NCBI GenBank assembly: GCA_947599905.1
Contig: CANQFR010000001.1
Span: forward strand, 31,062-95,061
Source of the DNA: an uncultured Lachnospiraceae bacterium
GTDB taxonomy: Bacteria; Bacillota; Clostridia; Lachnospirales; Lachnospiraceae
Length of the DNA: 64,000 bases
Direction of reading: 5' to 3'
This document shows, piece after piece, positions 1 to 64,000 of the stretch; positions within the stretch are counted from its first letter, which is position 1; each line of letters opens with the position of its first letter. The translations under genes were made by a program, and so were the position numbers. A model generated the notes under the pieces. It saw only the letters and a program-made list of their open reading frames with translations, did not search any database and was not told the DNA's origin.

Positions 1-192
1 AAATCAGATGCGAACACAATCCTATCCGTTACATATTGTACATGGTCATCGAACAGATTCGCATCATCCGCAACTGTCACAGACTGGCTGGATGCGTCAC
101 CACCCTGCTTTGCCGCACATGCAGACAAAAACATCGACATGAACATCGTACAAAGTCCTACATAAAACAGACAACGCAAAAATTTTGACATC
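1..192 (-). CDS. lipoprotein, N-terminal part only (continues off the left edge); possibly TPM/YgcG-like
   Basis: Not in the ORF track. Reverse translation from ATG at 192: MSKFLRCLFYVGLCTMFMSMFLSACAAKQGGDASSQSVTVADDANLFDDHVQYVTDRIVFASD. Signal peptide with lipobox LSAC. Confidence 0.7.
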
Positions 193-207
193 TTAAACCC
201 TCCCAAT

Positions 208-1233
208 TTACCAACACATAACATTGCTATCGTTTGGAATAATTACCCCGTAATATGACGGGAGCATCTGGAATATCGCACAATCTGACAAAATCCCGCC
301 AGGCTTCATCTCACTCAGAAAAAATTCATACATATGATGTGGGCCGAAACACATAAAGTAAGAATACTTCTCATCCTTAGCAAGCCTGATGTGAGGAACG
401 ATAGTCATGCGCATAACCCTTTTACCCTGCTTCTCCGTGACATCATCGAACTTCATCTCACCATACCCATACTTATATGAAAGATATCTTGCAGCCATCT
501 GCAATGGCATTATCTTAAGCCATGTATACCACTCATCATATTTGAGCTGCATGACTTTGGACTCTATCTCGCCCAAAACATCATATGCACCATTCCCGAA
601 CAAATAAGAGAAACCCTCTAACGCAGAAAACATGCACGCCACGCCTCCTTTCGGAGCCTTACTGCGCATCACGTAATCCCCGGAAACATAAAGAATATCC
701 GAACGAGAGTCAAATCCATGCTTCACCGGAAAACTGGCTACCCACATTGGTGTCTTCTTGTAATCAAAATCATAATACATGGCTGGTGGAACGTCACACG
801 TTCCGACCAGTTTAAATAAATTCGGCATACCCCTTAACAAGGCTGATGAATTTCCGACCGCTACCTTTGCCTTCATCTTCTCCGAAAGAAGCCCGACTGA
901 GAACGACAATGAACAACCACGAAGATTTGCCAGTGCGTCATTCCCAATGTTCTCCTTCACGAAATCCCGATACGACCAGTAATTCAGACCCTTCTTGCCA
1001 ACAAGCTCCAATATGTACACATACACGGACTGTAAAACATATGCCTTTAATGCCTGGAAAGTGCCTGACTGCAATATGTATACCATATCCGGCTGTGAAA
1101 GCAATCTATCTAACGCAACTTCCAATAAAATCCTCGGAACATCCTCCCCATGCGTAACCTTTGTAAAAGGACTTAAAAAGAAATACTTTATTAGTGACTC
1201 CCTGTTCAATACACGTGGCCCGCGGTGCGCCAT
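208..1233 (-). CDS. hypothetical protein, paralogue of 31044-32099
   Basis: Long ORF; shares YRDFVKEN / YYDFDYKKTPMWVASFP / ILYVSGD / HYGV-like blocks with the 31044-32099 protein. Confidence 0.75.
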   Translation of the reverse strand: MAHRGPRVLNRESLIKYFFLSPFTKVTHGEDVPRILLEVALDRLLSQPDMVYILQSGTFQALKAYVLQSVYVYILELVGKKGLNYWSYRDFVKENIGNDALANLRGCSLSFSVGLLSEKMKAKVAVGNSSALLRGMPNLFKLVGTCDVPPAMYYDFDYKKTPMWVASFPVKHGFDSRSDILYVSGDYVMRSKAPKGGVACMFSALEGFSYLFGNGAYDVLGEIESKVMQLKYDEWYTWLKIMPLQMAARYLSYKYGYGEMKFDDVTEKQGKRVMRMTIVPHIRLAKDEKYSYFMCFGPHHMYEFFLSEMKPGGILSDCAIFQMLPSYYGVIIPNDSNVMCW

Positions 1234-1531
1234 TACAAATCGACCTCACTTCTATTACAAACATCATTAGAAACAAAACAGACATAACAAGTTCAACAAC
1301 ATTTATCAATATTTACAACGAATCAATAGGTGCAAACAAACCTCATGAAGATACTTCTCAAAACCGAAATGAATCAGCCCAAACCAGAAGAGAATATCAA
1401 AAACGATTTCATATTACAAATTGAAAAAATATGACATATTTCTCTGGCTTAACTTACACCGCTTAGCAACTCATCACATGCCATTTTACCGGTGCCTTAG
1501 AACAGCATTTTCAACTTTCTCCTGAAAAATC

Positions 1532-1909
1532 CTACTCATAACACAGGATTCGTACCCCATTTTCCATTGCCGCATGCTCGTAAAAATCCACCGTTATCCT
1601 CGTACAATCCTGCAGGTACAAAACAAACCACATTCCATACCCCGTGAGAGAACAGGCATACCCCTTCAAAGGCTTTGGAACATTCAGGACGGCACTCCTT
1701 CCAAGGGCAGTCATCTTCGCCTTTCCATTCACATACTCGACCTTGGCCATACCGCCAAAGCCCTTGCACTTATCAGGACTTACGAAAAACCCTGCATCCT
1801 TAAGGCACTTATCATCCTTAGCAGTAAAATAATGCTGGTTCCTTACATAATCAAACACCTCCACAGAACCATCAGGCAAATTAAACGCCTGCAAAGAAAA
1901 CTTCTTCAT
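1532..1909 (-). CDS. hypothetical protein
   Basis: 125 aa ORF in a same-strand gene cluster. Confidence 0.55.
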   Translation of the reverse strand: MKKFSLQAFNLPDGSVEVFDYVRNQHYFTAKDDKCLKDAGFFVSPDKCKGFGGMAKVEYVNGKAKMTALGRSAVLNVPKPLKGYACSLTGYGMWFVLYLQDCTRITVDFYEHAAMENGVRILCYE

Positions 1910-1926
1910 TTGTAAAAATACCTTCC

Positions 1927-2367
1927 TTATATAAACATAATATCCCTTGCGGATTTATAGCGGTATGGTACTCCCCTATCATCCAGCCAGAAACCGTCAT
2001 TCCTCAAACAGTACACGTCCGTGTCCTTGCCACAGCACAGCGACAGGAACACGTACCCAGTCCCCTGCTCTATTCTGTAATAAAAATCAACCGGATGAAA
2101 CGCATCCCTGAACACGAATATCCGTTCATCACTAGGAACAAACCTATTCTCGAACGCCCACATTCGGCCTGACTTATTAAAGAATGGAACCAGCATACCC
2201 CAATATCTTCCGAAATACGAAATATTTGGGTTATACACATGCGATATGCAGCACCCTTCCGGCAGATCCTTCTTCACACACATGCAAGTCGTTCCCGTAT
2301 CATAATCAATCACCATATATATTGGTCTGTTTCCATTGACTTTCACAGCCTGATATCGGTACATCAT
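1927..2367 (-). CDS. hypothetical protein of the clustered family ending in (L/A)R(E/D)xMF
   Basis: ORF overlaps the upstream stop (2364/2367); C-terminus SARDIMFI. Confidence 0.65.
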   Translation of the reverse strand: MMYRYQAVKVNGNRPIYMVIDYDTGTTCMCVKKDLPEGCCISHVYNPNISYFGRYWGMLVPFFNKSGRMWAFENRFVPSDERIFVFRDAFHPVDFYYRIEQGTGYVFLSLCCGKDTDVYCLRNDGFWLDDRGVPYRYKSARDIMFI

Positions 2368-2861
2368 CTAAACATGCTCTCCCTTAAGTCCTGAAGCCGA
2401 ATCACACGCCCACTCTTACTCATCAAAATCGGGCCTGTATCTACCCAGAACATTTCGCTCTTCTGATTTGAATACCACACCTTGACATACAGGAATCCAT
2501 CCCTTCCCTTCCAGAAAGCATAATTCACAACCGGAAGGTCAAACTTTGCGTAAAACTTCGGGCCAAGATATGCAAATCTAAAAAGCATGTCTCCTATCTG
2601 CTCTATATCTTGTGCATGCCTGCCGCCTACCCCTGACGACTTGTCATACAGCACCAATGCTCCGGCACTGAATACCCCACACGCCTGAATTTTCCCGCTT
2701 ATCAAATCCGAAGAACGAACCTCCTGAATGCTCAAATCTTCGTAATTCACAACATGGAGCTTCGTACCTCCCTTCGGAACATAAAGCGTCTGGGATGATT
2801 CAAAACCTTCGTACACATTGTACATGTAACTGTCATTAAAAAGAACCTGATAAGTTACCAT
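2364..2861 (-). CDS. hypothetical protein of the clustered paralogous family
   Basis: C-terminus LQDLRESMFR; GGRHAQDIEQIGD...YLGPKFYAKF...NYAFWK matches the neighbouring ORF. Confidence 0.7.
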   Translation of the reverse strand: MVTYQVLFNDSYMYNVYEGFESSQTLYVPKGGTKLHVVNYEDLSIQEVRSSDLISGKIQACGVFSAGALVLYDKSSGVGGRHAQDIEQIGDMLFRFAYLGPKFYAKFDLPVVNYAFWKGRDGFLYVKVWYSNQKSEMFWVDTGPILMSKSGRVIRLQDLRESMFR

Positions 2862-2871
2862 AAACTACCAC

Positions 2872-3480
2872 CTACCTAAACATCATATCCCTTAAATCAT
2901 CTATCTTCACGGAAACGCCGTGCGTATTCGGCTTATCAAGCTTCCTAAACAGCATCTGCCCTGCAAGTGCCTCATATTCGCAACGCTTTCCGTCCTCGTT
3001 CCATATGACCACACGGTATGCCCCACCAGATTTGTAGAATGCGAAATTGGCTATACCATGCGTAAGCTTCACATACTTTTTATTGCCGAGATACCGAAGC
3101 CAAAGCACATTGTCTGACATCTGAATTATGTCACCAACATGCCTACCACCAAGACCCTCGCCCTTCCTCGGAAGCAGGCATGAATTCGCACCAAAATACC
3201 CAGCCGCCCTAATCCTTGCAGTCCGAAGCCATACATAAGGCACATCCGCTACCTTCTGAAGGTTATCGTAATTCACAAGCGTGAACTTATCGCCAGGCGC
3301 AACCTGTGTCAAGGACTGACCCTCGGCAGTGACGCCGCCTACGGTATGTCCTAACGCATTATCAACATACATCACCTGGAACACCGGTGGATTCTCATTA
3401 GAATACTTTATTGACAACTTAAGCAGTTCTTCATCTTTCGCCGCCACGAAACATACCCCCTTACCTTGGCAGACCTGCAC
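2872..3480 (-). CDS. hypothetical protein of the clustered paralogous family
   Basis: GGRHVGDIIQMSDN...RYLGNKKYVKL...NFAFYK; C-terminus IDDLRDMMFR. Confidence 0.7.
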   Translation of the reverse strand: MQVCQGKGVCFVAAKDEELLKLSIKYSNENPPVFQVMYVDNALGHTVGGVTAEGQSLTQVAPGDKFTLVNYDNLQKVADVPYVWLRTARIRAAGYFGANSCLLPRKGEGLGGRHVGDIIQMSDNVLWLRYLGNKKYVKLTHGIANFAFYKSGGAYRVVIWNEDGKRCEYEALAGQMLFRKLDKPNTHGVSVKIDDLRDMMFR

Positions 3481-4075
3481 CGAACATGACTTCCCGCAAT
3501 GTCACATACTTCATAACCTTGAAATTAAAATCCAAAATCCCTGGCTTTGATACAACCTTGGCTGACTTTTCACCAACCTCAAGCACGACCGTCGTGAAAT
3601 CACCAGACATCGAATTATAATCAAAATTCAGGAACAAATGAACAACGCCGTTCGAAACATTGTAGCCGTGCCAAATGCTCCTGTACTGACCCATTTTGAA
3701 CGGAAACAACAGGAACCTATCCGACCTTAGCCTTCCAAGCATCCTGTTCTCAATCAGAATGTACCTGCCTCCGCGGTAATTCACTGGAACAGGCTCAATG
3801 GCAAAAGCATCAATACCACCAAGACACTGTGAAGGGCTGCAAGGAAAAATATGCTCCCAGTCATCAGCCACATTTAGTACGCCAAAATACTTTCTGAGCA
3901 ATGCTGATCTCTTCTTTGAACCGATACCATACCTCTGAAGCTCGCCATCCACAGTCATGTGGTATTCTTCAAAGCTGAGTTTTGAAAAACTTACCTCATG
4001 AATCTTATTATTCACATAATCCTGGACAAGCATATCCCAATCAAAATCGCACTTCACAACCTGAACATTGTACAC
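3461..4075 (-). CDS. hypothetical protein, distant member of the clustered family
   Basis: C-terminus VTLREVMFGAGLPR; overlaps neighbour. Confidence 0.6.
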   Translation of the reverse strand: MYNVQVVKCDFDWDMLVQDYVNNKIHEVSFSKLSFEEYHMTVDGELQRYGIGSKKRSALLRKYFGVLNVADDWEHIFPCSPSQCLGGIDAFAIEPVPVNYRGGRYILIENRMLGRLRSDRFLLFPFKMGQYRSIWHGYNVSNGVVHLFLNFDYNSMSGDFTTVVLEVGEKSAKVVSKPGILDFNFKVMKYVTLREVMFGAGLPR

Positions 4076-4083
4076 CTTAACAC

Positions 4084-4686
4084 CTACCCAAATAAAATGC
4101 TGTTAAAAGGAACTAATCTTACAACTTCGCCTGACTTCACGTCCTTCATGCCAAGCCCGTCGCCACTTACCTCGAAGATGCGTGAAAGAGTATTGCTGAG
4201 CCACACCTGGACGTACATCCGACCTTCGTGCATGAAGAATGCAAAATTCCATATTTCCTCATTAAACTTTGCACACAGACCAGACCTTCCAAGATACCTG
4301 AAGCCAAGCACGTTTCTGCCAGCCTGCACTATGTCCTGTGAATGTACCCCGAACACCGTACCCCTTCTTGGAATGCGTACATCATCGTAACCGAAGTCAC
4401 CGTAACAGCTTACCATTCCCATTTTGAACATGAACGCAGGAACATCATTCAGCCTTGTAAGCGTGTTGTACTCAACAATGTCCAACTTTTCAGCCTCACG
4501 CCAGAACAACCTCTGATGCACATCCCCAAATGCGTTATTCGGCTTGTACAGTATCTGCATTGTCGGGCGCTCCGCATTGAAGTTCCTCGATATGAAATCT
4601 AGACATTCCTTACAGAACTTCGTACCTGGGCATGTTACACTTGACCAAACCCCATGCCACTTAAGCGGCATGCCCAGCCTCATCAT
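4084..4686 (-). CDS. hypothetical protein of the clustered paralogous family
   Basis: GVHSQDIVQAGRN...RYLGRSGLCAKF...NFAFFMHEGRMYVQVW; C-terminus VPFNSILFG. Confidence 0.7.
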   Translation of the reverse strand: MMRLGMPLKWHGVWSSVTCPGTKFCKECLDFISRNFNAERPTMQILYKPNNAFGDVHQRLFWREAEKLDIVEYNTLTRLNDVPAFMFKMGMVSCYGDFGYDDVRIPRRGTVFGVHSQDIVQAGRNVLGFRYLGRSGLCAKFNEEIWNFAFFMHEGRMYVQVWLSNTLSRIFEVSGDGLGMKDVKSGEVVRLVPFNSILFG

Positions 4687-5210
4687 TTGAACTTCTCCTC
4701 AAGACCAGTCGCCATGTCAACGATTCCTTCCTCGGAAACAATGTAACTCCTGCATGTTGCTCCCTCATTCACCGCTGGCTTCACCTCGAGAAATAAGACA
4801 ACTGAATCACCAGTCTTGCCGACAAGGTAGTACCCCCGACAGCCCTGTGCCTTTATGACTGCCTTCTTTCCACGTACCTGACCGTCAACCCAGCCGTTCA
4901 AAAGTACCTGGCAGGCATCGCCCTCCTTCGTGAACAGGCAGGTTATCATATCGTTGTAATCGCCATCGCAATCCGTGGGTTTTGCCATCTTGAGGTAATA
5001 ATGCCCGTTTACCTCTTCCATGTTCATATTCTCCACGCCTATTCCGGCGACTGCCCCGAGCAAATCCTCGCCAGTCACCCTGTCACAGGACAAATCCGAA
5101 TAATCGGTTATGTAATACACCTCGTCCGCACCGACAACCTTATGCCTCGGCTCGCCGTTTATAAGCGTCCAATTAGCCTTTTCCGCAAAAACCTGAAACC
5201 TATAGCCCAT
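4683..5210 (-). CDS. hypothetical protein
   Basis: ORF track starts at 5270, but ATG 5210 (MGYRFQVF) has GGGAGGCTTAAAATG upstream and fits better. Confidence 0.6.
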   Translation of the reverse strand: MGYRFQVFAEKANWTLINGEPRHKVVGADEVYYITDYSDLSCDRVTGEDLLGAVAGIGVENMNMEEVNGHYYLKMAKPTDCDGDYNDMITCLFTKEGDACQVLLNGWVDGQVRGKKAVIKAQGCRGYYLVGKTGDSVVLFLEVKPAVNEGATCRSYIVSEEGIVDMATGLEEKFK

Positions 5211-5211
5211 T

Positions 5212-6141
5212 TTAAGCCTCCCTTTTATAAACGAAGCTTGCACCGCCATCCAACACATTCGAAACACCACGCATCACGGTAAGCTTCTTCCTTGAAGAAC
5301 TCAAATACAAATCCGTAAAATCATCGAAATGAACATATATAACGTAACTACATTTATCTTCCTGATAATAAGAAAACCTATTCATCGCACCGCATTCAGG
5401 CAACTCTATATTTACATAATCATGCCCGTGCTGAGTACGCCGCCTTACTGTCAATACCCCGTTAACAAAAGTTAGCCAGAACAGCCTATTCAAATCATTC
5501 GGGTAACTGTGATTATTAAATACCCGTGATACATCCGTCACAATCACAGGGTGATCCACATAATCATAATTTACACAGACGTATGCAAACTTACCGCTCT
5601 TCCAATCACAAAAGCACTGCGCCCTTCCTACCCCAGAGCCAGATACTAGCTCCCTCTCTGTCTCGAGCCTACCAACGAAAACGTCATCGCCAATCACCTG
5701 ACTGTTTTCAAAGAGCATTCCTGCCTCCACATAGAACACATATGAATAAGTATCAGCTGAAAATAAGAATTGAGCCAACAGCCTTTCCTTACCGTCTGCC
5801 TTGTAATGCGCTATTGCCCAAGGTGTCCCGTTCATTGTACTCAGACCAGTCCTGCACACATACCCATTCACATATGCCATGAACGTTGTGCCAAATGGCT
5901 TAAAGCCCCACTTTCCCGGACAGGCAGACCGCCTCACATACACGCACATCTTACTTCTGTCTACCACGATGTTGTCCGCCCTGCAATTCATCAACTCATA
6001 CAGGCTTGTAATGCGTTCAGACCTTGCCTCCATGCCACTGTAATCGACAACTAATGCCGAACCAACATTGGTTACACAAATCTCATCACCCGAAACCACT
6101 TTTCCGTCATACCTGAACAAGATTGCCTGCCTTACAAGCAT
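5212..6141 (-). CDS. hypothetical protein
   Basis: 309 aa ORF directly abutting its neighbours. Confidence 0.65.
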   Translation of the reverse strand: MLVRQAILFRYDGKVVSGDEICVTNVGSALVVDYSGMEARSERITSLYELMNCRADNIVVDRSKMCVYVRRSACPGKWGFKPFGTTFMAYVNGYVCRTGLSTMNGTPWAIAHYKADGKERLLAQFLFSADTYSYVFYVEAGMLFENSQVIGDDVFVGRLETERELVSGSGVGRAQCFCDWKSGKFAYVCVNYDYVDHPVIVTDVSRVFNNHSYPNDLNRLFWLTFVNGVLTVRRRTQHGHDYVNIELPECGAMNRFSYYQEDKCSYVIYVHFDDFTDLYLSSSRKKLTVMRGVSNVLDGGASFVYKREA

Positions 6142-6665
6142 CAGAAGATTACCTCCCTAAGAGTTACACACCTCTTCCTGTCTCCTGGACTTCCTGCGTA
6201 TGCGAATACCCCGTCTTTCATGATTATGTGATGCGGTAGCCCGTTCGTAACGAAAGTAAACTCCAAATCCGCACCATATTCACCATTAGAGTAATACCAC
6301 CAGCCGTCTGGAAATGACTGTACCCCTAGGTCACATACAAAACCAGACTCTTTATCGCAGGCGAAAAGATGATGAAAACTGTCCCTGCATACCCTTACAA
6401 AAAATTCTAACCTCGTACCACCGAAATCCGTCGCCTTCGTTGGTATTAAGACTCCATCGATTAGTGAAGGATTCTTGCCATACGTTTTTAGCACGCTGGC
6501 TGCATCCGTCTGCTTCCTAATTCCACACGAACCAACAGCATACCTTATGATGTACACCTCGCCGATGTACCCCTTTAAGTCTACCTTGTTGGACAGCATT
6601 TTGCCGTAAAAGCTAAAACCTTCCCAACGTGCCCAATCCGCAAGGACAATCTGAGCATTACCCAT
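6141..6665 (-). CDS. hypothetical protein, C-terminus VTLREVIF as in the clustered family
   Basis: ATG 6665 preceded by AAGGAGGGCTTGGCAT; the upstream ATG at 6704 lies inside a terminator hairpin. Confidence 0.6.
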   Translation of the reverse strand: MGNAQIVLADWARWEGFSFYGKMLSNKVDLKGYIGEVYIIRYAVGSCGIRKQTDAASVLKTYGKNPSLIDGVLIPTKATDFGGTRLEFFVRVCRDSFHHLFACDKESGFVCDLGVQSFPDGWWYYSNGEYGADLEFTFVTNGLPHHIIMKDGVFAYAGSPGDRKRCVTLREVIF

Positions 6666-6684
6666 ATGCCAAGCCCTCCTTAAT

Positions 6685-6727
6685 AAAAAGCCCCTCGCCT
6701 GCACGCATGGCTAAGCGAGGAGCCTTT
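6685..6727 (-). terminator. intrinsic terminator
   Basis: Minus strand GGCTCCTCGC-loop-GCGAGGGGCTTTTT, between stop at 6748 and start at 6665. Confidence 0.75.
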
Positions 6728-6747
6728 CAAACATATTCAGGCGGCAT

Positions 6748-7167
6748 TTACATGGATGCCTCAGTTTCCTCACCGTAGGGTGCAATGTCGTCCAGATGTG
6801 CGATGATGTCATCCTTATACTTGGCAATACCGAGCCGCTCCAGAACATCCTCACGGATCTCATTATTGTAGTCAAACAGGTCAACACACTCATCGTAATC
6901 AAAAGGATATGCATCAGGATCATAGTTGCCTTTCTCCTTGATCCACGCCTTCATCTCCTCGGCGTTCCAAGGATCATCCTCATCCCAAACATATGCGGTA
7001 CTGGGTATGAAGAACACCGTCAAATCCTTACCCTCATCGGTCTTATACACCTTGGAAGCAAACACGAAAACTACACGGCTTCCGGGCTTCTTTCCACCTT
7101 TCTGAAGCCAGCCGCTGCTATCCCAGTCGGTGAGCTTCACAACATCATTTACAACAGGCTTTCCCAT
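6748..7167 (-). CDS. hypothetical acidic protein
   Basis: 139 aa ORF followed by a terminator. Confidence 0.65.
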   Translation of the reverse strand: MGKPVVNDVVKLTDWDSSGWLQKGGKKPGSRVVFVFASKVYKTDEGKDLTVFFIPSTAYVWDEDDPWNAEEMKAWIKEKGNYDPDAYPFDYDECVDLFDYNNEIREDVLERLGIAKYKDDIIAHLDDIAPYGEETEASM

Positions 7168-7226
7168 TGCTTTATTTCCTCCTTACTTTACCTTTATTTT
7201 AAACCGATGCTACATTAGCATCAGGT

Positions 7227-7469
7227 TTATACGAACTTGAACCTAAACAAGCCAGTATGATGAATTACCCCTGAAGAGCGATGCTTGAAAGTAACTCCCT
7301 TACCAGACTCTATATACTCCCAAGCCTTCACCACCTCATCGAACTTATCCTTGTCGCCATTAGGAGAATCAGGATGATACTTCTTAACCAGCTTTCTGTA
7401 CGCCGCCTTGCATGTCTCCTTATCAGCACACTGCTGAACACCTAACACTTCATATGGACTCATCTTCAA
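7227..7469 (-). CDS. J-domain (DnaJ-like) protein
   Basis: SPYEVLGVQQCADKETCKAAYRKLVKKYHPDSPNGDKDKFDEVVKAWEYI, with the HPD motif. Confidence 0.9.
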   Translation of the reverse strand: MKMSPYEVLGVQQCADKETCKAAYRKLVKKYHPDSPNGDKDKFDEVVKAWEYIESGKGVTFKHRSSGVIHHTGLFRFKFV

Positions 7470-7810
7470 TAAAACTCCGTAATCTTGATTATTTTATTGT
7501 GGAACTTTTCAGTCATGTCAACAGGCTTCTCATCATCACACAAAACGAACAGAATCGGTGCGAACAGAAAATGACGTACACCGTCATCACTGCGAAGCAT
7601 TGCATCCACAGAAGCACAATCCGACTGCCCGACAACGAAAAACGCTTTCTCATACCTATTTATGTCCACCTGTATGACGTCATCCTCGAAAGGATGAAAA
7701 ATCCCACGTATCCCGACAGCACCGTCCTTTATCATGACCTTTTCAAAAGAGAGAACAGCATCATTCTTACGCTTTACAAGCAACGCCTCCACGCCTACAT
7801 TCATACCCAT
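7466..7810 (-). CDS. hypothetical protein
   Basis: 114 aa ORF, overlaps neighbours by a few bases. Confidence 0.6.
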   Translation of the reverse strand: MGMNVGVEALLVKRKNDAVLSFEKVMIKDGAVGIRGIFHPFEDDVIQVDINRYEKAFFVVGQSDCASVDAMLRSDDGVRHFLFAPILFVLCDDEKPVDMTEKFHNKIIKITEFY

Positions 7811-8336
7811 ACTTCCACCCTACTATATCAAGAACATCCTGATACCCATAAGCCCTTGAAAAACCAGAGCCACACTTTTTATTATACGGCCTGTCGAACA
7901 AAACCACATTGCTGCCCATTTTCACATACTGCCTTACTTTTGAAGGATCATCCTCAATCAGCATGTCAAACCAATGTATGTACGGCTTATCGCCAGAAAA
8001 CATCAGTATCTCGCTATTCTTGAAACCAAGCCACCTTAACTGCTTTACCCTTCCTTCAAAACCGCACGCCGGAACGCTTGTGTAAGCGAACACATCGCCA
8101 TACTCACGAAGCCTTTTTAAAAACTCCCTCGCCCCGGCATACACTGGAACACTTTCATACGTTCCTGGCTCAGAAAAGATACCCCGAAGCACATCCTTTT
8201 GAACTACCTGACTCATATCATAAACGGTCTGAGACTTGACATCCAAGTCCATCCCGTACATCCTTTTCGCCTGTTCACGAACCCTGTCCTGCATGTCCAG
8301 CAGGACACCGTCCACGTCACAACCTATATACACCAA
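7767..8336 (-). CDS. HAD-superfamily hydrolase, 5'(3')-deoxyribonucleotidase-like
   Basis: GTG start; MVYIGCDVDGVLLDM (DxD), YTSVPACGFEGRVKQLRWL, LIEDDPSKV. Confidence 0.75.
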   Translation of the reverse strand: MVYIGCDVDGVLLDMQDRVREQAKRMYGMDLDVKSQTVYDMSQVVQKDVLRGIFSEPGTYESVPVYAGAREFLKRLREYGDVFAYTSVPACGFEGRVKQLRWLGFKNSEILMFSGDKPYIHWFDMLIEDDPSKVRQYVKMGSNVVLFDRPYNKKCGSGFSRAYGYQDVLDIVGWKYGYECRRGGVACKA

Positions 8337-8368
8337 AACCCAGAACCCCTTTCAATTTTCTTGATATA

Positions 8369-8397
8369 ATTATACCATATTTCTCAGCCTTTGTCAA
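8369..8397 (-). promoter_or_regulatory. sigma70-type promoter
   Basis: Minus strand TTGACA-N17-TATAAT with TGG before the -10. Confidence 0.75.
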
Positions 8398-9778
8398 GGT
8401 CAACTGGCACAGTTTCTTCATTTCCTGTCACTATATTTTTGATATTGCGGATCAAGTGGCAACCGAAGTTCTGCACAAGCCCGGCAAATGCAAGGCCGCT
8501 CCTCGCAAGTACCCCTCCGCCATATCGCAGGAAGCCCTTATTTCCCCTATTCTTGGCATAATTCTTAAGGCTGTCGGACGTGAAACTGCGCAGATTGTCG
8601 CTGCCGCCGACCACGTCAAGCTTGAACCCTGTCAAAAGCCTGTTGCGCAATTTCTCCTTGCGCACCACCTTCATAACATTGCCACCTGAACCACCAGCCT
8701 TCAAATCCTTTCTGCCGCCTTCCAACTCCGACCTTGTTATTACGTCCGAGCCAAGCACAAGCTCCTGCATCCGTGGCATGCGCTTGAACAGCATCTCGAT
8801 TTCAGACGTCTTGCGTGCGGAGAAATAAGGTGCAATCTCCTGCGCAAAGAATGAAGCGTCATCAAAGCTTAAGGAAGAAAGATTCACCATCTGCCCAAGC
8901 TTCGCCCAGTTGAAGAACCTGGCATATGCCGACTCATCAAACAACCCGGCCAAATCAATCGGCAGACTCTGCGTATACTTATCATGGTTCAAGCCAAACT
9001 CAGGCGTGTACATTATCCTATTTATGATGAGATAATCACCACTTACGGCTATACTGCGAACCTTATCCCAGCCGCCAAAATCCCTCCTGACTTGTGCAGT
9101 GATAAAATCAACAACGGCCTTGAAATTTCCCTCAAGGTCATCACTACCCCCGAAGCCCGGTATTGACTCGAAACTCCTCGTAGCCTGACGTAACTCGACT
9201 ACTTTTCCGCCTATCTGAATACTCTGGGAGTCATACAACACCTGTGATTCAGCCTGTGCAGAAGTCTTAGTATCCTCAAATACAGCCTTCTTCGTCTCAA
9301 AGAATTTCTTACCAGTATAGGCTTTGCCTTCTGGCATTCCAGCTCCATTACTAGGCTCGGATTTCTTTGACTCGGACTTAAAAGCGTCGAATAAGGACTT
9401 TTTGCCGGATGACTCCTCTTTCTCCTCTTCCTCATCAAAAAGTTCCTTTATATCATCCTCTGAAGCAGTCTCCGAAGTATCACCAGAATATACCCCACCA
9501 AATTTTTCTGCCATCACAGCATTAAAAGACTTATCAGAATCACATATCACCGCTGGCGGGAACTCCACAGTACCCCTTGTCTGGCTGGAAGCCCTGTTTA
9601 CCGCAACATCAAGGGCTTCATCACCCTGATACCCGTCAGCCTGCGCTACAGCCTGTTCGTCAAGTACCTCCTGACAAGCCTCCATTGCCTGCACATTCGC
9701 ATCCTTAAAAAGCGCAGACACCGTAGGGTCTGAAAGCAAGTCCTCCATGCTAGACCAATTTCTTTCCTGCTCAGCCAT
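8384..9778 (-). CDS. hypothetical protein
   Basis: 464 aa ORF; acidic low-complexity stretch LFDEEEEKEESSGKK. Confidence 0.7.
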   Translation of the reverse strand: MAEQERNWSSMEDLLSDPTVSALFKDANVQAMEACQEVLDEQAVAQADGYQGDEALDVAVNRASSQTRGTVEFPPAVICDSDKSFNAVMAEKFGGVYSGDTSETASEDDIKELFDEEEEKEESSGKKSLFDAFKSESKKSEPSNGAGMPEGKAYTGKKFFETKKAVFEDTKTSAQAESQVLYDSQSIQIGGKVVELRQATRSFESIPGFGGSDDLEGNFKAVVDFITAQVRRDFGGWDKVRSIAVSGDYLIINRIMYTPEFGLNHDKYTQSLPIDLAGLFDESAYARFFNWAKLGQMVNLSSLSFDDASFFAQEIAPYFSARKTSEIEMLFKRMPRMQELVLGSDVITRSELEGGRKDLKAGGSGGNVMKVVRKEKLRNRLLTGFKLDVVGGSDNLRSFTSDSLKNYAKNRGNKGFLRYGGGVLARSGLAFAGLVQNFGCHLIRNIKNIVTGNEETVPVDLDKG

Positions 9779-9796
9779 AACAACCTACCCCCTTAC

Positions 9797-12700
9797 CTAC
9801 TTGTTTGCGTTCACAAGGAACGCACGAATCATCTTACTTAACAGCTTATACAACTTGTCATCGAAAGGCTGCCCGTAGTCACTTTGCAGCTTATTCGTCA
9901 TAAGCGTCACAACCTTTTCAATCTCTGACTGGCTTAGCTTACGAACACCCTGACGTTCTTCAGCGTTCTCTGCCACAGTTTCCTTTATCGTATTTTCGAC
10001 AGCCTGGGCATTCTCTTTCGTCACCTGTAGAGACTTCAAGCGCTGCAACCTTGCGTATTTTATGCGCTCCCCATTTGACATTTCAGACAAAGGTTTTTCC
10101 TGCGGAACCTGTGGCTGCGTGCCTGTAACTGGCTGCTGCATGCCACCGGACTGCTGTGGAACTGCAGGCTGCTGCCCTGCCTGGAAAACTGGCTGCGATA
10201 CCCCTGTAAAACCTGAATCAGGCTCCGACTTTATGTTAGCGTAAGCCCCCTCGCCAGGAGCCACGCCGCCTGATACCTCTCCGCCGCCATCCCTCTTTAT
10301 CTGGCCATTCGCATCAATGATACCAAGGTCATACATAATCTTCAAACGCCTGGGCACTGCATACTGTTCCTCATCAAAGAAAGCATTTATCATATCAGTT
10401 ATGGAGAACAGACCCCTCGGCGAGAAATCCCACAGAAGCTCCTGCCAACATGAGTATCCCATTTTGTTCGCAACAAAATTCGCAATACCACCTGACCTTG
10501 ACAATGACTTCTGCATTAGCTCTGTTATGTCGCTGCATGATGGGTCTGAAGTCCTTACTGCCGTCTGTACCAATCCTGGGAATCCAATACCGATAGGATA
10601 CTGACCGCCATTGTCCCTTGCAAGGTCTTCAAAGTACTTATCGCCAAGGCCATCGATGTGTGACGTCTCGCTTATACGGTTCTTGCACTGCTTCACGCAC
10701 ACACTATCAGGATTGCTATCATTCAGCACAAGATAAGGCTTAAATAGAACATGCTTATCGATATGAATATTGTTAATCACGTCCCTTGTCGTCTGCTTGC
10801 CGATGTAATCCCAGTTGCCGTCCTTATTACGAACCTTATCTACCTCCGAGTCCGACTGCACGTCGCCAGCCCTCATGGTATCGTTCCTACCCAGGAACCA
10901 GTCGTTACTGTACAGATTAAGGATGGAACGAACGATGCTCGCCCCGTTCACGTCTTCCTTGAACTTCTTTTTATCAGCAGTAAGCTGGAAGAAGCATATA
11001 TTGCTGGATGGCTCATTTGAACCGCACCCCTGCTCCCAGAACTTCTGCGGAAGCTCCTGGCCAAGAACGAAGATATCGGAGTAAAGCTCCTCAATACCCT
11101 TGAAGCCAGCCTTCTGCATTTCACTGAACACCTGCCATGACTGGCTTAACTTGCCGAAGAATGCGGACGCATACAGAGAACCTACCGACTTGGCGTTCTT
11201 GTATTCCTCACGGTACTGGTTAATCGTCATGTTCAGGCTTATTATCGTTGAATCCTTCGCCTTCTCGCCCTTGGCCTGCTCCTCGGCAAGCTTCGCCTCG
11301 TTCAGCTTTATCTTTGACTGCAGGTCATCCAGATTCTTCTTTATCTCGCTCTGGCTGCCACACTGGATAGCTGCCCTTATAATCTCCGAGCCTGCATCTC
11401 CATTCCAATTACCTATCAAAGAAGATATTCCGGTCTCAAAGCCAGTCAACTCATCCAGCACGATTGCGATACCGTCCTCGCCATTGAAAACATCATCATA
11501 CGTCTTCCTATCAGTTAACTTGAACTTATGCCTCAAACACAGCAAACCCATACAGAACATGAACGCCCGTAAGTATACCAAATCGAAATACGGTGAAGGT
11601 GCGCAATCCGCACTAAACAACTTTGCAACCTCTGGATTTGCAGAAAGCCATACCTTCGACTTAGTCCAAAAAGCCGCTGCCTCGCCATTCTCCAAATCAA
11701 AAGGATTATGTACGCCCGGATCAAGCGGAGTAAGCAATCCCCCATTTACTGAAAACATACCCCCTCCTGACAGATTGTACATCACTATCGCCATATCAGG
11801 CTTCCTGTCAAGATAAAACACAGGCTTACCTACTTTATTTCCCTTCTTACCTGTATCTGATATGGCTGCGGCAAGGATATTCATGGTCATTACCCCCTTG
11901 CCGGAACGGCTGCCAGCATATACATTATGTACAAGATTGTTCTGCATACTGATTCCAGAAGAGTCCTTTACAGAATAAAGCTCTTGACCTGAATAAGACT
12001 CTCCTATCAAAATCCTCTGCCAACTTGCCTTTGTGTTACGCTTTATATTCTCCTCGTGAATACGATACCCCCAAATTGGTGTTGCAAGCTTCAAGGACGG
12101 ATTACAGTCATATTGATAAGAAAACACATGAACAGGAAGCGCCTTACCGTTTGCGAGGACGCCTTCAGTCATATCATACGGCTTATGGAAAGACTCATTA
12201 GAATTCTGTGATACAATATTCTTATACAGTTCCTCCATTTCACCAACAGTACCTTTATAAAAATCAAACTTACTGCCACTTGAAACACGTACCCCTAGAT
12301 CCGCAAGAATATTTCCACTTATAGTCATGCGAGACAACACGTATGCACAAACCATACTATCCCTTAGCTTTACCAGTAAACCCTTGACAAAATTCATATT
12401 GTCTCCGGTGACGAAAGCCCTATCAATTATACCTTTATACTGCTCAGGGCTATAATCCTTTGTGAACTGCTCGTCTATAAAGCCTTTCGGGTATTTTCCC
12501 TCAAACGTTTTTAGATAAGCCTTCTCTAAAGCCTTATAAAGACCCTTAAGGTACATATTCTCCACATTCGGCCTTAAGTAATTCTGTGAATACAGCTGGA
12601 ACGAAGCACCATTTCCAGTCTTAATATAAGAATAATCATTCTTATTCAAAATCTCGGTAGTTTCAAGCCCACAGGCGTATTCAAGCATTTTATACGGATA

Positions 12701-13531
12701 ATAAACAACCTTATCAGACCCATAAATTTCATCGAAATCAAACTGCCTGTTATCCGAAATCTTTATCTCTGAACCAATCCTTGAATGCATACGTCGTGCA
12801 AGCTCGAACAATGTGGCAGTCTTCCTCTCTATCTTTACTGCCTTACCATTCTTGCACTCTATAAAAGAAGAACCGTCACGAAGTACCCCGACATAAGGAT
12901 TTGTACCAAACCCATCCTGAAGCAAAGATTCATATACCTTCATGATGCTTTCAAGAATCTCATATCTGTCGTCTGCGAAATTGTCATCATCCGCAATCAC
13001 ATGGAGCATCCAAGTATTATAACCGTCTGTTATGGACGTCCTCTTAAGCAGATCAAGCAGAAGCTTCATGTCGTTCAGCATGCATTCAGAGCCTTCTGCA
13101 TAATAATTCTCCGCCTTTATATTTGAAAACTTAACATGAAGCACCGAGGAAAGAAAATCCTTGACGTCATCCACCCCGCCAAAATCAGATATGCCAGTAC
13201 CCTCCAAGGAATAAAACACAGAATCCGCAAACTCCTCGTACCCGAAAGCTGGCTCTGACTCATCCACACGGCGGTCAAACAGCGAGTTATCACCAAACAT
13301 AAGCCTCGTCACAACGGATGCCATGCTCAAAGAGAATGCCTTAAGCCCAAAGTTTGCATTACTTGACTGGCACTCAAGCACCTCATCTATCTTCTTATCT
13401 TCAGGATCGTTCAGACCCAATGCGTCTGCAATCAGGTTCCTCGATACAGTCTTGATAAACTTATTCGTATTTTCAGGTGGCTTATAACCAATTACAACTT
13501 CCTGAAAGAACTTTAAAGTCTCACCAGTCAT
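9797..13531 (-). CDS. large VirB4/FtsK-like P-loop ATPase (T4SS-like or DNA translocase); Q/P-rich C-terminal segment
   Basis: Walker A AGSRSGKGVMTMN, Walker B GIAIVLDELTGFE, 1244 aa. Confidence 0.7.
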   Translation of the reverse strand: MTGETLKFFQEVVIGYKPPENTNKFIKTVSRNLIADALGLNDPEDKKIDEVLECQSSNANFGLKAFSLSMASVVTRLMFGDNSLFDRRVDESEPAFGYEEFADSVFYSLEGTGISDFGGVDDVKDFLSSVLHVKFSNIKAENYYAEGSECMLNDMKLLLDLLKRTSITDGYNTWMLHVIADDDNFADDRYEILESIMKVYESLLQDGFGTNPYVGVLRDGSSFIECKNGKAVKIERKTATLFELARRMHSRIGSEIKISDNRQFDFDEIYGSDKVVYYPYKMLEYACGLETTEILNKNDYSYIKTGNGASFQLYSQNYLRPNVENMYLKGLYKALEKAYLKTFEGKYPKGFIDEQFTKDYSPEQYKGIIDRAFVTGDNMNFVKGLLVKLRDSMVCAYVLSRMTISGNILADLGVRVSSGSKFDFYKGTVGEMEELYKNIVSQNSNESFHKPYDMTEGVLANGKALPVHVFSYQYDCNPSLKLATPIWGYRIHEENIKRNTKASWQRILIGESYSGQELYSVKDSSGISMQNNLVHNVYAGSRSGKGVMTMNILAAAISDTGKKGNKVGKPVFYLDRKPDMAIVMYNLSGGGMFSVNGGLLTPLDPGVHNPFDLENGEAAAFWTKSKVWLSANPEVAKLFSADCAPSPYFDLVYLRAFMFCMGLLCLRHKFKLTDRKTYDDVFNGEDGIAIVLDELTGFETGISSLIGNWNGDAGSEIIRAAIQCGSQSEIKKNLDDLQSKIKLNEAKLAEEQAKGEKAKDSTIISLNMTINQYREEYKNAKSVGSLYASAFFGKLSQSWQVFSEMQKAGFKGIEELYSDIFVLGQELPQKFWEQGCGSNEPSSNICFFQLTADKKKFKEDVNGASIVRSILNLYSNDWFLGRNDTMRAGDVQSDSEVDKVRNKDGNWDYIGKQTTRDVINNIHIDKHVLFKPYLVLNDSNPDSVCVKQCKNRISETSHIDGLGDKYFEDLARDNGGQYPIGIGFPGLVQTAVRTSDPSCSDITELMQKSLSRSGGIANFVANKMGYSCWQELLWDFSPRGLFSITDMINAFFDEEQYAVPRRLKIMYDLGIIDANGQIKRDGGGEVSGGVAPGEGAYANIKSEPDSGFTGVSQPVFQAGQQPAVPQQSGGMQQPVTGTQPQVPQEKPLSEMSNGERIKYARLQRLKSLQVTKENAQAVENTIKETVAENAEERQGVRKLSQSEIEKVVTLMTNKLQSDYGQPFDDKLYKLLSKMIRAFLVNANK

Positions 13532-14364
13532 CTGTGCGTACCCCCTTTACCGAAAAGATATTCAGCTATTTTAGCAGCATCCTGCACTGATATTTCATAC
13601 CCCTGAGAATCTTGAACTTTCTTTCTTAACTCACGCTCCAAAAGCGGAGATTCAAAATGCCCTACAGACTGCCCTATCGGGCAAGAAATCCTTATATCCA
13701 AAGGAAGCCTGCCTAAAAGCCTATACCCGCTCTTACTGTTTACTTTTTTCAAGAACAGCATTATAACAGCCTTCTTAGCCTTCAAAACATTCTCATCGCC
13801 GGAACATTCAAGGACAGTCTTAGTGTTCAAACCTTTCACATTCCCATTCACATAAACAGACCTGAACGTGTTTGCGTCAATAGCGTTCACCAAATCCGCA
13901 TACTTTTCAAACGCCCTCACGTATTCAGCTGCCTCGTCCGACCCGAAAAGTGTATCCGCAAGCGCAAGACAGTACCCCTCATCCGCATATGCTCCTTCCT
14001 CGGACTTTTTAAGCCCCAACCTGTCCGAACACTTCATTGTAGCCGCATGAGACTTATCCGACGTAAGAAGCAGATACCCGTCCAGAAGAAGCCTTAAAGC
14101 CCTCAATCCGCTCAGAGCCTTGCCACGTGAGCTATCAGGCGGCGAAAACCTCGAACACAAATCCTTCGTCACGTCAAGACCGCCAAGCTCGTCATTAAAC
14201 AGATAATCAAGTGAAATGGTGTCACCAAAAAGCCCGTCAACGGCGGCTACCTCCGCCATGCAGCTAAGAAATGCATCACCGCTGGCATTCATCTTGGCAT
14301 ACAAGTCGTTCAAATACTCCCTCGTAATCAAATCAGCCCACCGCCTTTCTCTCGCCTGACACAA
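13528..14364 (-). CDS. hypothetical protein
   Basis: 278 aa ORF, 4-bp overlap with the downstream ATPase. Confidence 0.65.
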   Translation of the reverse strand: MCQARERRWADLITREYLNDLYAKMNASGDAFLSCMAEVAAVDGLFGDTISLDYLFNDELGGLDVTKDLCSRFSPPDSSRGKALSGLRALRLLLDGYLLLTSDKSHAATMKCSDRLGLKKSEEGAYADEGYCLALADTLFGSDEAAEYVRAFEKYADLVNAIDANTFRSVYVNGNVKGLNTKTVLECSGDENVLKAKKAVIMLFLKKVNSKSGYRLLGRLPLDIRISCPIGQSVGHFESPLLERELRKKVQDSQGYEISVQDAAKIAEYLFGKGGTHR

Positions 14365-15703
14365 TCAGGAACCTGTAAAGACCCTTCCACTTGTCTAACT
14401 CCTCCTTGAAGGAAACACGGCTTGCGCTACTTACAACCGAATTACCAAACAGCGTCTTCTCCGTGAAGTACCCCGACAGTGCCTGGCTTACAAAAGGCTT
14501 CCATCCATACGCCTTGACATACAGACTTCCAAGCCTTTCACCCATGTTTTCGAGCGTCTTAATAACTGCGTCGCCAACTATGGCAATACCTCTTGCTGCT
14601 GCCTTATTTAACTCCTGAGTTAGAATCTCCACAGACCTAGATGCCCTCTGCGACTCGCCCTCCTGTGCAGGCGTCACAACGAACATTTCCTTAAAACTGC
14701 AGGTTCTACCACACTTTTCAATCAGCCTGTCATACCCCTCTGGTGCTTTTACCCTTATTTTCTGCGGCGCACCAAGAATATTCTCAGTACCAAAATTCAG
14801 CATCTCGAAGGTTGATTCACGCCTCTTACACTTTGTATAAAGAAAACGTATCTCATCATACACTGCCTTATAACGATCATAAGCCGCCAGCAAGGAATCC
14901 TTCTCCTTGTCCGACAGCTTAGTTTTCATGTCACTTATAGCCTTATCCCGCCTGGAGTTCTCGATATCCGTTATCACTTCCCTGAAGTGGTTGTTGAGCC
15001 TACTCCCAGCTGCATCAAACTGATAGAACTCGGCAACGGTGCCGTAATTCTGATACCAGTCCTTCGTATTGAACAAAATTTTATTCGAAATAAAATCCAT
15101 ATCCGCAAACATAAGGTCATTTGGGATGTTCCAATCCGTCACAAACTTCGTGCCTACCATCTTTGCACCAGAAAGACTAAAACCAGCCTCCTTACATACC
15201 GATTGGAAAAAGGCATTCAGAGGACCCATGTACTGGCTACATGCATACAGACGCTTGTAAGAATTTTTCAATGATTCGACATTCGCAGAAGCATTCTTAC
15301 CTATTATTCCACTGAAATTAAGCTCCTGTTCAGGAAACCCTGCCCCGTCGAATGCAGACTGCATGCAGACAACAACCTCCTCAACGGACGAACACTTCCT
15401 GTCCGCATGAAGAAGCGAAGCTATCGGCTTATACCCCCTCTGCTGTCCACACTCCGCAACCTGCCTGGCATCCAGCTTCACATACTGGCCAGTCCAATGA
15501 GTGCCCTTCTCGTTTCCAGTTGGTGCGACATGAAAGATAGAAACAACTGCATCAGGGCTGATTATAAGCTTCCTTATGTTATTCGGTGAAAACGACGGTG
15601 AATACCCAGCTTTTGACTTTCCTGCCTGTCTTGCAGCTATATCTCCGCAATAATCTATGACAGGCAAGCTTTTTTCATAACAGTACCCAGCACTTACAGG
15701 CAT
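14333..15703 (-). CDS. hypothetical protein
   Basis: 456 aa ORF. Confidence 0.65.
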   Translation of the reverse strand: MPVSAGYCYEKSLPVIDYCGDIAARQAGKSKAGYSPSFSPNNIRKLIISPDAVVSIFHVAPTGNEKGTHWTGQYVKLDARQVAECGQQRGYKPIASLLHADRKCSSVEEVVVCMQSAFDGAGFPEQELNFSGIIGKNASANVESLKNSYKRLYACSQYMGPLNAFFQSVCKEAGFSLSGAKMVGTKFVTDWNIPNDLMFADMDFISNKILFNTKDWYQNYGTVAEFYQFDAAGSRLNNHFREVITDIENSRRDKAISDMKTKLSDKEKDSLLAAYDRYKAVYDEIRFLYTKCKRRESTFEMLNFGTENILGAPQKIRVKAPEGYDRLIEKCGRTCSFKEMFVVTPAQEGESQRASRSVEILTQELNKAAARGIAIVGDAVIKTLENMGERLGSLYVKAYGWKPFVSQALSGYFTEKTLFGNSVVSSASRVSFKEELDKWKGLYRFLIVSGERKAVG

Positions 15704-15810
15704 TTTCTCAACTTCCTCCTTTTACTTATCCTCCAAGGCAAATCCACGTTTTATAGCTTACACCGACCTAGCGCATGCGTCAACAACCTCAAAAAGCACA
15801 ATTCGCATTG

Positions 15811-15838
15811 AAAAGGCGGAGCCTTTTAAGCCCCGCCA
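15811..15838 (-). terminator. intrinsic terminator
   Basis: Minus strand GGCGGGGCTTAAAAGGCTCCGCCTTTTC downstream of the stop at 15899. Confidence 0.75.
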
Positions 15839-15898
15839 ATTCAAAGTAAGGAGATGAAATGTGCCTATTTCAGCCACCTTACGTGACTGACAAACTTA

Positions 15899-17992
15899 TC
15901 AGTATGCCCTTACAATACCAATCGGATTGCCTTTATAAAGCAAATCCACATGACCTTGGTATGCCGTGGTTGTTGCGAACCACAAATCGACGTACCCCCA
16001 CGAATGGGGCTCAAGATGGAACGTCTCGGGAGACTTTGAGGAATCCCAATTGTTATCTCTATTCAGTAGAAGCACCTGGTTATTTGCAGGCGTCTGACTT
16101 CCAATCAAATCCGAAATCATGAAATCCGAAAGAGCAATATCCACTGCTGCATCACCAGTATTAGCGATGAGTACGTTCATATGGGTCAAAGTACTGTCCG
16201 AATTCTGAATGTCATACATAGTCTTGACATACAAACCGTCTCCCTCATATTCGATTTCAGGATACATCTCAACCTCAACCTGCTCTTCTTCCTTATAACT
16301 CCTGTCATCTTCAATCTCAGATGCATTAAAACTATAGACCGTCTTAAAGAAATCATCAACTATTGCAAGATTAATCTCATCGGATGGGGTTTCAGGTTCA
16401 GTCATCGCAGAATACTTTGCAAGATAATCATCCACATTAGAACGTGTAAGGAATACCAACGAATCCTGCGTACTATTCGCCCTGTCAATTACCCATTCGT
16501 ACATCTCATCCGTCAACCTTGAAGTGTCATACGCAAGGCGATTCTCAAGCTTTATTGACGTCGGATTGAAGTAATTCAGGCAATCTGTCAATACATCGTA
16601 CACCAAGTCAGGAGATGAAAGGCTCGCACGCTCGCAGGTGGTTCCTGTCGGGAGCGTTATCTCAGGAAGCTTTAGAGTCCTTGAAGCAGTAACAGCCACC
16701 TGATAATCCTTATCCTCCAAAGAGAACTGCATGTTCAAACTGGATTCATATACCTCCAAATTGGAGATGCTCATGTAGTTCCTTGCAGAACCCTCAGCCA
16801 TGAAGTTCACAACACTATTATCATTGATAGAGAGCCATTCAAGCAGCGAATCAAACGCATTCACAAGGTTATCGGACTCCTTAAGCTGCTGCTTGGCTCC
16901 TGCCTCGCTGAAAAGCCCGCCGTTCGCAAAGGAATTATTTATATTCGGCAACGCATAAATGATAGACCTGAAATTGGTCATCACCCTGTCGGCGTCCGCA
17001 CCCTTAATGTTAATGAACTGCATATCACTATCAGTATAGTACGCATCAGAACTTACCCCACCGACTATTGTACTCTTAACAGCAAGTATCATCTGCGTAA
17101 GCCTCTGCCAGAACACCCTGAAGGTCTCTACACGGCTATCAGCCATTTCATCAAGCTCGGCATACCCCGAATACCAATGCTGGTCTGTCTCGTCAAACAC
17201 AAGGTACTTAGAACCTTCTGGAAGCTTGTTCCCTATCTCAATCAAATGCGAATCCTTGGAACTCACAAGCCAGTAACGCATCTGCTCGATATTTACATAC
17301 ATTTTACCGTCATAAACAGTAATATCAGTAAAATTATCATTGAAATACTCGGTTGCCACAGCCACATTCAAAGTGCCCTTATATGGCTCGACGCTCTGAA
17401 CGCCGCCGCTCAATGTCACCTGGTACTTCGGATACTGCCAGTCTGTCGTCTCAGTGCCTTCCGTGTTGCCCCATTCGGCGTTATCAGCCGTCCACTTGTT
17501 AGTCTGGGTTGCACCGGTATCCTCCTCTTCGCCAGGATTCAGCACATCCTCCACGCTGGGCGGTGCCTCCTCAACATTCATGCCCGGTGCCCCACCCCTC
17601 GGATACGTTCTCACGTCCAGACGGATATTAAACTCGCCAAGCTCCGTCCTGTAGACAACGTCCGCAACATCGAAATACGTGCGCTTGTCACCGCCGATCA
17701 AGCCAGCCGACTTAAGTACCCCGACCGCAATTACGGCAATTATTACCACGCCGCCTACAGCCAAAGCCCACAACGGAACCTTCGACTTTTTCTTCTCAGG
17801 ACGCTTGCCCTTATCCTTGCTTTCCTGTTCCCTTACATACTCGACCGACTTCTCGACCTTCATTGTCTTCTGCCTCTCAGGTGCTTCCTGACGTATCACA
17901 TGCCGCTCCTCAGTGGCTTCGACCGCCTCCTGCTGGCTCTGACCCTGCACTTCAACAGGTTCAGGAGCCTTACTGCTGTCCTTAAATCCCAT
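15899..17992 (-). CDS. membrane-anchored protein with charged cytoplasmic N-terminus and large external domain
   Basis: Single TM VPLWALAVGGVVIIAVIAVGVL after a charged segment; 697 aa. Confidence 0.7.
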   Translation of the reverse strand: MGFKDSSKAPEPVEVQGQSQQEAVEATEERHVIRQEAPERQKTMKVEKSVEYVREQESKDKGKRPEKKKSKVPLWALAVGGVVIIAVIAVGVLKSAGLIGGDKRTYFDVADVVYRTELGEFNIRLDVRTYPRGGAPGMNVEEAPPSVEDVLNPGEEEDTGATQTNKWTADNAEWGNTEGTETTDWQYPKYQVTLSGGVQSVEPYKGTLNVAVATEYFNDNFTDITVYDGKMYVNIEQMRYWLVSSKDSHLIEIGNKLPEGSKYLVFDETDQHWYSGYAELDEMADSRVETFRVFWQRLTQMILAVKSTIVGGVSSDAYYTDSDMQFINIKGADADRVMTNFRSIIYALPNINNSFANGGLFSEAGAKQQLKESDNLVNAFDSLLEWLSINDNSVVNFMAEGSARNYMSISNLEVYESSLNMQFSLEDKDYQVAVTASRTLKLPEITLPTGTTCERASLSSPDLVYDVLTDCLNYFNPTSIKLENRLAYDTSRLTDEMYEWVIDRANSTQDSLVFLTRSNVDDYLAKYSAMTEPETPSDEINLAIVDDFFKTVYSFNASEIEDDRSYKEEEQVEVEMYPEIEYEGDGLYVKTMYDIQNSDSTLTHMNVLIANTGDAAVDIALSDFMISDLIGSQTPANNQVLLLNRDNNWDSSKSPETFHLEPHSWGYVDLWFATTTAYQGHVDLLYKGNPIGIVRAY

Positions 17993-18009
17993 TTCAAAAA
18001 CCTCCTACC

Positions 18010-19230
18010 TTACTTGAATAATACATGCCTCATCCTTGCCAACATGTTATATAAAATCCTGGCATCATTCATTGGGTTATGAAGCGGCTTTATCACCGCC
18101 ACACCCATGAGCGAAGCTATGTCCGACAAGGCCATATGTGTGACAGAGCCGAAACGGCTCTCACAAAACCGAACCAAGTCCGGCCTTATGTCAATGAAAT
18201 TCAAATTCCTGAATACCTTCTTACTTATGCGCTTATCCTTCCTTAAAAGGCGTTCATCCAGATTGCCGTAAGTTATGACATCTATTATGCCGTTGCAGTA
18301 CCCCTGGGTTTCTTCTACTGCTGATATAAAAGCGTCACATGAGGTTACCGAATCCCCGTAAAACCTACGGATAGGGATACACCTAAACCCGCTGTAAGCG
18401 AAAATCACGCCCCCGACCTCATCCACACCATTATTATAAGAACTGCCCTCGCAATCTATCACTATTCCACACTGTGCAACCCTTGGCACTGAATGCCTGT
18501 CGGACGAATAATCATACCTACATGAAACAGGAAACTGCAAACACCCCTGCGAATCAAAACTGAACTTAAACTCACGATGCCTTTCTGACATCAAAGAAAC
18601 AAGAGTCCATGCGGCGTCCTCATTATATCCGAACGTCCTGAACAAGTCCTTCCTTGACATCCTCTTAAACCCGTCAAGCCTTTGGTACATCGGATTCAGG
18701 AACTGCACAAAATACTTTTCACTTACAACACTTAAAAACAAATCAGAGCTGTCTCCCTCCCAAAACAGGAACCTTAAGGAATTCCTCGAATACCCCAAGG
18801 ATGCGAGCTTTGACTCCAGCCTCCTCAAAAACGAAACGCTATCAGAATCGTACTTGGTAACAGACCTCTGCATATTGAAAAGCCGTTCCACGCCCACAGG
18901 ACTACGCCTGAAACAGCAATACGTCGCACCTATGCACGCAACATATACGTCCTCCGATTCAAAGACATACCACGAACAGAGCCTTCTAAGCATTTCCTCG
19001 CCAGACACGCCGTCAGACTGTCCAAACGTGGCAAAATACACATCATACATTGGCATTGCCTCTGGAAAGCCGATCTGAACATTGAAACTTTTGCCTTCAT
19101 ACCCCGTTTTACCTATATTAAAAACCTCATACGCAGACAAATCTATATCATCAACGTTATCACCAAACTCCGTCGTACTTCTACAATATGCAACTGAACC
19201 ATTAAGAACCTTACCCAAATACATTCTCAT
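18010..19230 (-). CDS. DEDDh-type 3'-5' exonuclease (DnaQ-like) C-terminal domain
   Basis: VIDCEGSSYNNGVDEVGGVIF (DxE), ITYGNLDERLL, HNPMNDARILYNML (HxxxxD). Confidence 0.7.
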   Translation of the reverse strand: MRMYLGKVLNGSVAYCRSTTEFGDNVDDIDLSAYEVFNIGKTGYEGKSFNVQIGFPEAMPMYDVYFATFGQSDGVSGEEMLRRLCSWYVFESEDVYVACIGATYCCFRRSPVGVERLFNMQRSVTKYDSDSVSFLRRLESKLASLGYSRNSLRFLFWEGDSSDLFLSVVSEKYFVQFLNPMYQRLDGFKRMSRKDLFRTFGYNEDAAWTLVSLMSERHREFKFSFDSQGCLQFPVSCRYDYSSDRHSVPRVAQCGIVIDCEGSSYNNGVDEVGGVIFAYSGFRCIPIRRFYGDSVTSCDAFISAVEETQGYCNGIIDVITYGNLDERLLRKDKRISKKVFRNLNFIDIRPDLVRFCESRFGSVTHMALSDIASLMGVAVIKPLHNPMNDARILYNMLARMRHVLFK

Positions 19231-20068
19231 CTACCGCTTCATCCAAAACTATCACATTTACTATTTTTTGTCCTCCATAAAGACCCTTGTACATCTTAGA
19301 ACCTGTAAAAACAGCGTCATCCACAACAAACTCGGCAACCGAACCGTCAACCGAATGATACCTATGCGTCTCATCCGTATGCTCGTCCGCCTTTGCGTCC
19401 CCAAGAATGCACTCAAGAATCGTTCCGTCCTCAAACACCAAATCCACATACCGCCCGATTTCGTGCGTGTACCCCGAACCCAATGCGATGCAGTACCGAC
19501 CGTCCACCAGCCTTATTCCTGTTTCAGGATCTGTACTTGCACGATCTGAATTAAGGAGCTTATACTGCCTGCTCCGCTTGCTTGTAACCTTCTTATAGTC
19601 CATCCAAGTGATATTGTAAGATTTACAACCCTCTATGTAATTTGGCACGTTTGACTGCGAAGCGTCAAACCAATCAGGAATTTCAGGCTCCTCCGGCTTC
19701 TCAATTATACCAGACTCAATTTCCACTACCAGCTCGCCGGAAGAAATTACAGTAGCTGGAACAACGTATGTCTCCTCAATTACACCTATTTCCTCCGGCT
19801 GCACCGGTTCTGGGGCATCATTAAACACCAATGTAGATGCCTTCAGCTCCTGATACCCCTCAGTATAAGCTGATTGGTTTTTCACACTCACTAAATCCGA
19901 TGCTATGATAGCTTCAGACCTTAGAGGTTCAATCTCAGGCAGTTCGCCAATGTCATCATGTCCTGACACTATGTTACTTGGCACTAACACCGCAAGCGCT
20001 ATTGCCACAAGCGACGTACCAAGTATGGCGTTATGCACCGACTGTTTCATCTTCTGTGACCTCCTCAT
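19211..20068 (-). CDS. exported or membrane-anchored hypothetical protein
   Basis: N-terminal hydrophobic segment AILGTSLVAIALAVLVPSNIV. Confidence 0.65.
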   Translation of the reverse strand: MRRSQKMKQSVHNAILGTSLVAIALAVLVPSNIVSGHDDIGELPEIEPLRSEAIIASDLVSVKNQSAYTEGYQELKASTLVFNDAPEPVQPEEIGVIEETYVVPATVISSGELVVEIESGIIEKPEEPEIPDWFDASQSNVPNYIEGCKSYNITWMDYKKVTSKRSRQYKLLNSDRASTDPETGIRLVDGRYCIALGSGYTHEIGRYVDLVFEDGTILECILGDAKADEHTDETHRYHSVDGSVAEFVVDDAVFTGSKMYKGLYGGQKIVNVIVLDEAVDENVFG

Positions 20069-20744
20069 CCACGATTAATGAGAGGTCGACATCTTCGGGC
20101 GGCCTGTTGAAAACAAAAACCTCATTATTGTAAACTTTTTTATCGAGCGGAGTGACAGTGGCAACCTCATTCGGCTTCTCGACAAGATAGATTCTTCCAA
20201 AACTGTCAATCCCATACTCGACCATGACGAACTGGAAGCCTTCCTCGGCAAAAATCTTCATGATCGCCACAACCACCGACTTCGCCTTCGGATGCAGGCC
20301 GCTTAAAATCTCGTCCATGAGGATGATTCTGCGACCCTTGCGGATTTCAATAAGTGAAAGCACGAACAGGAAAGAAATAATCTGCCTTAAGCCTGTACCA
20401 CTCTGCAACGTCAAATCACGTGGCCTTCCTCCAGTACCCGTAAGCTTGATGTTGATGTGTGCATACTGTCCAGCGTGCATCGTCCTCTCCAGATAGATAC
20501 GGCGACTGTCATGAGGGAAAAGCTCTGAAAGAGCCTTATTGATTACCCCTGTCATGTAGTCCAATACAGCCTGGGTATTTTTATCACTTACTGTAGCCAG
20601 AAGCTGCTGCGCCTCAAGCATGACAACATACTCATTATGCTCTTCATCCAGCCTCTTCTGAAGCTGCTCGACTTTAACCTTCAAATCCTGTGCATTCTTA
20701 TAACGTTCCTCGATGGAACCTATTACGCCAGTATAGGCACTCAT
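20031..20744 (-). CDS. SMC/Rad50/SbcC-like C-terminal ATPase half (signature + Walker B)
   Basis: N-terminal coiled coil; LQSGTGLRQIISFLFVLSL signature; RRIILMDEILSGLHP Walker B; no Walker A. Confidence 0.7.
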   Translation of the reverse strand: MSAYTGVIGSIEERYKNAQDLKVKVEQLQKRLDEEHNEYVVMLEAQQLLATVSDKNTQAVLDYMTGVINKALSELFPHDSRRIYLERTMHAGQYAHINIKLTGTGGRPRDLTLQSGTGLRQIISFLFVLSLIEIRKGRRIILMDEILSGLHPKAKSVVVAIMKIFAEEGFQFVMVEYGIDSFGRIYLVEKPNEVATVTPLDKKVYNNEVFVFNRPPEDVDLSLIVDEEVTEDETVGA

Positions 20745-20786
20745 TTGGATGCCCCTCCTTACTTGAATTCAAACCTTATGTACCAC

Positions 20787-21242
20787 TTAGAACAAATCTG
20801 ACAAATCACCAGACCCGCTCCCAGACTCACCGTCACTTCCCTCAAGACCATCCGTGAAGTGCTCTCCAGCCACCGTATCTCCCTCATACTTGGAAGCCCA
20901 GCACTTCATGCAGGCGTCTGGATCATCATACTTATGGCAATCGATATTACCGCTGAACATCACCCTGCAACAGCTTGTCTTTGCCACCTCTTCCAGAGAA
21001 AGCTGTGCAAAAGGAAACCTCCTGCAAAACTCATTGTAGTAAGAACCCTCGCCGTTGATTGCAAGCAGCTCCTTGATTACCTTCTCAGGATTATCACGAA
21101 GCATCTCTGGGCAAGTCCCGTCACCCCTCGTCTCATTCAAAGGACAGTCCTCGCAATTCGTGTACCCCGTACAAGTTAGCCCATACAAATGTAACAGGAA
21201 CTCGGCATCGGACAGCGAGTCCAAATCAGGTTTCATAGCCAT
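20787..21242 (-). CDS. cysteine-rich hypothetical protein
   Basis: CTGYTNCEDCP...CPEM...CCRV...CHKYDDPDACMKCW. Confidence 0.65.
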   Translation of the reverse strand: MAMKPDLDSLSDAEFLLHLYGLTCTGYTNCEDCPLNETRGDGTCPEMLRDNPEKVIKELLAINGEGSYYNEFCRRFPFAQLSLEEVAKTSCCRVMFSGNIDCHKYDDPDACMKCWASKYEGDTVAGEHFTDGLEGSDGESGSGSGDLSDLF

Positions 21243-21276
21243 TTCATCGTACCTCCCATTTCCTTCAATTTATACC

Positions 21277-21305
21277 ATTATAACACAAAATCAGGCATTT
21301 GTCAA
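21277..21305 (-). promoter_or_regulatory. sigma70-type promoter
   Basis: Minus strand TTGACA-N17-TATAAT. Confidence 0.75.
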
Positions 21306-22024
21306 GTCCCAGTCACCAATCCGAAGCCAGTAACTTTATCATTTTCGCCAGAATCAAAACCATCGAAACTAAAACTTACATACCCGTTCATGAACTTATA
21401 GTACAGATAAAGCGTCTGCTTCTGAGACAAAAGCATTTTCTTCAAATACACAGCATTCGGCGTGCCAAGTGTGCCGACTACCTCGTCAAAAGTTGTTATA
21501 TTGTTGTGGAAAGTGAACCCTGGTATAGAAGCATCCGTCCACTCAAGCACGTCCATATTCGTCACGAACACATCCCTTGCAGCCTTCGTCTCGTTCGTTT
21601 CATTCTTAATGGTCAACTCATAACTGGAATCCGAATCATAATTCACGTCAACGTACACATACTTGCCACCTTCAAGCTGGAAATCAAGGTCATACATATA
21701 ATTGACCGTGAATTCAGCCTTCTTATAGAATTTTTCAGTGTCGGCAAACATCTGCCCAAGTATGGATGGGAACTGTACGTTAACATTATCCAGCTTGACC
21801 TTCAAGTTGTCTATCTGCCATTCCTGTTCCTCATCTATCACGGCAGGATCTGGAAAATCAAGGCTTATGCTTGACTCATAATATTCAAGAATCTTGTCCG
21901 CCGGATTTTCAGAAACCTCGAAATCGAACTGCTTCTCAAGCCCCACATACTCCTTCTCCTGACAGCCACACAACATGACAGCCAAAAGAGCAACAACAGA
22001 TACAACAGAAATCAAACGCCTCAT
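21302..22024 (-). CDS. lipoprotein
   Basis: Start at ATG 22024: MRRLISVVSVVALLAVMLCGCQEK, with lipobox. Confidence 0.75.
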   Translation of the reverse strand: MRRLISVVSVVALLAVMLCGCQEKEYVGLEKQFDFEVSENPADKILEYYESSISLDFPDPAVIDEEQEWQIDNLKVKLDNVNVQFPSILGQMFADTEKFYKKAEFTVNYMYDLDFQLEGGKYVYVDVNYDSDSSYELTIKNETNETKAARDVFVTNMDVLEWTDASIPGFTFHNNITTFDEVVGTLGTPNAVYLKKMLLSQKQTLYLYYKFMNGYVSFSFDGFDSGENDKVTGFGLVTGT

Positions 22025-22025
22025 T

Positions 22026-23486
22026 TTAATCTCCTTTCTTATTTGAAAAACAGACCAGCCAGCCGTCATCATACACCTTTTCATACCCCTGATGAACAAG
22101 GTATGCATACAACGGGCTTTCCACATCGTAATATGGAACCTTTAAATTCCACTTGCAGAAAACGTACCCGTCAAAGGCGTAAAAATCAATTATCTGGCTT
22201 ATCTGTGCCTCCCCTCCATAACTTAAAAGCACGTCCGAATCAAGCACCCTGTTCGCCACCAAAGGATAAGCACCTACCGTAAAATCCTGATACCCCAATG
22301 TCTTGAGGTAAACAACATCTGGATCTGTAAACAAGCGTGAATCTGGAGTAAAACCGGCTTCTTCCATTGCAGACACAAGGCCATCGCCAACGTACCACAT
22401 CCTGTAGCCTTCCGACTTTGCCTGACTTATTCCGCTTACAAAGCCCATTACCGAAAACATCAGAGAAACAAGCACGATAATCGGCCTTACCCCAATAAAA
22501 GCCTTGGCAAACACTTTATCCGTCTTATCAAACAAACCGCACCCACTTGTAGCCAAATACAAAAACGGAAACAAGTAAATGCAGTGGCGTGCCGATGACA
22601 TGGACAGAAAGAAAACCACCGTTACGCTTACTATAATCCGAAACCGCCGACCCGTATCAAAAATGAGCAAAACGAACGCCGATGCCAACAAAAATGCGCA
22701 TATCACGCCAAGAACGGTCTTTGCGTCCACCGATGCCCAGTCCCCGTTCACCGCCCTCATCCACTTGTCCGAAGCGTGGAACATGTCAAACAGCAGTAAC
22801 TTATACCCATAAGGGTTGACAAGCAAAGACACGGCGCATGTAACGCCACACAAAATTTCCTCAAGCTGCCAGTCAAGCCACACGGCTGCAAAAAAGAAAA
22901 ACAGCGGCACGCTACCAGAATGGACATTGTTCCAGACGATGCACAACAAGAGCATTCGGTCAAAAACCAGCATCCTCTCCCGTTTGGAGCTTGAATCCCT
23001 CCAGTCCTGTAAAAGCACAAGCTCCTCCATGAGGAAAAGCACGCTCAATGAATACGCCTTGACCTTCACGAACACCATGGCATTCAAAAACACGCACAGC
23101 AGAATGAAGATACCCCTTGAAACGCTTCCTCCAAGCAAATCGAACCTTTTCAGGAACCTCGCCGTGCATACCCCAGTCAACAGGCATATGAAAGCCTTAA
23201 GCGCAAACACGCCCCAATCCCCGAACAAAGACCGAAACAGGCTTAAAACAATACAAAACAGCCACTCATGGTTTAGGTACTCGCCAAGCCCAGCTCCTTC
23301 CCACACAAGCCCCACAGCCGTGTTAAAGCCAAGCCCTGACAGCACGTCCGAACCCAAATCAGCCTGCCAGTAGTAATCCAAGTCCGCAAGCCCAGCATAC
23401 ACCCCGCACAGCGACAATAACAGCACGGGGGCAAGAAGCCACCAAGCCCCTGCCCCCGTAAATTTATCCCTTATTCTCGAACTCAT
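22026..23486 (-). CDS. polytopic membrane protein, GT-C glycosyltransferase-like topology
   Basis: Many hydrophobic segments; short external loops; soluble C-terminal tail. Confidence 0.6.
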   Translation of the reverse strand: MSSRIRDKFTGAGAWWLLAPVLLLSLCGVYAGLADLDYYWQADLGSDVLSGLGFNTAVGLVWEGAGLGEYLNHEWLFCIVLSLFRSLFGDWGVFALKAFICLLTGVCTARFLKRFDLLGGSVSRGIFILLCVFLNAMVFVKVKAYSLSVLFLMEELVLLQDWRDSSSKRERMLVFDRMLLLCIVWNNVHSGSVPLFFFFAAVWLDWQLEEILCGVTCAVSLLVNPYGYKLLLFDMFHASDKWMRAVNGDWASVDAKTVLGVICAFLLASAFVLLIFDTGRRFRIIVSVTVVFFLSMSSARHCIYLFPFLYLATSGCGLFDKTDKVFAKAFIGVRPIIVLVSLMFSVMGFVSGISQAKSEGYRMWYVGDGLVSAMEEAGFTPDSRLFTDPDVVYLKTLGYQDFTVGAYPLVANRVLDSDVLLSYGGEAQISQIIDFYAFDGYVFCKWNLKVPYYDVESPLYAYLVHQGYEKVYDDGWLVCFSNKKGD

Positions 23487-24676
23487 ACCCTGTTCCTCAA
23501 GATGCTTACCTTTACCACCGACATCCAGCTTCTGGACAGATCTGTAAAGATTACTGCCGCACTGTTGCCCTGCTGAGGATTATAGTAAACAACCAACTCA
23601 CCGGGGAACTCCTCGTCTGAACCGATGATCACATGGTTCAACACATCAGGCATCACCTTGAAGCTCACAGTGCCAAAACTTTCCATATCCTTGACCTGCA
23701 TCAGACCGATATCCTGAGAGAACAACGTATTACTCACCTGCATCACGTTATCTGAAGTCCTGACTGACAGCATCAGCGAATCCTTGCCGTCTACACGCCG
23801 AAGCACATCCTTGAAATACCTCCTATCAAGAGTGAAAGCATGGTCACTGGCAAACAGACCGATGTATGCGCTGTAATCCGCAAGCCTGGTGTCGTACCCC
23901 ACGAAAGCCTCGCCAAAGTCCGTCTTAAAGTAAATATGCCGCTCAAGCTTGGCTACCTCAAGAGTACCGCTCAGGCACAGAACCTTATCGATGAACGAAA
24001 TGGCACGATACCCCATTTTTACCCCAGTGAACACGCCCTGCTGGGCAAGAAAGTTACGCATCATGGTCGTGTATGCGGCACTGAAAGACACCACATAATC
24101 CTCCCCGAAGATGAGATGCCCGAACAGGCTAGTATCATTCGCCATATTCGGAAGCAGTGAGGAAGTAAAGAACTTCAGGCTCCTGCTCTCCATGGCCTCC
24201 GTCTCACTGCCTTCAGGCAACGAAAGCTCGATGAAAGGCTTCAGGTTATCCTTTATGGGGCGCATCATGAACACACGCTTGGAAATGGTGGGAGCTTCCG
24301 CAAAACCGGAATCCTTCGGCACCTCACATACCTCACACAGCACACGGTTGTTGTCCATGAGCGACATGCTCACTTCCGTCACCTTAGTCTGGCGAAGCCC
24401 CTTATAGGAAGAAAGGAAGCCACTAAAATCCTTGCTGGGAACCTGGAACATCGTCACGCCGTCAGCACTTCCAGACACCGAACAGAAAGACTCGTCCACA
24501 TTTTTCTTGTATGTAATCAACTGATTGATTGCAATCAGCTTTACCCCTGATTCGGAAACACTGAATATGATATTCTTCGTTTCCTCATTGGAAAGTGAAT
24601 CCTCTGCGACAACTGCCAAGTCCGACAGTACCCCAAGAAGCCTGTCAAAATCAGAAAACGTAATCTTCACAGCCAT
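23483..24676 (-). CDS. probable sliding clamp-like (beta-clamp/DnaN-like) protein
   Basis: 397 aa; DnaN-like N-terminal layout (FDRLLGVLSDLAVVAED...IIFSVSESGVKLIAINQL); embedded among replication genes. Confidence 0.45.
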   Translation of the reverse strand: MAVKITFSDFDRLLGVLSDLAVVAEDSLSNEETKNIIFSVSESGVKLIAINQLITYKKNVDESFCSVSGSADGVTMFQVPSKDFSGFLSSYKGLRQTKVTEVSMSLMDNNRVLCEVCEVPKDSGFAEAPTISKRVFMMRPIKDNLKPFIELSLPEGSETEAMESRSLKFFTSSLLPNMANDTSLFGHLIFGEDYVVSFSAAYTTMMRNFLAQQGVFTGVKMGYRAISFIDKVLCLSGTLEVAKLERHIYFKTDFGEAFVGYDTRLADYSAYIGLFASDHAFTLDRRYFKDVLRRVDGKDSLMLSVRTSDNVMQVSNTLFSQDIGLMQVKDMESFGTVSFKVMPDVLNHVIIGSDEEFPGELVVYYNPQQGNSAAVIFTDLSRSWMSVVKVSILRNRV

Positions 24677-25497
24677 TACAGACCACCTCCGAACACGCTA
24701 CCGCCAAGAATCTGACTGAAATCGGTCGGCACAGTTGATGCCTTGGGCTTGTTATCAGGCTTCTGCTGCGCACCTGCTGGCTGGAAACCACTCAAAGCAC
24801 CCCCGAACATGCCTCCAAACCCTACTGGCGGCTTCGGTGCCTGCGGCATACCTTCGGGCTCATTCATAAAAGGAGCGGCTGGCTTAGGCTGTGTCGGAGC
24901 TGCCTGGGTAGGTACTGGTGCAGGCGCAGGAGCAGGTGTCGGTGCAGGGGCTGTCTTGGGCATCTGCACGAACGGAGCCTGTGGCTGCTGAGGTGCTGCA
25001 TTATAGCTTGGTGCCGCTACATTAGGCTGCTGGACAGGAGCCTGTGGCTGAACGGAAGCTACCTGTGGCTGGACTGAAGCTGCCTGTGGCTGGACAGGTG
25101 CTGCCTGCGGCTGCTGTACAGGTGCCTGCTGTGACATATTCATCGCATACTGGCCATCCTCCGCCTGATGCACATTCTCTTCAGCCTTTTTATCGGCATA
25201 TAAAGGAACCTTGCTGACACGCTCCGCCTCCTCGAAATTCCCTTCAGCGATGCACCCAAGCACTGCATCCAGACGCTCAAGCTCCCTGGACTTCTCGTCA
25301 ACCACCTTCTCAAGCTCCGCCTGGATATCGTCCTTCGTGATATTGCGATTGAACCGTGCATTGTAATCGGCAATGCCCTTCTCCAGCTGAGCTGTCAAGG
25401 ACTCCTTTTTACCGATAAGCACCTGACGCTCATTGTTCAGCGCACTGCTCTTCGCATTAGCCTGCGCAATCCTGCTTCTTAACTCGTCGATCTGCAT
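24676..25497 (-). CDS. coiled-coil protein with Pro/Gln/Ala-rich repeats
   Basis: Start MQIDELRSRIAQ after GAGGTTATAATA; repeats VQPQAASVQPQVASVQPQAPVQQP. Confidence 0.7.
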   Translation of the reverse strand: MQIDELRSRIAQANAKSSALNNERQVLIGKKESLTAQLEKGIADYNARFNRNITKDDIQAELEKVVDEKSRELERLDAVLGCIAEGNFEEAERVSKVPLYADKKAEENVHQAEDGQYAMNMSQQAPVQQPQAAPVQPQAASVQPQVASVQPQAPVQQPNVAAPSYNAAPQQPQAPFVQMPKTAPAPTPAPAPAPVPTQAAPTQPKPAAPFMNEPEGMPQAPKPPVGFGGMFGGALSGFQPAGAQQKPDNKPKASTVPTDFSQILGGSVFGGGL

Positions 25498-25550
25498 TAT
25501 TATAACCTCCATCGTCATTTGTGGGTAAAATACCCCGTTTATATGAAACT

Positions 25551-25579
25551 ATTATACCACAAAACTTTGCTTTTGTCAA
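25551..25579 (-). promoter_or_regulatory. sigma70-type promoter
   Basis: Minus strand TTGACA-N17-TATAAT, TGG before the -10. Confidence 0.8.
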
Positions 25580-27210
25580 GACTTCTCATATCTCCGAATC
25601 AAATAACTTAGCACCAAATATATGACGGATGACCATGATACCACGCATAACAAGTACAAAAACATCGGATGGTCATACCGTATATTCACCTCGCCTCCGA
25701 TATCGCCTGTCTTTATTACAATGAACTGGTTGCTTCCACAATAAACATCCGCATCGCCGTCTGCAACAAAACCATTGTACCAGAGTTTCGGAACCTGTAT
25801 TACATCATTCGCCCTTGCAATGACCGATACCCCCGTTACGCCTGACGAATACCAGTATTCCAAACCGTCCTCCAGCGAAAAGGCATGCGACATATTATAC
25901 CTTATATTTCCAAAATCCTCGACAAACCCTTCCGTAAAGTACTCGCCAGAAATCGTAGCCTCATGGAAATACACGCCTGAAGGAAGCTCATAATCCTTCT
26001 CACGCACAAGGTCTTCATTGCTCGTAAACAGGAAAACGACAACGATGCTTATGAAGCCGGAAACGGCAATCACATCCTTCACAACCGCCCTACAGCCATG
26101 CTTAAACCCTACAACGTACAAGGCAAGCAGGACGTAAAACCCGTACCTTAAGACCGTTGGATAGTAAATCAGGTTCGCAAGCCAGCCGAACCGACCGACA
26201 ACCCTGTAACCTACCCCAGTCCCTACAAGCCAAGCAAATGCGGCGATTATAATGGCTGCAAACCCCCTCCTGCCCGGCTTATGCCTTACAAGCAATACCA
26301 CAAGCACGGCAAGCGGAATGACGTCCACAAAACCTATTCCAGAAAACAGCCCTTCATACAGAAACGAACACACATGGAACACCACGCCGCCCAAAGGCAA
26401 CAGGCTGAACGTCTGGAGCTTCCCTGGCTCCGGCATTATGCTCCTGAACGTGCCTGAATGGTACAAGACGTTTCCAAGCACATACCCCGAAGCCACCAAG
26501 CACCACGAAGCAAGCCTTAGATACAGCCCAACCTTCCTTTTATCAAAGTACATCACAAAGATTATAAGGCAACATGCGAACGCAAACAGTGAACTCAGCA
26601 GGTGCGTGCTTACCAAAAGGAACCAGAACACTACCGCAAGACACAAAGCCTTCTCGCCGCCGTCCCTCACGCACTCAAGGAAGTACGCAAGAAAGAAACA
26701 AGCAATCCCGAACCCGAACAGGTTGACTGGCAAGCATGTCATTAACATCTGTGCATATGTGCAGTACCCTGACAAAACCAAAAACCCTATGAATCCAGAA
26801 TCCTCGCAACGGCATGCGCATGCAAACCTCGATGCGCCAAGGAACACCAGCACCGATGCCGCCAACAGGAACGCCTTTGCGAATGCCTCGTACCCCAAGC
26901 CTACGAAAGGCAGAAACGGGAACAACGTCACAGACGGATAATAAAAACTCACACCATAACCGATACCGCCAAGGTCGTTCCCGTAATACAGCGGAAGCTC
27001 GCCCCCCTTAAGGCAGTCAAGCACGTTCCACGCCCTGTTGTACAAAAACCTCATATCCGAAGAGCCTGACATCGTAGGGCATATGCTGTACAACAAGCAG
27101 AACACCACGGAGAAAATCAGCGCACTGAGAAGCCAGACCCTGAAACTACCCGTTATTAAGGGCTTCCTGCAAATACTTCTTTGCGACATCCTTCGCCTCC
27201 TGGCTTGCAT
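25576..27210 (-). CDS. polytopic membrane protein (GT-C / YfhO-like topology)
   Basis: About a dozen hydrophobic segments; DMRFLYNRAWNVLDCLKGGELPLYYGNDLGGIGYGVSFYYP. Confidence 0.6.
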   Translation of the reverse strand: MQARRRRMSQRSICRKPLITGSFRVWLLSALIFSVVFCLLYSICPTMSGSSDMRFLYNRAWNVLDCLKGGELPLYYGNDLGGIGYGVSFYYPSVTLFPFLPFVGLGYEAFAKAFLLAASVLVFLGASRFACACRCEDSGFIGFLVLSGYCTYAQMLMTCLPVNLFGFGIACFFLAYFLECVRDGGEKALCLAVVFWFLLVSTHLLSSLFAFACCLIIFVMYFDKRKVGLYLRLASWCLVASGYVLGNVLYHSGTFRSIMPEPGKLQTFSLLPLGGVVFHVCSFLYEGLFSGIGFVDVIPLAVLVVLLVRHKPGRRGFAAIIIAAFAWLVGTGVGYRVVGRFGWLANLIYYPTVLRYGFYVLLALYVVGFKHGCRAVVKDVIAVSGFISIVVVFLFTSNEDLVREKDYELPSGVYFHEATISGEYFTEGFVEDFGNIRYNMSHAFSLEDGLEYWYSSGVTGVSVIARANDVIQVPKLWYNGFVADGDADVYCGSNQFIVIKTGDIGGEVNIRYDHPMFLYLLCVVSWSSVIYLVLSYLIRRYEKS

Positions 27211-28165
27211 TTGGAATGTTGTCTATCTGTGACAGCAAATCACCCTGGTTCATGCGGTACTTGAGCAGATCGGAAAGCACGTCTTTCAAAGCGTCCATCC
27301 TTATCTGCTCCTGAAGCTGCTCCTCATCCTGCTCGTCGACGAAATCATCATCCGCAAAGAAAATCTCTGAAGCAGGCCTTAAATTGAAGTCCAGCATGCT
27401 CACGTCCGTGGAACCTTTATTAGGGTCGTAGTATATCAGGACAGCCCAGCACTTATCGTACATATTCCTGTCCTTGACAGGCCTCGTAGGACATCCTGGA
27501 TAGAACAACTGGCATGACTTGCCATCAGGCATATCCGTCTGCACGATATCCGGCGAAGGAGTATGGATGTGGCCGGATATCACCATGTCCACGCCGTCAA
27601 AGTTCTGTAGCCTGTTCAACTCAATGCCAGCATGCTCCTGATACCAGTTCGTTACCCCCTCAATAGTGTAGTTATTGTGCCCAAGCACCACGTTGCTTGC
27701 ACCGCCGCCAGCCACCTCAATATGATTGTACTCGTTGCCGTAATCCACCATGTTGAAGCGAACCTCTGGAACAGGCTCGCCCTCGTACCCATAATAATCG
27801 AAGTACCCGCCAAGCTCCTGCGCCGACTCGATAAGACCCAAATCAGACAGGAAGTTGAACTCTGGATACCCTCCAAGGTCGTGGTTACCCCTCAAGGCAA
27901 ACACCCTTCCGTACTGCTGCCATGAGCGGAGCGTCTTACAAAGAACACTTAAAACCTCCCTGTTCCTGATATTCGTGTCACGCCAACCAACGATGTCGCC
28001 AAGCAGTACCACGGCGCTTGGCTTGTACTTCTCCACCATTTCATTCATCTTACCGAGAACCCAAAAGCAATTCTCAAGGTAATTCGTATGCTTACCCGTG
28101 AACGTGTCACTGAAGTGTAAATCACCAAAAATCAGCACATTACCGCCAATCACGCTATTACCCAT
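27146..28165 (-). CDS. sbcD-like: Mre11/SbcD (gp47)-like calcineurin-type phosphoesterase
   Basis: ILIFGDLHFSD, VVLLGDIVGWRD, ALRGNHDLGG, VVLGHNNY, VISGHIHTP. Confidence 0.85.
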   Translation of the reverse strand: MGNSVIGGNVLIFGDLHFSDTFTGKHTNYLENCFWVLGKMNEMVEKYKPSAVVLLGDIVGWRDTNIRNREVLSVLCKTLRSWQQYGRVFALRGNHDLGGYPEFNFLSDLGLIESAQELGGYFDYYGYEGEPVPEVRFNMVDYGNEYNHIEVAGGGASNVVLGHNNYTIEGVTNWYQEHAGIELNRLQNFDGVDMVISGHIHTPSPDIVQTDMPDGKSCQLFYPGCPTRPVKDRNMYDKCWAVLIYYDPNKGSTDVSMLDFNLRPASEIFFADDDFVDEQDEEQLQEQIRMDALKDVLSDLLKYRMNQGDLLSQIDNIPNASQEAKDVAKKYLQEALNNG

Positions 28166-28281
28166 TTTAAAACCTCCGATTCGGGGTGGCGATTACCATG
28201 AGAACTTCCCTCACCCCTATTTTCCTTAGGATTTTCGATTTTTGAAAATTTCAAAAAACCGAAGAATCGCTATACTGTAAA

Positions 28282-28374
28282 TATCGACTGCCACCATTCA
28301 AGACAATATCAAGACAAATCTGGCTAAAACCGACTTTATGTAAAATCTATAGTGAATGGCAGTCGAAAATATCG
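28282..28374. repeat. imperfect inverted repeat in intergenic region
   Basis: CGACTGCCAccattca (28285-28300) and TGAATGGCAGTCG (28353-28365), about 52 bp apart. Confidence 0.7.
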
Positions 28375-28395
28375 TCTCAAAACTGCAAGTACAAG

Positions 28396-29664
28396 TTAAT
28401 GCTCGTGTTCGTCACCTTGGATTATCAAATGACCGCAGTTGGGACACCGAATCGTGGATACCCCCGTAGTCTTTAGCTCTTCATTGTACCTTTCGATGTC
28501 ACTGTACACGCCTTGCAGGTCTTCTTCAAGACTTTCAAGCCTTGTCATAGCAACCTTATAATCCTCAAAGATTTCCAGTACCCTGCTTAAAGCGTCAAGC
28601 CTTTCCGAATCCACAAGTTCCACGGATGGCGGCACAGAAATCCCTGACAGAGCCTCTTCCTCTGAAGCGAGCGCACCAAGCAAATCCAAGGCACTAGAAT
28701 CTATAGGACTTACCTCCGGATGAACCTTGACTGACGAAAGCTCCTTTGCTACCACATAAAGCCTTTCTATACCTGCAAGTACCTCATCATCAATTATACC
28801 AACTTCAGGGGCAATTTTTATATCTGCCAGCTCAGAAGCAATGCCTGACAAATTATAGATCGCATCCAGATCCTGCTGCTGCACCTGGAACGTCTGCGGT
28901 GGAACCTTTATTGAATCAATGGAGCTTTTCACTGATGCGGCAGAGCTCAGCACCACTTCGCCAGCTTCGAGCGAATCTGCACGTGAATCGCTAACTTTTA
29001 ACCAATCCACCATTTCCTGCGTTATGCCTTCTGCGCCGTCCAGCAGACCCTTTAAGGATTTTAACTCCGACTCAGTGCCGTTAATCTGCGTCACAAGCTT
29101 ATTCTTGTCATTGTTCAGGCGTGCGCCAGCTGAAGCAATTTCCTCCGACTTAAGCACGGTATTAAACATCTTATAGTTCTCAGAGCCAGTATTCTGTACC
29201 CCGATTTGCTTCTCGAAACAGCTTCGGCTGTTCAGCACCGTGTCGTCGAACGAAATTAACCCAAGATACTGCTGGATTGGCTCCGGCACACAAGGAACCT
29301 TGGTCAAAGTCTTGCCATTCTTGGTGGTAAAAATAAGGTCATCGCCCTTGTACATCTCATACAAGGACTGACCGTTAATATACTTATCCCGAAGAATGCG
29401 TACACCGTCCGAAAAATACGCCACCACACGGAAATAATCCGTGTTATCCTGTATAAAATCAACCTGCCTGTTGGGTCTGATATTGGACATCAAAACATCC
29501 AAAGCACGAAGCATTGCCGACTTGCCGCTGTCATTATACCCCTTGAGGTTTATGACGTTAGATTCATCGAACTCCACCATACCATGCTTTATCGACATGA
29601 AATTCCACACTTCCCAGCCTAACAGCCTGGAATACGTGTTTTCAGATTCTACAACCACAGACAT
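28396..29664 (-). CDS. sbcC-like: Rad50/SbcC-like N-terminal ATPase half with Zn-hook-like CxxC at the C-terminus
   Basis: NFMSIKHGMVEFDESNVINLKGYNDSGKSAMLRAL (Walker A); coiled coil; terminal RCPNCGHLI; no Walker B. Confidence 0.75.
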   Translation of the reverse strand: MSVVVESENTYSRLLGWEVWNFMSIKHGMVEFDESNVINLKGYNDSGKSAMLRALDVLMSNIRPNRQVDFIQDNTDYFRVVAYFSDGVRILRDKYINGQSLYEMYKGDDLIFTTKNGKTLTKVPCVPEPIQQYLGLISFDDTVLNSRSCFEKQIGVQNTGSENYKMFNTVLKSEEIASAGARLNNDKNKLVTQINGTESELKSLKGLLDGAEGITQEMVDWLKVSDSRADSLEAGEVVLSSAASVKSSIDSIKVPPQTFQVQQQDLDAIYNLSGIASELADIKIAPEVGIIDDEVLAGIERLYVVAKELSSVKVHPEVSPIDSSALDLLGALASEEEALSGISVPPSVELVDSERLDALSRVLEIFEDYKVAMTRLESLEEDLQGVYSDIERYNEELKTTGVSTIRCPNCGHLIIQGDEHEH

Positions 29665-29681
29665 GACTGTACCTCCTTCTC

Positions 29682-29720
29682 AAAAATACAGCGGGTCTGG
29701 CACTAAACCAGAACCCGCTG
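29682..29720 (-). terminator. intrinsic terminator
   Basis: Minus strand CAGCGGGTTCTGG-loop-CCAGACCCGCTGTATTTTTG. Confidence 0.75.
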
Positions 29721-29733
29721 CACATAGATCTGC

Positions 29734-30852
29734 CTACGCAAGTCCTGCATTACTCGGCATCTCGCCAGTGAAAGGTGCACCTGACGGAGCGCTAGGCGCA
29801 CTGGGTGCCGCCGGGGCTGCCGGGGTTGCTCCAAAATTGGCAAGGGTCTGATCCGCCGTTGTGCCGATGCCAGCCGCAGGAGTAACTGCGGTGCTGGGGC
29901 CGTTCAACTTATACAGTGCAATCTTATCCCTCACGGGCTTCATCACGGAATCTGCCACCTCGACAGTCTCTTCCATGCTTCTCAGCACGTCGAGAACCAC
30001 GACTTCCTGAGCCTTCTCAGGAGTCCAGTCCTCAGTAATCTTGTCGAAGTACTTCTCCCACTCGCCGTAACCCTGCATGGTCTTATAGGTCACCTTTAAT
30101 GCCCTTGCAGAACCCATTCTGTCGGGTTTCCCATTCTTGGGCTGATAGGTGAAGTTCAGAACCGCCCACAATCCAGCCGGACTTGTAGGAGTCTCCCCAT
30201 CGATGCTGTCATACCCGGCTTCCCACTTCTCCACGAAAGTGCGCTCCCTGATGGTATACCACATGGGCGTACCAACAATCTGGCCATCCGCAGTAAGCTT
30301 AGGCTGGGTGGTAAGCTGACCGTCTTTCTCAACGCAATCGATGACTACGATCGGGAACGTGAACCAACGCTCCGCCTGTTTCACCTTGAAACCACGAAGC
30401 AGCTCGATACGGTCGTTCTTGAGTAACTCCTGCTCTTCAGGCGTTCCGATGGCGATACCCCGACCTCTTGCGATGTCGGCATACTCATAATTATACAGCT
30501 CCCAGCAATCATTGATCGCATCGCACAGCGGGCAGGTGCCATCCCACTTAAGCTGCGGATCTTCGGAAGTCATACCATTCAGGCAACGAACATTGCCAAA
30601 GGTTCTTCCATCGATAACAGGATGAGCGTTGAACGCATCCTTTCTGAGCTGCACAGAGCCATCGGGGCCGATTACCTGATGATTCGGAACATACACCAGC
30701 ACCTTCTGACTGATCGGAACCTGGAACACAGGATAATTCGGATCATATGAGGTTACACGCTGCATCTCAGCAGTCTGTCCAGCATAGGACTTGGTGATGT
30801 TTTCCGCCTCTTCAGCGGTGAGCTTCTTAACCGTAGGTCTTTTCAATGCCAT
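29734..30852 (-). CDS. probable ssDNA-binding protein (T4 gp32-like)
   Basis: ATG 30852 preceded by AAGGAGGAACAAACT; CPLCDAINDCWELYN Zn-type motif; strong promoter and leader; adjacent to rad50/mre11-like genes. Confidence 0.55.
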   Translation of the reverse strand: MALKRPTVKKLTAEEAENITKSYAGQTAEMQRVTSYDPNYPVFQVPISQKVLVYVPNHQVIGPDGSVQLRKDAFNAHPVIDGRTFGNVRCLNGMTSEDPQLKWDGTCPLCDAINDCWELYNYEYADIARGRGIAIGTPEEQELLKNDRIELLRGFKVKQAERWFTFPIVVIDCVEKDGQLTTQPKLTADGQIVGTPMWYTIRERTFVEKWEAGYDSIDGETPTSPAGLWAVLNFTYQPKNGKPDRMGSARALKVTYKTMQGYGEWEKYFDKITEDWTPEKAQEVVVLDVLRSMEETVEVADSVMKPVRDKIALYKLNGPSTAVTPAAGIGTTADQTLANFGATPAAPAAPSAPSAPSGAPFTGEMPSNAGLA

Positions 30853-31008
30853 AGTTTGTTCCTCCTTAAAGGTTAAAATTTGATAGGTTGATAGTTTGAC
30901 GCTGAATTTAAAGTCTACAGCTAGACCTTTGCCCTTCATTGGCGCACCATTTCCAACTTAGGGCTATGTAGACAGCCAATAGGCTGGACTACCCCATTTC
31001 ATAAATCT

Positions 31009-31037
31009 ATTATACCACACATTCTTAGCTAAGTCAA
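31009..31037 (-). promoter_or_regulatory. sigma70-type promoter
   Basis: Minus strand TTGACT-N17-TATAAT, TGG before the -10. Confidence 0.75.
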
Positions 31038-31043
31038 GCAATA

Positions 31044-32099
31044 TTAAGAAATATTTTTAAATTCTTTGATTCCACCAAGCAAAGTCATTACCTTTTGACT
31101 ACCCCTCGGAAACGCTACACCATAATGCCCGTCCACAAGCTTATAAACTTTCACTCCATTAAGCATTGATTTCTGCCTATCCTGCGCACCTTCCAGAAAA
31201 TCTTTCAAGACAGACGAACCATACATTACACAATAAGCATACTGCCTGTCAAAACCAATACAACGCCTTGGTATGCTGGAAAACTGAGCATCCAGCAAGC
31301 CATTAACCGACCTTAACGCATGGCGTGCCCTTGCATACCCGTAATCATACCCCTTACGCCTTTTGCCGTCCTTATACAGATAATGCTGCTTTAGCATATT
31401 CGGCAGTATATCTATAAAGGAAAACCAACCCTCACCGTAAGATTCGTACTTCGCAAGGCACTTCCTAACAACTTCATCCATATACTTCATTGCATTATTA
31501 TAACTCATGCTTGCCATTGCAGCTATGCCAGCCAAAGTATCATACTTACATGGAACATACCCCTTATTCAACACCCTGCACCAATCACCTGAGAACATCA
31601 AAACCTTTTCATCGTCCAAAGGGAAGCAATCTACCCACGTATTTGGATTCTCAAAATCAAACGAATAAAACAGGCTTGGGATGGCTTCCTCCTTACTGCG
31701 CCTATTGAACTTATCGGCAGAATCGAGAACCAAGGACAAAAGCTCTTGATTGCACTTGTTATCCTTCAATTCTTTAGACTTGATATTTATCACGGACAAC
31801 AAGCCATACCCCTGAAGCTCTTTTAATCGTTCCGCTCCACCATTCTCACGAACAAAATCCTTATACCTCCAATGATTAGTTCCATTCGACACAACGTCAT
31901 CGATAATTGCTGCATACACATGATTAAAAATATCATTTTTAAGCGAAGCATCGTCCATATCAAAAATAGTTCCAGATGCAACCAGCTCCCTCAGAACTGG
32001 CAGAGCAAGCTCCCTTGGAACTGACTTGCCAAACATGAACCTCGTATTCTTATAAATAAAAAACCTTTGATACAAACTCTCCGCCTTAAATGATTTCAT
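31044..32099 (-). CDS. hypothetical protein, paralogue of 208-1233
   Basis: YKDFVREN, FYSFDFENPNTWVDCFP, VLMFSGDW, HYGVAFP blocks shared. Confidence 0.75.
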   Translation of the reverse strand: MKSFKAESLYQRFFIYKNTRFMFGKSVPRELALPVLRELVASGTIFDMDDASLKNDIFNHVYAAIIDDVVSNGTNHWRYKDFVRENGGAERLKELQGYGLLSVINIKSKELKDNKCNQELLSLVLDSADKFNRRSKEEAIPSLFYSFDFENPNTWVDCFPLDDEKVLMFSGDWCRVLNKGYVPCKYDTLAGIAAMASMSYNNAMKYMDEVVRKCLAKYESYGEGWFSFIDILPNMLKQHYLYKDGKRRKGYDYGYARARHALRSVNGLLDAQFSSIPRRCIGFDRQYAYCVMYGSSVLKDFLEGAQDRQKSMLNGVKVYKLVDGHYGVAFPRGSQKVMTLLGGIKEFKNIS

Positions 32100-32968
32100 T
32101 ATACGCCAACCACCTTCCTTGCAATAACAACCGCATTCGTATACGCCTTGGTGCAGACATCAAGTATCTGCGAATCGTCAACTAACATGTTATTTGAATC
32201 AAACTGCAAACAATATTCGGCGACCTCACAGGAAACTACCCCTGAGTTGACCAGGTCTAGCACGTACTCCTCCATGCTCCTGTTCTCCATGGTCGTGAAT
32301 TTCGTCAAATCGTACCGATTCATGTAAATGAACTGCTCTGCACTCGTCTCCGTCGGGGTGGCTATGTACAAATAAACATAGTACGTGCCGTCCTTCTCCA
32401 GTATGTCCGTTATCTTACCGACCGTACATAACTGACAGAAGTGCTTTAATAACCTTGCACTACAATCATATACATCAAAATTCCTCTGCATATTACTAAG
32501 ATAATCTTTATACTGGCTCAGCACATGGCTGCCATTCTCCACATAATCATCTAGCTCACTCCAGCCATTCTCCTGTCGAAGCACGCCGAAATACCCCGAA
32601 ACTGCTTTGCTTATGTCTACAAGGCGGTCATTATCGTTCACAGCAACGCCGCCCTCAACACGCTCGCAGGCAACGAAACCCTCAGACGTGACAAGCTTCC
32701 CTGCCGCACTTACCTCACTGCCAAGAGCAGAGTATCTTATCCACAAACTCATACCTAACACGGCCACAAGAAACGATGCTGCTATCGCACCACCTATTAC
32801 AAGCGGAACCTTGAACGCCGCCAGCGGATTTCTCCTGAACTCAGCATTATCATCATACACCGAATTGAACTCAGACTCACAGGCTTTAAAATCCCAAGAA
32901 TCATCGTCAAAGATATCAACTTCTTCATCCAAACTTACATACACCGTAGGATTCATTGCCATAATCAT
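32099..32968 (-). CDS. single-TM membrane protein
   Basis: VPLVIGGAIAASFLVAVLGMSLWI segment. Confidence 0.65.
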   Translation of the reverse strand: MIMAMNPTVYVSLDEEVDIFDDDSWDFKACESEFNSVYDDNAEFRRNPLAAFKVPLVIGGAIAASFLVAVLGMSLWIRYSALGSEVSAAGKLVTSEGFVACERVEGGVAVNDNDRLVDISKAVSGYFGVLRQENGWSELDDYVENGSHVLSQYKDYLSNMQRNFDVYDCSARLLKHFCQLCTVGKITDILEKDGTYYVYLYIATPTETSAEQFIYMNRYDLTKFTTMENRSMEEYVLDLVNSGVVSCEVAEYCLQFDSNNMLVDDSQILDVCTKAYTNAVVIARKVVGV

Positions 32969-33600
32969 ACACCTGCCTTATACCCAGGTTTGTCAACCGT
33001 ATACTTTCTCGAATCTCTCGTCACCTTGCTCGAAATCCAAACAGTGTCGCCGTCCACACAGAGGAACGGGGATTTGTCCATAAAGCCAAGCGAGCCATCC
33101 AGAACACGTTCCACATTTGGAACTATGGTCACATCAACGCCATTATCGTTCATAAAATCACTCAACTGGCACATGGAACAACAAAGAAGCCAAGTATCCA
33201 TTGATACCCCGTGCTTCTTTGCCTCTTCGTGGAACCTCGGAAGCTCGTTACGTATGCCTACCACGCTGTCCACCTCAAGGTTAAAATTCCTCGGAATCAC
33301 AACGGTGTACCCGTTATCCCTTATCATCTTCACAAGAAAAGCCAAAGAATCGAATACGAAACGCTGCCTGTACACCGTATTCGCCCTTCCTGCATTCGTG
33401 AAACGCCTGATTTTATCCGTCTTCCCTACAAGACGGACATGGTCTTTATCAGACAAGTCGATGACCATTTTAGATATGCCCTTCAGATCATCCGACTCGG
33501 CATACCCCAATCGAAACGTGATTCCTACAACCTTTCCATAAGATGGCTCATGCCTGTACTCCATAAGGCCAGCATACGGTATGACAAACCTACACGCCAT
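32965..33600 (-). CDS. hypothetical protein
   Basis: 211 aa ORF; GGGGGTAAAGTTGTCATG at the start. Confidence 0.65.
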   Translation of the reverse strand: MACRFVIPYAGLMEYRHEPSYGKVVGITFRLGYAESDDLKGISKMVIDLSDKDHVRLVGKTDKIRRFTNAGRANTVYRQRFVFDSLAFLVKMIRDNGYTVVIPRNFNLEVDSVVGIRNELPRFHEEAKKHGVSMDTWLLCCSMCQLSDFMNDNGVDVTIVPNVERVLDGSLGFMDKSPFLCVDGDTVWISSKVTRDSRKYTVDKPGYKAGV

Positions 33601-33607
33601 GACAACT

Positions 33608-33949
33608 TTACCCCCTTGGTGCTAAAACTATTTCATTTAAAAGGCAATGCCACATGGCATCGGCCTTTTTCTTCGCCTTAAGCAACTCTTCCTTGAAAAC
33701 AACTTCCTTAAACTCTTCCTGCGGCATCCCGTCCCACTTGGACACGTCCTCCAGCAACGCCGACTTCACGTCTGGAAGAAGGAAAACCAAATACCGCCAT
33801 GCCCCCTCGTCCTTTACCCCAAGGAACGAGCGCAACGCCTCCACATTCTCCGCATAATCTGAATTACGTAACTCAAGGCACTCCACACGCCCTCCACGGA
33901 CACACAGCCAATCGAAGCCGCCAAGCTTCAAATACACGCTACCAACCAA
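33608..33949 (-). CDS. hypothetical protein
   Basis: 113 aa ORF in operon context. Confidence 0.6.
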   Translation of the reverse strand: MVGSVYLKLGGFDWLCVRGGRVECLELRNSDYAENVEALRSFLGVKDEGAWRYLVFLLPDVKSALLEDVSKWDGMPQEEFKEVVFKEELLKAKKKADAMWHCLLNEIVLAPRG

Positions 33950-33971
33950 AATTCACACCTTACCCTTATAA

Positions 33972-34448
33972 CTAAAACGGCGACCTGCCTACGTCAATGT
34001 TTCCTACAATTTTATCTACCTCATGCGCAAAGAAAACCAAATCCTTACGCAAACCATCCTTATCCATCCAAGACTCCATTTGGAGATCCTCAAAATCGTG
34101 AACTGCCTTCTGGAGATCATTCTTGTAACTATGAACAAGGCCTCTCGCATTTGCCAAATACTCCTTATTAGAACTTTCAGCCTTGACCTTGTTTGCAACG
34201 GTCATTACCCCGTCATAACACTTCCTGGCCTCCTTGAAAGGCTTCGGCTCATAGCGAACCTCCTGCATATCTGCCGAACTCAATGCGCTCTCGCCACGCA
34301 GAATCCTGTCCGCATAATTCCTCAAAGATGAATACTGATCCTTCTCATCCTTCGTGCCAAGCCTCATCACTCCGTATAAGGAAGTGAGCCTTTTCTTAAG
34401 ATACTCGTAATTCGTTACCTCGTCAACAACAAGTTCTACCATGTCCAT
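33972..34448 (-). CDS. hypothetical protein
   Basis: 158 aa ORF. Confidence 0.6.
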   Translation of the reverse strand: MDMVELVVDEVTNYEYLKKRLTSLYGVMRLGTKDEKDQYSSLRNYADRILRGESALSSADMQEVRYEPKPFKEARKCYDGVMTVANKVKAESSNKEYLANARGLVHSYKNDLQKAVHDFEDLQMESWMDKDGLRKDLVFFAHEVDKIVGNIDVGRSPF

Positions 34449-34465
34449 TTCTTTTTTCCTCCGTT

Positions 34466-35344
34466 TTATAGATTAGTTTTAACTATGATTCTTCCCCCAA
34501 AGAAAACCAGAACCTGCTTCACATGGTACAACCTCACTTCAGACAAAAGACTGTCTTCCAAGTGCCTTGACCAGCCGTCCATTCCAATGTAGTCCGTTTT
34601 AAAAACGGGTCTTGCGGTTTTAATTCCAAGATAAGACGCATTCGAAAGCGTAAGACCTACATTTATTGCCACGTCCAAATCCGAACCAGCTTCCTTGTGC
34701 GTGATTCGGCTTAAGAAAGATACCCCTGAGTCCATTGTGATCAAAATCGGAATCCCTGGTGCTTCCGAAGCCAGTACCTCGAAAAGCCATTCAGCGTCCT
34801 CCTCACTGGAGAACTCCTGCACGAAACGCACAGTGCCAAGCACGTCCACCGAATGAACCGTTACGTTGGACACCTTACTTGCGCCAGACACCAGCTTGCG
34901 TGACAAATCCGCACCCTTCATGTTCAAATCCGAAAGTCCGAACCTCTCATACAAGTCCCCAGTCTCAAGCCCGTAGAACACATCCTCCGCCGTCCGTCCA
35001 AGCCCTGACACAAGCCTCCTGCACCACTCGTGTGAACCCCATCCATGGATAAGCTCCGCAAGAACCCTGCGCATTTCCTGCATGCCCTTGCGCTCCCAAG
35101 AACTGAACCGCTCATTCAGCCATGTGACAACCTCGTCCTCACGCTCCTTAAGGCCGTCGAAGCTTCCCTTCACACCAAGGGAATTAAACAACGCACAAAC
35201 CCCGCCGCCCTTATACAGCCGTACCCCCTTGTAAGCCGCATAGGAGCGCAAGAATATCGACTCACGCTTTCCTGAAGCGAAATTGTAACCTACATCCTTT
35301 GTTAAATAAAAACAGCCGCCCAAATCCAATATGTAATCCGCCAA
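34466..35344 (-). CDS. hypothetical protein
   Basis: 292 aa ORF. Confidence 0.6.
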   Translation of the reverse strand: MADYILDLGGCFYLTKDVGYNFASGKRESIFLRSYAAYKGVRLYKGGGVCALFNSLGVKGSFDGLKEREDEVVTWLNERFSSWERKGMQEMRRVLAELIHGWGSHEWCRRLVSGLGRTAEDVFYGLETGDLYERFGLSDLNMKGADLSRKLVSGASKVSNVTVHSVDVLGTVRFVQEFSSEEDAEWLFEVLASEAPGIPILITMDSGVSFLSRITHKEAGSDLDVAINVGLTLSNASYLGIKTARPVFKTDYIGMDGWSRHLEDSLLSEVRLYHVKQVLVFFGGRIIVKTNL

Positions 35345-35365
35345 ACCATCGTACCCGCCTTATTC

Positions 35366-36151
35366 TCATCTTCTGCTCTTCGGCTTCACAACGTGAAGAT
35401 ACGTCTGCCCATTCACAATCTCCCTGCCAAACACGCCGATTGCCTTCGCCTTGAGCTTTTCACAGGCTACATCTATTTCATTGCGGCAATGCGGAATGAA
35501 CACGAACAGCTCATTGTGCGCACTTGACCTTATGTAAAGCCCAATCCCGACCTGGACAAGCTCCCTCTGCATGAGCGCAGAAATCGCCTTGCCGTCATGG
35601 AACATCATCGCCACGTCACCGCCATTCCTCGCAAGCGTGACCTGACCCATGGAAATGCTGGAACGGTTTCCTGCGTGCTTCTCAATGACAGGATACCCCA
35701 TGATTCCCGACTCCGCAAGCACGGAATAAAAATCACTGGTGCGGCGAAACCATGTCCTGTCAAAAACCTTGTCGATATCCGTACCCCAAAGGTTCTCACA
35801 CACCACACGGAACATGTCCTCGTCCTGCACCGAAAGAACCATCACAGGATACAGCGTGGAGCAAGGCATATCCACGCCCTTCACCCACTCCTTCCAAGTC
35901 GCCGAAACAACACGCTCTGCAGACTCCCTCTGGGCGAACGACATCAGGTTCTCATCACGCCTTATCACCTCTTCCATGATTGCTGAAAAACGTGCTAAAT
36001 CTGGAAACCCGAAGCCTAACTCAGCAAGCTGGTTCGCCAAAGGAACAGCCGCATACTTGCCTCCCTTGTTAAAAGTCACGTTCAATACAAGCTTGCTACC
36101 CTTCCTCCCAAAGGAAACAAGGTACTTTCCGCACAAACTCTTACTCGCCAT
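35366..36151 (-). CDS. hypothetical protein, possible paralogue of 36171-37115
   Basis: Similar order of motifs, e.g. NQLAELG versus TQLKELG. Confidence 0.6.
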   Translation of the reverse strand: MASKSLCGKYLVSFGRKGSKLVLNVTFNKGGKYAAVPLANQLAELGFGFPDLARFSAIMEEVIRRDENLMSFAQRESAERVVSATWKEWVKGVDMPCSTLYPVMVLSVQDEDMFRVVCENLWGTDIDKVFDRTWFRRTSDFYSVLAESGIMGYPVIEKHAGNRSSISMGQVTLARNGGDVAMMFHDGKAISALMQRELVQVGIGLYIRSSAHNELFVFIPHCRNEIDVACEKLKAKAIGVFGREIVNGQTYLHVVKPKSRR

Positions 36152-36170
36152 TTAAAACGCCTGCCTTTCT

Positions 36171-37115
36171 TTATTCCCTTATCTGCAACACCATATTCCT
36201 TGTCTGGGCGGCCTTTAGGAAGTCCCTGCCAGTTCCGTAAACCGTCTGCGTTGAAAGCCCTCCCTTTCCAGTCATGGCTGCAAAGAAGCCGTCAAGGGAA
36301 GTGCTGAACACACGCCCGTCCACCATTATCCCATAAACGCACGCCCCTCCACCCGGAGTGTCCACTATCGACAGCTTGCTGGCGCCTGGATATAGGATCC
36401 TGAAAAGTTCCTTCGCCATGGAAGCGAGCGACTGTGGATTCAGCTTGTAAGACCTTAACTTTGCAATCACCACACACCGCTTCAAGTCGCCGCCTATGTT
36501 CATCGCAAGCACATGCCTGCACGCAAGGAACACATCATTATGCATGCACTTGTCAAACATGTCCATCGGCATTATAAAAACGTCCTTGCAAAACGCATGG
36601 CTTACGCACCCGTCCGACACCCACTCTGTCGAGCCGTCCAGCCTGGACGTATAATCCGTGACCGCAAGCCCTCCGCTACCCCTCGCTATTTGGTACAAGG
36701 CTTCACCATGCTTAAATACCGAACTCAGGTACACCGCATCCAGAACCTTTACGAAATACAACTCAATGAAACGTGAATATACCTGTGGATCTATTACTGA
36801 CAGCATCTCAAGTATGTTCGTGTCATGCCTCTCGACTATGTACATGGAAGCTGCGGTCATACAGCACTCCCTGAAATTACCACGCTTCTTCGCCTCAGAC
36901 CCGTTCAAATACTTCTCAGGGTCGTGAAGAATCGCACGCTTGAAATAATCGCAGAAATCACGTGTCACAGAAAGCTGACCCAATTCCTTTAGCTGCGTCA
37001 CAAAATGAACGCATATATCAGTGCCGCACTTATCCGTCACATACATCCTAAACAGATGGTCTTCCTGCGAAAACGAAAGCCTTACATACAAACCATCCTT
37101 TAACTTAGTTATCAT
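36171..37115 (-). CDS. hypothetical protein, possible paralogue of 35366-36151
   Basis: 314 aa ORF; GGGGGTAGTTTTATG at the start. Confidence 0.6.
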   Translation of the reverse strand: MITKLKDGLYVRLSFSQEDHLFRMYVTDKCGTDICVHFVTQLKELGQLSVTRDFCDYFKRAILHDPEKYLNGSEAKKRGNFRECCMTAASMYIVERHDTNILEMLSVIDPQVYSRFIELYFVKVLDAVYLSSVFKHGEALYQIARGSGGLAVTDYTSRLDGSTEWVSDGCVSHAFCKDVFIMPMDMFDKCMHNDVFLACRHVLAMNIGGDLKRCVVIAKLRSYKLNPQSLASMAKELFRILYPGASKLSIVDTPGGGACVYGIMVDGRVFSTSLDGFFAAMTGKGGLSTQTVYGTGRDFLKAAQTRNMVLQIRE

Positions 37116-37132
37116 AAAACTACCCCCATAAT

Positions 37133-37774
37133 CTAGAAAATCACAGCCCTTGAATCAAGATAAGCACCCATGAACTGAAGCATATTGCCTACACGCATGT
37201 AAACACCGTCCGACTTAAGCCAGTACCTGTAACAAATCTTCACGTTCTTTAATGTCACCATTCGGATAAGCACAAACGCACTGGCTTCAAAATCATAATA
37301 GATTGAGACTGCATCCTTTGTGGCAGGACTCGCCGCCTCGAACTGGTGCAACTTGCCTTTAAAATAAAGATACTTCGGACTTCCAAACAAAGAGCCACGA
37401 ACCTTATACAAAATGGTATCAGCCCTCGCCTTGCACTCAGCCACGCTATCCATGTAAAGGCACTTGACGTAAAACCCCTTGCCCTTAAGCCCCTTGAACA
37501 TATCAACAGGAACGAAATTGTTTAACGTATGCCCGTAAACGCAGCTTGACTGAACTGTGCCAAACTCAATCACAGAAACAACATACTGCACATCAGGCTC
37601 CTGCTTACAAAGCAAATGGTCTTTATTAAAGCGGACATCGACATCCTTAAAAAGGCCACCATTCAACTTGATTCTAAACTGCGACACATTCGCAGGATAC
37701 CCATCACCTGTCATGAACTTGGAACTTCCGTCATAAGAACCGACCAACGGAACAACGTACCTCTTATCATCCAT
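37133..37774 (-). CDS. hypothetical protein
   Basis: 213 aa ORF. Confidence 0.6.
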   Translation of the reverse strand: MDDKRYVVPLVGSYDGSSKFMTGDGYPANVSQFRIKLNGGLFKDVDVRFNKDHLLCKQEPDVQYVVSVIEFGTVQSSCVYGHTLNNFVPVDMFKGLKGKGFYVKCLYMDSVAECKARADTILYKVRGSLFGSPKYLYFKGKLHQFEAASPATKDAVSIYYDFEASAFVLIRMVTLKNVKICYRYWLKSDGVYMRVGNMLQFMGAYLDSRAVIF

Positions 37775-37790
37775 ACAACAAGCGCCCTCC

Positions 37791-38606
37791 TTATTCTAAT
37801 GAGAACGTCTCGACAGCCTCACGTGAATCTGCATACCCCAATAGGATATCTCTTACATCATCCTCATCGAACCATGTCACGAAATTATCCATATCCTTAC
37901 AATGCAGCTTCTCGCCGCCTATTTCCACCTCGCCGCCAATAAAACGCAGCATTGTTGACCCGTAAGGCACATGCCAATAGTTCTTATCGAACCTACTGAA
38001 AGCCCTCCGTCCAGTCCTATCATCATCAGGAATGCCAAGCACCTTCCTAAATAATTTAAGATACTCACACTTAATTTCAGAGACTGAAGAACCCATGGTC
38101 GCTATGGCTGGAAGCCCGATTGAGCGCAGGCTAAGGCAGTCGAAAATTCCCTCGACAAGTATTACAAAACCATTATACTCACGCCAAGACAACTCATAAG
38201 CCTGTGCAAAATTAAAAAATAAGCACTCCTTACTAAAGAACGGTGATGGCGTCGTCACATACCGCTTCTGATCGGGATAGTACCCAACAAAGGCGCAAAG
38301 GTTTCCACCATGATCTTCTATTGGAACTATATACCTCCCGTTCAAAAGAAAATTATCCTTATCAGACACAAGGCCAAGCTCCCTGCGCATGATTCCAAGC
38401 TCCTCGCCGGAATCTATCTGGCAAGTTCCAATATTCATCTCCTCGAACAAATCCCTGTGTGCCTTATCTGGATACCCCCTTAATTCACACAGGACTTTCA
38501 CATCATCCTCAGAATACCTTGACTTTATATTCCTGTACGCCGTCTCAAGTTCCTTAACGCACTGCCTGTAATATGGGAACACCTGTGACTGCGGAAACAT
38601 CGCCAT
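37791..38606 (-). CDS. DnaG-like primase / TOPRIM protein
   Basis: NGRYIVPIEDHGGNLCAFVGYYPDQKRYVTTPS, GFVILVEGIFDCLSLRSIGLPAIATMGSSVS, VLGIPDDDRTG. Confidence 0.75.
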   Translation of the reverse strand: MAMFPQSQVFPYYRQCVKELETAYRNIKSRYSEDDVKVLCELRGYPDKAHRDLFEEMNIGTCQIDSGEELGIMRRELGLVSDKDNFLLNGRYIVPIEDHGGNLCAFVGYYPDQKRYVTTPSPFFSKECLFFNFAQAYELSWREYNGFVILVEGIFDCLSLRSIGLPAIATMGSSVSEIKCEYLKLFRKVLGIPDDDRTGRRAFSRFDKNYWHVPYGSTMLRFIGGEVEIGGEKLHCKDMDNFVTWFDEDDVRDILLGYADSREAVETFSLE

Positions 38607-38628
38607 GAATGAACACCACCTTAAATCT

Positions 38629-39120
38629 CTATTTCATAACGAAAACTATGTACGAAAGGAAAACAATTAACGGAAGAACAAACAATACACACCTTCCTTT
38701 CGGATTCTTCACCGACAACAGAGTCAAAGCCTTTCCTCCCGGCCTCTTGTAATAAACCGGGGTCTCCCTCGGCGGTTCTGGGCACATTCCCGGATACATT
38801 ATTGTTCCTACAGCGAATGCCACATCCGGAAGCCTTACCTTCACCTCATACACATTTCCATTTACCTTGTACTGGTAAAAAGCAGTACGGCGCAATATCT
38901 GCCTTCCCCTCTTCACTTTCGTGACTGGCGTTACATGAGCCAGTACCCCCTTAGCTACATGACCCATATTCGACCAAAGCATTATCTTCCTTCTTCCACC
39001 GCTTAGTATAAACCCGGCAGAATAAAGAACGGCCTCCAGTATGAAAACAACAAGGGCAAGAACAAGGGCTACATAAAACCCTCCCTTAAGCCCAAGCGCA
39101 GCCTTCCATGTCCCAAACAC
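38629..39120 (-). CDS. two-TM membrane protein, DUF3592-like layout
   Basis: TM at both ends; GTG start after AAGGAGGG. Confidence 0.5.
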   Translation of the reverse strand: MFGTWKAALGLKGGFYVALVLALVVFILEAVLYSAGFILSGGRRKIMLWSNMGHVAKGVLAHVTPVTKVKRGRQILRRTAFYQYKVNGNVYEVKVRLPDVAFAVGTIMYPGMCPEPPRETPVYYKRPGGKALTLLSVKNPKGRCVLFVLPLIVFLSYIVFVMK

Positions 39121-39123
39121 ACG

Positions 39124-42100
39124 TTAGCCCTCCTTGCCACACAAATAATCGCCTATCGTAAGCACGTTAGCCCCTGCGACAATACCCCTCGCTATTGAGA
39201 TGGCTGAATTCCTATCCTGGCCTACGTTGCCAACAGCATACACCTTCTTAATTCCACGGGTGAACTCCGTGTAGAGCATATTCCTTGATAAAAACCCTGA
39301 AGCCCTTACCAATCCAACAGGGCAAACAACTATTGGATACTGGCTGCCCTGGAGTTTATGCACTGTTCCAGCATAAAACAGGTTGATTTTCGACAGGTCT
39401 TCCCCATACAATTCGTACCCGAAATTAAGCTGTGAATTCATCTGCCTCTGGCATCTGTAAAGGATATTGAAAGGCATATCCTGCATATAGTCGTAATACT
39501 CTACCACCACGAAATATGCGTTATCCTTACCGACCCAAGTTTCATCCTCACGCATATTATCAGGATAACTGAACCCAGCTGGAACTGAGCCTACCTCGTC
39601 CTCTATCTTCACATTCGTCGCATTCACTATTGCAACAATACGGCCTACATCGCCATTACATACCCCAAAACCGTACACCTTTTGGAACGTTTCATAATCC
39701 TCAGTGGTATACCACTGCATTGAATACATATTTGAATTATGAATTACCTTGTCGCCTATCAAGTACTTCTGATAGTCATCAAAGGACTTCACGGCGAACG
39801 TCTTGGAAAAACCTGTAGCCTTATTGAACATTGGCTGTAGAACCTTATTGAGCTGGATTGCACCCCAGTCATACTTCGCAGTACTGACAGGCGTTGCGAC
39901 CTGAATGTCGTCCGAGCCATACCCCTGCTTTATAAGCCCTGAAACGATTTCAGCAACCTTATGCTTCAAAACTTCCTCACTGCAAGGAACAAGCTCGAAA
40001 TCTCCGCCTGAGCGCAGCATCGCCCAGTCATCCTCGGAACTATGATTGTTTATCAAATCTGCATTCATCGTGATTTCAGAGCCGCTCGCCGCCCTCTTGC
40101 TTACCGCAAGGTACTGGCACGGCATGAACTTAAGCAGGTTCAGGAACGGCATGCCCTTCCCAATGGGCGAAAGCTGATGGACATCGCCGAACATATACAC
40201 CCTTGAGTTTGAATCAAGACGTTTCACCACCTTGTAGAGCAAATCGACCGTCACCATTGCCATTTCGTCGAAGATGTAATACTGCTGGCCAAGCCCGGCC
40301 TCATTCCTTTCCTCCGTGAACAGGCTCTCATCCGCAGTCCATACCCTGAACAACGAATGCATGGTCTTCACTGGCTTCTTCACTACCTCCTGCAACCTTT
40401 TCGCTGCCTTGCCAGTTGGGGCTGCAAACTTCACATCCCAATCAGGACAAAGCTTGCCGATGCAGTATACGAAACAGGCAGAAACGGTCGTCTTGCCACT
40501 TCCTGCGGAGCCTGCCACGCAACCAGAATTATGAACTAACAAATGCACACTCTTCCTCTGCTCAGGCTCTAGCTTAAAGCCTACAACCCCTTCATATTCA
40601 TCAATACAAACATCTATATCTGCGTCCTTAAGGCCGGACTCCTGCTTAGCCATTTTCAGGAAGAAGTCAAAAATCACAAGCTCCTTACGGAGCAATGACA
40701 CTGAAGTGACGTACCCGGCAAAAGTTACCCCAAGACCTACCTCTATGTACTTATCCAGCGCAGACCAAAGCTCCTTACCATACAAATACGCTGAATAAGT
40801 GCCATGAGTATCTTTCTTAAAATCAGACCAAGGATAATTGAACACCGTGTTCAGATAATGCAGGCAATTCTCCCTTACCGTATCCGAAACAAAAGTTCCC
40901 ATGGTGGTACACTTCTCATACTTCAACTTCGTGATTGAAACGCCTACCCCGTGCGCCTTGTTGTCCGCAAGAACGCACATGGTGTCATTTACCCCTGAAT
41001 CCATGACGTATGCGTTCAGCATCGCCACGCTCCGAAGCCCACCCTGCGCCTTGCCCATGCACTGAGCCACAATATCCACGTCCTGGAATGACAAATTTGA
41101 AATCACCTGGATCGCATAGGGGTCTGAATTGAGCAATTTACTAAGGCTTATTCCCTCTTTCAGACATAGATCACATACATCCGAAAGCGATACCCCTGTG
41201 ATAGCTGAAATCATTCCAGCGTAAAACTTCTCAGGGCTTCCAAACGCCACACGGCAAAACTGCATATACCGCATCGGAAGATTTACCTTCTCACCACGGA
41301 GCATATAACCAATGACTTCCTCAAAGTCATCTATCAGCATAAGACGTTCAGCCTCTCCAGAACCCTCGAAATTACCAAGGTACTTCTTAAGTAGAGTCCT
41401 CCCTGTCATGCACTTTCCAGTCGGCTTATTATGCATCGTTGAAAGCACCTTACCAGCCAGCTCCGCAATGCAAGGCTCAGGCTTGTCCAAGTCAAGTGCA
41501 TACCCCTCACGAAGCTGCTTCTTAAACGCCGCAAGCTTCGCCTCAGCACCATACAAAACTTTCTCAAGTTCCTCGTACCTCCTGGTATCCACTGAAACTT
41601 CACACCTTGATTCCTTCGTAAAAGGCTTAGCCGCCACAGGCCTCGTTGCGTCCGCAACCTCCTCATACTTTTCAACTGGAACTGTATACGGCAATGTCGC
41701 CGAACAACGCCTCAAAGACAGAAGCTGCGCACCCCTCGCAATCACACCACTCTTTAGGGCTTCCTCAAAGGCTTCCGACAACGGAGTGCCAGTACCCAAG
41801 TCTCCAGACCTAAGTACATCCGCATGATACGGCTCTATTGACCATATATCACCATTTTTACCGAACTTAAACAACGTCAAATAATTTGACTTCTGCTTCG
41901 TGCCACAGCGCAAAGTACCCATGACCCTTACGAAATCGCCTACCGAACAACCGTCCAGATACACGCACACCTGACCGTTCACAGCAACGTATGAATCACA
42001 CACACCGTTCATTCGAAGATATGCCTCGTCCTTGGAAAACCCAGCCGCAAGCACATCCAATGAAACAAAATCGCCGCCATTGCAGGACACATTCTGAAAC

Positions 42101-42207
42101 AGGTTTCCCGGCCTCTTCAATATGTTAGTTACCTTGCCTATAAGCTCCGTACCCTCACACTTATTAAGCACTTGTACGAAGCCTACCAAATCTATTGACT
42201 GTAGCAT
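39124..42207 (-). CDS. recD2-like: RecD2-like superfamily 1 helicase
   Basis: GSAGSGKTTVSACF, YIFDEMAMVTVDLL, MFGDVHQLSPIGKG, GTVHKLQGSQYPIVV. Confidence 0.85.
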   Translation of the reverse strand: MLQSIDLVGFVQVLNKCEGTELIGKVTNILKRPGNLFQNVSCNGGDFVSLDVLAAGFSKDEAYLRMNGVCDSYVAVNGQVCVYLDGCSVGDFVRVMGTLRCGTKQKSNYLTLFKFGKNGDIWSIEPYHADVLRSGDLGTGTPLSEAFEEALKSGVIARGAQLLSLRRCSATLPYTVPVEKYEEVADATRPVAAKPFTKESRCEVSVDTRRYEELEKVLYGAEAKLAAFKKQLREGYALDLDKPEPCIAELAGKVLSTMHNKPTGKCMTGRTLLKKYLGNFEGSGEAERLMLIDDFEEVIGYMLRGEKVNLPMRYMQFCRVAFGSPEKFYAGMISAITGVSLSDVCDLCLKEGISLSKLLNSDPYAIQVISNLSFQDVDIVAQCMGKAQGGLRSVAMLNAYVMDSGVNDTMCVLADNKAHGVGVSITKLKYEKCTTMGTFVSDTVRENCLHYLNTVFNYPWSDFKKDTHGTYSAYLYGKELWSALDKYIEVGLGVTFAGYVTSVSLLRKELVIFDFFLKMAKQESGLKDADIDVCIDEYEGVVGFKLEPEQRKSVHLLVHNSGCVAGSAGSGKTTVSACFVYCIGKLCPDWDVKFAAPTGKAAKRLQEVVKKPVKTMHSLFRVWTADESLFTEERNEAGLGQQYYIFDEMAMVTVDLLYKVVKRLDSNSRVYMFGDVHQLSPIGKGMPFLNLLKFMPCQYLAVSKRAASGSEITMNADLINNHSSEDDWAMLRSGGDFELVPCSEEVLKHKVAEIVSGLIKQGYGSDDIQVATPVSTAKYDWGAIQLNKVLQPMFNKATGFSKTFAVKSFDDYQKYLIGDKVIHNSNMYSMQWYTTEDYETFQKVYGFGVCNGDVGRIVAIVNATNVKIEDEVGSVPAGFSYPDNMREDETWVGKDNAYFVVVEYYDYMQDMPFNILYRCQRQMNSQLNFGYELYGEDLSKINLFYAGTVHKLQGSQYPIVVCPVGLVRASGFLSRNMLYTEFTRGIKKVYAVGNVGQDRNSAISIARGIVAGANVLTIGDYLCGKEG

Positions 42208-42229
42208 TTAACTTTCACCTCTCAAAGAC

Positions 42230-42258
42230 ATTATACCATTTTTCCAAGGAAAAGTCAA
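42230..42258 (-). promoter_or_regulatory. sigma70-type promoter
   Basis: Minus strand TTGACT-N17-TATAAT, TGG before the -10. Confidence 0.75.
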
Positions 42259-42269
42259 GAGGACTTACA

Positions 42270-42309
42270 GAAAAACTTCGGCTGGAAACAAGAAATATCC
42301 CAGCCGAAA
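42270..42309 (-). terminator. intrinsic terminator
   Basis: Minus strand TTCGGCTGG-loop-CCAGCCGAAGTTTTT. Confidence 0.75.
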
Positions 42310-42315
42310 GAACCA

Positions 42316-44031
42316 CTACTTTAATACCCTACTGAACACACTTATTATTGAATACACCAGCTTCCAGAGCCAGCCAGTTAAAATGAGTACCCCTCCGAAT
42401 ATCCATAGCAAAGATAGAATTATGATATCCATATGGGATACCGTCTTCCTTTCGCCATCCTTCGACATGTGCCCGAACTTAAAAGTTGCCTCATTATCGT
42501 AAACAGCTGCCTCAAACTTTCCAAGAGATATGATTGTAAGCAGACTCAAACCTAAAGGGTTCACCTTATCGAACGTGTAACACACATACAGCAACAGCCC
42601 ATAAATCACGGCGAAGATTGCAAGTGCGGTAGCGATACCCCTCATGATTTTTATGAGAGTGGCAACAATACCGCCGTCCTCTATGTTATCCTCCCACTGC
42701 CTTAAGGATTCAAGCTCATTCTGATTGAGGTTCTGAAGATTTGCCTCGGCAATAATGGATGATAGGTCGACTTCGCTTAACTTTGCGAATGTTGAAAGCC
42801 TTGCCTCGTCAAAGGCCCCAGAATTATATAACTGCTTAACAACTTCAGAACTAAGAGTCGTAGGCACAAATGAACTTAATTCCTTTCCACTAAGCAATTC
42901 AAACACTGCCTCTGCATACATATATCTTGCGGAATTCTGAACCAACCGGGGACGTTCAAAAGCCCTATGAAAAAACAACCCCCATATTGCAGGGCTTCCA
43001 GATAAACACTCAGGTTGACTATCCATACTACTGATTGAAGTTATACTTTTAAGTGCTGTTAAAGGCAATGCTGTAAAAGTATACTGTGTCGTAGTTTCAT
43101 CCTCTCCAACACTAATCGTAGAGGAACTTATATCTGAAAGCCTTATACAGCTAAATGTTGAAGAACTAAGAAACGGATTTTCTCCCTCAACATACTGTAT
43201 AGTAAACGGGCCGTCATAATCCCTATAACTTGTATCGCTATAAAAAAATCTACTTGAATCAAATGAACTACAATTAGTAACCAAACCTTTCATATCTAAG
43301 CTTAAAGTAGCATAATCTGCCGACCAAAGAATCTGCTTAGTATAACTTACATTTTTTGCTACATCATATATCTGCGCTAATACACTAGGGTTAACTTCTA
43401 TCTTTACAGCTTTATTAGAAAATAGTTCCAGCTGTAAAAACGATAACTGATCTGGTAACTGTCCAACAAGCGTTTCATACTCTGATGTAGTTGCTTCAAC
43501 TCTTACGCTATGCTTCTTACCACTTTCATCTGTTTCAGTTATATCAACATACACAGTACCCTTAATTCTTTTTAATGGATTGGATGCCTCCAAATTTCTT
43601 ACATACTCTGATTCAGCAATACGCCGTTCAAAAGACCATTGAGCAAGACCAATACCATCCCCACTGCCACCTTCTATTGCATCTAAATTTAACTTAGACT
43701 CACTACAAAAATTACCACACAAACCAGCTGCCATTTCATCCGCATGTGAAATACCAGCAGCTTGAGCCATTGACTTAATACTTGCATATACCTGTACAAG
43801 TACCTCTATATCCACGGTATCTTCTTTGACAGTTAAACCATGCTTGGCACAAGCTTCTACAAATCCACTCTTTAATTGATCTATACTCACATCTGCAGTA
43901 GTGGAACCAGCAACCTCGCTCGAACCAGTATCACCACTTGCATAGACATACCCCATGTGGCTTGCGAAAGCAAGCGCAAAGGCAAGCACGAAACCAAGAA
44001 TACTCTTAAAATACCTTCTCATTACAAACAC
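42316..44031 (-). CDS. secreted/membrane lysozyme-like protein (phage-tail-lysozyme/T4SS hydrolase type) with C-terminal TM segments
   Basis: Signal peptide ILGFVLAFALAFASHMGYVYA; AAGLCGNFCSESKLNLDAIEGGSGDGIGLAQWSFERR; two C-terminal hydrophobic segments. Confidence 0.7.
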   Translation of the reverse strand: MFVMRRYFKSILGFVLAFALAFASHMGYVYASGDTGSSEVAGSTTADVSIDQLKSGFVEACAKHGLTVKEDTVDIEVLVQVYASIKSMAQAAGISHADEMAAGLCGNFCSESKLNLDAIEGGSGDGIGLAQWSFERRIAESEYVRNLEASNPLKRIKGTVYVDITETDESGKKHSVRVEATTSEYETLVGQLPDQLSFLQLELFSNKAVKIEVNPSVLAQIYDVAKNVSYTKQILWSADYATLSLDMKGLVTNCSSFDSSRFFYSDTSYRDYDGPFTIQYVEGENPFLSSSTFSCIRLSDISSSTISVGEDETTTQYTFTALPLTALKSITSISSMDSQPECLSGSPAIWGLFFHRAFERPRLVQNSARYMYAEAVFELLSGKELSSFVPTTLSSEVVKQLYNSGAFDEARLSTFAKLSEVDLSSIIAEANLQNLNQNELESLRQWEDNIEDGGIVATLIKIMRGIATALAIFAVIYGLLLYVCYTFDKVNPLGLSLLTIISLGKFEAAVYDNEATFKFGHMSKDGERKTVSHMDIIILSLLWIFGGVLILTGWLWKLVYSIISVFSRVLK

Positions 44032-44081
44032 CCTCCTGTCAAAGCCAAATTTATGCCCAACAAGAGGGCATATGACATACC

Positions 44082-44588
44082 TTACATATCGTCCGTTATT
44101 ACGTACCTTCCCTTTGCAGGAATGAACGTGTCAAGGACACGTGCAGCCATGAAGCTAGGCAAATCACGCCTGCCGTCGCATACATGCCCTACATTGCTGT
44201 TAAAACTCCATGCGTCCTCGTCAACCTTCTTGAACATGGCACGAACCTGCTTCCCAAGCTCCATATCATATTTTAAAAATAGGAACTTAGAACCAGGCTC
44301 GACCATGGCAAGGTAATTTTCGAGCTTCATCACAGTCCAAGGATTGTTAACCTTCCTGATTTCCTCTATTACCTCTGTCAACTGGCGGCAGGAGAAGCCG
44401 ATACCCCAGTTAAGGCAGTTAAGCTCCAGCTTGTTATTGTAAACATTTGCACCGTACACATGCATGCCGCCCTTGATCGCACCCTTAAGGGTTTCCGCAT
44501 CAATACTCTCCATTGCGCCGTCATTAGTATCAAAAACTATTGCACTGCTGCCGTCCGAAGCATACGCAGTTATGAAAAACATAATCAC
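44082..44588 (-). CDS. hypothetical protein
   Basis: 168 aa ORF. Confidence 0.6.
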   Translation of the reverse strand: MIMFFITAYASDGSSAIVFDTNDGAMESIDAETLKGAIKGGMHVYGANVYNNKLELNCLNWGIGFSCRQLTEVIEEIRKVNNPWTVMKLENYLAMVEPGSKFLFLKYDMELGKQVRAMFKKVDEDAWSFNSNVGHVCDGRRDLPSFMAARVLDTFIPAKGRYVITDDM

Positions 44589-45496
44589 TCAACCTCCAAA
44601 CCGTCGAAATTGGAATACTGCACGTTAAGCACCCTGTACTTTCCTACCTTATCAACCTTCACGTTGTGCCTGAATACGACAGCAGACACCTCATCGCCCT
44701 GCTTAAAATCACTTATCGAAAGAGTGCCTGTCGTGTCCTCGAAAAACAGCAACACATCCTCAATACCAAACGCACTGTACCAAGAATAAGAACAAAGCAA
44801 CGCCACATGGTCTTCCGAAAGACTAGACATCACAAGCATTTTAGTAAACTTAATGCAAGTGTTATCCGAATAACTGTCAAGATTATTCATTAACGTACCA
44901 TAACTTAAGATATCGCCATATTCAGCAGCGCCTGGCTCCTGATCCTCTCCTACAAGGATTTTCTGTGTTGCATTAAAGTCATCCTCTGTAAGCTTAGTAC
45001 CCCAAGGCATTGCCCCAAAATCCTTTAACTCCGCATTCTTCACATAATTCGCAAAACTGTCGCCATTCGGAGCCTTATCCGGCATAGGTGAGTTGCCCCA
45101 TACCTTTACGTCCGCATCCCACCTGGGAGTTTTTACAACTGGTGTAGGCGGCTCCGTAGACTCAGGCTCCTCCGTCGGGCCTGTGTAATCCACACGCCCA
45201 CTGTCTTGGTGAAGCCCTAAACTTGGATCATACGTCTCGGATGACTGTGCCTGCTCACTTGACTCCTCCGTCGGCTGTGTTAAGTCTTCAATAGGTGGCA
45301 GCTGGGCCTGCATTTCCGCCTCCCTTGAAGCCTGTTCAGCCTCCTCCTTCGCCTTCCTCGACATGTTCACACCCCTGATTACGAACACAACAACCAAAAG
45401 AACTATCACCACGATACCGACCTTTATCAGCGTCCTATGGTTCTCCACGAAATCGTAAAATTTATCCGACAATGAAACCAACCTCCTATTCGACAC
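44585..45496 (-). CDS. single-TM membrane protein with E/P/S/T-rich linker
   Basis: IKVGIVVIVLLVVVFVIRGV; 303 aa. Confidence 0.65.
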   Translation of the reverse strand: MSNRRLVSLSDKFYDFVENHRTLIKVGIVVIVLLVVVFVIRGVNMSRKAKEEAEQASREAEMQAQLPPIEDLTQPTEESSEQAQSSETYDPSLGLHQDSGRVDYTGPTEEPESTEPPTPVVKTPRWDADVKVWGNSPMPDKAPNGDSFANYVKNAELKDFGAMPWGTKLTEDDFNATQKILVGEDQEPGAAEYGDILSYGTLMNNLDSYSDNTCIKFTKMLVMSSLSEDHVALLCSYSWYSAFGIEDVLLFFEDTTGTLSISDFKQGDEVSAVVFRHNVKVDKVGKYRVLNVQYSNFDGLEVE

Positions 45497-45497
45497 C

Positions 45498-46433
45498 TTA
45501 ATCCCCTACAACAGGAACCTCAAGGTACATATCGTCAATCCTAACCTTATTCACGCCACCCTCCATTGACTGCTGAAGAAGCGTAAGCTTACTGTCCATA
45601 TTATCACACAGAAATACGAGATAAGCCAGCAAAGTACGTGCCTTATCGTCAAATTCACCATGATGCTGGAGCATGATTGCGACAATTTCAAGCCAGCCAT
45701 TATATCCATACCCCTGGATGATTGCGTCCCTGTCCAGCATCTCGATGCCAAGGTACCTGTGGGTCACGATCGCCGCATGCTGGTACACGCCAAGCTTGTT
45801 TTCCTGCGTCTTACCGATGTCATGGAACAATATGCCCAAGAAAAACAGGTCTATCACGTCCTGGGAAGCGAAGAACTGCGGATACAGGTTCCTTACGGTC
45901 ACCCCGTGCAACATCACCTTGTAAGTGTGAGCCATAAGCCCACCGATGCAGTTATCATGATGCGAGGAAGCCGCAAACGCCTTCTTAAACTCCGTGGCAA
46001 GAGCCTCGTTATTAAAAAGCACACACTCGGCGATGGCATAAGCCTTATCCGACACGCTCCTGCGGACAAGAGCCTTCAAAGCCTCCCAATACTGCGCTAC
46101 GTCATACCTCTGCTCCAAAAAATCATCCACTGGAACATCCACGGCGACAACCGTATTCAGGATTATGCTGGCCACATCATTGTAAACGTCATACTTGCCG
46201 GTTATCATGACAACGCTTCCAGCATACTCCTCAGTGGTCAAATTTGTAAACGCAGTGGAATTTCCCCACGCCTTAAACGGAACCTCTACCACTGACTGCA
46301 AAGAACCCTGGATGTAATCCGAACCAGTCTTTGTTTTAGCAACCTTGTAACCCTTGCAGAGAATCAAACCCTCCACAAGCTGGCCGGACTTGTATGACTG
46401 CAACATCTCCTTTGTAATCTTCGTATCACGCAT
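45498..46433 (-). CDS. yhaM-like: YhaM-like 3'-5' exoribonuclease (OB fold + HD domain)
   Basis: GGLMAHTYKVMLHG, FLGILFHDIGKTQE, HRYLGIEML, MLQHHGEFDDKAR. Confidence 0.85.
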   Translation of the reverse strand: MRDTKITKEMLQSYKSGQLVEGLILCKGYKVAKTKTGSDYIQGSLQSVVEVPFKAWGNSTAFTNLTTEEYAGSVVMITGKYDVYNDVASIILNTVVAVDVPVDDFLEQRYDVAQYWEALKALVRRSVSDKAYAIAECVLFNNEALATEFKKAFAASSHHDNCIGGLMAHTYKVMLHGVTVRNLYPQFFASQDVIDLFFLGILFHDIGKTQENKLGVYQHAAIVTHRYLGIEMLDRDAIIQGYGYNGWLEIVAIMLQHHGEFDDKARTLLAYLVFLCDNMDSKLTLLQQSMEGGVNKVRIDDMYLEVPVVGD

Positions 46434-46992
46434 TTGATTTAACCTCCTCTATACCTACAAAATATACCTTACTTGATTTAATGCCTTTATTCACGCAGAA
46501 CGTGACCTCATATCCTGCATCATCCGACTCTGGATAACCGAAAAGATACTTTCCTATCCTCTCGGCATACACATAATCCTCGCGGCATGCGAGAGCAAGT
46601 GCATCGATATAAAAATCTACCAACTTATCGCTTCCTACACGCCTATACCCAGAACTGTAGAGTATTGAATACAAACTCTCGCTATCAAGCACCGAAATGC
46701 TTTTCTTTACAACCTTATCGTTCTTATGCCGCCTGAAGAACCTATAACATGACCACCTCTGTGCCTCCAGCGTCACGCTGTGGGCAAGCACGAATAACGC
46801 ACATACGAACACCGCAAGCAGGAAATAAACCTGGAACGGAACCTTCGCCTTGTACAGAATGGTTACGAAAAGCGTCATCGCAACCACGTCAAGCGAATAC
46901 AATACAACAGGAACGAACCTCTTACGATTTCCGTAATCGACTATCTCGTTCATACTCGTACCCCACAAAGTAGGGCAATCCTTTAAAAGCAT
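46426..46992 (-). CDS. two-TM membrane protein
   Basis: Start MLLKDCPTLWG after GGAGGTATTAAA; two hydrophobic segments. Confidence 0.6.
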   Translation of the reverse strand: MLLKDCPTLWGTSMNEIVDYGNRKRFVPVVLYSLDVVAMTLFVTILYKAKVPFQVYFLLAVFVCALFVLAHSVTLEAQRWSCYRFFRRHKNDKVVKKSISVLDSESLYSILYSSGYRRVGSDKLVDFYIDALALACREDYVYAERIGKYLFGYPESDDAGYEVTFCVNKGIKSSKVYFVGIEEVKSNA

Positions 46993-47005
46993 TTTAATAC
47001 CTCCA

Positions 47006-47383
47006 TTAGCAAAGCGTATATAACATATCACCCTCGAGCTGGACGTCTCGGCTAAAGTACCCCTTGACGTCATCCTTCTCGAATAGAGTTAGAAACGGGC
47101 GAACCTGCTGCTGCATCAAAACACCCATTCTCACAGTTTTTTTCTTCGTCTTGGCATACACCACAACATTGTTTACTGATTCTTCATCCGTCTGACGTAT
47201 CCTGTCATGTGCCTTAAACATCGTCCGAAGCATGTTTAACTTATACTTCTGCGGTGTCGAACAAAGAACAAAGCACGGAAACTGCATTCCCTCTTTTGCG
47301 TAACGGCTTACGTCACCAGTCAAGCCCTCCTGTATGAAATCCCTCTTATCCTCGTATAACTCATAACCGACATGCTGTTCCAT
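47006..47383 (-). CDS. hypothetical protein
   Basis: ATG 47383 (MEQHVGYELY) after CGGAGGTGTAATTTAT. Confidence 0.6.
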   Translation of the reverse strand: MEQHVGYELYEDKRDFIQEGLTGDVSRYAKEGMQFPCFVLCSTPQKYKLNMLRTMFKAHDRIRQTDEESVNNVVVYAKTKKKTVRMGVLMQQQVRPFLTLFEKDDVKGYFSRDVQLEGDMLYTLC

Positions 47384-47388
47384 ATAAA

Positions 47389-48015
47389 TTACACCTCCGT
47401 CACAAGCATTCCCTCGAACCACTTTTCAAGAGGATACCCCTTCCAGTTTTCTGCCTGTATTACCCTCGCAGTTACGGATGAAACACAATCCTGCCAGCCA
47501 CGCCTGCCTACCGCAAGACCCTTTATCGCAGGAACAAACATCAAACCGAAAAGCTCGCCGTCCCTCATTCCTGCGCTCAATACCCTCACGTTATCCAGAG
47601 TCACTGAATTTACCATTTTGCCAGAGTAAATCAATAAATCTGAATCGACCTCGCCGTCTCTGTCAAGTACCCCGCTGAACGAGAGCATTCCGTCCTTCAC
47701 TGGAAATGACTCAAGAAAACCTACACGGAGCGAACCATCGTCTACCTGGCAGCTACAGGACAGGTCGCTTATATCTCCGTCCACGAAATCACGCTCGAAC
47801 AGAATCGTATTGACTGGCATGTACGTCCGCATGAAGTTATCTTCATCCTTATCCATGCACAGAACGTTGCTCATTAACTTGTTCCTGTCCGACTTCTTAA
47901 GCACAGAAATCATGACTGGACTTCCTACAACGAATTTATAATACTCACAGCCGTCTTCCACAACAACCTCGGAAAAACCGGAAATGGCCAGCTTATTAAG
48001 ACCATAAAAAAGCAT
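47389..48015 (-). CDS. hypothetical protein
   Basis: 208 aa ORF; AAAGGGGTAAAGTAAAATG at the start, overlapping the end of the polymerase gene. Confidence 0.65.
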   Translation of the reverse strand: MLFYGLNKLAISGFSEVVVEDGCEYYKFVVGSPVMISVLKKSDRNKLMSNVLCMDKDEDNFMRTYMPVNTILFERDFVDGDISDLSCSCQVDDGSLRVGFLESFPVKDGMLSFSGVLDRDGEVDSDLLIYSGKMVNSVTLDNVRVLSAGMRDGELFGLMFVPAIKGLAVGRRGWQDCVSSVTARVIQAENWKGYPLEKWFEGMLVTEV

Positions 48016-48016
48016 T

Positions 48017-51000
48017 TTACTTTACCCCTTTGCTGTTGAAATATTGTATGTACATATCCTGTATAATGCTGACTTCTGACGAAGCAAGCCATACCTGAGT
48101 CCTTAAAAGCCTTCTCTGGTTATTATCCTTTATGTAAAGCTGGTACCCATCTCCATTTGTATTGCAATGTGACCTCAAAAAGTTCATATACTGCGGCTCC
48201 ACGAACAGAACTGTCACAATCTTTAGCTCCGTATCGACATACATACCCAAAGTGTCGACACGCAAATCCTTACGCCGCTGCTTTTCATCATCCGTGATCG
48301 TGTCATCATCCTCCGGCGTGATTTCCATGCTTCCAACCTTGTTCATAGAAGCCTCGGCGTTAAATTCCTCAATACTCAGCAGGTTCACCTTAGACCTGTC
48401 AACGTCGTGCAACATACAATACTGAGTTAACGCTGACTGCGTTTCACTTGCTGGCTTAAAGGAACGTATAATCTCACCAGAGTCATCGAGCAACACCTTC
48501 TGGATGTGATACGCCTTATCGAGGTAGGATTCCATACCACTCAAATAGTCTATTCCTGCCTCGAAAGGATGCTCAGACAAATATTCCGAAACGCCCTTCT
48601 CATAATGCCCTGAATCCTGCTTCAGGCAGTCCAGCACCTTCGTATTCAAAGCAGGCTTTATTTCAAGACCCTGGCTTAAAGGGTCGAGTATCTGATTACG
48701 TATATCTCTAACCTCGAATTCTTCAAGCATATCTGGAACCTTATCACAAAACTCCCTGCCGTCATGATGCCAATCAGGATACCCTGTCTCACCATATTTT
48801 TCAACCCACTCCCACTGCAAACGAATAGGAATCTCGGTCGACTTCGCCTCATACCAAGACATCCCAAATCCGCACCCCATGTAAAGCGGACACCAGCCAG
48901 GAATCGTCACCTCAAATTCCTCACGGACTGCCTTAAGCCACTTCATAGGATCTATGTCATTTGAAATTTCACAGAGCATTTCATCATGTATGAAACCAGA
49001 AATAAGTACCTTACCAAGCCAGCCTTCCCTACAGATGCGCTTAAACACCCTGCCTGCCGCCGTTTTGTAAATATCAGCGGCTGTATTGTGAGTTACAATA
49101 CCGTCCGCAACATAAAATCCACCATCTGTATTGCACACATCTGCCATAGGAATAAGCTCGTCCGTTACCTCAACAGATTCAGCAAGCATACACTTACCAA
49201 AAACCTTTTCTTCAGTTTGACACTCTAACTGAAGTCCTCTTTTCTGCTTATCTTCATTCATAAAACCAATACGATAAAGAAAATCTGGATTATCATTTGT
49301 TTTTATCTGAAGTACATAACGATCATCATACTCCCTGATATGAGAACGTACCCCGAAAAACATTAAGGCTACTTGCATGTCCTCGACTAACTGATGAAAA
49401 TCATCCTGCTTTCCAAAAACGCAAGTTATAGACTTACCGGAAATACCGCCATCTCCGTCGAAGTAACCGCATAAGAACCCACGAAGAACCTCAGTATCCA
49501 TAAAGATATTCTTATGTATTTTATGTCTTATATCAAGAGAAAGAATCTCTCTTACAAGAGACTCACTATAAACAGACAACCTAGTCATCCGTTCATTCCT
49601 GCCATCTCGCAAATCTCCGGCTGTCTCCTTGTAATTCAAATTCTTCATACAATCTCTAAGTTCTTGCAAAATATTAAACTCATGCTCTGCCACAAACTGA
49701 GTTATATAATCAGAACCATTCTCACGCGAAAAAACACTTCCATCAGAAGCCAACCTACCCAAAAATAAACCTATTTTGTATGACTCACCTATACTTGCCA
49801 AAAATACATTATTTGCATTATTAGACTCACTGTACTCAGTATCATCATACTCATAAGTATAATCACCTGGTTCGTAATTCTGGTTTATAATAATACGATG
49901 AGGATTTGCATACTCAGACGTTGTATGCAAATGTTGCGCCTCAACCCACATTGTGCCACCCTTCTTAGTAGATACAAGAAACTTATGATTCGGACTACAA
50001 ATCATAGTCTGACCGCCCCTGAACTTAATGACAATCTTTCTCTTCATACCAGCGTCCAACACATCACCATTTGTCCAATCTACACCATTCCAAACGGTAA
50101 CATTCAGACCAAGCACGTCGCCCAACTTTACTATTCCAAACTCCTTTGTTAGAATACGTGTTTCCAAACTTTGGCACCCTTGGATCACATGGTTTCCCGC
50201 TTGCCTCCTTATAGCTGCTTCGGAGAAATCAGCCCTATGGTAATAACGTCTTCTTCCGAAAAACGTTTCTGTATACCCCTCTGTCACACCATGATTTCTG
50301 TGGTATTCAAACCAATCCCTTATATCCTCCTGACCTTTAAAATAAGCCGCCCTCAGAGCCGCCGCCTTCCTAGTATTCTCCATGGAAGCCTCACCGAAAA
50401 CACGTACCCCAAGTGATTCATCACCCATGCCATATGGCAATCCGAAATTGATACCTTTTGCAGCTTTACGAAGCTTCTTGGTTACAGCCGCATATGGAAC
50501 GCCGTACATATGAGCTGCCTGGTATGTATGATAATCAAAATCAGGGTCTGCAAAGCTCTTCATGATATTCTTGTTGCCAACCATGCTGCCAAGCACACGG
50601 TATTCCACTGAAGAATAGTCCGTATCAAACATGTAATACCCCGGCCTGGGTACGACATTCTGCTTAACTGGGTCACTGTATGACTGGTAGTTAGGAGACT
50701 TGATTGACACACGCCCGGTTTCCGTGCCGTACTGCTGCACTTCGCTGAACAAATACCCGTCATAAGTCATTGTCTCAGGAAACTTATCAATTATCTTACG
50801 TACCCCTTCTTCCTTGCGGTATTCAAGCAAATACTGGCAAAAAGGATACATCGGCTCTCCGTCAATATTCGTCAAATCAGCAAGCTTATTCAGAGTCTCC
50901 TTATTCGTTGTCGGCCTTCCAGACTTCCTATCAATCTGCTCTGGGATTCCAAGCTCCGTGTACATGATTTTTAACAACTGCTTGGAAGAATTCGGATTAA

Positions 51001-52474
51001 AGTCATACCCAACGATATCCTTCATCTTCTGCATGTACATCGCCTGGTTAGCCGCCACCTGCTTTGTCATCTTCTCAATATTGTTCACGTCGATATGGTG
51101 ACCCATGAACTCCTGATAGGCGACTGCGAAAGTGAAAGCCACCTCTATTTCGTAAACCTTTGCAGCACCGTAACGGTTCAAAAGGTCTGACTTGATCGCA
51201 TAAGACAACAGACCGTTCGTGTTATCGGTATCGGCGCAGGCATACAGCCTTACAAGCTCATAAGGCAAGTCCCAGAACTTCACGTCCGACTCACCCCAAG
51301 AATTTGCACGAACCAAATCGGACAACTCCAAGGAATCCCTACCCAAAAGTAGCTTGGCGTTATCCTTCAAGCCGACATGCCAATCCTTCCTTTCAGCACC
51401 ATACGTCAACTTAAGAATTGCCATGGTATCATGGACGATATTGGCATTTATATTGTAAATATAGGCTACCTTCCAGTCGAATGAAGCATTATGGGCAACA
51501 AGCGGCTTACCTTCAAGTATAGGCCTCATGTAATGCTCCATGAAATAGAAATGATCCCCTCCGCAGAGATTCTCAACCAGCTTCATCTGCATTGGGAAGA
51601 AAAATGACTCACCATACTTAACCGACAGGACTATTCCTACAGCCTGATCGGCCTGTCCGATGCGTGACTTGAAATTGATGTTCAGACCTGTGGTCTCAGT
51701 ATCGTAATAGACATACCCGTCATAGTTCCTTATGTAATTGCAGACGTCCTCAAGGCTCGCCTCGTCGACAATCCTGTAATCCTTGCCAAGAAGCCACGAA
51801 AACTCCTTGTCTGGATGTGCCGCAACCACTTCCTCAATGGAAGAATACAGTGCAGAACCAAAATTCCCAATAGAAGCCTTCTCCACCTTTGATAAAACAT
51901 CATGCGGCTTAAAGCCAAGATAACACTCATTGAACTGGAAACCGCTGCTTACCCCGTCCTTTATGGCATAAAACAGCCTCGTCTGCATACCCTTATCTTC
52001 CACAAGCTCTATATCGAAATACGGTGAGCTGACTTTCAGGTAACACACAGTATCCATGTAAAGATGTACTTCCATGCCGTCCACAGTGTACTTCTTAAGG
52101 GCTTCCGCCTCGAAAGTGCCAGAAGCGTCCGTAAGGCCAGTGTACCCCTGCTCGTTTACAGACCTGCAATTCACCTTACAGTACCTAACAAGAGCGCCAA
52201 GCCTGCAAAACAAATCCTTGTTCACAGGGCACTTCTCACCATTATTCTTAGCCGTCTCCACATTCACGTTGGACATTTTTATATCCACACGCCGACTCTC
52301 CAATGCGTTAGGGTCTATCTCGTCCGACATTTCCGCATTACTCATTAAAATAGTGGCGTCGAACAACCCTGACGAACACATTATGAGCTTCATCACCGGT
52401 GAAGTATCGACGCCGACAACATCATACTTGTAAGCCCTATTATTGAATTTATAAACAATATTACCGACCAGCAT
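48017..52474 (-). CDS. polA-like: family-A DNA polymerase (3'-5' exonuclease + polymerase) containing an intein
   Basis: VYYDTETTGLN exo motif; FDTDYSSVEYRVLGSM; RKAAKGINFGLPYGMG; NHVIQG//TAADIYKTA; FIHDEMLCEI. Confidence 0.95.
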   Translation of the reverse strand: MLVGNIVYKFNNRAYKYDVVGVDTSPVMKLIMCSSGLFDATILMSNAEMSDEIDPNALESRRVDIKMSNVNVETAKNNGEKCPVNKDLFCRLGALVRYCKVNCRSVNEQGYTGLTDASGTFEAEALKKYTVDGMEVHLYMDTVCYLKVSSPYFDIELVEDKGMQTRLFYAIKDGVSSGFQFNECYLGFKPHDVLSKVEKASIGNFGSALYSSIEEVVAAHPDKEFSWLLGKDYRIVDEASLEDVCNYIRNYDGYVYYDTETTGLNINFKSRIGQADQAVGIVLSVKYGESFFFPMQMKLVENLCGGDHFYFMEHYMRPILEGKPLVAHNASFDWKVAYIYNINANIVHDTMAILKLTYGAERKDWHVGLKDNAKLLLGRDSLELSDLVRANSWGESDVKFWDLPYELVRLYACADTDNTNGLLSYAIKSDLLNRYGAAKVYEIEVAFTFAVAYQEFMGHHIDVNNIEKMTKQVAANQAMYMQKMKDIVGYDFNPNSSKQLLKIMYTELGIPEQIDRKSGRPTTNKETLNKLADLTNIDGEPMYPFCQYLLEYRKEEGVRKIIDKFPETMTYDGYLFSEVQQYGTETGRVSIKSPNYQSYSDPVKQNVVPRPGYYMFDTDYSSVEYRVLGSMVGNKNIMKSFADPDFDYHTYQAAHMYGVPYAAVTKKLRKAAKGINFGLPYGMGDESLGVRVFGEASMENTRKAAALRAAYFKGQEDIRDWFEYHRNHGVTEGYTETFFGRRRYYHRADFSEAAIRRQAGNHVIQGCQSLETRILTKEFGIVKLGDVLGLNVTVWNGVDWTNGDVLDAGMKRKIVIKFRGGQTMICSPNHKFLVSTKKGGTMWVEAQHLHTTSEYANPHRIIINQNYEPGDYTYEYDDTEYSESNNANNVFLASIGESYKIGLFLGRLASDGSVFSRENGSDYITQFVAEHEFNILQELRDCMKNLNYKETAGDLRDGRNERMTRLSVYSESLVREILSLDIRHKIHKNIFMDTEVLRGFLCGYFDGDGGISGKSITCVFGKQDDFHQLVEDMQVALMFFGVRSHIREYDDRYVLQIKTNDNPDFLYRIGFMNEDKQKRGLQLECQTEEKVFGKCMLAESVEVTDELIPMADVCNTDGGFYVADGIVTHNTAADIYKTAAGRVFKRICREGWLGKVLISGFIHDEMLCEISNDIDPMKWLKAVREEFEVTIPGWCPLYMGCGFGMSWYEAKSTEIPIRLQWEWVEKYGETGYPDWHHDGREFCDKVPDMLEEFEVRDIRNQILDPLSQGLEIKPALNTKVLDCLKQDSGHYEKGVSEYLSEHPFEAGIDYLSGMESYLDKAYHIQKVLLDDSGEIIRSFKPASETQSALTQYCMLHDVDRSKVNLLSIEEFNAEASMNKVGSMEITPEDDDTITDDEKQRRKDLRVDTLGMYVDTELKIVTVLFVEPQYMNFLRSHCNTNGDGYQLYIKDNNQRRLLRTQVWLASSEVSIIQDMYIQYFNSKGVK
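49085..50176 (-). other. intein with LAGLIDADG homing endonuclease inside the DNA polymerase
   Basis: N-terminal CQSLETRIL; SPNHKFLV block; GLFLGRLASDGSV and LRGFLCGYFDGDGGI; C-terminal VADGIVTHN followed by TAADIYK. Confidence 0.95.
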
Positions 52475-52506
52475 GACAACCTACCCCTTATTTATCCGCC
52501 TTGATT

Positions 52507-52938
52507 TTAATCTAACGTAAGACCGCTCAACTTTTTCTTAGAATCCAGCTTCGATTCCACCGCAAGTGCCTTCGCCTTCACGGTCGGATTCGACACGAAT
52601 GAGTACTCAATGGGAACCTCGTCCAGCATTGCCATCATCTTGAACAAATCCTCCCTGTACTCCGCCTTCGCCTCGCAGTCCCTTACCCACTTTAAAACGA
52701 CTGAGCTGCTGATCTCAAATGTTACATGGCCTACCTCCTTGAAGCCGGACTCTGAAATCATACCCCTTAAACGCAGTATTCCCTGGCGCACGCCATACAA
52801 CACCGACCTGTATGTATTGCCAATCACGTCACGTTCATCCGTCTTCACACGGGCTACATGCGTATCAACCACCTTGTTATCACGAATTATTAGGACTGCA
52901 CAAATATCCTTTACCACAGCCGTACTTACAAGAATCAT
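52507..52938 (-). CDS. hypothetical protein, possibly RNase H-fold
   Basis: 143 aa ORF; N-terminal beta-hairpin-like pattern only. Confidence 0.45.
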   Translation of the reverse strand: MILVSTAVVKDICAVLIIRDNKVVDTHVARVKTDERDVIGNTYRSVLYGVRQGILRLRGMISESGFKEVGHVTFEISSSVVLKWVRDCEAKAEYREDLFKMMAMLDEVPIEYSFVSNPTVKAKALAVESKLDSKKKLSGLTLD

Positions 52939-54095
52939 AATAAACCTGCCTCCGTCTTTTTCTCTTCAACTTGCTTTATTTCTATTTCCTCAACAGGAAA
53001 ACTGAAATCAAAGCTTCCAAATTTTATATTAGACAGCCGACTCGTATCCCTTCCTGCGCTAGATATTAAATAGATGTTTTCACTTCCGCAATTAAGCAAA
53101 GAACCGTTCATCAGCCGCAACACATTCAAAGTTATTTCAAGCTTTATTGCCTCATACCAATCGAACAAATCTGCGTCAACCTCGCTCACCAGACCACCCG
53201 GTGTGCGCAGCCTGTAATCCTCATTCGCAATGAGTTTCAGCGGATTTGACGTATCAGAATCCACCATGTCGATGCACATGTCGAAAATATGTGAGTACCC
53301 AACCTTATAAACTGCCTTGTTCGGAACTGGAACCTTCCAGCACACCGCCCAAGGCTCTATGTCTGCATCCTGTACCTTAAGTCCAGTATGCCTATTCATT
53401 AAAGTATACCTGGAACTGTAAAATGGCTTCCTGTTCACGTCTCGGAGCCTCTTCCATTCACAGTTATGCTCCGTTGACAAAAACTGCCGCATATACCCCT
53501 CGTAACGCCTATACAACAGCCTTACTTTCGGTGTAAAGTCCACCACCGTCCTAGCGCACTCCCTGAGAGACTTTTTGAACTGCTCCTCGTAATTAAAATG
53601 CCTTTCACCTTTTTCACGTCCATTTACAAGCTCATTTGCGAACATGTAAAAATCTTTTACATATTCTATCATCAGGAACTCCAGATCGCCAGAGTCCTCT
53701 GTCTTACTTGTCTTATCAAGCAACTTATCAAGAAAGACAGGGTCATCCGGCATTCCTATCTTGACTCCCTCTTTCTTTGGAACATTATTCAGATAAATTG
53801 AATCATCTGAAAAATCATCTAGTACAACCTTCTTATTGTATCTCTTAAGTATAGTCCTTGCTAACTTAAGTATGTAATCATGCAGGCTACCCTTTTCAGG
53901 GTCAAAATTATCTAACGCATGAAGTGAAGCCTCATGCATTGCCAACTCATAATCAAATGGATTGAACCTACGAAAATATGCAACATTTTCCTCTACCTCA
54001 CGCAGTACTTGAATTATGAACTCAGGACTTACTTCCTTCCTGCTGAAAGCAAAACTACTTAGAGTCGATTTCTGCCGCATGACACATATCACCAC
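52935..54095 (-). CDS. possible divergent sigma-factor-like protein
   Basis: ELAMHEASLHALDNFDPEKGSLHDYILKLARTILKRYNKK resembles sigma70 region 2. Confidence 0.35.
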   Translation of the reverse strand: MVICVMRQKSTLSSFAFSRKEVSPEFIIQVLREVEENVAYFRRFNPFDYELAMHEASLHALDNFDPEKGSLHDYILKLARTILKRYNKKVVLDDFSDDSIYLNNVPKKEGVKIGMPDDPVFLDKLLDKTSKTEDSGDLEFLMIEYVKDFYMFANELVNGREKGERHFNYEEQFKKSLRECARTVVDFTPKVRLLYRRYEGYMRQFLSTEHNCEWKRLRDVNRKPFYSSRYTLMNRHTGLKVQDADIEPWAVCWKVPVPNKAVYKVGYSHIFDMCIDMVDSDTSNPLKLIANEDYRLRTPGGLVSEVDADLFDWYEAIKLEITLNVLRLMNGSLLNCGSENIYLISSAGRDTSRLSNIKFGSFDFSFPVEEIEIKQVEEKKTEAGLL

Positions 54096-54108
54096 CGTTT
54101 AAAAATTC

Positions 54109-54699
54109 TCAAGTACCCGCAAACAATTCCTCGAATGGCCTCCCATCCTCAAGGATTACCTTTATATACTCGCCGACAACTGCATAATCAGCGCATACCT
54201 TACGCAGTCTATCGACCGCTGGCTTGATACCCCCTAGGGCTGAGCGTATGCATGCCAGCAGGTCTAAGCCTTCCGTCACCATGAAGTCCTCGTTAAGCGA
54301 CTTCACGCACTGGACTGCGAACCTTACCTCTTCGTCATTCAAGACCTCCTCAAAGGCGTCCGCCACCTGGTTGACCATCGCCGCAGAAGCCTCCTCCTCG
54401 GTTATCTCACCCTTCTGACGCTTCTCATCATCGATCTCCGTATTCGTTATGGAGCAGAACTTCTTACCACGATTATAATTCCGCAGGACTTCCTTCTCAC
54501 GGACAGCCCGCTCATACGCACGAATATTGAATGACTCAGGCTTGTAAATATCACCACGAACGCCTTTCATAGCTATATCATAAGCATAATCCGTCACACG
54601 GTCACTTTCACAAGCCCTTGCAAAAATTTCAACTGTCTCGTCAGGCAACTCATTCAAACCATTGCACTGCCCAAAGGAAAGACTTTTCAAGATACCCAT
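54109..54699 (-). CDS. hypothetical protein
   Basis: 196 aa ORF behind a double promoter/repeat region. Confidence 0.65.
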   Translation of the reverse strand: MGILKSLSFGQCNGLNELPDETVEIFARACESDRVTDYAYDIAMKGVRGDIYKPESFNIRAYERAVREKEVLRNYNRGKKFCSITNTEIDDEKRQKGEITEEEASAAMVNQVADAFEEVLNDEEVRFAVQCVKSLNEDFMVTEGLDLLACIRSALGGIKPAVDRLRKVCADYAVVGEYIKVILEDGRPFEELFAGT

Positions 54700-54748
54700 A
54701 ATTTCGTGCCTCCCGCAGTTTCAAATTTCATTTTCTATTATACCACAT

Positions 54749-54789
54749 TTCAATCCACTCTTCACGCACTTCAATCCACTCTTCATGCG
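54749..54789. repeat. two direct repeats with 21-bp period
   Basis: TTCAATCCACTCTTCACGC at 54749 and TTCAATCCACTCTTCATGC at 54770. Confidence 0.85.
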
Positions 54790-54828
54790 AAAGAAAAGAC
54801 ACTTTCCATTGATTTACTAATGGTTTTT

Positions 54829-54857
54829 ATTATACCATGAAACCGCAGTTTATGCAA
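54829..54857 (-). promoter_or_regulatory. sigma70-type promoter
   Basis: Minus strand TTGCAT-N17-TATAAT, TGG before the -10. Confidence 0.65.
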
Positions 54858-54903
54858 GCTTTTTTACACAATTTTTTAAAAATTCTGTAAGAAAATTTTC
54901 AGG

Positions 54904-55368
54904 TCAATGGGTGGCGTTAAAAAGGTCGGTGAGGAACTCCATGCACTCCTCCCCATCGGGAACAACCTCGCCGTTCTTCGTGACAATCTTAATGGCGTTC
55001 GTAGCTGAATCCTTCGTGAACGAAACTATGTCGTCCAAGCAAGTCCACCCACCGCTCGTCTTGAGCATTACCTTGCCGTCCTCGAACTTCACGCTTCCGT
55101 CAATGGTGCCTTTCACGCTTTCTGCCATCTGGGCAACCTTGTCCATTGTCACCCCAGCATACTCCTGAATCTGCTCGGGAGTCGCAATCCCGAAATAGAT
55201 GCAAAGGATCACCGCCACGGCAACAAGTGCAACAGCCTTGAATACCCCCTTGATCAACTTTGCCAGCACGATCGCAACAACCACTGCAATCACACAGGCG
55301 ATTACCTGATTGGCTCCTACCTTGCCTCCTGTAGCCTCCATTACAAAACCATTAAACTGCTCATACAT
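54904..55368 (-). CDS. membrane protein
   Basis: VIACVIAVVVAIVLAKLIKGVFKAVALVAVAVILCIYFG. Confidence 0.65.
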   Translation of the reverse strand: MYEQFNGFVMEATGGKVGANQVIACVIAVVVAIVLAKLIKGVFKAVALVAVAVILCIYFGIATPEQIQEYAGVTMDKVAQMAESVKGTIDGSVKFEDGKVMLKTSGGWTCLDDIVSFTKDSATNAIKIVTKNGEVVPDGEECMEFLTDLFNATH

Positions 55369-55371
55369 AAC

Positions 55372-55632
55372 TTACTTCCTCCTTAAAATTGTTCCATCCC
55401 TTAGTGCCACTATGGTCGATACATGCCTCTTTGGAAGCTCGCCCGACCTCGAGCGTATAATCCTGCAATCCTTACTTACAAAAAGATTGGTGAAAAACCC
55501 GCCATTATCCATCAAATCATGCAGCCTCTCGACGTTCATGAACTTATCACGCCCGTAATCCTGCATGACTACCCCGACACGCCTATCGTTGGAGTCCACC
55601 ACTATTTCCTTCGCCCTGCATATAATCACCAA
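55372..55632 (-). CDS. hypothetical protein
   Basis: 86 aa ORF. Confidence 0.5.
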   Translation of the reverse strand: MVIICRAKEIVVDSNDRRVGVVMQDYGRDKFMNVERLHDLMDNGGFFTNLFVSKDCRIIRSRSGELPKRHVSTIVALRDGTILRRK

Positions 55633-55646
55633 CTACACCACCCTTC

Positions 55647-56312
55647 TTACAAATCGAAAGTGCCGCCTGCAAATATGAAGTCCGAAAACTTCTTAACCTT
55701 CTGCTTCTGTGCGGACGCAGATGTCGACTTTTCCTGCTTCTTATGTGACTCTGTTGTAGTGATCTCCAACTCCGCAAGGCTCATGGACTTTATTGGCTCA
55801 CAGCCCTCGTATGACTCCGTGAACTTCACGCCGCACCCACTCAAGTCATTCTCATCAAAACGCCCGACACGGCTTCCACGCAACGGGAAAAGACCGTTCC
55901 CGTAAAACCTGACTGACGGATACCCAGAACTCAACCTTGTTATGGAGCGCATGTCCATGTACTCATCAGGAAGGGAAATCACAAGGCGTACCCCTTGCGG
56001 TGTCTCAGCCACAAGGCTTCTCACATCCTCCTCGTCCATGTCCATGCCCTGCTCCACAACCACATTCATACGCACGCCTGACATCCTATCCCTTGTAAGC
56101 TGCTTATACAAAGGAAACTCCCCGGTGCCATGGTACTCCAGCAGAAGAACGTTCACGTTGCGCCTTGCATACGCAAGCGCCTTCTCAAGCGACAAATCGT
56201 CACATACAATACAAAGCCGCACGTCATGCTTTTTCCCATCAACTTTCGCAGAGAGAGCCATGCCGTCATACCCCTGGGCTTCCTCAAATCCGCATTTTGC
56301 CAAAACCGCCAT
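55647..56312 (-). CDS. hypothetical protein
   Basis: 221 aa ORF. Confidence 0.6.
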   Translation of the reverse strand: MAVLAKCGFEEAQGYDGMALSAKVDGKKHDVRLCIVCDDLSLEKALAYARRNVNVLLLEYHGTGEFPLYKQLTRDRMSGVRMNVVVEQGMDMDEEDVRSLVAETPQGVRLVISLPDEYMDMRSITRLSSGYPSVRFYGNGLFPLRGSRVGRFDENDLSGCGVKFTESYEGCEPIKSMSLAELEITTTESHKKQEKSTSASAQKQKVKKFSDFIFAGGTFDL

Positions 56313-56317
56313 GATTC

Positions 56318-57301
56318 TTAATACCTCGCTTTCAAATTATAATACCCGTACACGAAATTCATCGCATCCGTGCCGTTTCCCCAAGGCCTGTCGCCAAGAA
56401 CCTGCCTTATTCTGAGGAACTCTGACAATGGAATCTCGTTCAGCCGCCATATGTGCCTCTGATACCTTGCAAGCCTACTTTCGTTGTAACACTCAGGCAA
56501 GTTTGAAACACTCTTGTAAACCTTACCAGATATCAGAAGAACTTTCAACTCTATTATGCTCTTAAGGCTCGTACACATATAATTATACAACGTCTGGAAC
56601 CCTATCGAGCCACCAAGCTCCACAACAGCCCTGCATCTATTGGAAACAACCTTCTTAATGCCGTTACCAACAGGATTGCACAAGGAAAACAGGAAACTAT
56701 CCACGGAAAGACCGCCAATACCGTGCCTGTCGACTATATCAGCCCTTGTCTGGTATTTTACCCCTGAAGCTAGGTTCATAAATATATCGAACAGCGAATC
56801 TATATCCGCTGAATACCCCTGGACAACGTAATCGAACAGCTGCCCTTTCAGCCTCTTAGACTCAGGCACGAAAGCATCATACAAATACAGCACGTCCGGC
56901 CTTCTAAGGAACGGTGCATACATATCGTACACATCGTCAAGACCCTCAAGACCGTCCTTTATCTTCTTGTACACTGCATACTTCTCGCACCTTATGAAAA
57001 ACAAGCACGAAGCAGAATCCTTTATGAGCTTAAACAAATCTGCGTTCACAAGATCCTGCCTTTCCCTGTCCACAGCCTCCAGCTGCACAAGCCAGCCCCT
57101 TGAAAATGGCGGAGAAACCGTCATAACCTGGCGAACCGACTTCAAATCAGGAGCCTTCTTAATGTCTACCATGGACTCTTGCCTGGTGGAAAGATACCTT
57201 CTTAGCTTATCCTGCACGAACATCCAAAGCTTCGTGCTTTCAGTCTGTAACAACACAACCCTCGGCGAAAAAGTCCTGGCGTCCAAATCCTCTAATCTCA
57301 T
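56318..57301 (-). CDS. hypothetical protein
   Basis: 327 aa ORF. Confidence 0.6.
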   Translation of the reverse strand: MRLEDLDARTFSPRVVLLQTESTKLWMFVQDKLRRYLSTRQESMVDIKKAPDLKSVRQVMTVSPPFSRGWLVQLEAVDRERQDLVNADLFKLIKDSASCLFFIRCEKYAVYKKIKDGLEGLDDVYDMYAPFLRRPDVLYLYDAFVPESKRLKGQLFDYVVQGYSADIDSLFDIFMNLASGVKYQTRADIVDRHGIGGLSVDSFLFSLCNPVGNGIKKVVSNRCRAVVELGGSIGFQTLYNYMCTSLKSIIELKVLLISGKVYKSVSNLPECYNESRLARYQRHIWRLNEIPLSEFLRIRQVLGDRPWGNGTDAMNFVYGYYNLKARY

Positions 57302-57316
57302 CTTACATCACCATAT

Positions 57317-57949
57317 TTAATACCCGCCATAAGCATACGCCAAATTCACGAACGTAATGCCAACCATTCCAGAAACACGCCTGTCACCTGAACAAATTGC
57401 AACATTATGCCGCTTTATACCTCTCTCAAGGCTATCGATAAGCCACTTATGCGGACTTACAACCGTCACAACGTCCTGATCAACACATAAGAACACGCTA
57501 TCAGGACTATCATACTTCATCGATACCCCGATTGATGTTTTCGACAGCACATTCTGCGACTGAATCCAAGCCATGCTGCCAAAGACTTCATACTCGCTGA
57601 AAATATGTCTATTCTTCAGTGCATTCCTTACACGCTTCGTATCACCTACGAACAAAGTATAGTATGTCTTTGTTTTATCAAGATACTGCCTTCCGGCTTC
57701 ATTTTCAAGCCTTAAGAATCGTGTATAACAATCCACCTTATGATCGATTACCTTATCAGCATAAGGAGTATTCCTCCAACGATTGTACCTACTCAGCTTC
57801 CCTACAGCCGAATTTATAGTATTTAGGGCAGCCTGCGCATTTGAAGCGTCACCTTCAACTGTCATATATAGCAACTGATTTGACTTATCATCAGAATCCT
57901 GAGACTTAATTATAAGCCTATTACCCATTACTGGAGACAACAGTGACAT
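57317..57949 (-). CDS. hypothetical protein
   Basis: 210 aa ORF. Confidence 0.6.
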   Translation of the reverse strand: MSLLSPVMGNRLIIKSQDSDDKSNQLLYMTVEGDASNAQAALNTINSAVGKLSRYNRWRNTPYADKVIDHKVDCYTRFLRLENEAGRQYLDKTKTYYTLFVGDTKRVRNALKNRHIFSEYEVFGSMAWIQSQNVLSKTSIGVSMKYDSPDSVFLCVDQDVVTVVSPHKWLIDSLERGIKRHNVAICSGDRRVSGMVGITFVNLAYAYGGY

Positions 57950-58490
57950 CTAGAACCCTCCTTCTCATATATTTAAAACTATCATTGCAATTTTCGCACA
58001 CCACGCACGCATTCCACACCTTACGGACGCTTTTATCGTCAATCCTGCGCAAGGAATAATCATCTACCCCTGCTATAAGCTTCCTTCCACAACAGGCACA
58101 TTTGTCATCCTGCCCGTGAAGCACTCTGGATTTTAGAGCCAAGTAGCTGTCAATATCCACCTTATACCTGGAATACACGTACCTGATATGCTTCATGGAT
58201 ACATCGTCAAGCCTCAAATGGTTTATCTCGTGCTTGGTTGGAACGCTGTTACCCTTCAGGGAATTACACCTCTTACAGCTCCAAAAGACATTATACCCGG
58301 CCTTATTTATCAGGTCGAAATATGGGTCTTCCGAATCCCTGCCAGACCACTTGAACACCGCAAGCGGAATGATATGCTCCACGCTCCTATTTTCGTCGTC
58401 CAGCTTTACCCCACAATACAGGCATTTACTGTTTAACCTAAGTTTGTTAAGCCCTGTAACGAACCTAAAATCATGGCTCAATATCACCAC
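57921..58490 (-). CDS. HNH endonuclease
   Basis: CLYCGVKLDDENRSVEHIIPLAVFKW...NVFWSCKRCNSLKGN; second CACCGRKL...CVVCENCN. Confidence 0.85.
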   Translation of the reverse strand: MVILSHDFRFVTGLNKLRLNSKCLYCGVKLDDENRSVEHIIPLAVFKWSGRDSEDPYFDLINKAGYNVFWSCKRCNSLKGNSVPTKHEINHLRLDDVSMKHIRYVYSRYKVDIDSYLALKSRVLHGQDDKCACCGRKLIAGVDDYSLRRIDDKSVRKVWNACVVCENCNDSFKYMRRRVLDVTVVSSNG

Positions 58491-58768
58491 CGCCTTGCAC
58501 TTTATTTACAGTCCTGAAAATCCGCCACGTTAAAAACGAAACCGCACTTTCAATTTTGATGAGAACTTGAGAAACCGGAAAATAGATTGAAATTTTAAAA
58601 ATTAAAACTCCTCAAAAACTGCCATTTTATGTATTTATGACAAGTAAATCGATATGTTCAAGCGACACTCATCATATTTTCTTAGATCGTCGCATCTACC
58701 TCTAATTTATAGTAAATCATAGCTAAGTGCTCCGACTGTACAAAAACTGACTTTTGCCATTCCGTCTT

Positions 58769-60661
58769 TTACTCGTCATCAACCACCTCAGTGACGAACC
58801 CGAACTTGAAAATGTCCTTGCGCATGAAATCACGGTACGCAGTAAGAAGCTTCACGAACTGATCATCAATGGCCTGCATCCAAAGCCCGCTGCCACGGAG
58901 CTGCTGGAACCCTGCGTCCCAAGCGTCCAAGCTGCAAGCATACTCCGTCTTCGCCCTGTAATCATATGACTCAAGCGTGAAAGCACAGACATAATCGAAC
59001 AAATCCTTAGACTGCTGCGACCAGTACGGCTTGCTTTCTTCTATCATTCGGAGCATGAAATCATTGCACTGCGGATGCGAATCGATGTCCGCCAAAATCC
59101 TCGGGTCATGGCAGGCATTCCGCACGTCCTGCGCAGACAAATAGAACAGCTTGTTCCTTATATCCACCTCACCCCCGGCAAAGCGTACCCCACGGAGCGA
59201 GGACATCATGGACTTGTACTCGAAAAGGAATGCAACAATCCCGTTCCTTACCCAAGCCTCATATCCTTCCACAGATTCATTCGGCCTTGAAATGTCCTTC
59301 TTCGCTATCGCCCAGTCGGCATCTATCACCCTTCGGAACGTGTAACTGGACACGCAACGCCAGAAATTCTCCTCCGTGATGTCCACATACTGGATCGTGG
59401 TCGGCATTGAAAGCACGGCAGACTGGTCTGAGGAACGTGTTAACGTATTGCCAGTCATCAAAGTCCCAAGCGCATTTTCCGCAAGCCTTCCTGACTTGTA
59501 AGCAACCTTCTCGTTTGCCGCACCGCCCTTAAATGTCAAATGACTCGTCATAAGCGGTGCCTCGTTGTAGAATACTACGTCCTTCGGCTCTACCCACAGG
59601 CTCATCTTCTCCCTCGGAAGCTCGTAAAGGATTCTGCCGCCACATTCCGTGCCAGTTCCGTCCGCCTTGAGCATTTTCTTCTCAAGCAGGATATCATTAT
59701 GGACTGCCTCATAAGGCACGTCCAGATACCCGCCACGGCTCTTCCAAAGGGTGAAACCGATACCCCAAAGTATTGAGTCAGATGTGTCGCTGAACTCCTG
59801 CGCCGAAATGCACATGCCGTCAAGGAACTGGAAACAATGCTCGAACTCCTTAAGCAGGACGTTCGTACTGGAACCTGTAAAGAACTGAAGCGGCCCGAAC
59901 ATCGCATAATACGTATTGCTCAAATTGAACATTTTCACAAAATTAAATACACGCCAGCAGAACTGATAGAACAAATCATAAGCTGACTTTGACAAGTCGC
60001 ACTCTTTAGTGCTTATAGACTTCATGTACCGCCCGACATCCGTAGCGCCAGCCATACCCGACTTGTAAGGCGGGTTCACAATAAACAGCAAAGGCTCGTC
60101 ATTCCTTATGGCGTTCTGCAAGCCTTCAGGCAGCTTGTCAAGGAACTCGGTGTTCGTCACGTCGTAATCGATACCCTCAAGGAAATCGCACTGGAAAACC
60201 GTCGCACCCTGGAACTCAGGCATCGCACTTACCATGGCAACATCATCATCCTGCAAAGTTGACATATAAACGTGGCTCATATCCGCCTTAGATTCTTTCA
60301 GCAGATTGCCGGAGCCACAACTGTTATCCCATATCTTGTACTTCTCACGCCAATCTGGAACATACTTATCAATGTACTTGTATGCCTCATGAACCCATAC
60401 TAGCGGAGTGAAGAACTCACCGGCATTCTTGCGCCCATCTTCATCGAACTCCTTCTTAATGGCATCCTTATTGGACATGAGCTGGTCAAGTGAAACACCG
60501 TGGTCTTCGATCACATCAACAAGCGAATGCACAAGCCACATTTCGTCATCCTGCTCCGCAAGTACCCCTGCCTTCGCGACTTTTGCAAGCTCGAAGAACC
60601 GATGCCAGTCATTCCCAGTCACCTTCACATAATACCTGATAGCAAACTTTGCAAATTCCAT
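58769..60661 (-). CDS. N6-adenine DNA methyltransferase
   Basis: GEFFTPLVWVHEAYKYI, IWDNSCGSGNLLKES (motif I), LLFIVNPPYKSG (motif IV NPPY). Confidence 0.9.
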   Translation of the reverse strand: MEFAKFAIRYYVKVTGNDWHRFFELAKVAKAGVLAEQDDEMWLVHSLVDVIEDHGVSLDQLMSNKDAIKKEFDEDGRKNAGEFFTPLVWVHEAYKYIDKYVPDWREKYKIWDNSCGSGNLLKESKADMSHVYMSTLQDDDVAMVSAMPEFQGATVFQCDFLEGIDYDVTNTEFLDKLPEGLQNAIRNDEPLLFIVNPPYKSGMAGATDVGRYMKSISTKECDLSKSAYDLFYQFCWRVFNFVKMFNLSNTYYAMFGPLQFFTGSSTNVLLKEFEHCFQFLDGMCISAQEFSDTSDSILWGIGFTLWKSRGGYLDVPYEAVHNDILLEKKMLKADGTGTECGGRILYELPREKMSLWVEPKDVVFYNEAPLMTSHLTFKGGAANEKVAYKSGRLAENALGTLMTGNTLTRSSDQSAVLSMPTTIQYVDITEENFWRCVSSYTFRRVIDADWAIAKKDISRPNESVEGYEAWVRNGIVAFLFEYKSMMSSLRGVRFAGGEVDIRNKLFYLSAQDVRNACHDPRILADIDSHPQCNDFMLRMIEESKPYWSQQSKDLFDYVCAFTLESYDYRAKTEYACSLDAWDAGFQQLRGSGLWMQAIDDQFVKLLTAYRDFMRKDIFKFGFVTEVVDDE

Positions 60662-60674
60662 AATTTTACCCGCC

Positions 60675-60965
60675 TTACATTAAACTTAATATGCTGCTTA
60701 CAAGCATAAGCGCATAAAACAGCACGTTTATAAGCTTCACTGACTTATTCTTACTTAAAATTTCCGTAAGTTCCAGTATGATGCACAGTACCCCTGAAAT
60801 CAGAAACACCAAGCTCCACCGCATACAGAAACCGCCGACAAGCCCAAGCACGCCCTCATGAAAAAAGCCATTGAACTCTATTTTACCGAGGAAACCGAGG
60901 ACACTTACACCATTCATAATAACTGATATGACAAGCATGATTAAAAGCAAGACATGCGCCAACAT
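60675..60965 (-). CDS. small membrane protein
   Basis: Three hydrophobic segments, 96 aa. Confidence 0.6.
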   Translation of the reverse strand: MLAHVLLLIMLVISVIMNGVSVLGFLGKIEFNGFFHEGVLGLVGGFCMRWSLVFLISGVLCIILELTEILSKNKSVKLINVLFYALMLVSSILSLM

Positions 60966-60966
60966 G

Positions 60967-61464
60967 CTACACCACCATGCCCTTCCTTAAGTCGTCCATA
61001 AACTCCTCCGGCGATTCAAGCACAAGCTTTTCGAGCAGATTCTGTCCGTCATACCCGTTCTCCTCAAGCTGAAACCAGCTCTGCGTGAAAACGTACCAGA
61101 AAAGCATGCCCTCAAGAACCAAGTACAAAGGCTCCTTCCTGCCACCATACAGCATGTACCAGACCATCTCACGAATCCCGAAGCCGTCAAACATCTTCCT
61201 AACTGACATGTAAAAATCTTCAAATGCATTGCGGAACCTCCGCTTGCACGTATCAGACACGTCAACCGAGTCAAACAACGGCTCAGACTTATATACCAGA
61301 GGTGCCAAAGCCCCGCACCTTCCATCCGCCTTGCATACAGTGGGTACTGAATATGGCGGCAAGCCATTTTCTATATCAGGAATTTCTGGATTCACATTCC
61401 TGAAGTAGGTGTTATATATCTTCAAATACCCCAGCCTTCTTATATCCTTTCTTGAAACCTGCAT
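60967..61464 (-). CDS. hypothetical protein
   Basis: 165 aa ORF; AAAGGGGTACGGATGTTATG at the start. Confidence 0.6.
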   Translation of the reverse strand: MQVSRKDIRRLGYLKIYNTYFRNVNPEIPDIENGLPPYSVPTVCKADGRCGALAPLVYKSEPLFDSVDVSDTCKRRFRNAFEDFYMSVRKMFDGFGIREMVWYMLYGGRKEPLYLVLEGMLFWYVFTQSWFQLEENGYDGQNLLEKLVLESPEEFMDDLRKGMVV

Positions 61465-61484
61465 AACATCCGTACCCCTTTAAC

Positions 61485-62435
61485 CTATTTTACCAACTGC
61501 TCCAGAATGTACAGAAACTGCTTCGCAGAAACAATCTTTATCTCATGCTCACCCTCTTTAAGAGTGCCAGAAGCCTTATGCTCCTCGTATTTCTCATTAT
61601 ATGCACGGGCTTTCTTCACCTTGTTCGTAAGCCTTGCAGGACTTCCATCCGCACCAGCCCACACAAGATAGTCACAGTTCCTTGTAAGCGCACCAAGGAA
61701 CTCAACATGCAGGTTCTGGTACAGGTTGTTGACCGTTGCATAGAAATCAGCCTTCGTCTTAAATGGGAATCCCACCTCGTCCGAACACACGGCTGTCAAA
61801 TGAACCATTTCAGCTGAGTGCATCTTTATTATCTCAACGAAATCAATGCACTGGTACAAATCCGACTTGAACATCTTCAAAGTCTCATACACCCTCGCCG
61901 CCCGGACTGAAACGTCCGAATCAGCCGAAATATCAAGCTTCCGGCAGACGTACCCCAAGCCTCCCTCCTCGAGTGCCGCATACGCCTCGTCAAGCGTATC
62001 ATACCCGCCAAACAGAGCCTGCGAACTCGTCTGGATAAATGGCAAATGCGCCAGCTTCACATACTCCGCAAGGGTCATCCGCCTCTTCGCATTCAACTGG
62101 CTCACGATTCCGTTCGCCACGTCAAAGCTCATGCCCTCCGGCACGCCGTCCTTATCCGGCTCGTATGAGAACAGCAGGAGCGGGTTGTCAAGGCCGAACT
62201 CAGACACAAGCTTCGTAGCCCTGGCCTCGCCCAAGTCCTTCACGCCCAAATCCGCCGCCATGGCGACCATGCGCTGTACTACCTTGCTCGGACACTTCGG
62301 ATTGCTGCAATGGAGCTGCGTGAGAGCCTCGCTCATCTCCATGGGCGCACCGCAATCCGGGCACTCCCTCGGCAGACAGGCGTAAAACTCATCCGGGAAA
62401 CTATTATCATAATCACAAAAATCATCAACACGCAT
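61485..62435 (-). CDS. orphan C-terminal module of NAD-dependent DNA ligase (Zn finger + HhH + BRCT-like)
   Basis: CPDCGAPMEMSEALTQLHCSNPKCPSKVVQRMVAMAADLGVKDLGEARATKLV; C-terminal NCDYLVWAGADG...KIVSAKQFLYIL. Confidence 0.75.
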   Translation of the reverse strand: MRVDDFCDYDNSFPDEFYACLPRECPDCGAPMEMSEALTQLHCSNPKCPSKVVQRMVAMAADLGVKDLGEARATKLVSEFGLDNPLLLFSYEPDKDGVPEGMSFDVANGIVSQLNAKRRMTLAEYVKLAHLPFIQTSSQALFGGYDTLDEAYAALEEGGLGYVCRKLDISADSDVSVRAARVYETLKMFKSDLYQCIDFVEIIKMHSAEMVHLTAVCSDEVGFPFKTKADFYATVNNLYQNLHVEFLGALTRNCDYLVWAGADGSPARLTNKVKKARAYNEKYEEHKASGTLKEGEHEIKIVSAKQFLYILEQLVK

Positions 62436-62709
62436 TGTTCTTCCTCCTTAAAGCGGACTTCATTTTCTCTCCATATGCGACCAGCTCAGACCTTGTGATA
62501 AAATCGGGCTTGACTGAAAGCGAATCATACAGCTTTACCATCAACTGTGTATGCAGTACAACGTCCTTCGCCCAAAGCACGTTTTCATTGCACATCCCGT
62601 ACCCCAAGAAATACTCGCAATCGGAAACCAGCCTCGCAAGCATCCCTACCGCAAAGCCGTACCCGCTTGACAAAAACTTCTGAACCGTGCCGTCAACATC
62701 CAGACTCGT
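62425..62709 (-). CDS. hypothetical protein
   Basis: ATG 62709 preceded by GGAGGGGCTGAAAAC. Confidence 0.55.
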   Translation of the reverse strand, partial: TSLDVDGTVQKFLSSGYGFAVGMLARLVSDCEYFLGYGMCNENVLWAKDVVLHTQLMVKLYDSLSVKPDFITRSELVAYGEKMKSALRRKNNAC

Positions 62710-62716
62710 CATGTTT

Positions 62717-63103
62717 TCAGCCCCTCCTCTTATACTTAATGCCAAAGGCGTCCTTCACCTTGCGCTTCGCCACGCCGCCCACGGCCTTACCAATATCCCC
62801 GTGGATTGTGGCACGAACCATGGTCGAAGCCACGTCGAAACCAGACTGCCTCGCCCCCTTGCTCGAATTGCAATGTTTGCACATCGGCTGAAGATTCCAC
62901 AGGTCGTTCGTTCCTCCCTGCCTCAAAGGAATGCGGTGGTCAACGGTAATATCCTGCTTCCTGAACCACCCACCACAGGCAACGCACTTATACCAAGTAC
63001 CCCTCTTGAAAGGCAACTTGTGACCTTGATTTGACTTGAAAAAGTCCTCACGATACCCCATTGGCGCTCCCCGAAGCTGAAGCTTCGGGGATTCCTGCTT
63101 CAC
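62717..63103 (-). CDS. HNH endonuclease; first ~14 codons derived from the adjacent IS end
   Basis: CVACGGWFRKQDITVDHRIPLRQGGTNDLWNLQPMCKHCNSSKG; alternative ATG at 63061 at the IS junction. Confidence 0.85.
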   Translation of the reverse strand: MKQESPKLQLRGAPMGYREDFFKSNQGHKLPFKRGTWYKCVACGGWFRKQDITVDHRIPLRQGGTNDLWNLQPMCKHCNSSKGARQSGFDVASTMVRATIHGDIGKAVGGVAKRKVKDAFGIKYKRRG

Positions 63104-63174
63104 AGACCTCGTAACCTACTATCTTCACAGGAGTATATGTTCGGGTTCGCCCAACCCTACATTATTTCTATTTT
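63062..63174 (-). mobile_element. IS200/IS605-type right end with terminal hairpin (probable omegaRNA 3' part)
   Basis: Minus strand GAATCCCCGAAGCTTCAGCTTCGGGGAGCGCCAA directly after the TnpB gene. Confidence 0.75.
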
Positions 63175-64000
63175 CTAAACAACAGAAAGCCCTAAGTCTA
63201 AACTACCCCTATTTCGTATGTTTATTGCTGCATTCTCATCCCTATCGTGGTAAGTACCACAATTAGGACAAGTCCAATATCTTACAGCTAAGTTTTTTAC
63301 AACTTCATTCTTATAACCACAACAACTACATAACTGAGAACTTGGGTAATATGTATTAATTTTATGATATGTTCTCAAATTCCAATCAGCTTTATAAGTT
63401 AATTGTCTCATAAGTTCATACCATGATACATCTGCAATAGCTCCTGCTAGATTATGATTTTGCATCATATTCTTTACACTTAAATCCTCACTTATAATCA
63501 CTTGGTTTTCGCTGATTAGTTTGTAAGTAATCTTGTGTAATGTATCCTTTCTGATATTAGCTATCTTCTCATGCTCTCTAGCTAATTTTATACAAGTTTT
63601 CTCATAATTTTTAGAACCCTTTTGCTTATGAGCTAACTGTCTTTGTAGCTTTGCTAATTTCTCTTGATGCTTCTGTAATGTTTTTGGGTTTTCAAATTTA
63701 TCTCCATCAGAAGTAATAACTAAATCCTTAATACCTAAATCAAGACCAATAACTCTATCCGTTTTAGGTAAAGATTGATACCAAATTTCAACATTACAAG
63801 ATACATAATATTTTCCACTAGGAACTTGTGATATAGTTGCAGTCTTAACTACCCCTTTGATTTCCTGTGATTGATGGCATCGTATAAGGCCTATTTTCTT
63901 ACTCTTAGGAATTTTAAGCCATCTATTATCAACAAATTCAACAGTACCTTTTTGATTATTCGTACTGAAAGACCTGTGATTATTCTTCTTAGACTTGAAT
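63175..64000 (-). mobile_element. tnpB: TnpB (IS200/IS605 OrfB), continues off the right edge
   Basis: One frame open from 64000 to 63175: VIGLDLGIKDLVITSDG, SEDLSVKNMM, CSCCGYKNEVVKNLAVRYWTCPNCGTYHDRDENAAINI. The ORF track only calls a GTG-started tail at 63501. Confidence 0.95.

Follow-up and report, generated by a model that had tools for sequence, protein, structure and literature searches.

The six-base word GGGGTA was found to be a selected DNA word in a 95,061-bp metagenome contig (hereafter C1): it lies on one strand only, exceeds its synonymous expectation about fourfold, is evenly spaced and is conserved, with turnover of the individual sites, in the distant plasmid pXO16. An original prediction had noted its use in all three codon phases and had inferred selection on the nucleotide sequence; the pattern confirmed here is larger than that, being strand-exclusive, evenly spaced and common to a distant plasmid. 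The word is best explained as a selected, strand-polar signal that recurs at controlled intervals throughout a giant, unidirectional, pXO16-like element, and it is probably read by a replication or DNA-transfer machine running along DNA. A wider proposition, which we regard as evenly balanced between true and false, is that, in a family of giant conjugative-type elements, each genome spells out the element's own start sites for primers (or for a motor) in a six-base word, strict in form and confined to one strand, gaps being actively kept below ~1-1.5 kb in elements whose proteins have diverged to ~25-40% identity; if this holds, GGGGTA would act as a ruler along the whole genome for the synthesis of the lagging or the transferred strand. 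Chi, KOPS and similar oriented words in genomes have each revealed a DNA-reading machine. The word described here is conserved, strand-exclusive and spaced by selection, and the elements that carry it include pXO16, a plasmid for whose rapid, relaxase-less transfer there is as yet no explanation.

Strand, codon phase and codon choice of GGGGTA

The window, i.e. the whole stretch of 64,000 nucleotides that was analysed, corresponds to bases 31,062-95,061 of C1, and positions given below for C1 features are those of the window unless stated otherwise. C1 belongs to a genome bin of 276 contigs (2.83 Mb) and represents an incomplete piece of an element. Its minus strand holds 116 of the 116 called genes, with a coverage of 97%. 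At 47%, the GC content of C1 is below the 51-57% of the other bin contigs that were sampled, in which GGGGTA is low and strand-balanced, so that the membership of C1 in that host remains open; no dense GGGGTA was found in the other contigs of the bin.

The minus (coding) strand of the window holds 140 copies of GGGGTA, which reads TACCCC in plus coordinates, and the plus strand holds none; over the whole of C1 the split is 215:0, all sites lying on the gene-carrying, G-rich strand. Six of them (244, 828, 1553, 1638, 1659 and 2196, minus strand) are found between positions 208 and 2367, spread over three genes (208-1233, 1532-1909 and 1927-2367) and over all three codon phases. These six sites and a seventh at 47435 had been quoted in the original prediction; all seven are real, in the phases given there, and fall within the peptides SYYGVII, LLRGMPN, ENGVRIL, SLTGYGM, PLKGYAC, RYWGMLV and NWKGYPL respectively. 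Tabulation of the phases gave 59/25/48 for the window, with 8 further sites not wholly coding, and 85/43/79 for the 207 sites in C1 genes, phase 1 being the least used. Phase usage is thus unequal but far from the one overwhelming frame that would have refuted selection on the nucleotide sequence.

For the coding strand of C1, Markov models (orders 1-3) predict 27-53 sites, whereas 215 are observed. Synonymous shuffling, in which codons were swapped among all genes while every protein and the codon usage were kept, yielded 48.6±5.8 sites in C1 genes compared with 207 observed, and the excess was present in each phase taken separately (85 vs 12.9, 43 vs 16.4 and 79 vs 19.3). Since all three phases exceed the synonymous null and no frame dominates, selection acts on the DNA word, as had been proposed, and not on a peptide or a codon pair. 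The same claim is backed by an excess of sites outside coding sequence (14 vs 6-9 expected in C1, 200 vs 121 in pXO16), by the few coincident sites in orthologues and by the greater use of permitted positions when they are isolated, the last two being described below.

A separate observation concerns GGGG outside GGGGTA, which is scarce on the coding strand of C1 (GGGGGA 3 vs 55, GGGGAA 8 vs 46 and GGGGTC 5 vs 35 expected from composition), as if GGGG were avoided on this strand except within GGGGTA.

Spacing and turnover of the sites in C1 and pXO16

When the large ATPase was used as query against 72,556 plasmids, the sole matching kind was the 349.6-kb plasmid pAM65-52-2-350K of B. thuringiensis sv. 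israelensis (NZ_CP013277.1), which is identified as pXO16 from its size, the host serovar and PMC9673590, the deposited pXO16 record not having been compared. C1 and pXO16 have ~20 colinear orthologues of roughly 24-41% identity, and the core set colinear in both comprises the polymerase, the TOPRIM protein, SbcCD, a clamp-like protein, the methylase and the large ATPase. On the minus strand of C1, the genes for an SbcD-like phosphoesterase (27146-28165) and an SbcC-like ATPase (28396-29664) are in synteny with pXO16, and a possible sliding clamp (23483-24676) and a possible gp32-like single-strand binding protein (29734-30939), both from our own reading of the sequences, have orthologues there. 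In pXO16, 386 of 388 called genes and all listed annotated CDS are on the plus strand; one-strand genes with uniform G skew are a trait of pXO16-like giant elements that C1 meets. The two elements also have in common the polarity and evenness of GGGGTA and an array of small paralogs adjoining the large ATPase, whereas they differ in GC content (33% in pXO16 vs 47% in C1) and in the size of the paralogs. The array of C1 comprises ~47 paralogous genes arranged in tandem on a single strand, each coding for ~200 aa (mean identity 21%); they lie partly to the left of the window (C1 bases 1-29,412) and partly at window positions 3461-4075; its pXO16 counterpart is made of ~150-aa genes beside the ATPase, at 184.5-207 kb. 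The 95-kb C1 piece showed neither the aggregation nor the transfer regions of pXO16, and the conjugative transfer and aggregation phenotype is known only for pXO16 (PMC9673590). As far as the searched collections show, C1 is the first pXO16 relative outside B. thuringiensis: no further relative was found among 392 class, 399 phylum, 200 family, 84 other-class and 392 order genomes, nor in two scans of genome contigs, and the known GGGGTA-bearing elements are these two only.

GGGGTA is the top over-represented 6-mer of pXO16, with a strand split of 657:5, and is present all round the circle at 37-54 sites per 25 kb; synonymous shuffling gave 91±8 sites where 457 are observed. The flanks differ, pXO16 having AGGGGTA(G/T) and C1 a weaker preference. 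In aligned orthologous genes of C1 and pXO16, 4 of 42 sites coincide, implying that the sites have moved between the two elements, and among 41 divergent paralogs 58 sites occupy 45 distinct alignment positions. A 4.4-kb region of pXO16 (162,887-167,323), with no ORF of more than 90 codons and almost no G skew, holds 8 GGGGTA against 0.4-1.3 expected, their orientation and density being unchanged. The same region contains at least 12 hairpins, of which the arms GCATAGA...TGTATGGTGTT are conserved and the inner stems variable but paired; it has no Rfam or tRNA match and could be an origin, a transfer site or an RNA array.

The sites of C1 are on average 442 bp apart, with a maximum of 1,559 bp. 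Their counts in 4-kb bins display a variance/mean of 0.17, which is below Poisson and the lowest among 48 common 6-mers, and none of 5000 uniform random placements was as even (0/5000). The rate at which the next site is met climbs with distance from the last one, from 1.2 to 6 per kb. Within C1 genes, 524 positions permit GGGGTA without protein change, of which 22% are used when another site lies within 50 nt and 88% when no other site lies within 450 nt; the use of permitted positions rises with this distance in pXO16 as well, from 10% to 69%. Together with the synonymous excess and the evenness, this dependence on the distance to neighbours makes a well-supported case that the DNA word is selected, that its sites turn over and that their spacing is controlled. 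For pXO16, coding sites alone are uneven (variance/mean 1.02) whereas all sites together are even (0.34), so that the non-coding sites fill gaps. The spacing of GGGGTA is itself under selection.

Candidate readers of the word

The reading preferred here, though we give it slightly less than an even chance, is that GGGGTA is the lagging-strand priming site of the element's split DnaG-type primase, with the reader, the replication direction and the primer sequence all inferred. Genes and G excess all run one way, so that, assuming a fork co-directional with transcription, the GGGGTA strand would be the lagging-strand template. GGGGTA would be recognised by a primase whose TOPRIM catalytic part and CHC2 zinc-finger part are two distinct proteins; synthesis would begin with ATP opposite the T, the 3' A would go unread, as in the Firmicutes site CTA, and the product would be pppACCCC. 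A start site of this length would be rare by chance, so that selection would have to supply the sites, long gaps would be penalised and close repeats would be unneeded. If this is a priming site, Okazaki starts should be predictable from sequence, which is testable in a culturable plasmid.

An element-encoded DnaG-type primase, in the form of a TOPRIM protein without zinc domain, is present in both C1 (271 aa, 37791-38606, minus strand) and pXO16 (WP_000389279.1), the two being 41% identical, and makes a candidate reader of the word. In pXO16 there are also genes for a DnaB-like helicase and for a CHC2 zinc protein distinct from the TOPRIM protein (WP_000365721.1); the absence of this CHC2 partner from the C1 contig, which is incomplete, counts against the primase. 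The minus strand of C1 also encodes an NAD-dependent DNA ligase-like protein (61485-62435) and a family A DNA polymerase (48017-52474), 41% identical to that of pXO16 and interrupted between residues ~770 and ~1140 by an intein-like LAGLIDADG insert with few GGGGTA. The start site of Firmicutes DnaG is 5'-CTA (PMC5429622) and that of T7 primase 5'-(G/T)2GTC, with ACCC primers (PMC12839067); by analogy, GGGGTA looks like a fusion of the two. Sites recur once per 440-530 bp, which is the right order for Okazaki starts, and polarity (215:0 and 657:5), even spacing and persistence in the gene-free region of pXO16 all favour priming by the primase. Against it, a six-base site would be unusually strict, 3-5 bases being sufficient for known DnaG-type sites. 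The primase sites of T7 itself are split 118:117 between strands, without bias, and are consequently uninformative as a positive control.

The main objection to a primase comes from the 215-kb plasmid of B. velezensis US1 (NZ_CP076292.1), which has homologous TOPRIM, CHC2, DnaB and polymerase and a stronger skew, yet carries GGGGTA at the expected level (134 vs 123). Among unidirectional giant elements it represents a third kind, in which SbcCD, gyrase and FtsK homologues are also found. Such a replisome alone, therefore, does not require GGGGTA. Nothing comparable to the GGGGTA pattern was seen in T7, SPO1, pBtoxis, a pBtic235-like prophage, host contigs or gut phage contigs, including the gut phage contigs with the nearest polymerases. 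No homologue of the large ATPase or of the adenine methylase was found in US1; both proteins thus track the word, in a sample of three, and both head the rival readers.

For the large ATPase, GGGGTA would be a polarity signal, KOPS- or SRS-like, serving one-way movement during segregation or relaxase-less transfer and read by this protein or by an FtsK/SpoIIIE protein of the element, which we consider unlikely but worth keeping in view. The ATPase, kept in both word-bearing elements, is encoded in C1 at 8384-13531 (minus strand) as a two-gene version (464 + 1244 aa) of the 1440-aa ATPase of pXO16, with the Walker motif AGSRSGKG and YLDRKPDMA; its putative VirD4/FtsK-like nature was judged by eye only, Pfam giving no match for this ATPase. 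The strand polarity is complete round the whole circle, an FtsK/SpoIIIE protein is encoded by pXO16, and transfer of this plasmid is very fast, ~350 kb passing within 3.5-4 min, and neither a relaxase nor an oriT is known for it (PMC9673590), so that a motor signal would be a pointer to the missing transfer mechanism. The FtsK protein of pXO16, however, matches FtsK_SpoIIIE only, with no KOPS-reading FtsK_gamma in Pfam at E<=0.05, and no FtsK was seen on the C1 part. In addition, the same polarity round a circle gives a direction but no end point, and known KOPS are far sparser than one site per ~0.5 kb.

Recognition by the conserved orphan N6-adenine methylase (58769-60661, minus strand, motifs SCGSGN and NPPY), which would mark one strand at regular intervals for self-recognition, repair strand choice or protection, is a clearly weaker proposal, made without modification data. 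The enzyme is 33% identical over its full length between the two word-bearing elements, and the site is asymmetric with an A on both strands; nevertheless, a mark alone demands neither one orientation nor a limit on gaps, and a literature search found no methylation motif of this kind.

Only slight credence is given to an element acting in mRNA as GGGGUA, either a ribosome-binding or another RNA-protein site. As the genes all run one way, mRNA and lagging-strand template cannot be separated by orientation, and 17 of 215 sites in C1 and 77 of 657 in pXO16 do occupy the Shine-Dalgarno slot, 5-18 nt ahead of a start codon. About 90% of the sites are elsewhere, however, mostly within genes and in all frames, AGGAGG-type sites dominate the starts, the ribosome-slot sites are part of the same spaced set, and density is unchanged in the gene-free region of pXO16. 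We read the ~10% that double as ribosome-binding sites as cheap dual use.

A Chi-like recombination signal for RecBCD/AddAB-type enzymes or for those of the element is very improbable: the word is oriented, and a RecD-like helicase (1027 aa, 39124-42207, minus strand) and SbcCD-like genes are present, but Chi sites would not be expected to have their spacing controlled at 0.5 kb. A Chi word of the host was rejected, the 2.7-Mb host bin having ~400 GGGGTA, balanced between strands and fewer than a reversed control word. Evasion of a type III restriction enzyme needing head-to-head sites has barely any support beyond the resemblance of 215:0 to the EcoP15 site CAGCAG of T7 (0:36), as it predicts the loss of one orientation but neither the 4-fold excess of the other nor its controlled spacing, and no more than ~1-4 reverse sites are expected in C1 anyway. 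Lastly, although the coding strand of the element is G-rich, a by-product of G skew, codon usage, codon pair or peptide motif can in practice be dismissed, being excluded by the synonymous shuffles (49 expected vs 207 observed in C1, 91 vs 457 in pXO16), by orthologue turnover and by US1, more skewed and with only the expected number, the other controls showing nothing alike.

Comparison with known oriented words

KOPS (read by FtsK), SRS (read by SpoIIIE) and Chi are, like GGGGTA, oriented and over-represented short words on the G-rich strand. GGGGTA differs from all three in being far denser, in keeping one orientation round an entire circle, in its spacing control and in the absence of host use. 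The type III restriction bias of T7, which keeps all its CAGCAG one way with respect to EcoP15, similarly leaves sites in one orientation, and our recount by strand (0:36) recovered this known bias as a check; in GGGGTA, by contrast, the orientation used is in excess and its spacing is controlled. The start sites of DnaG-type primases (T7 GGTC-type, Firmicutes CTA, T4 GTT) resemble GGGGTA in form, a run of G with T and a single 3' base after it; they are read on the lagging-strand template, as is inferred for GGGGTA, and TOPRIM and CHC2 parts are encoded by the element, the CHC2 part so far in pXO16 only. GGGGTA stands apart from them by its six bases, its strand exclusivity and its evenness, the sites of T7 itself being neither exclusive nor even.
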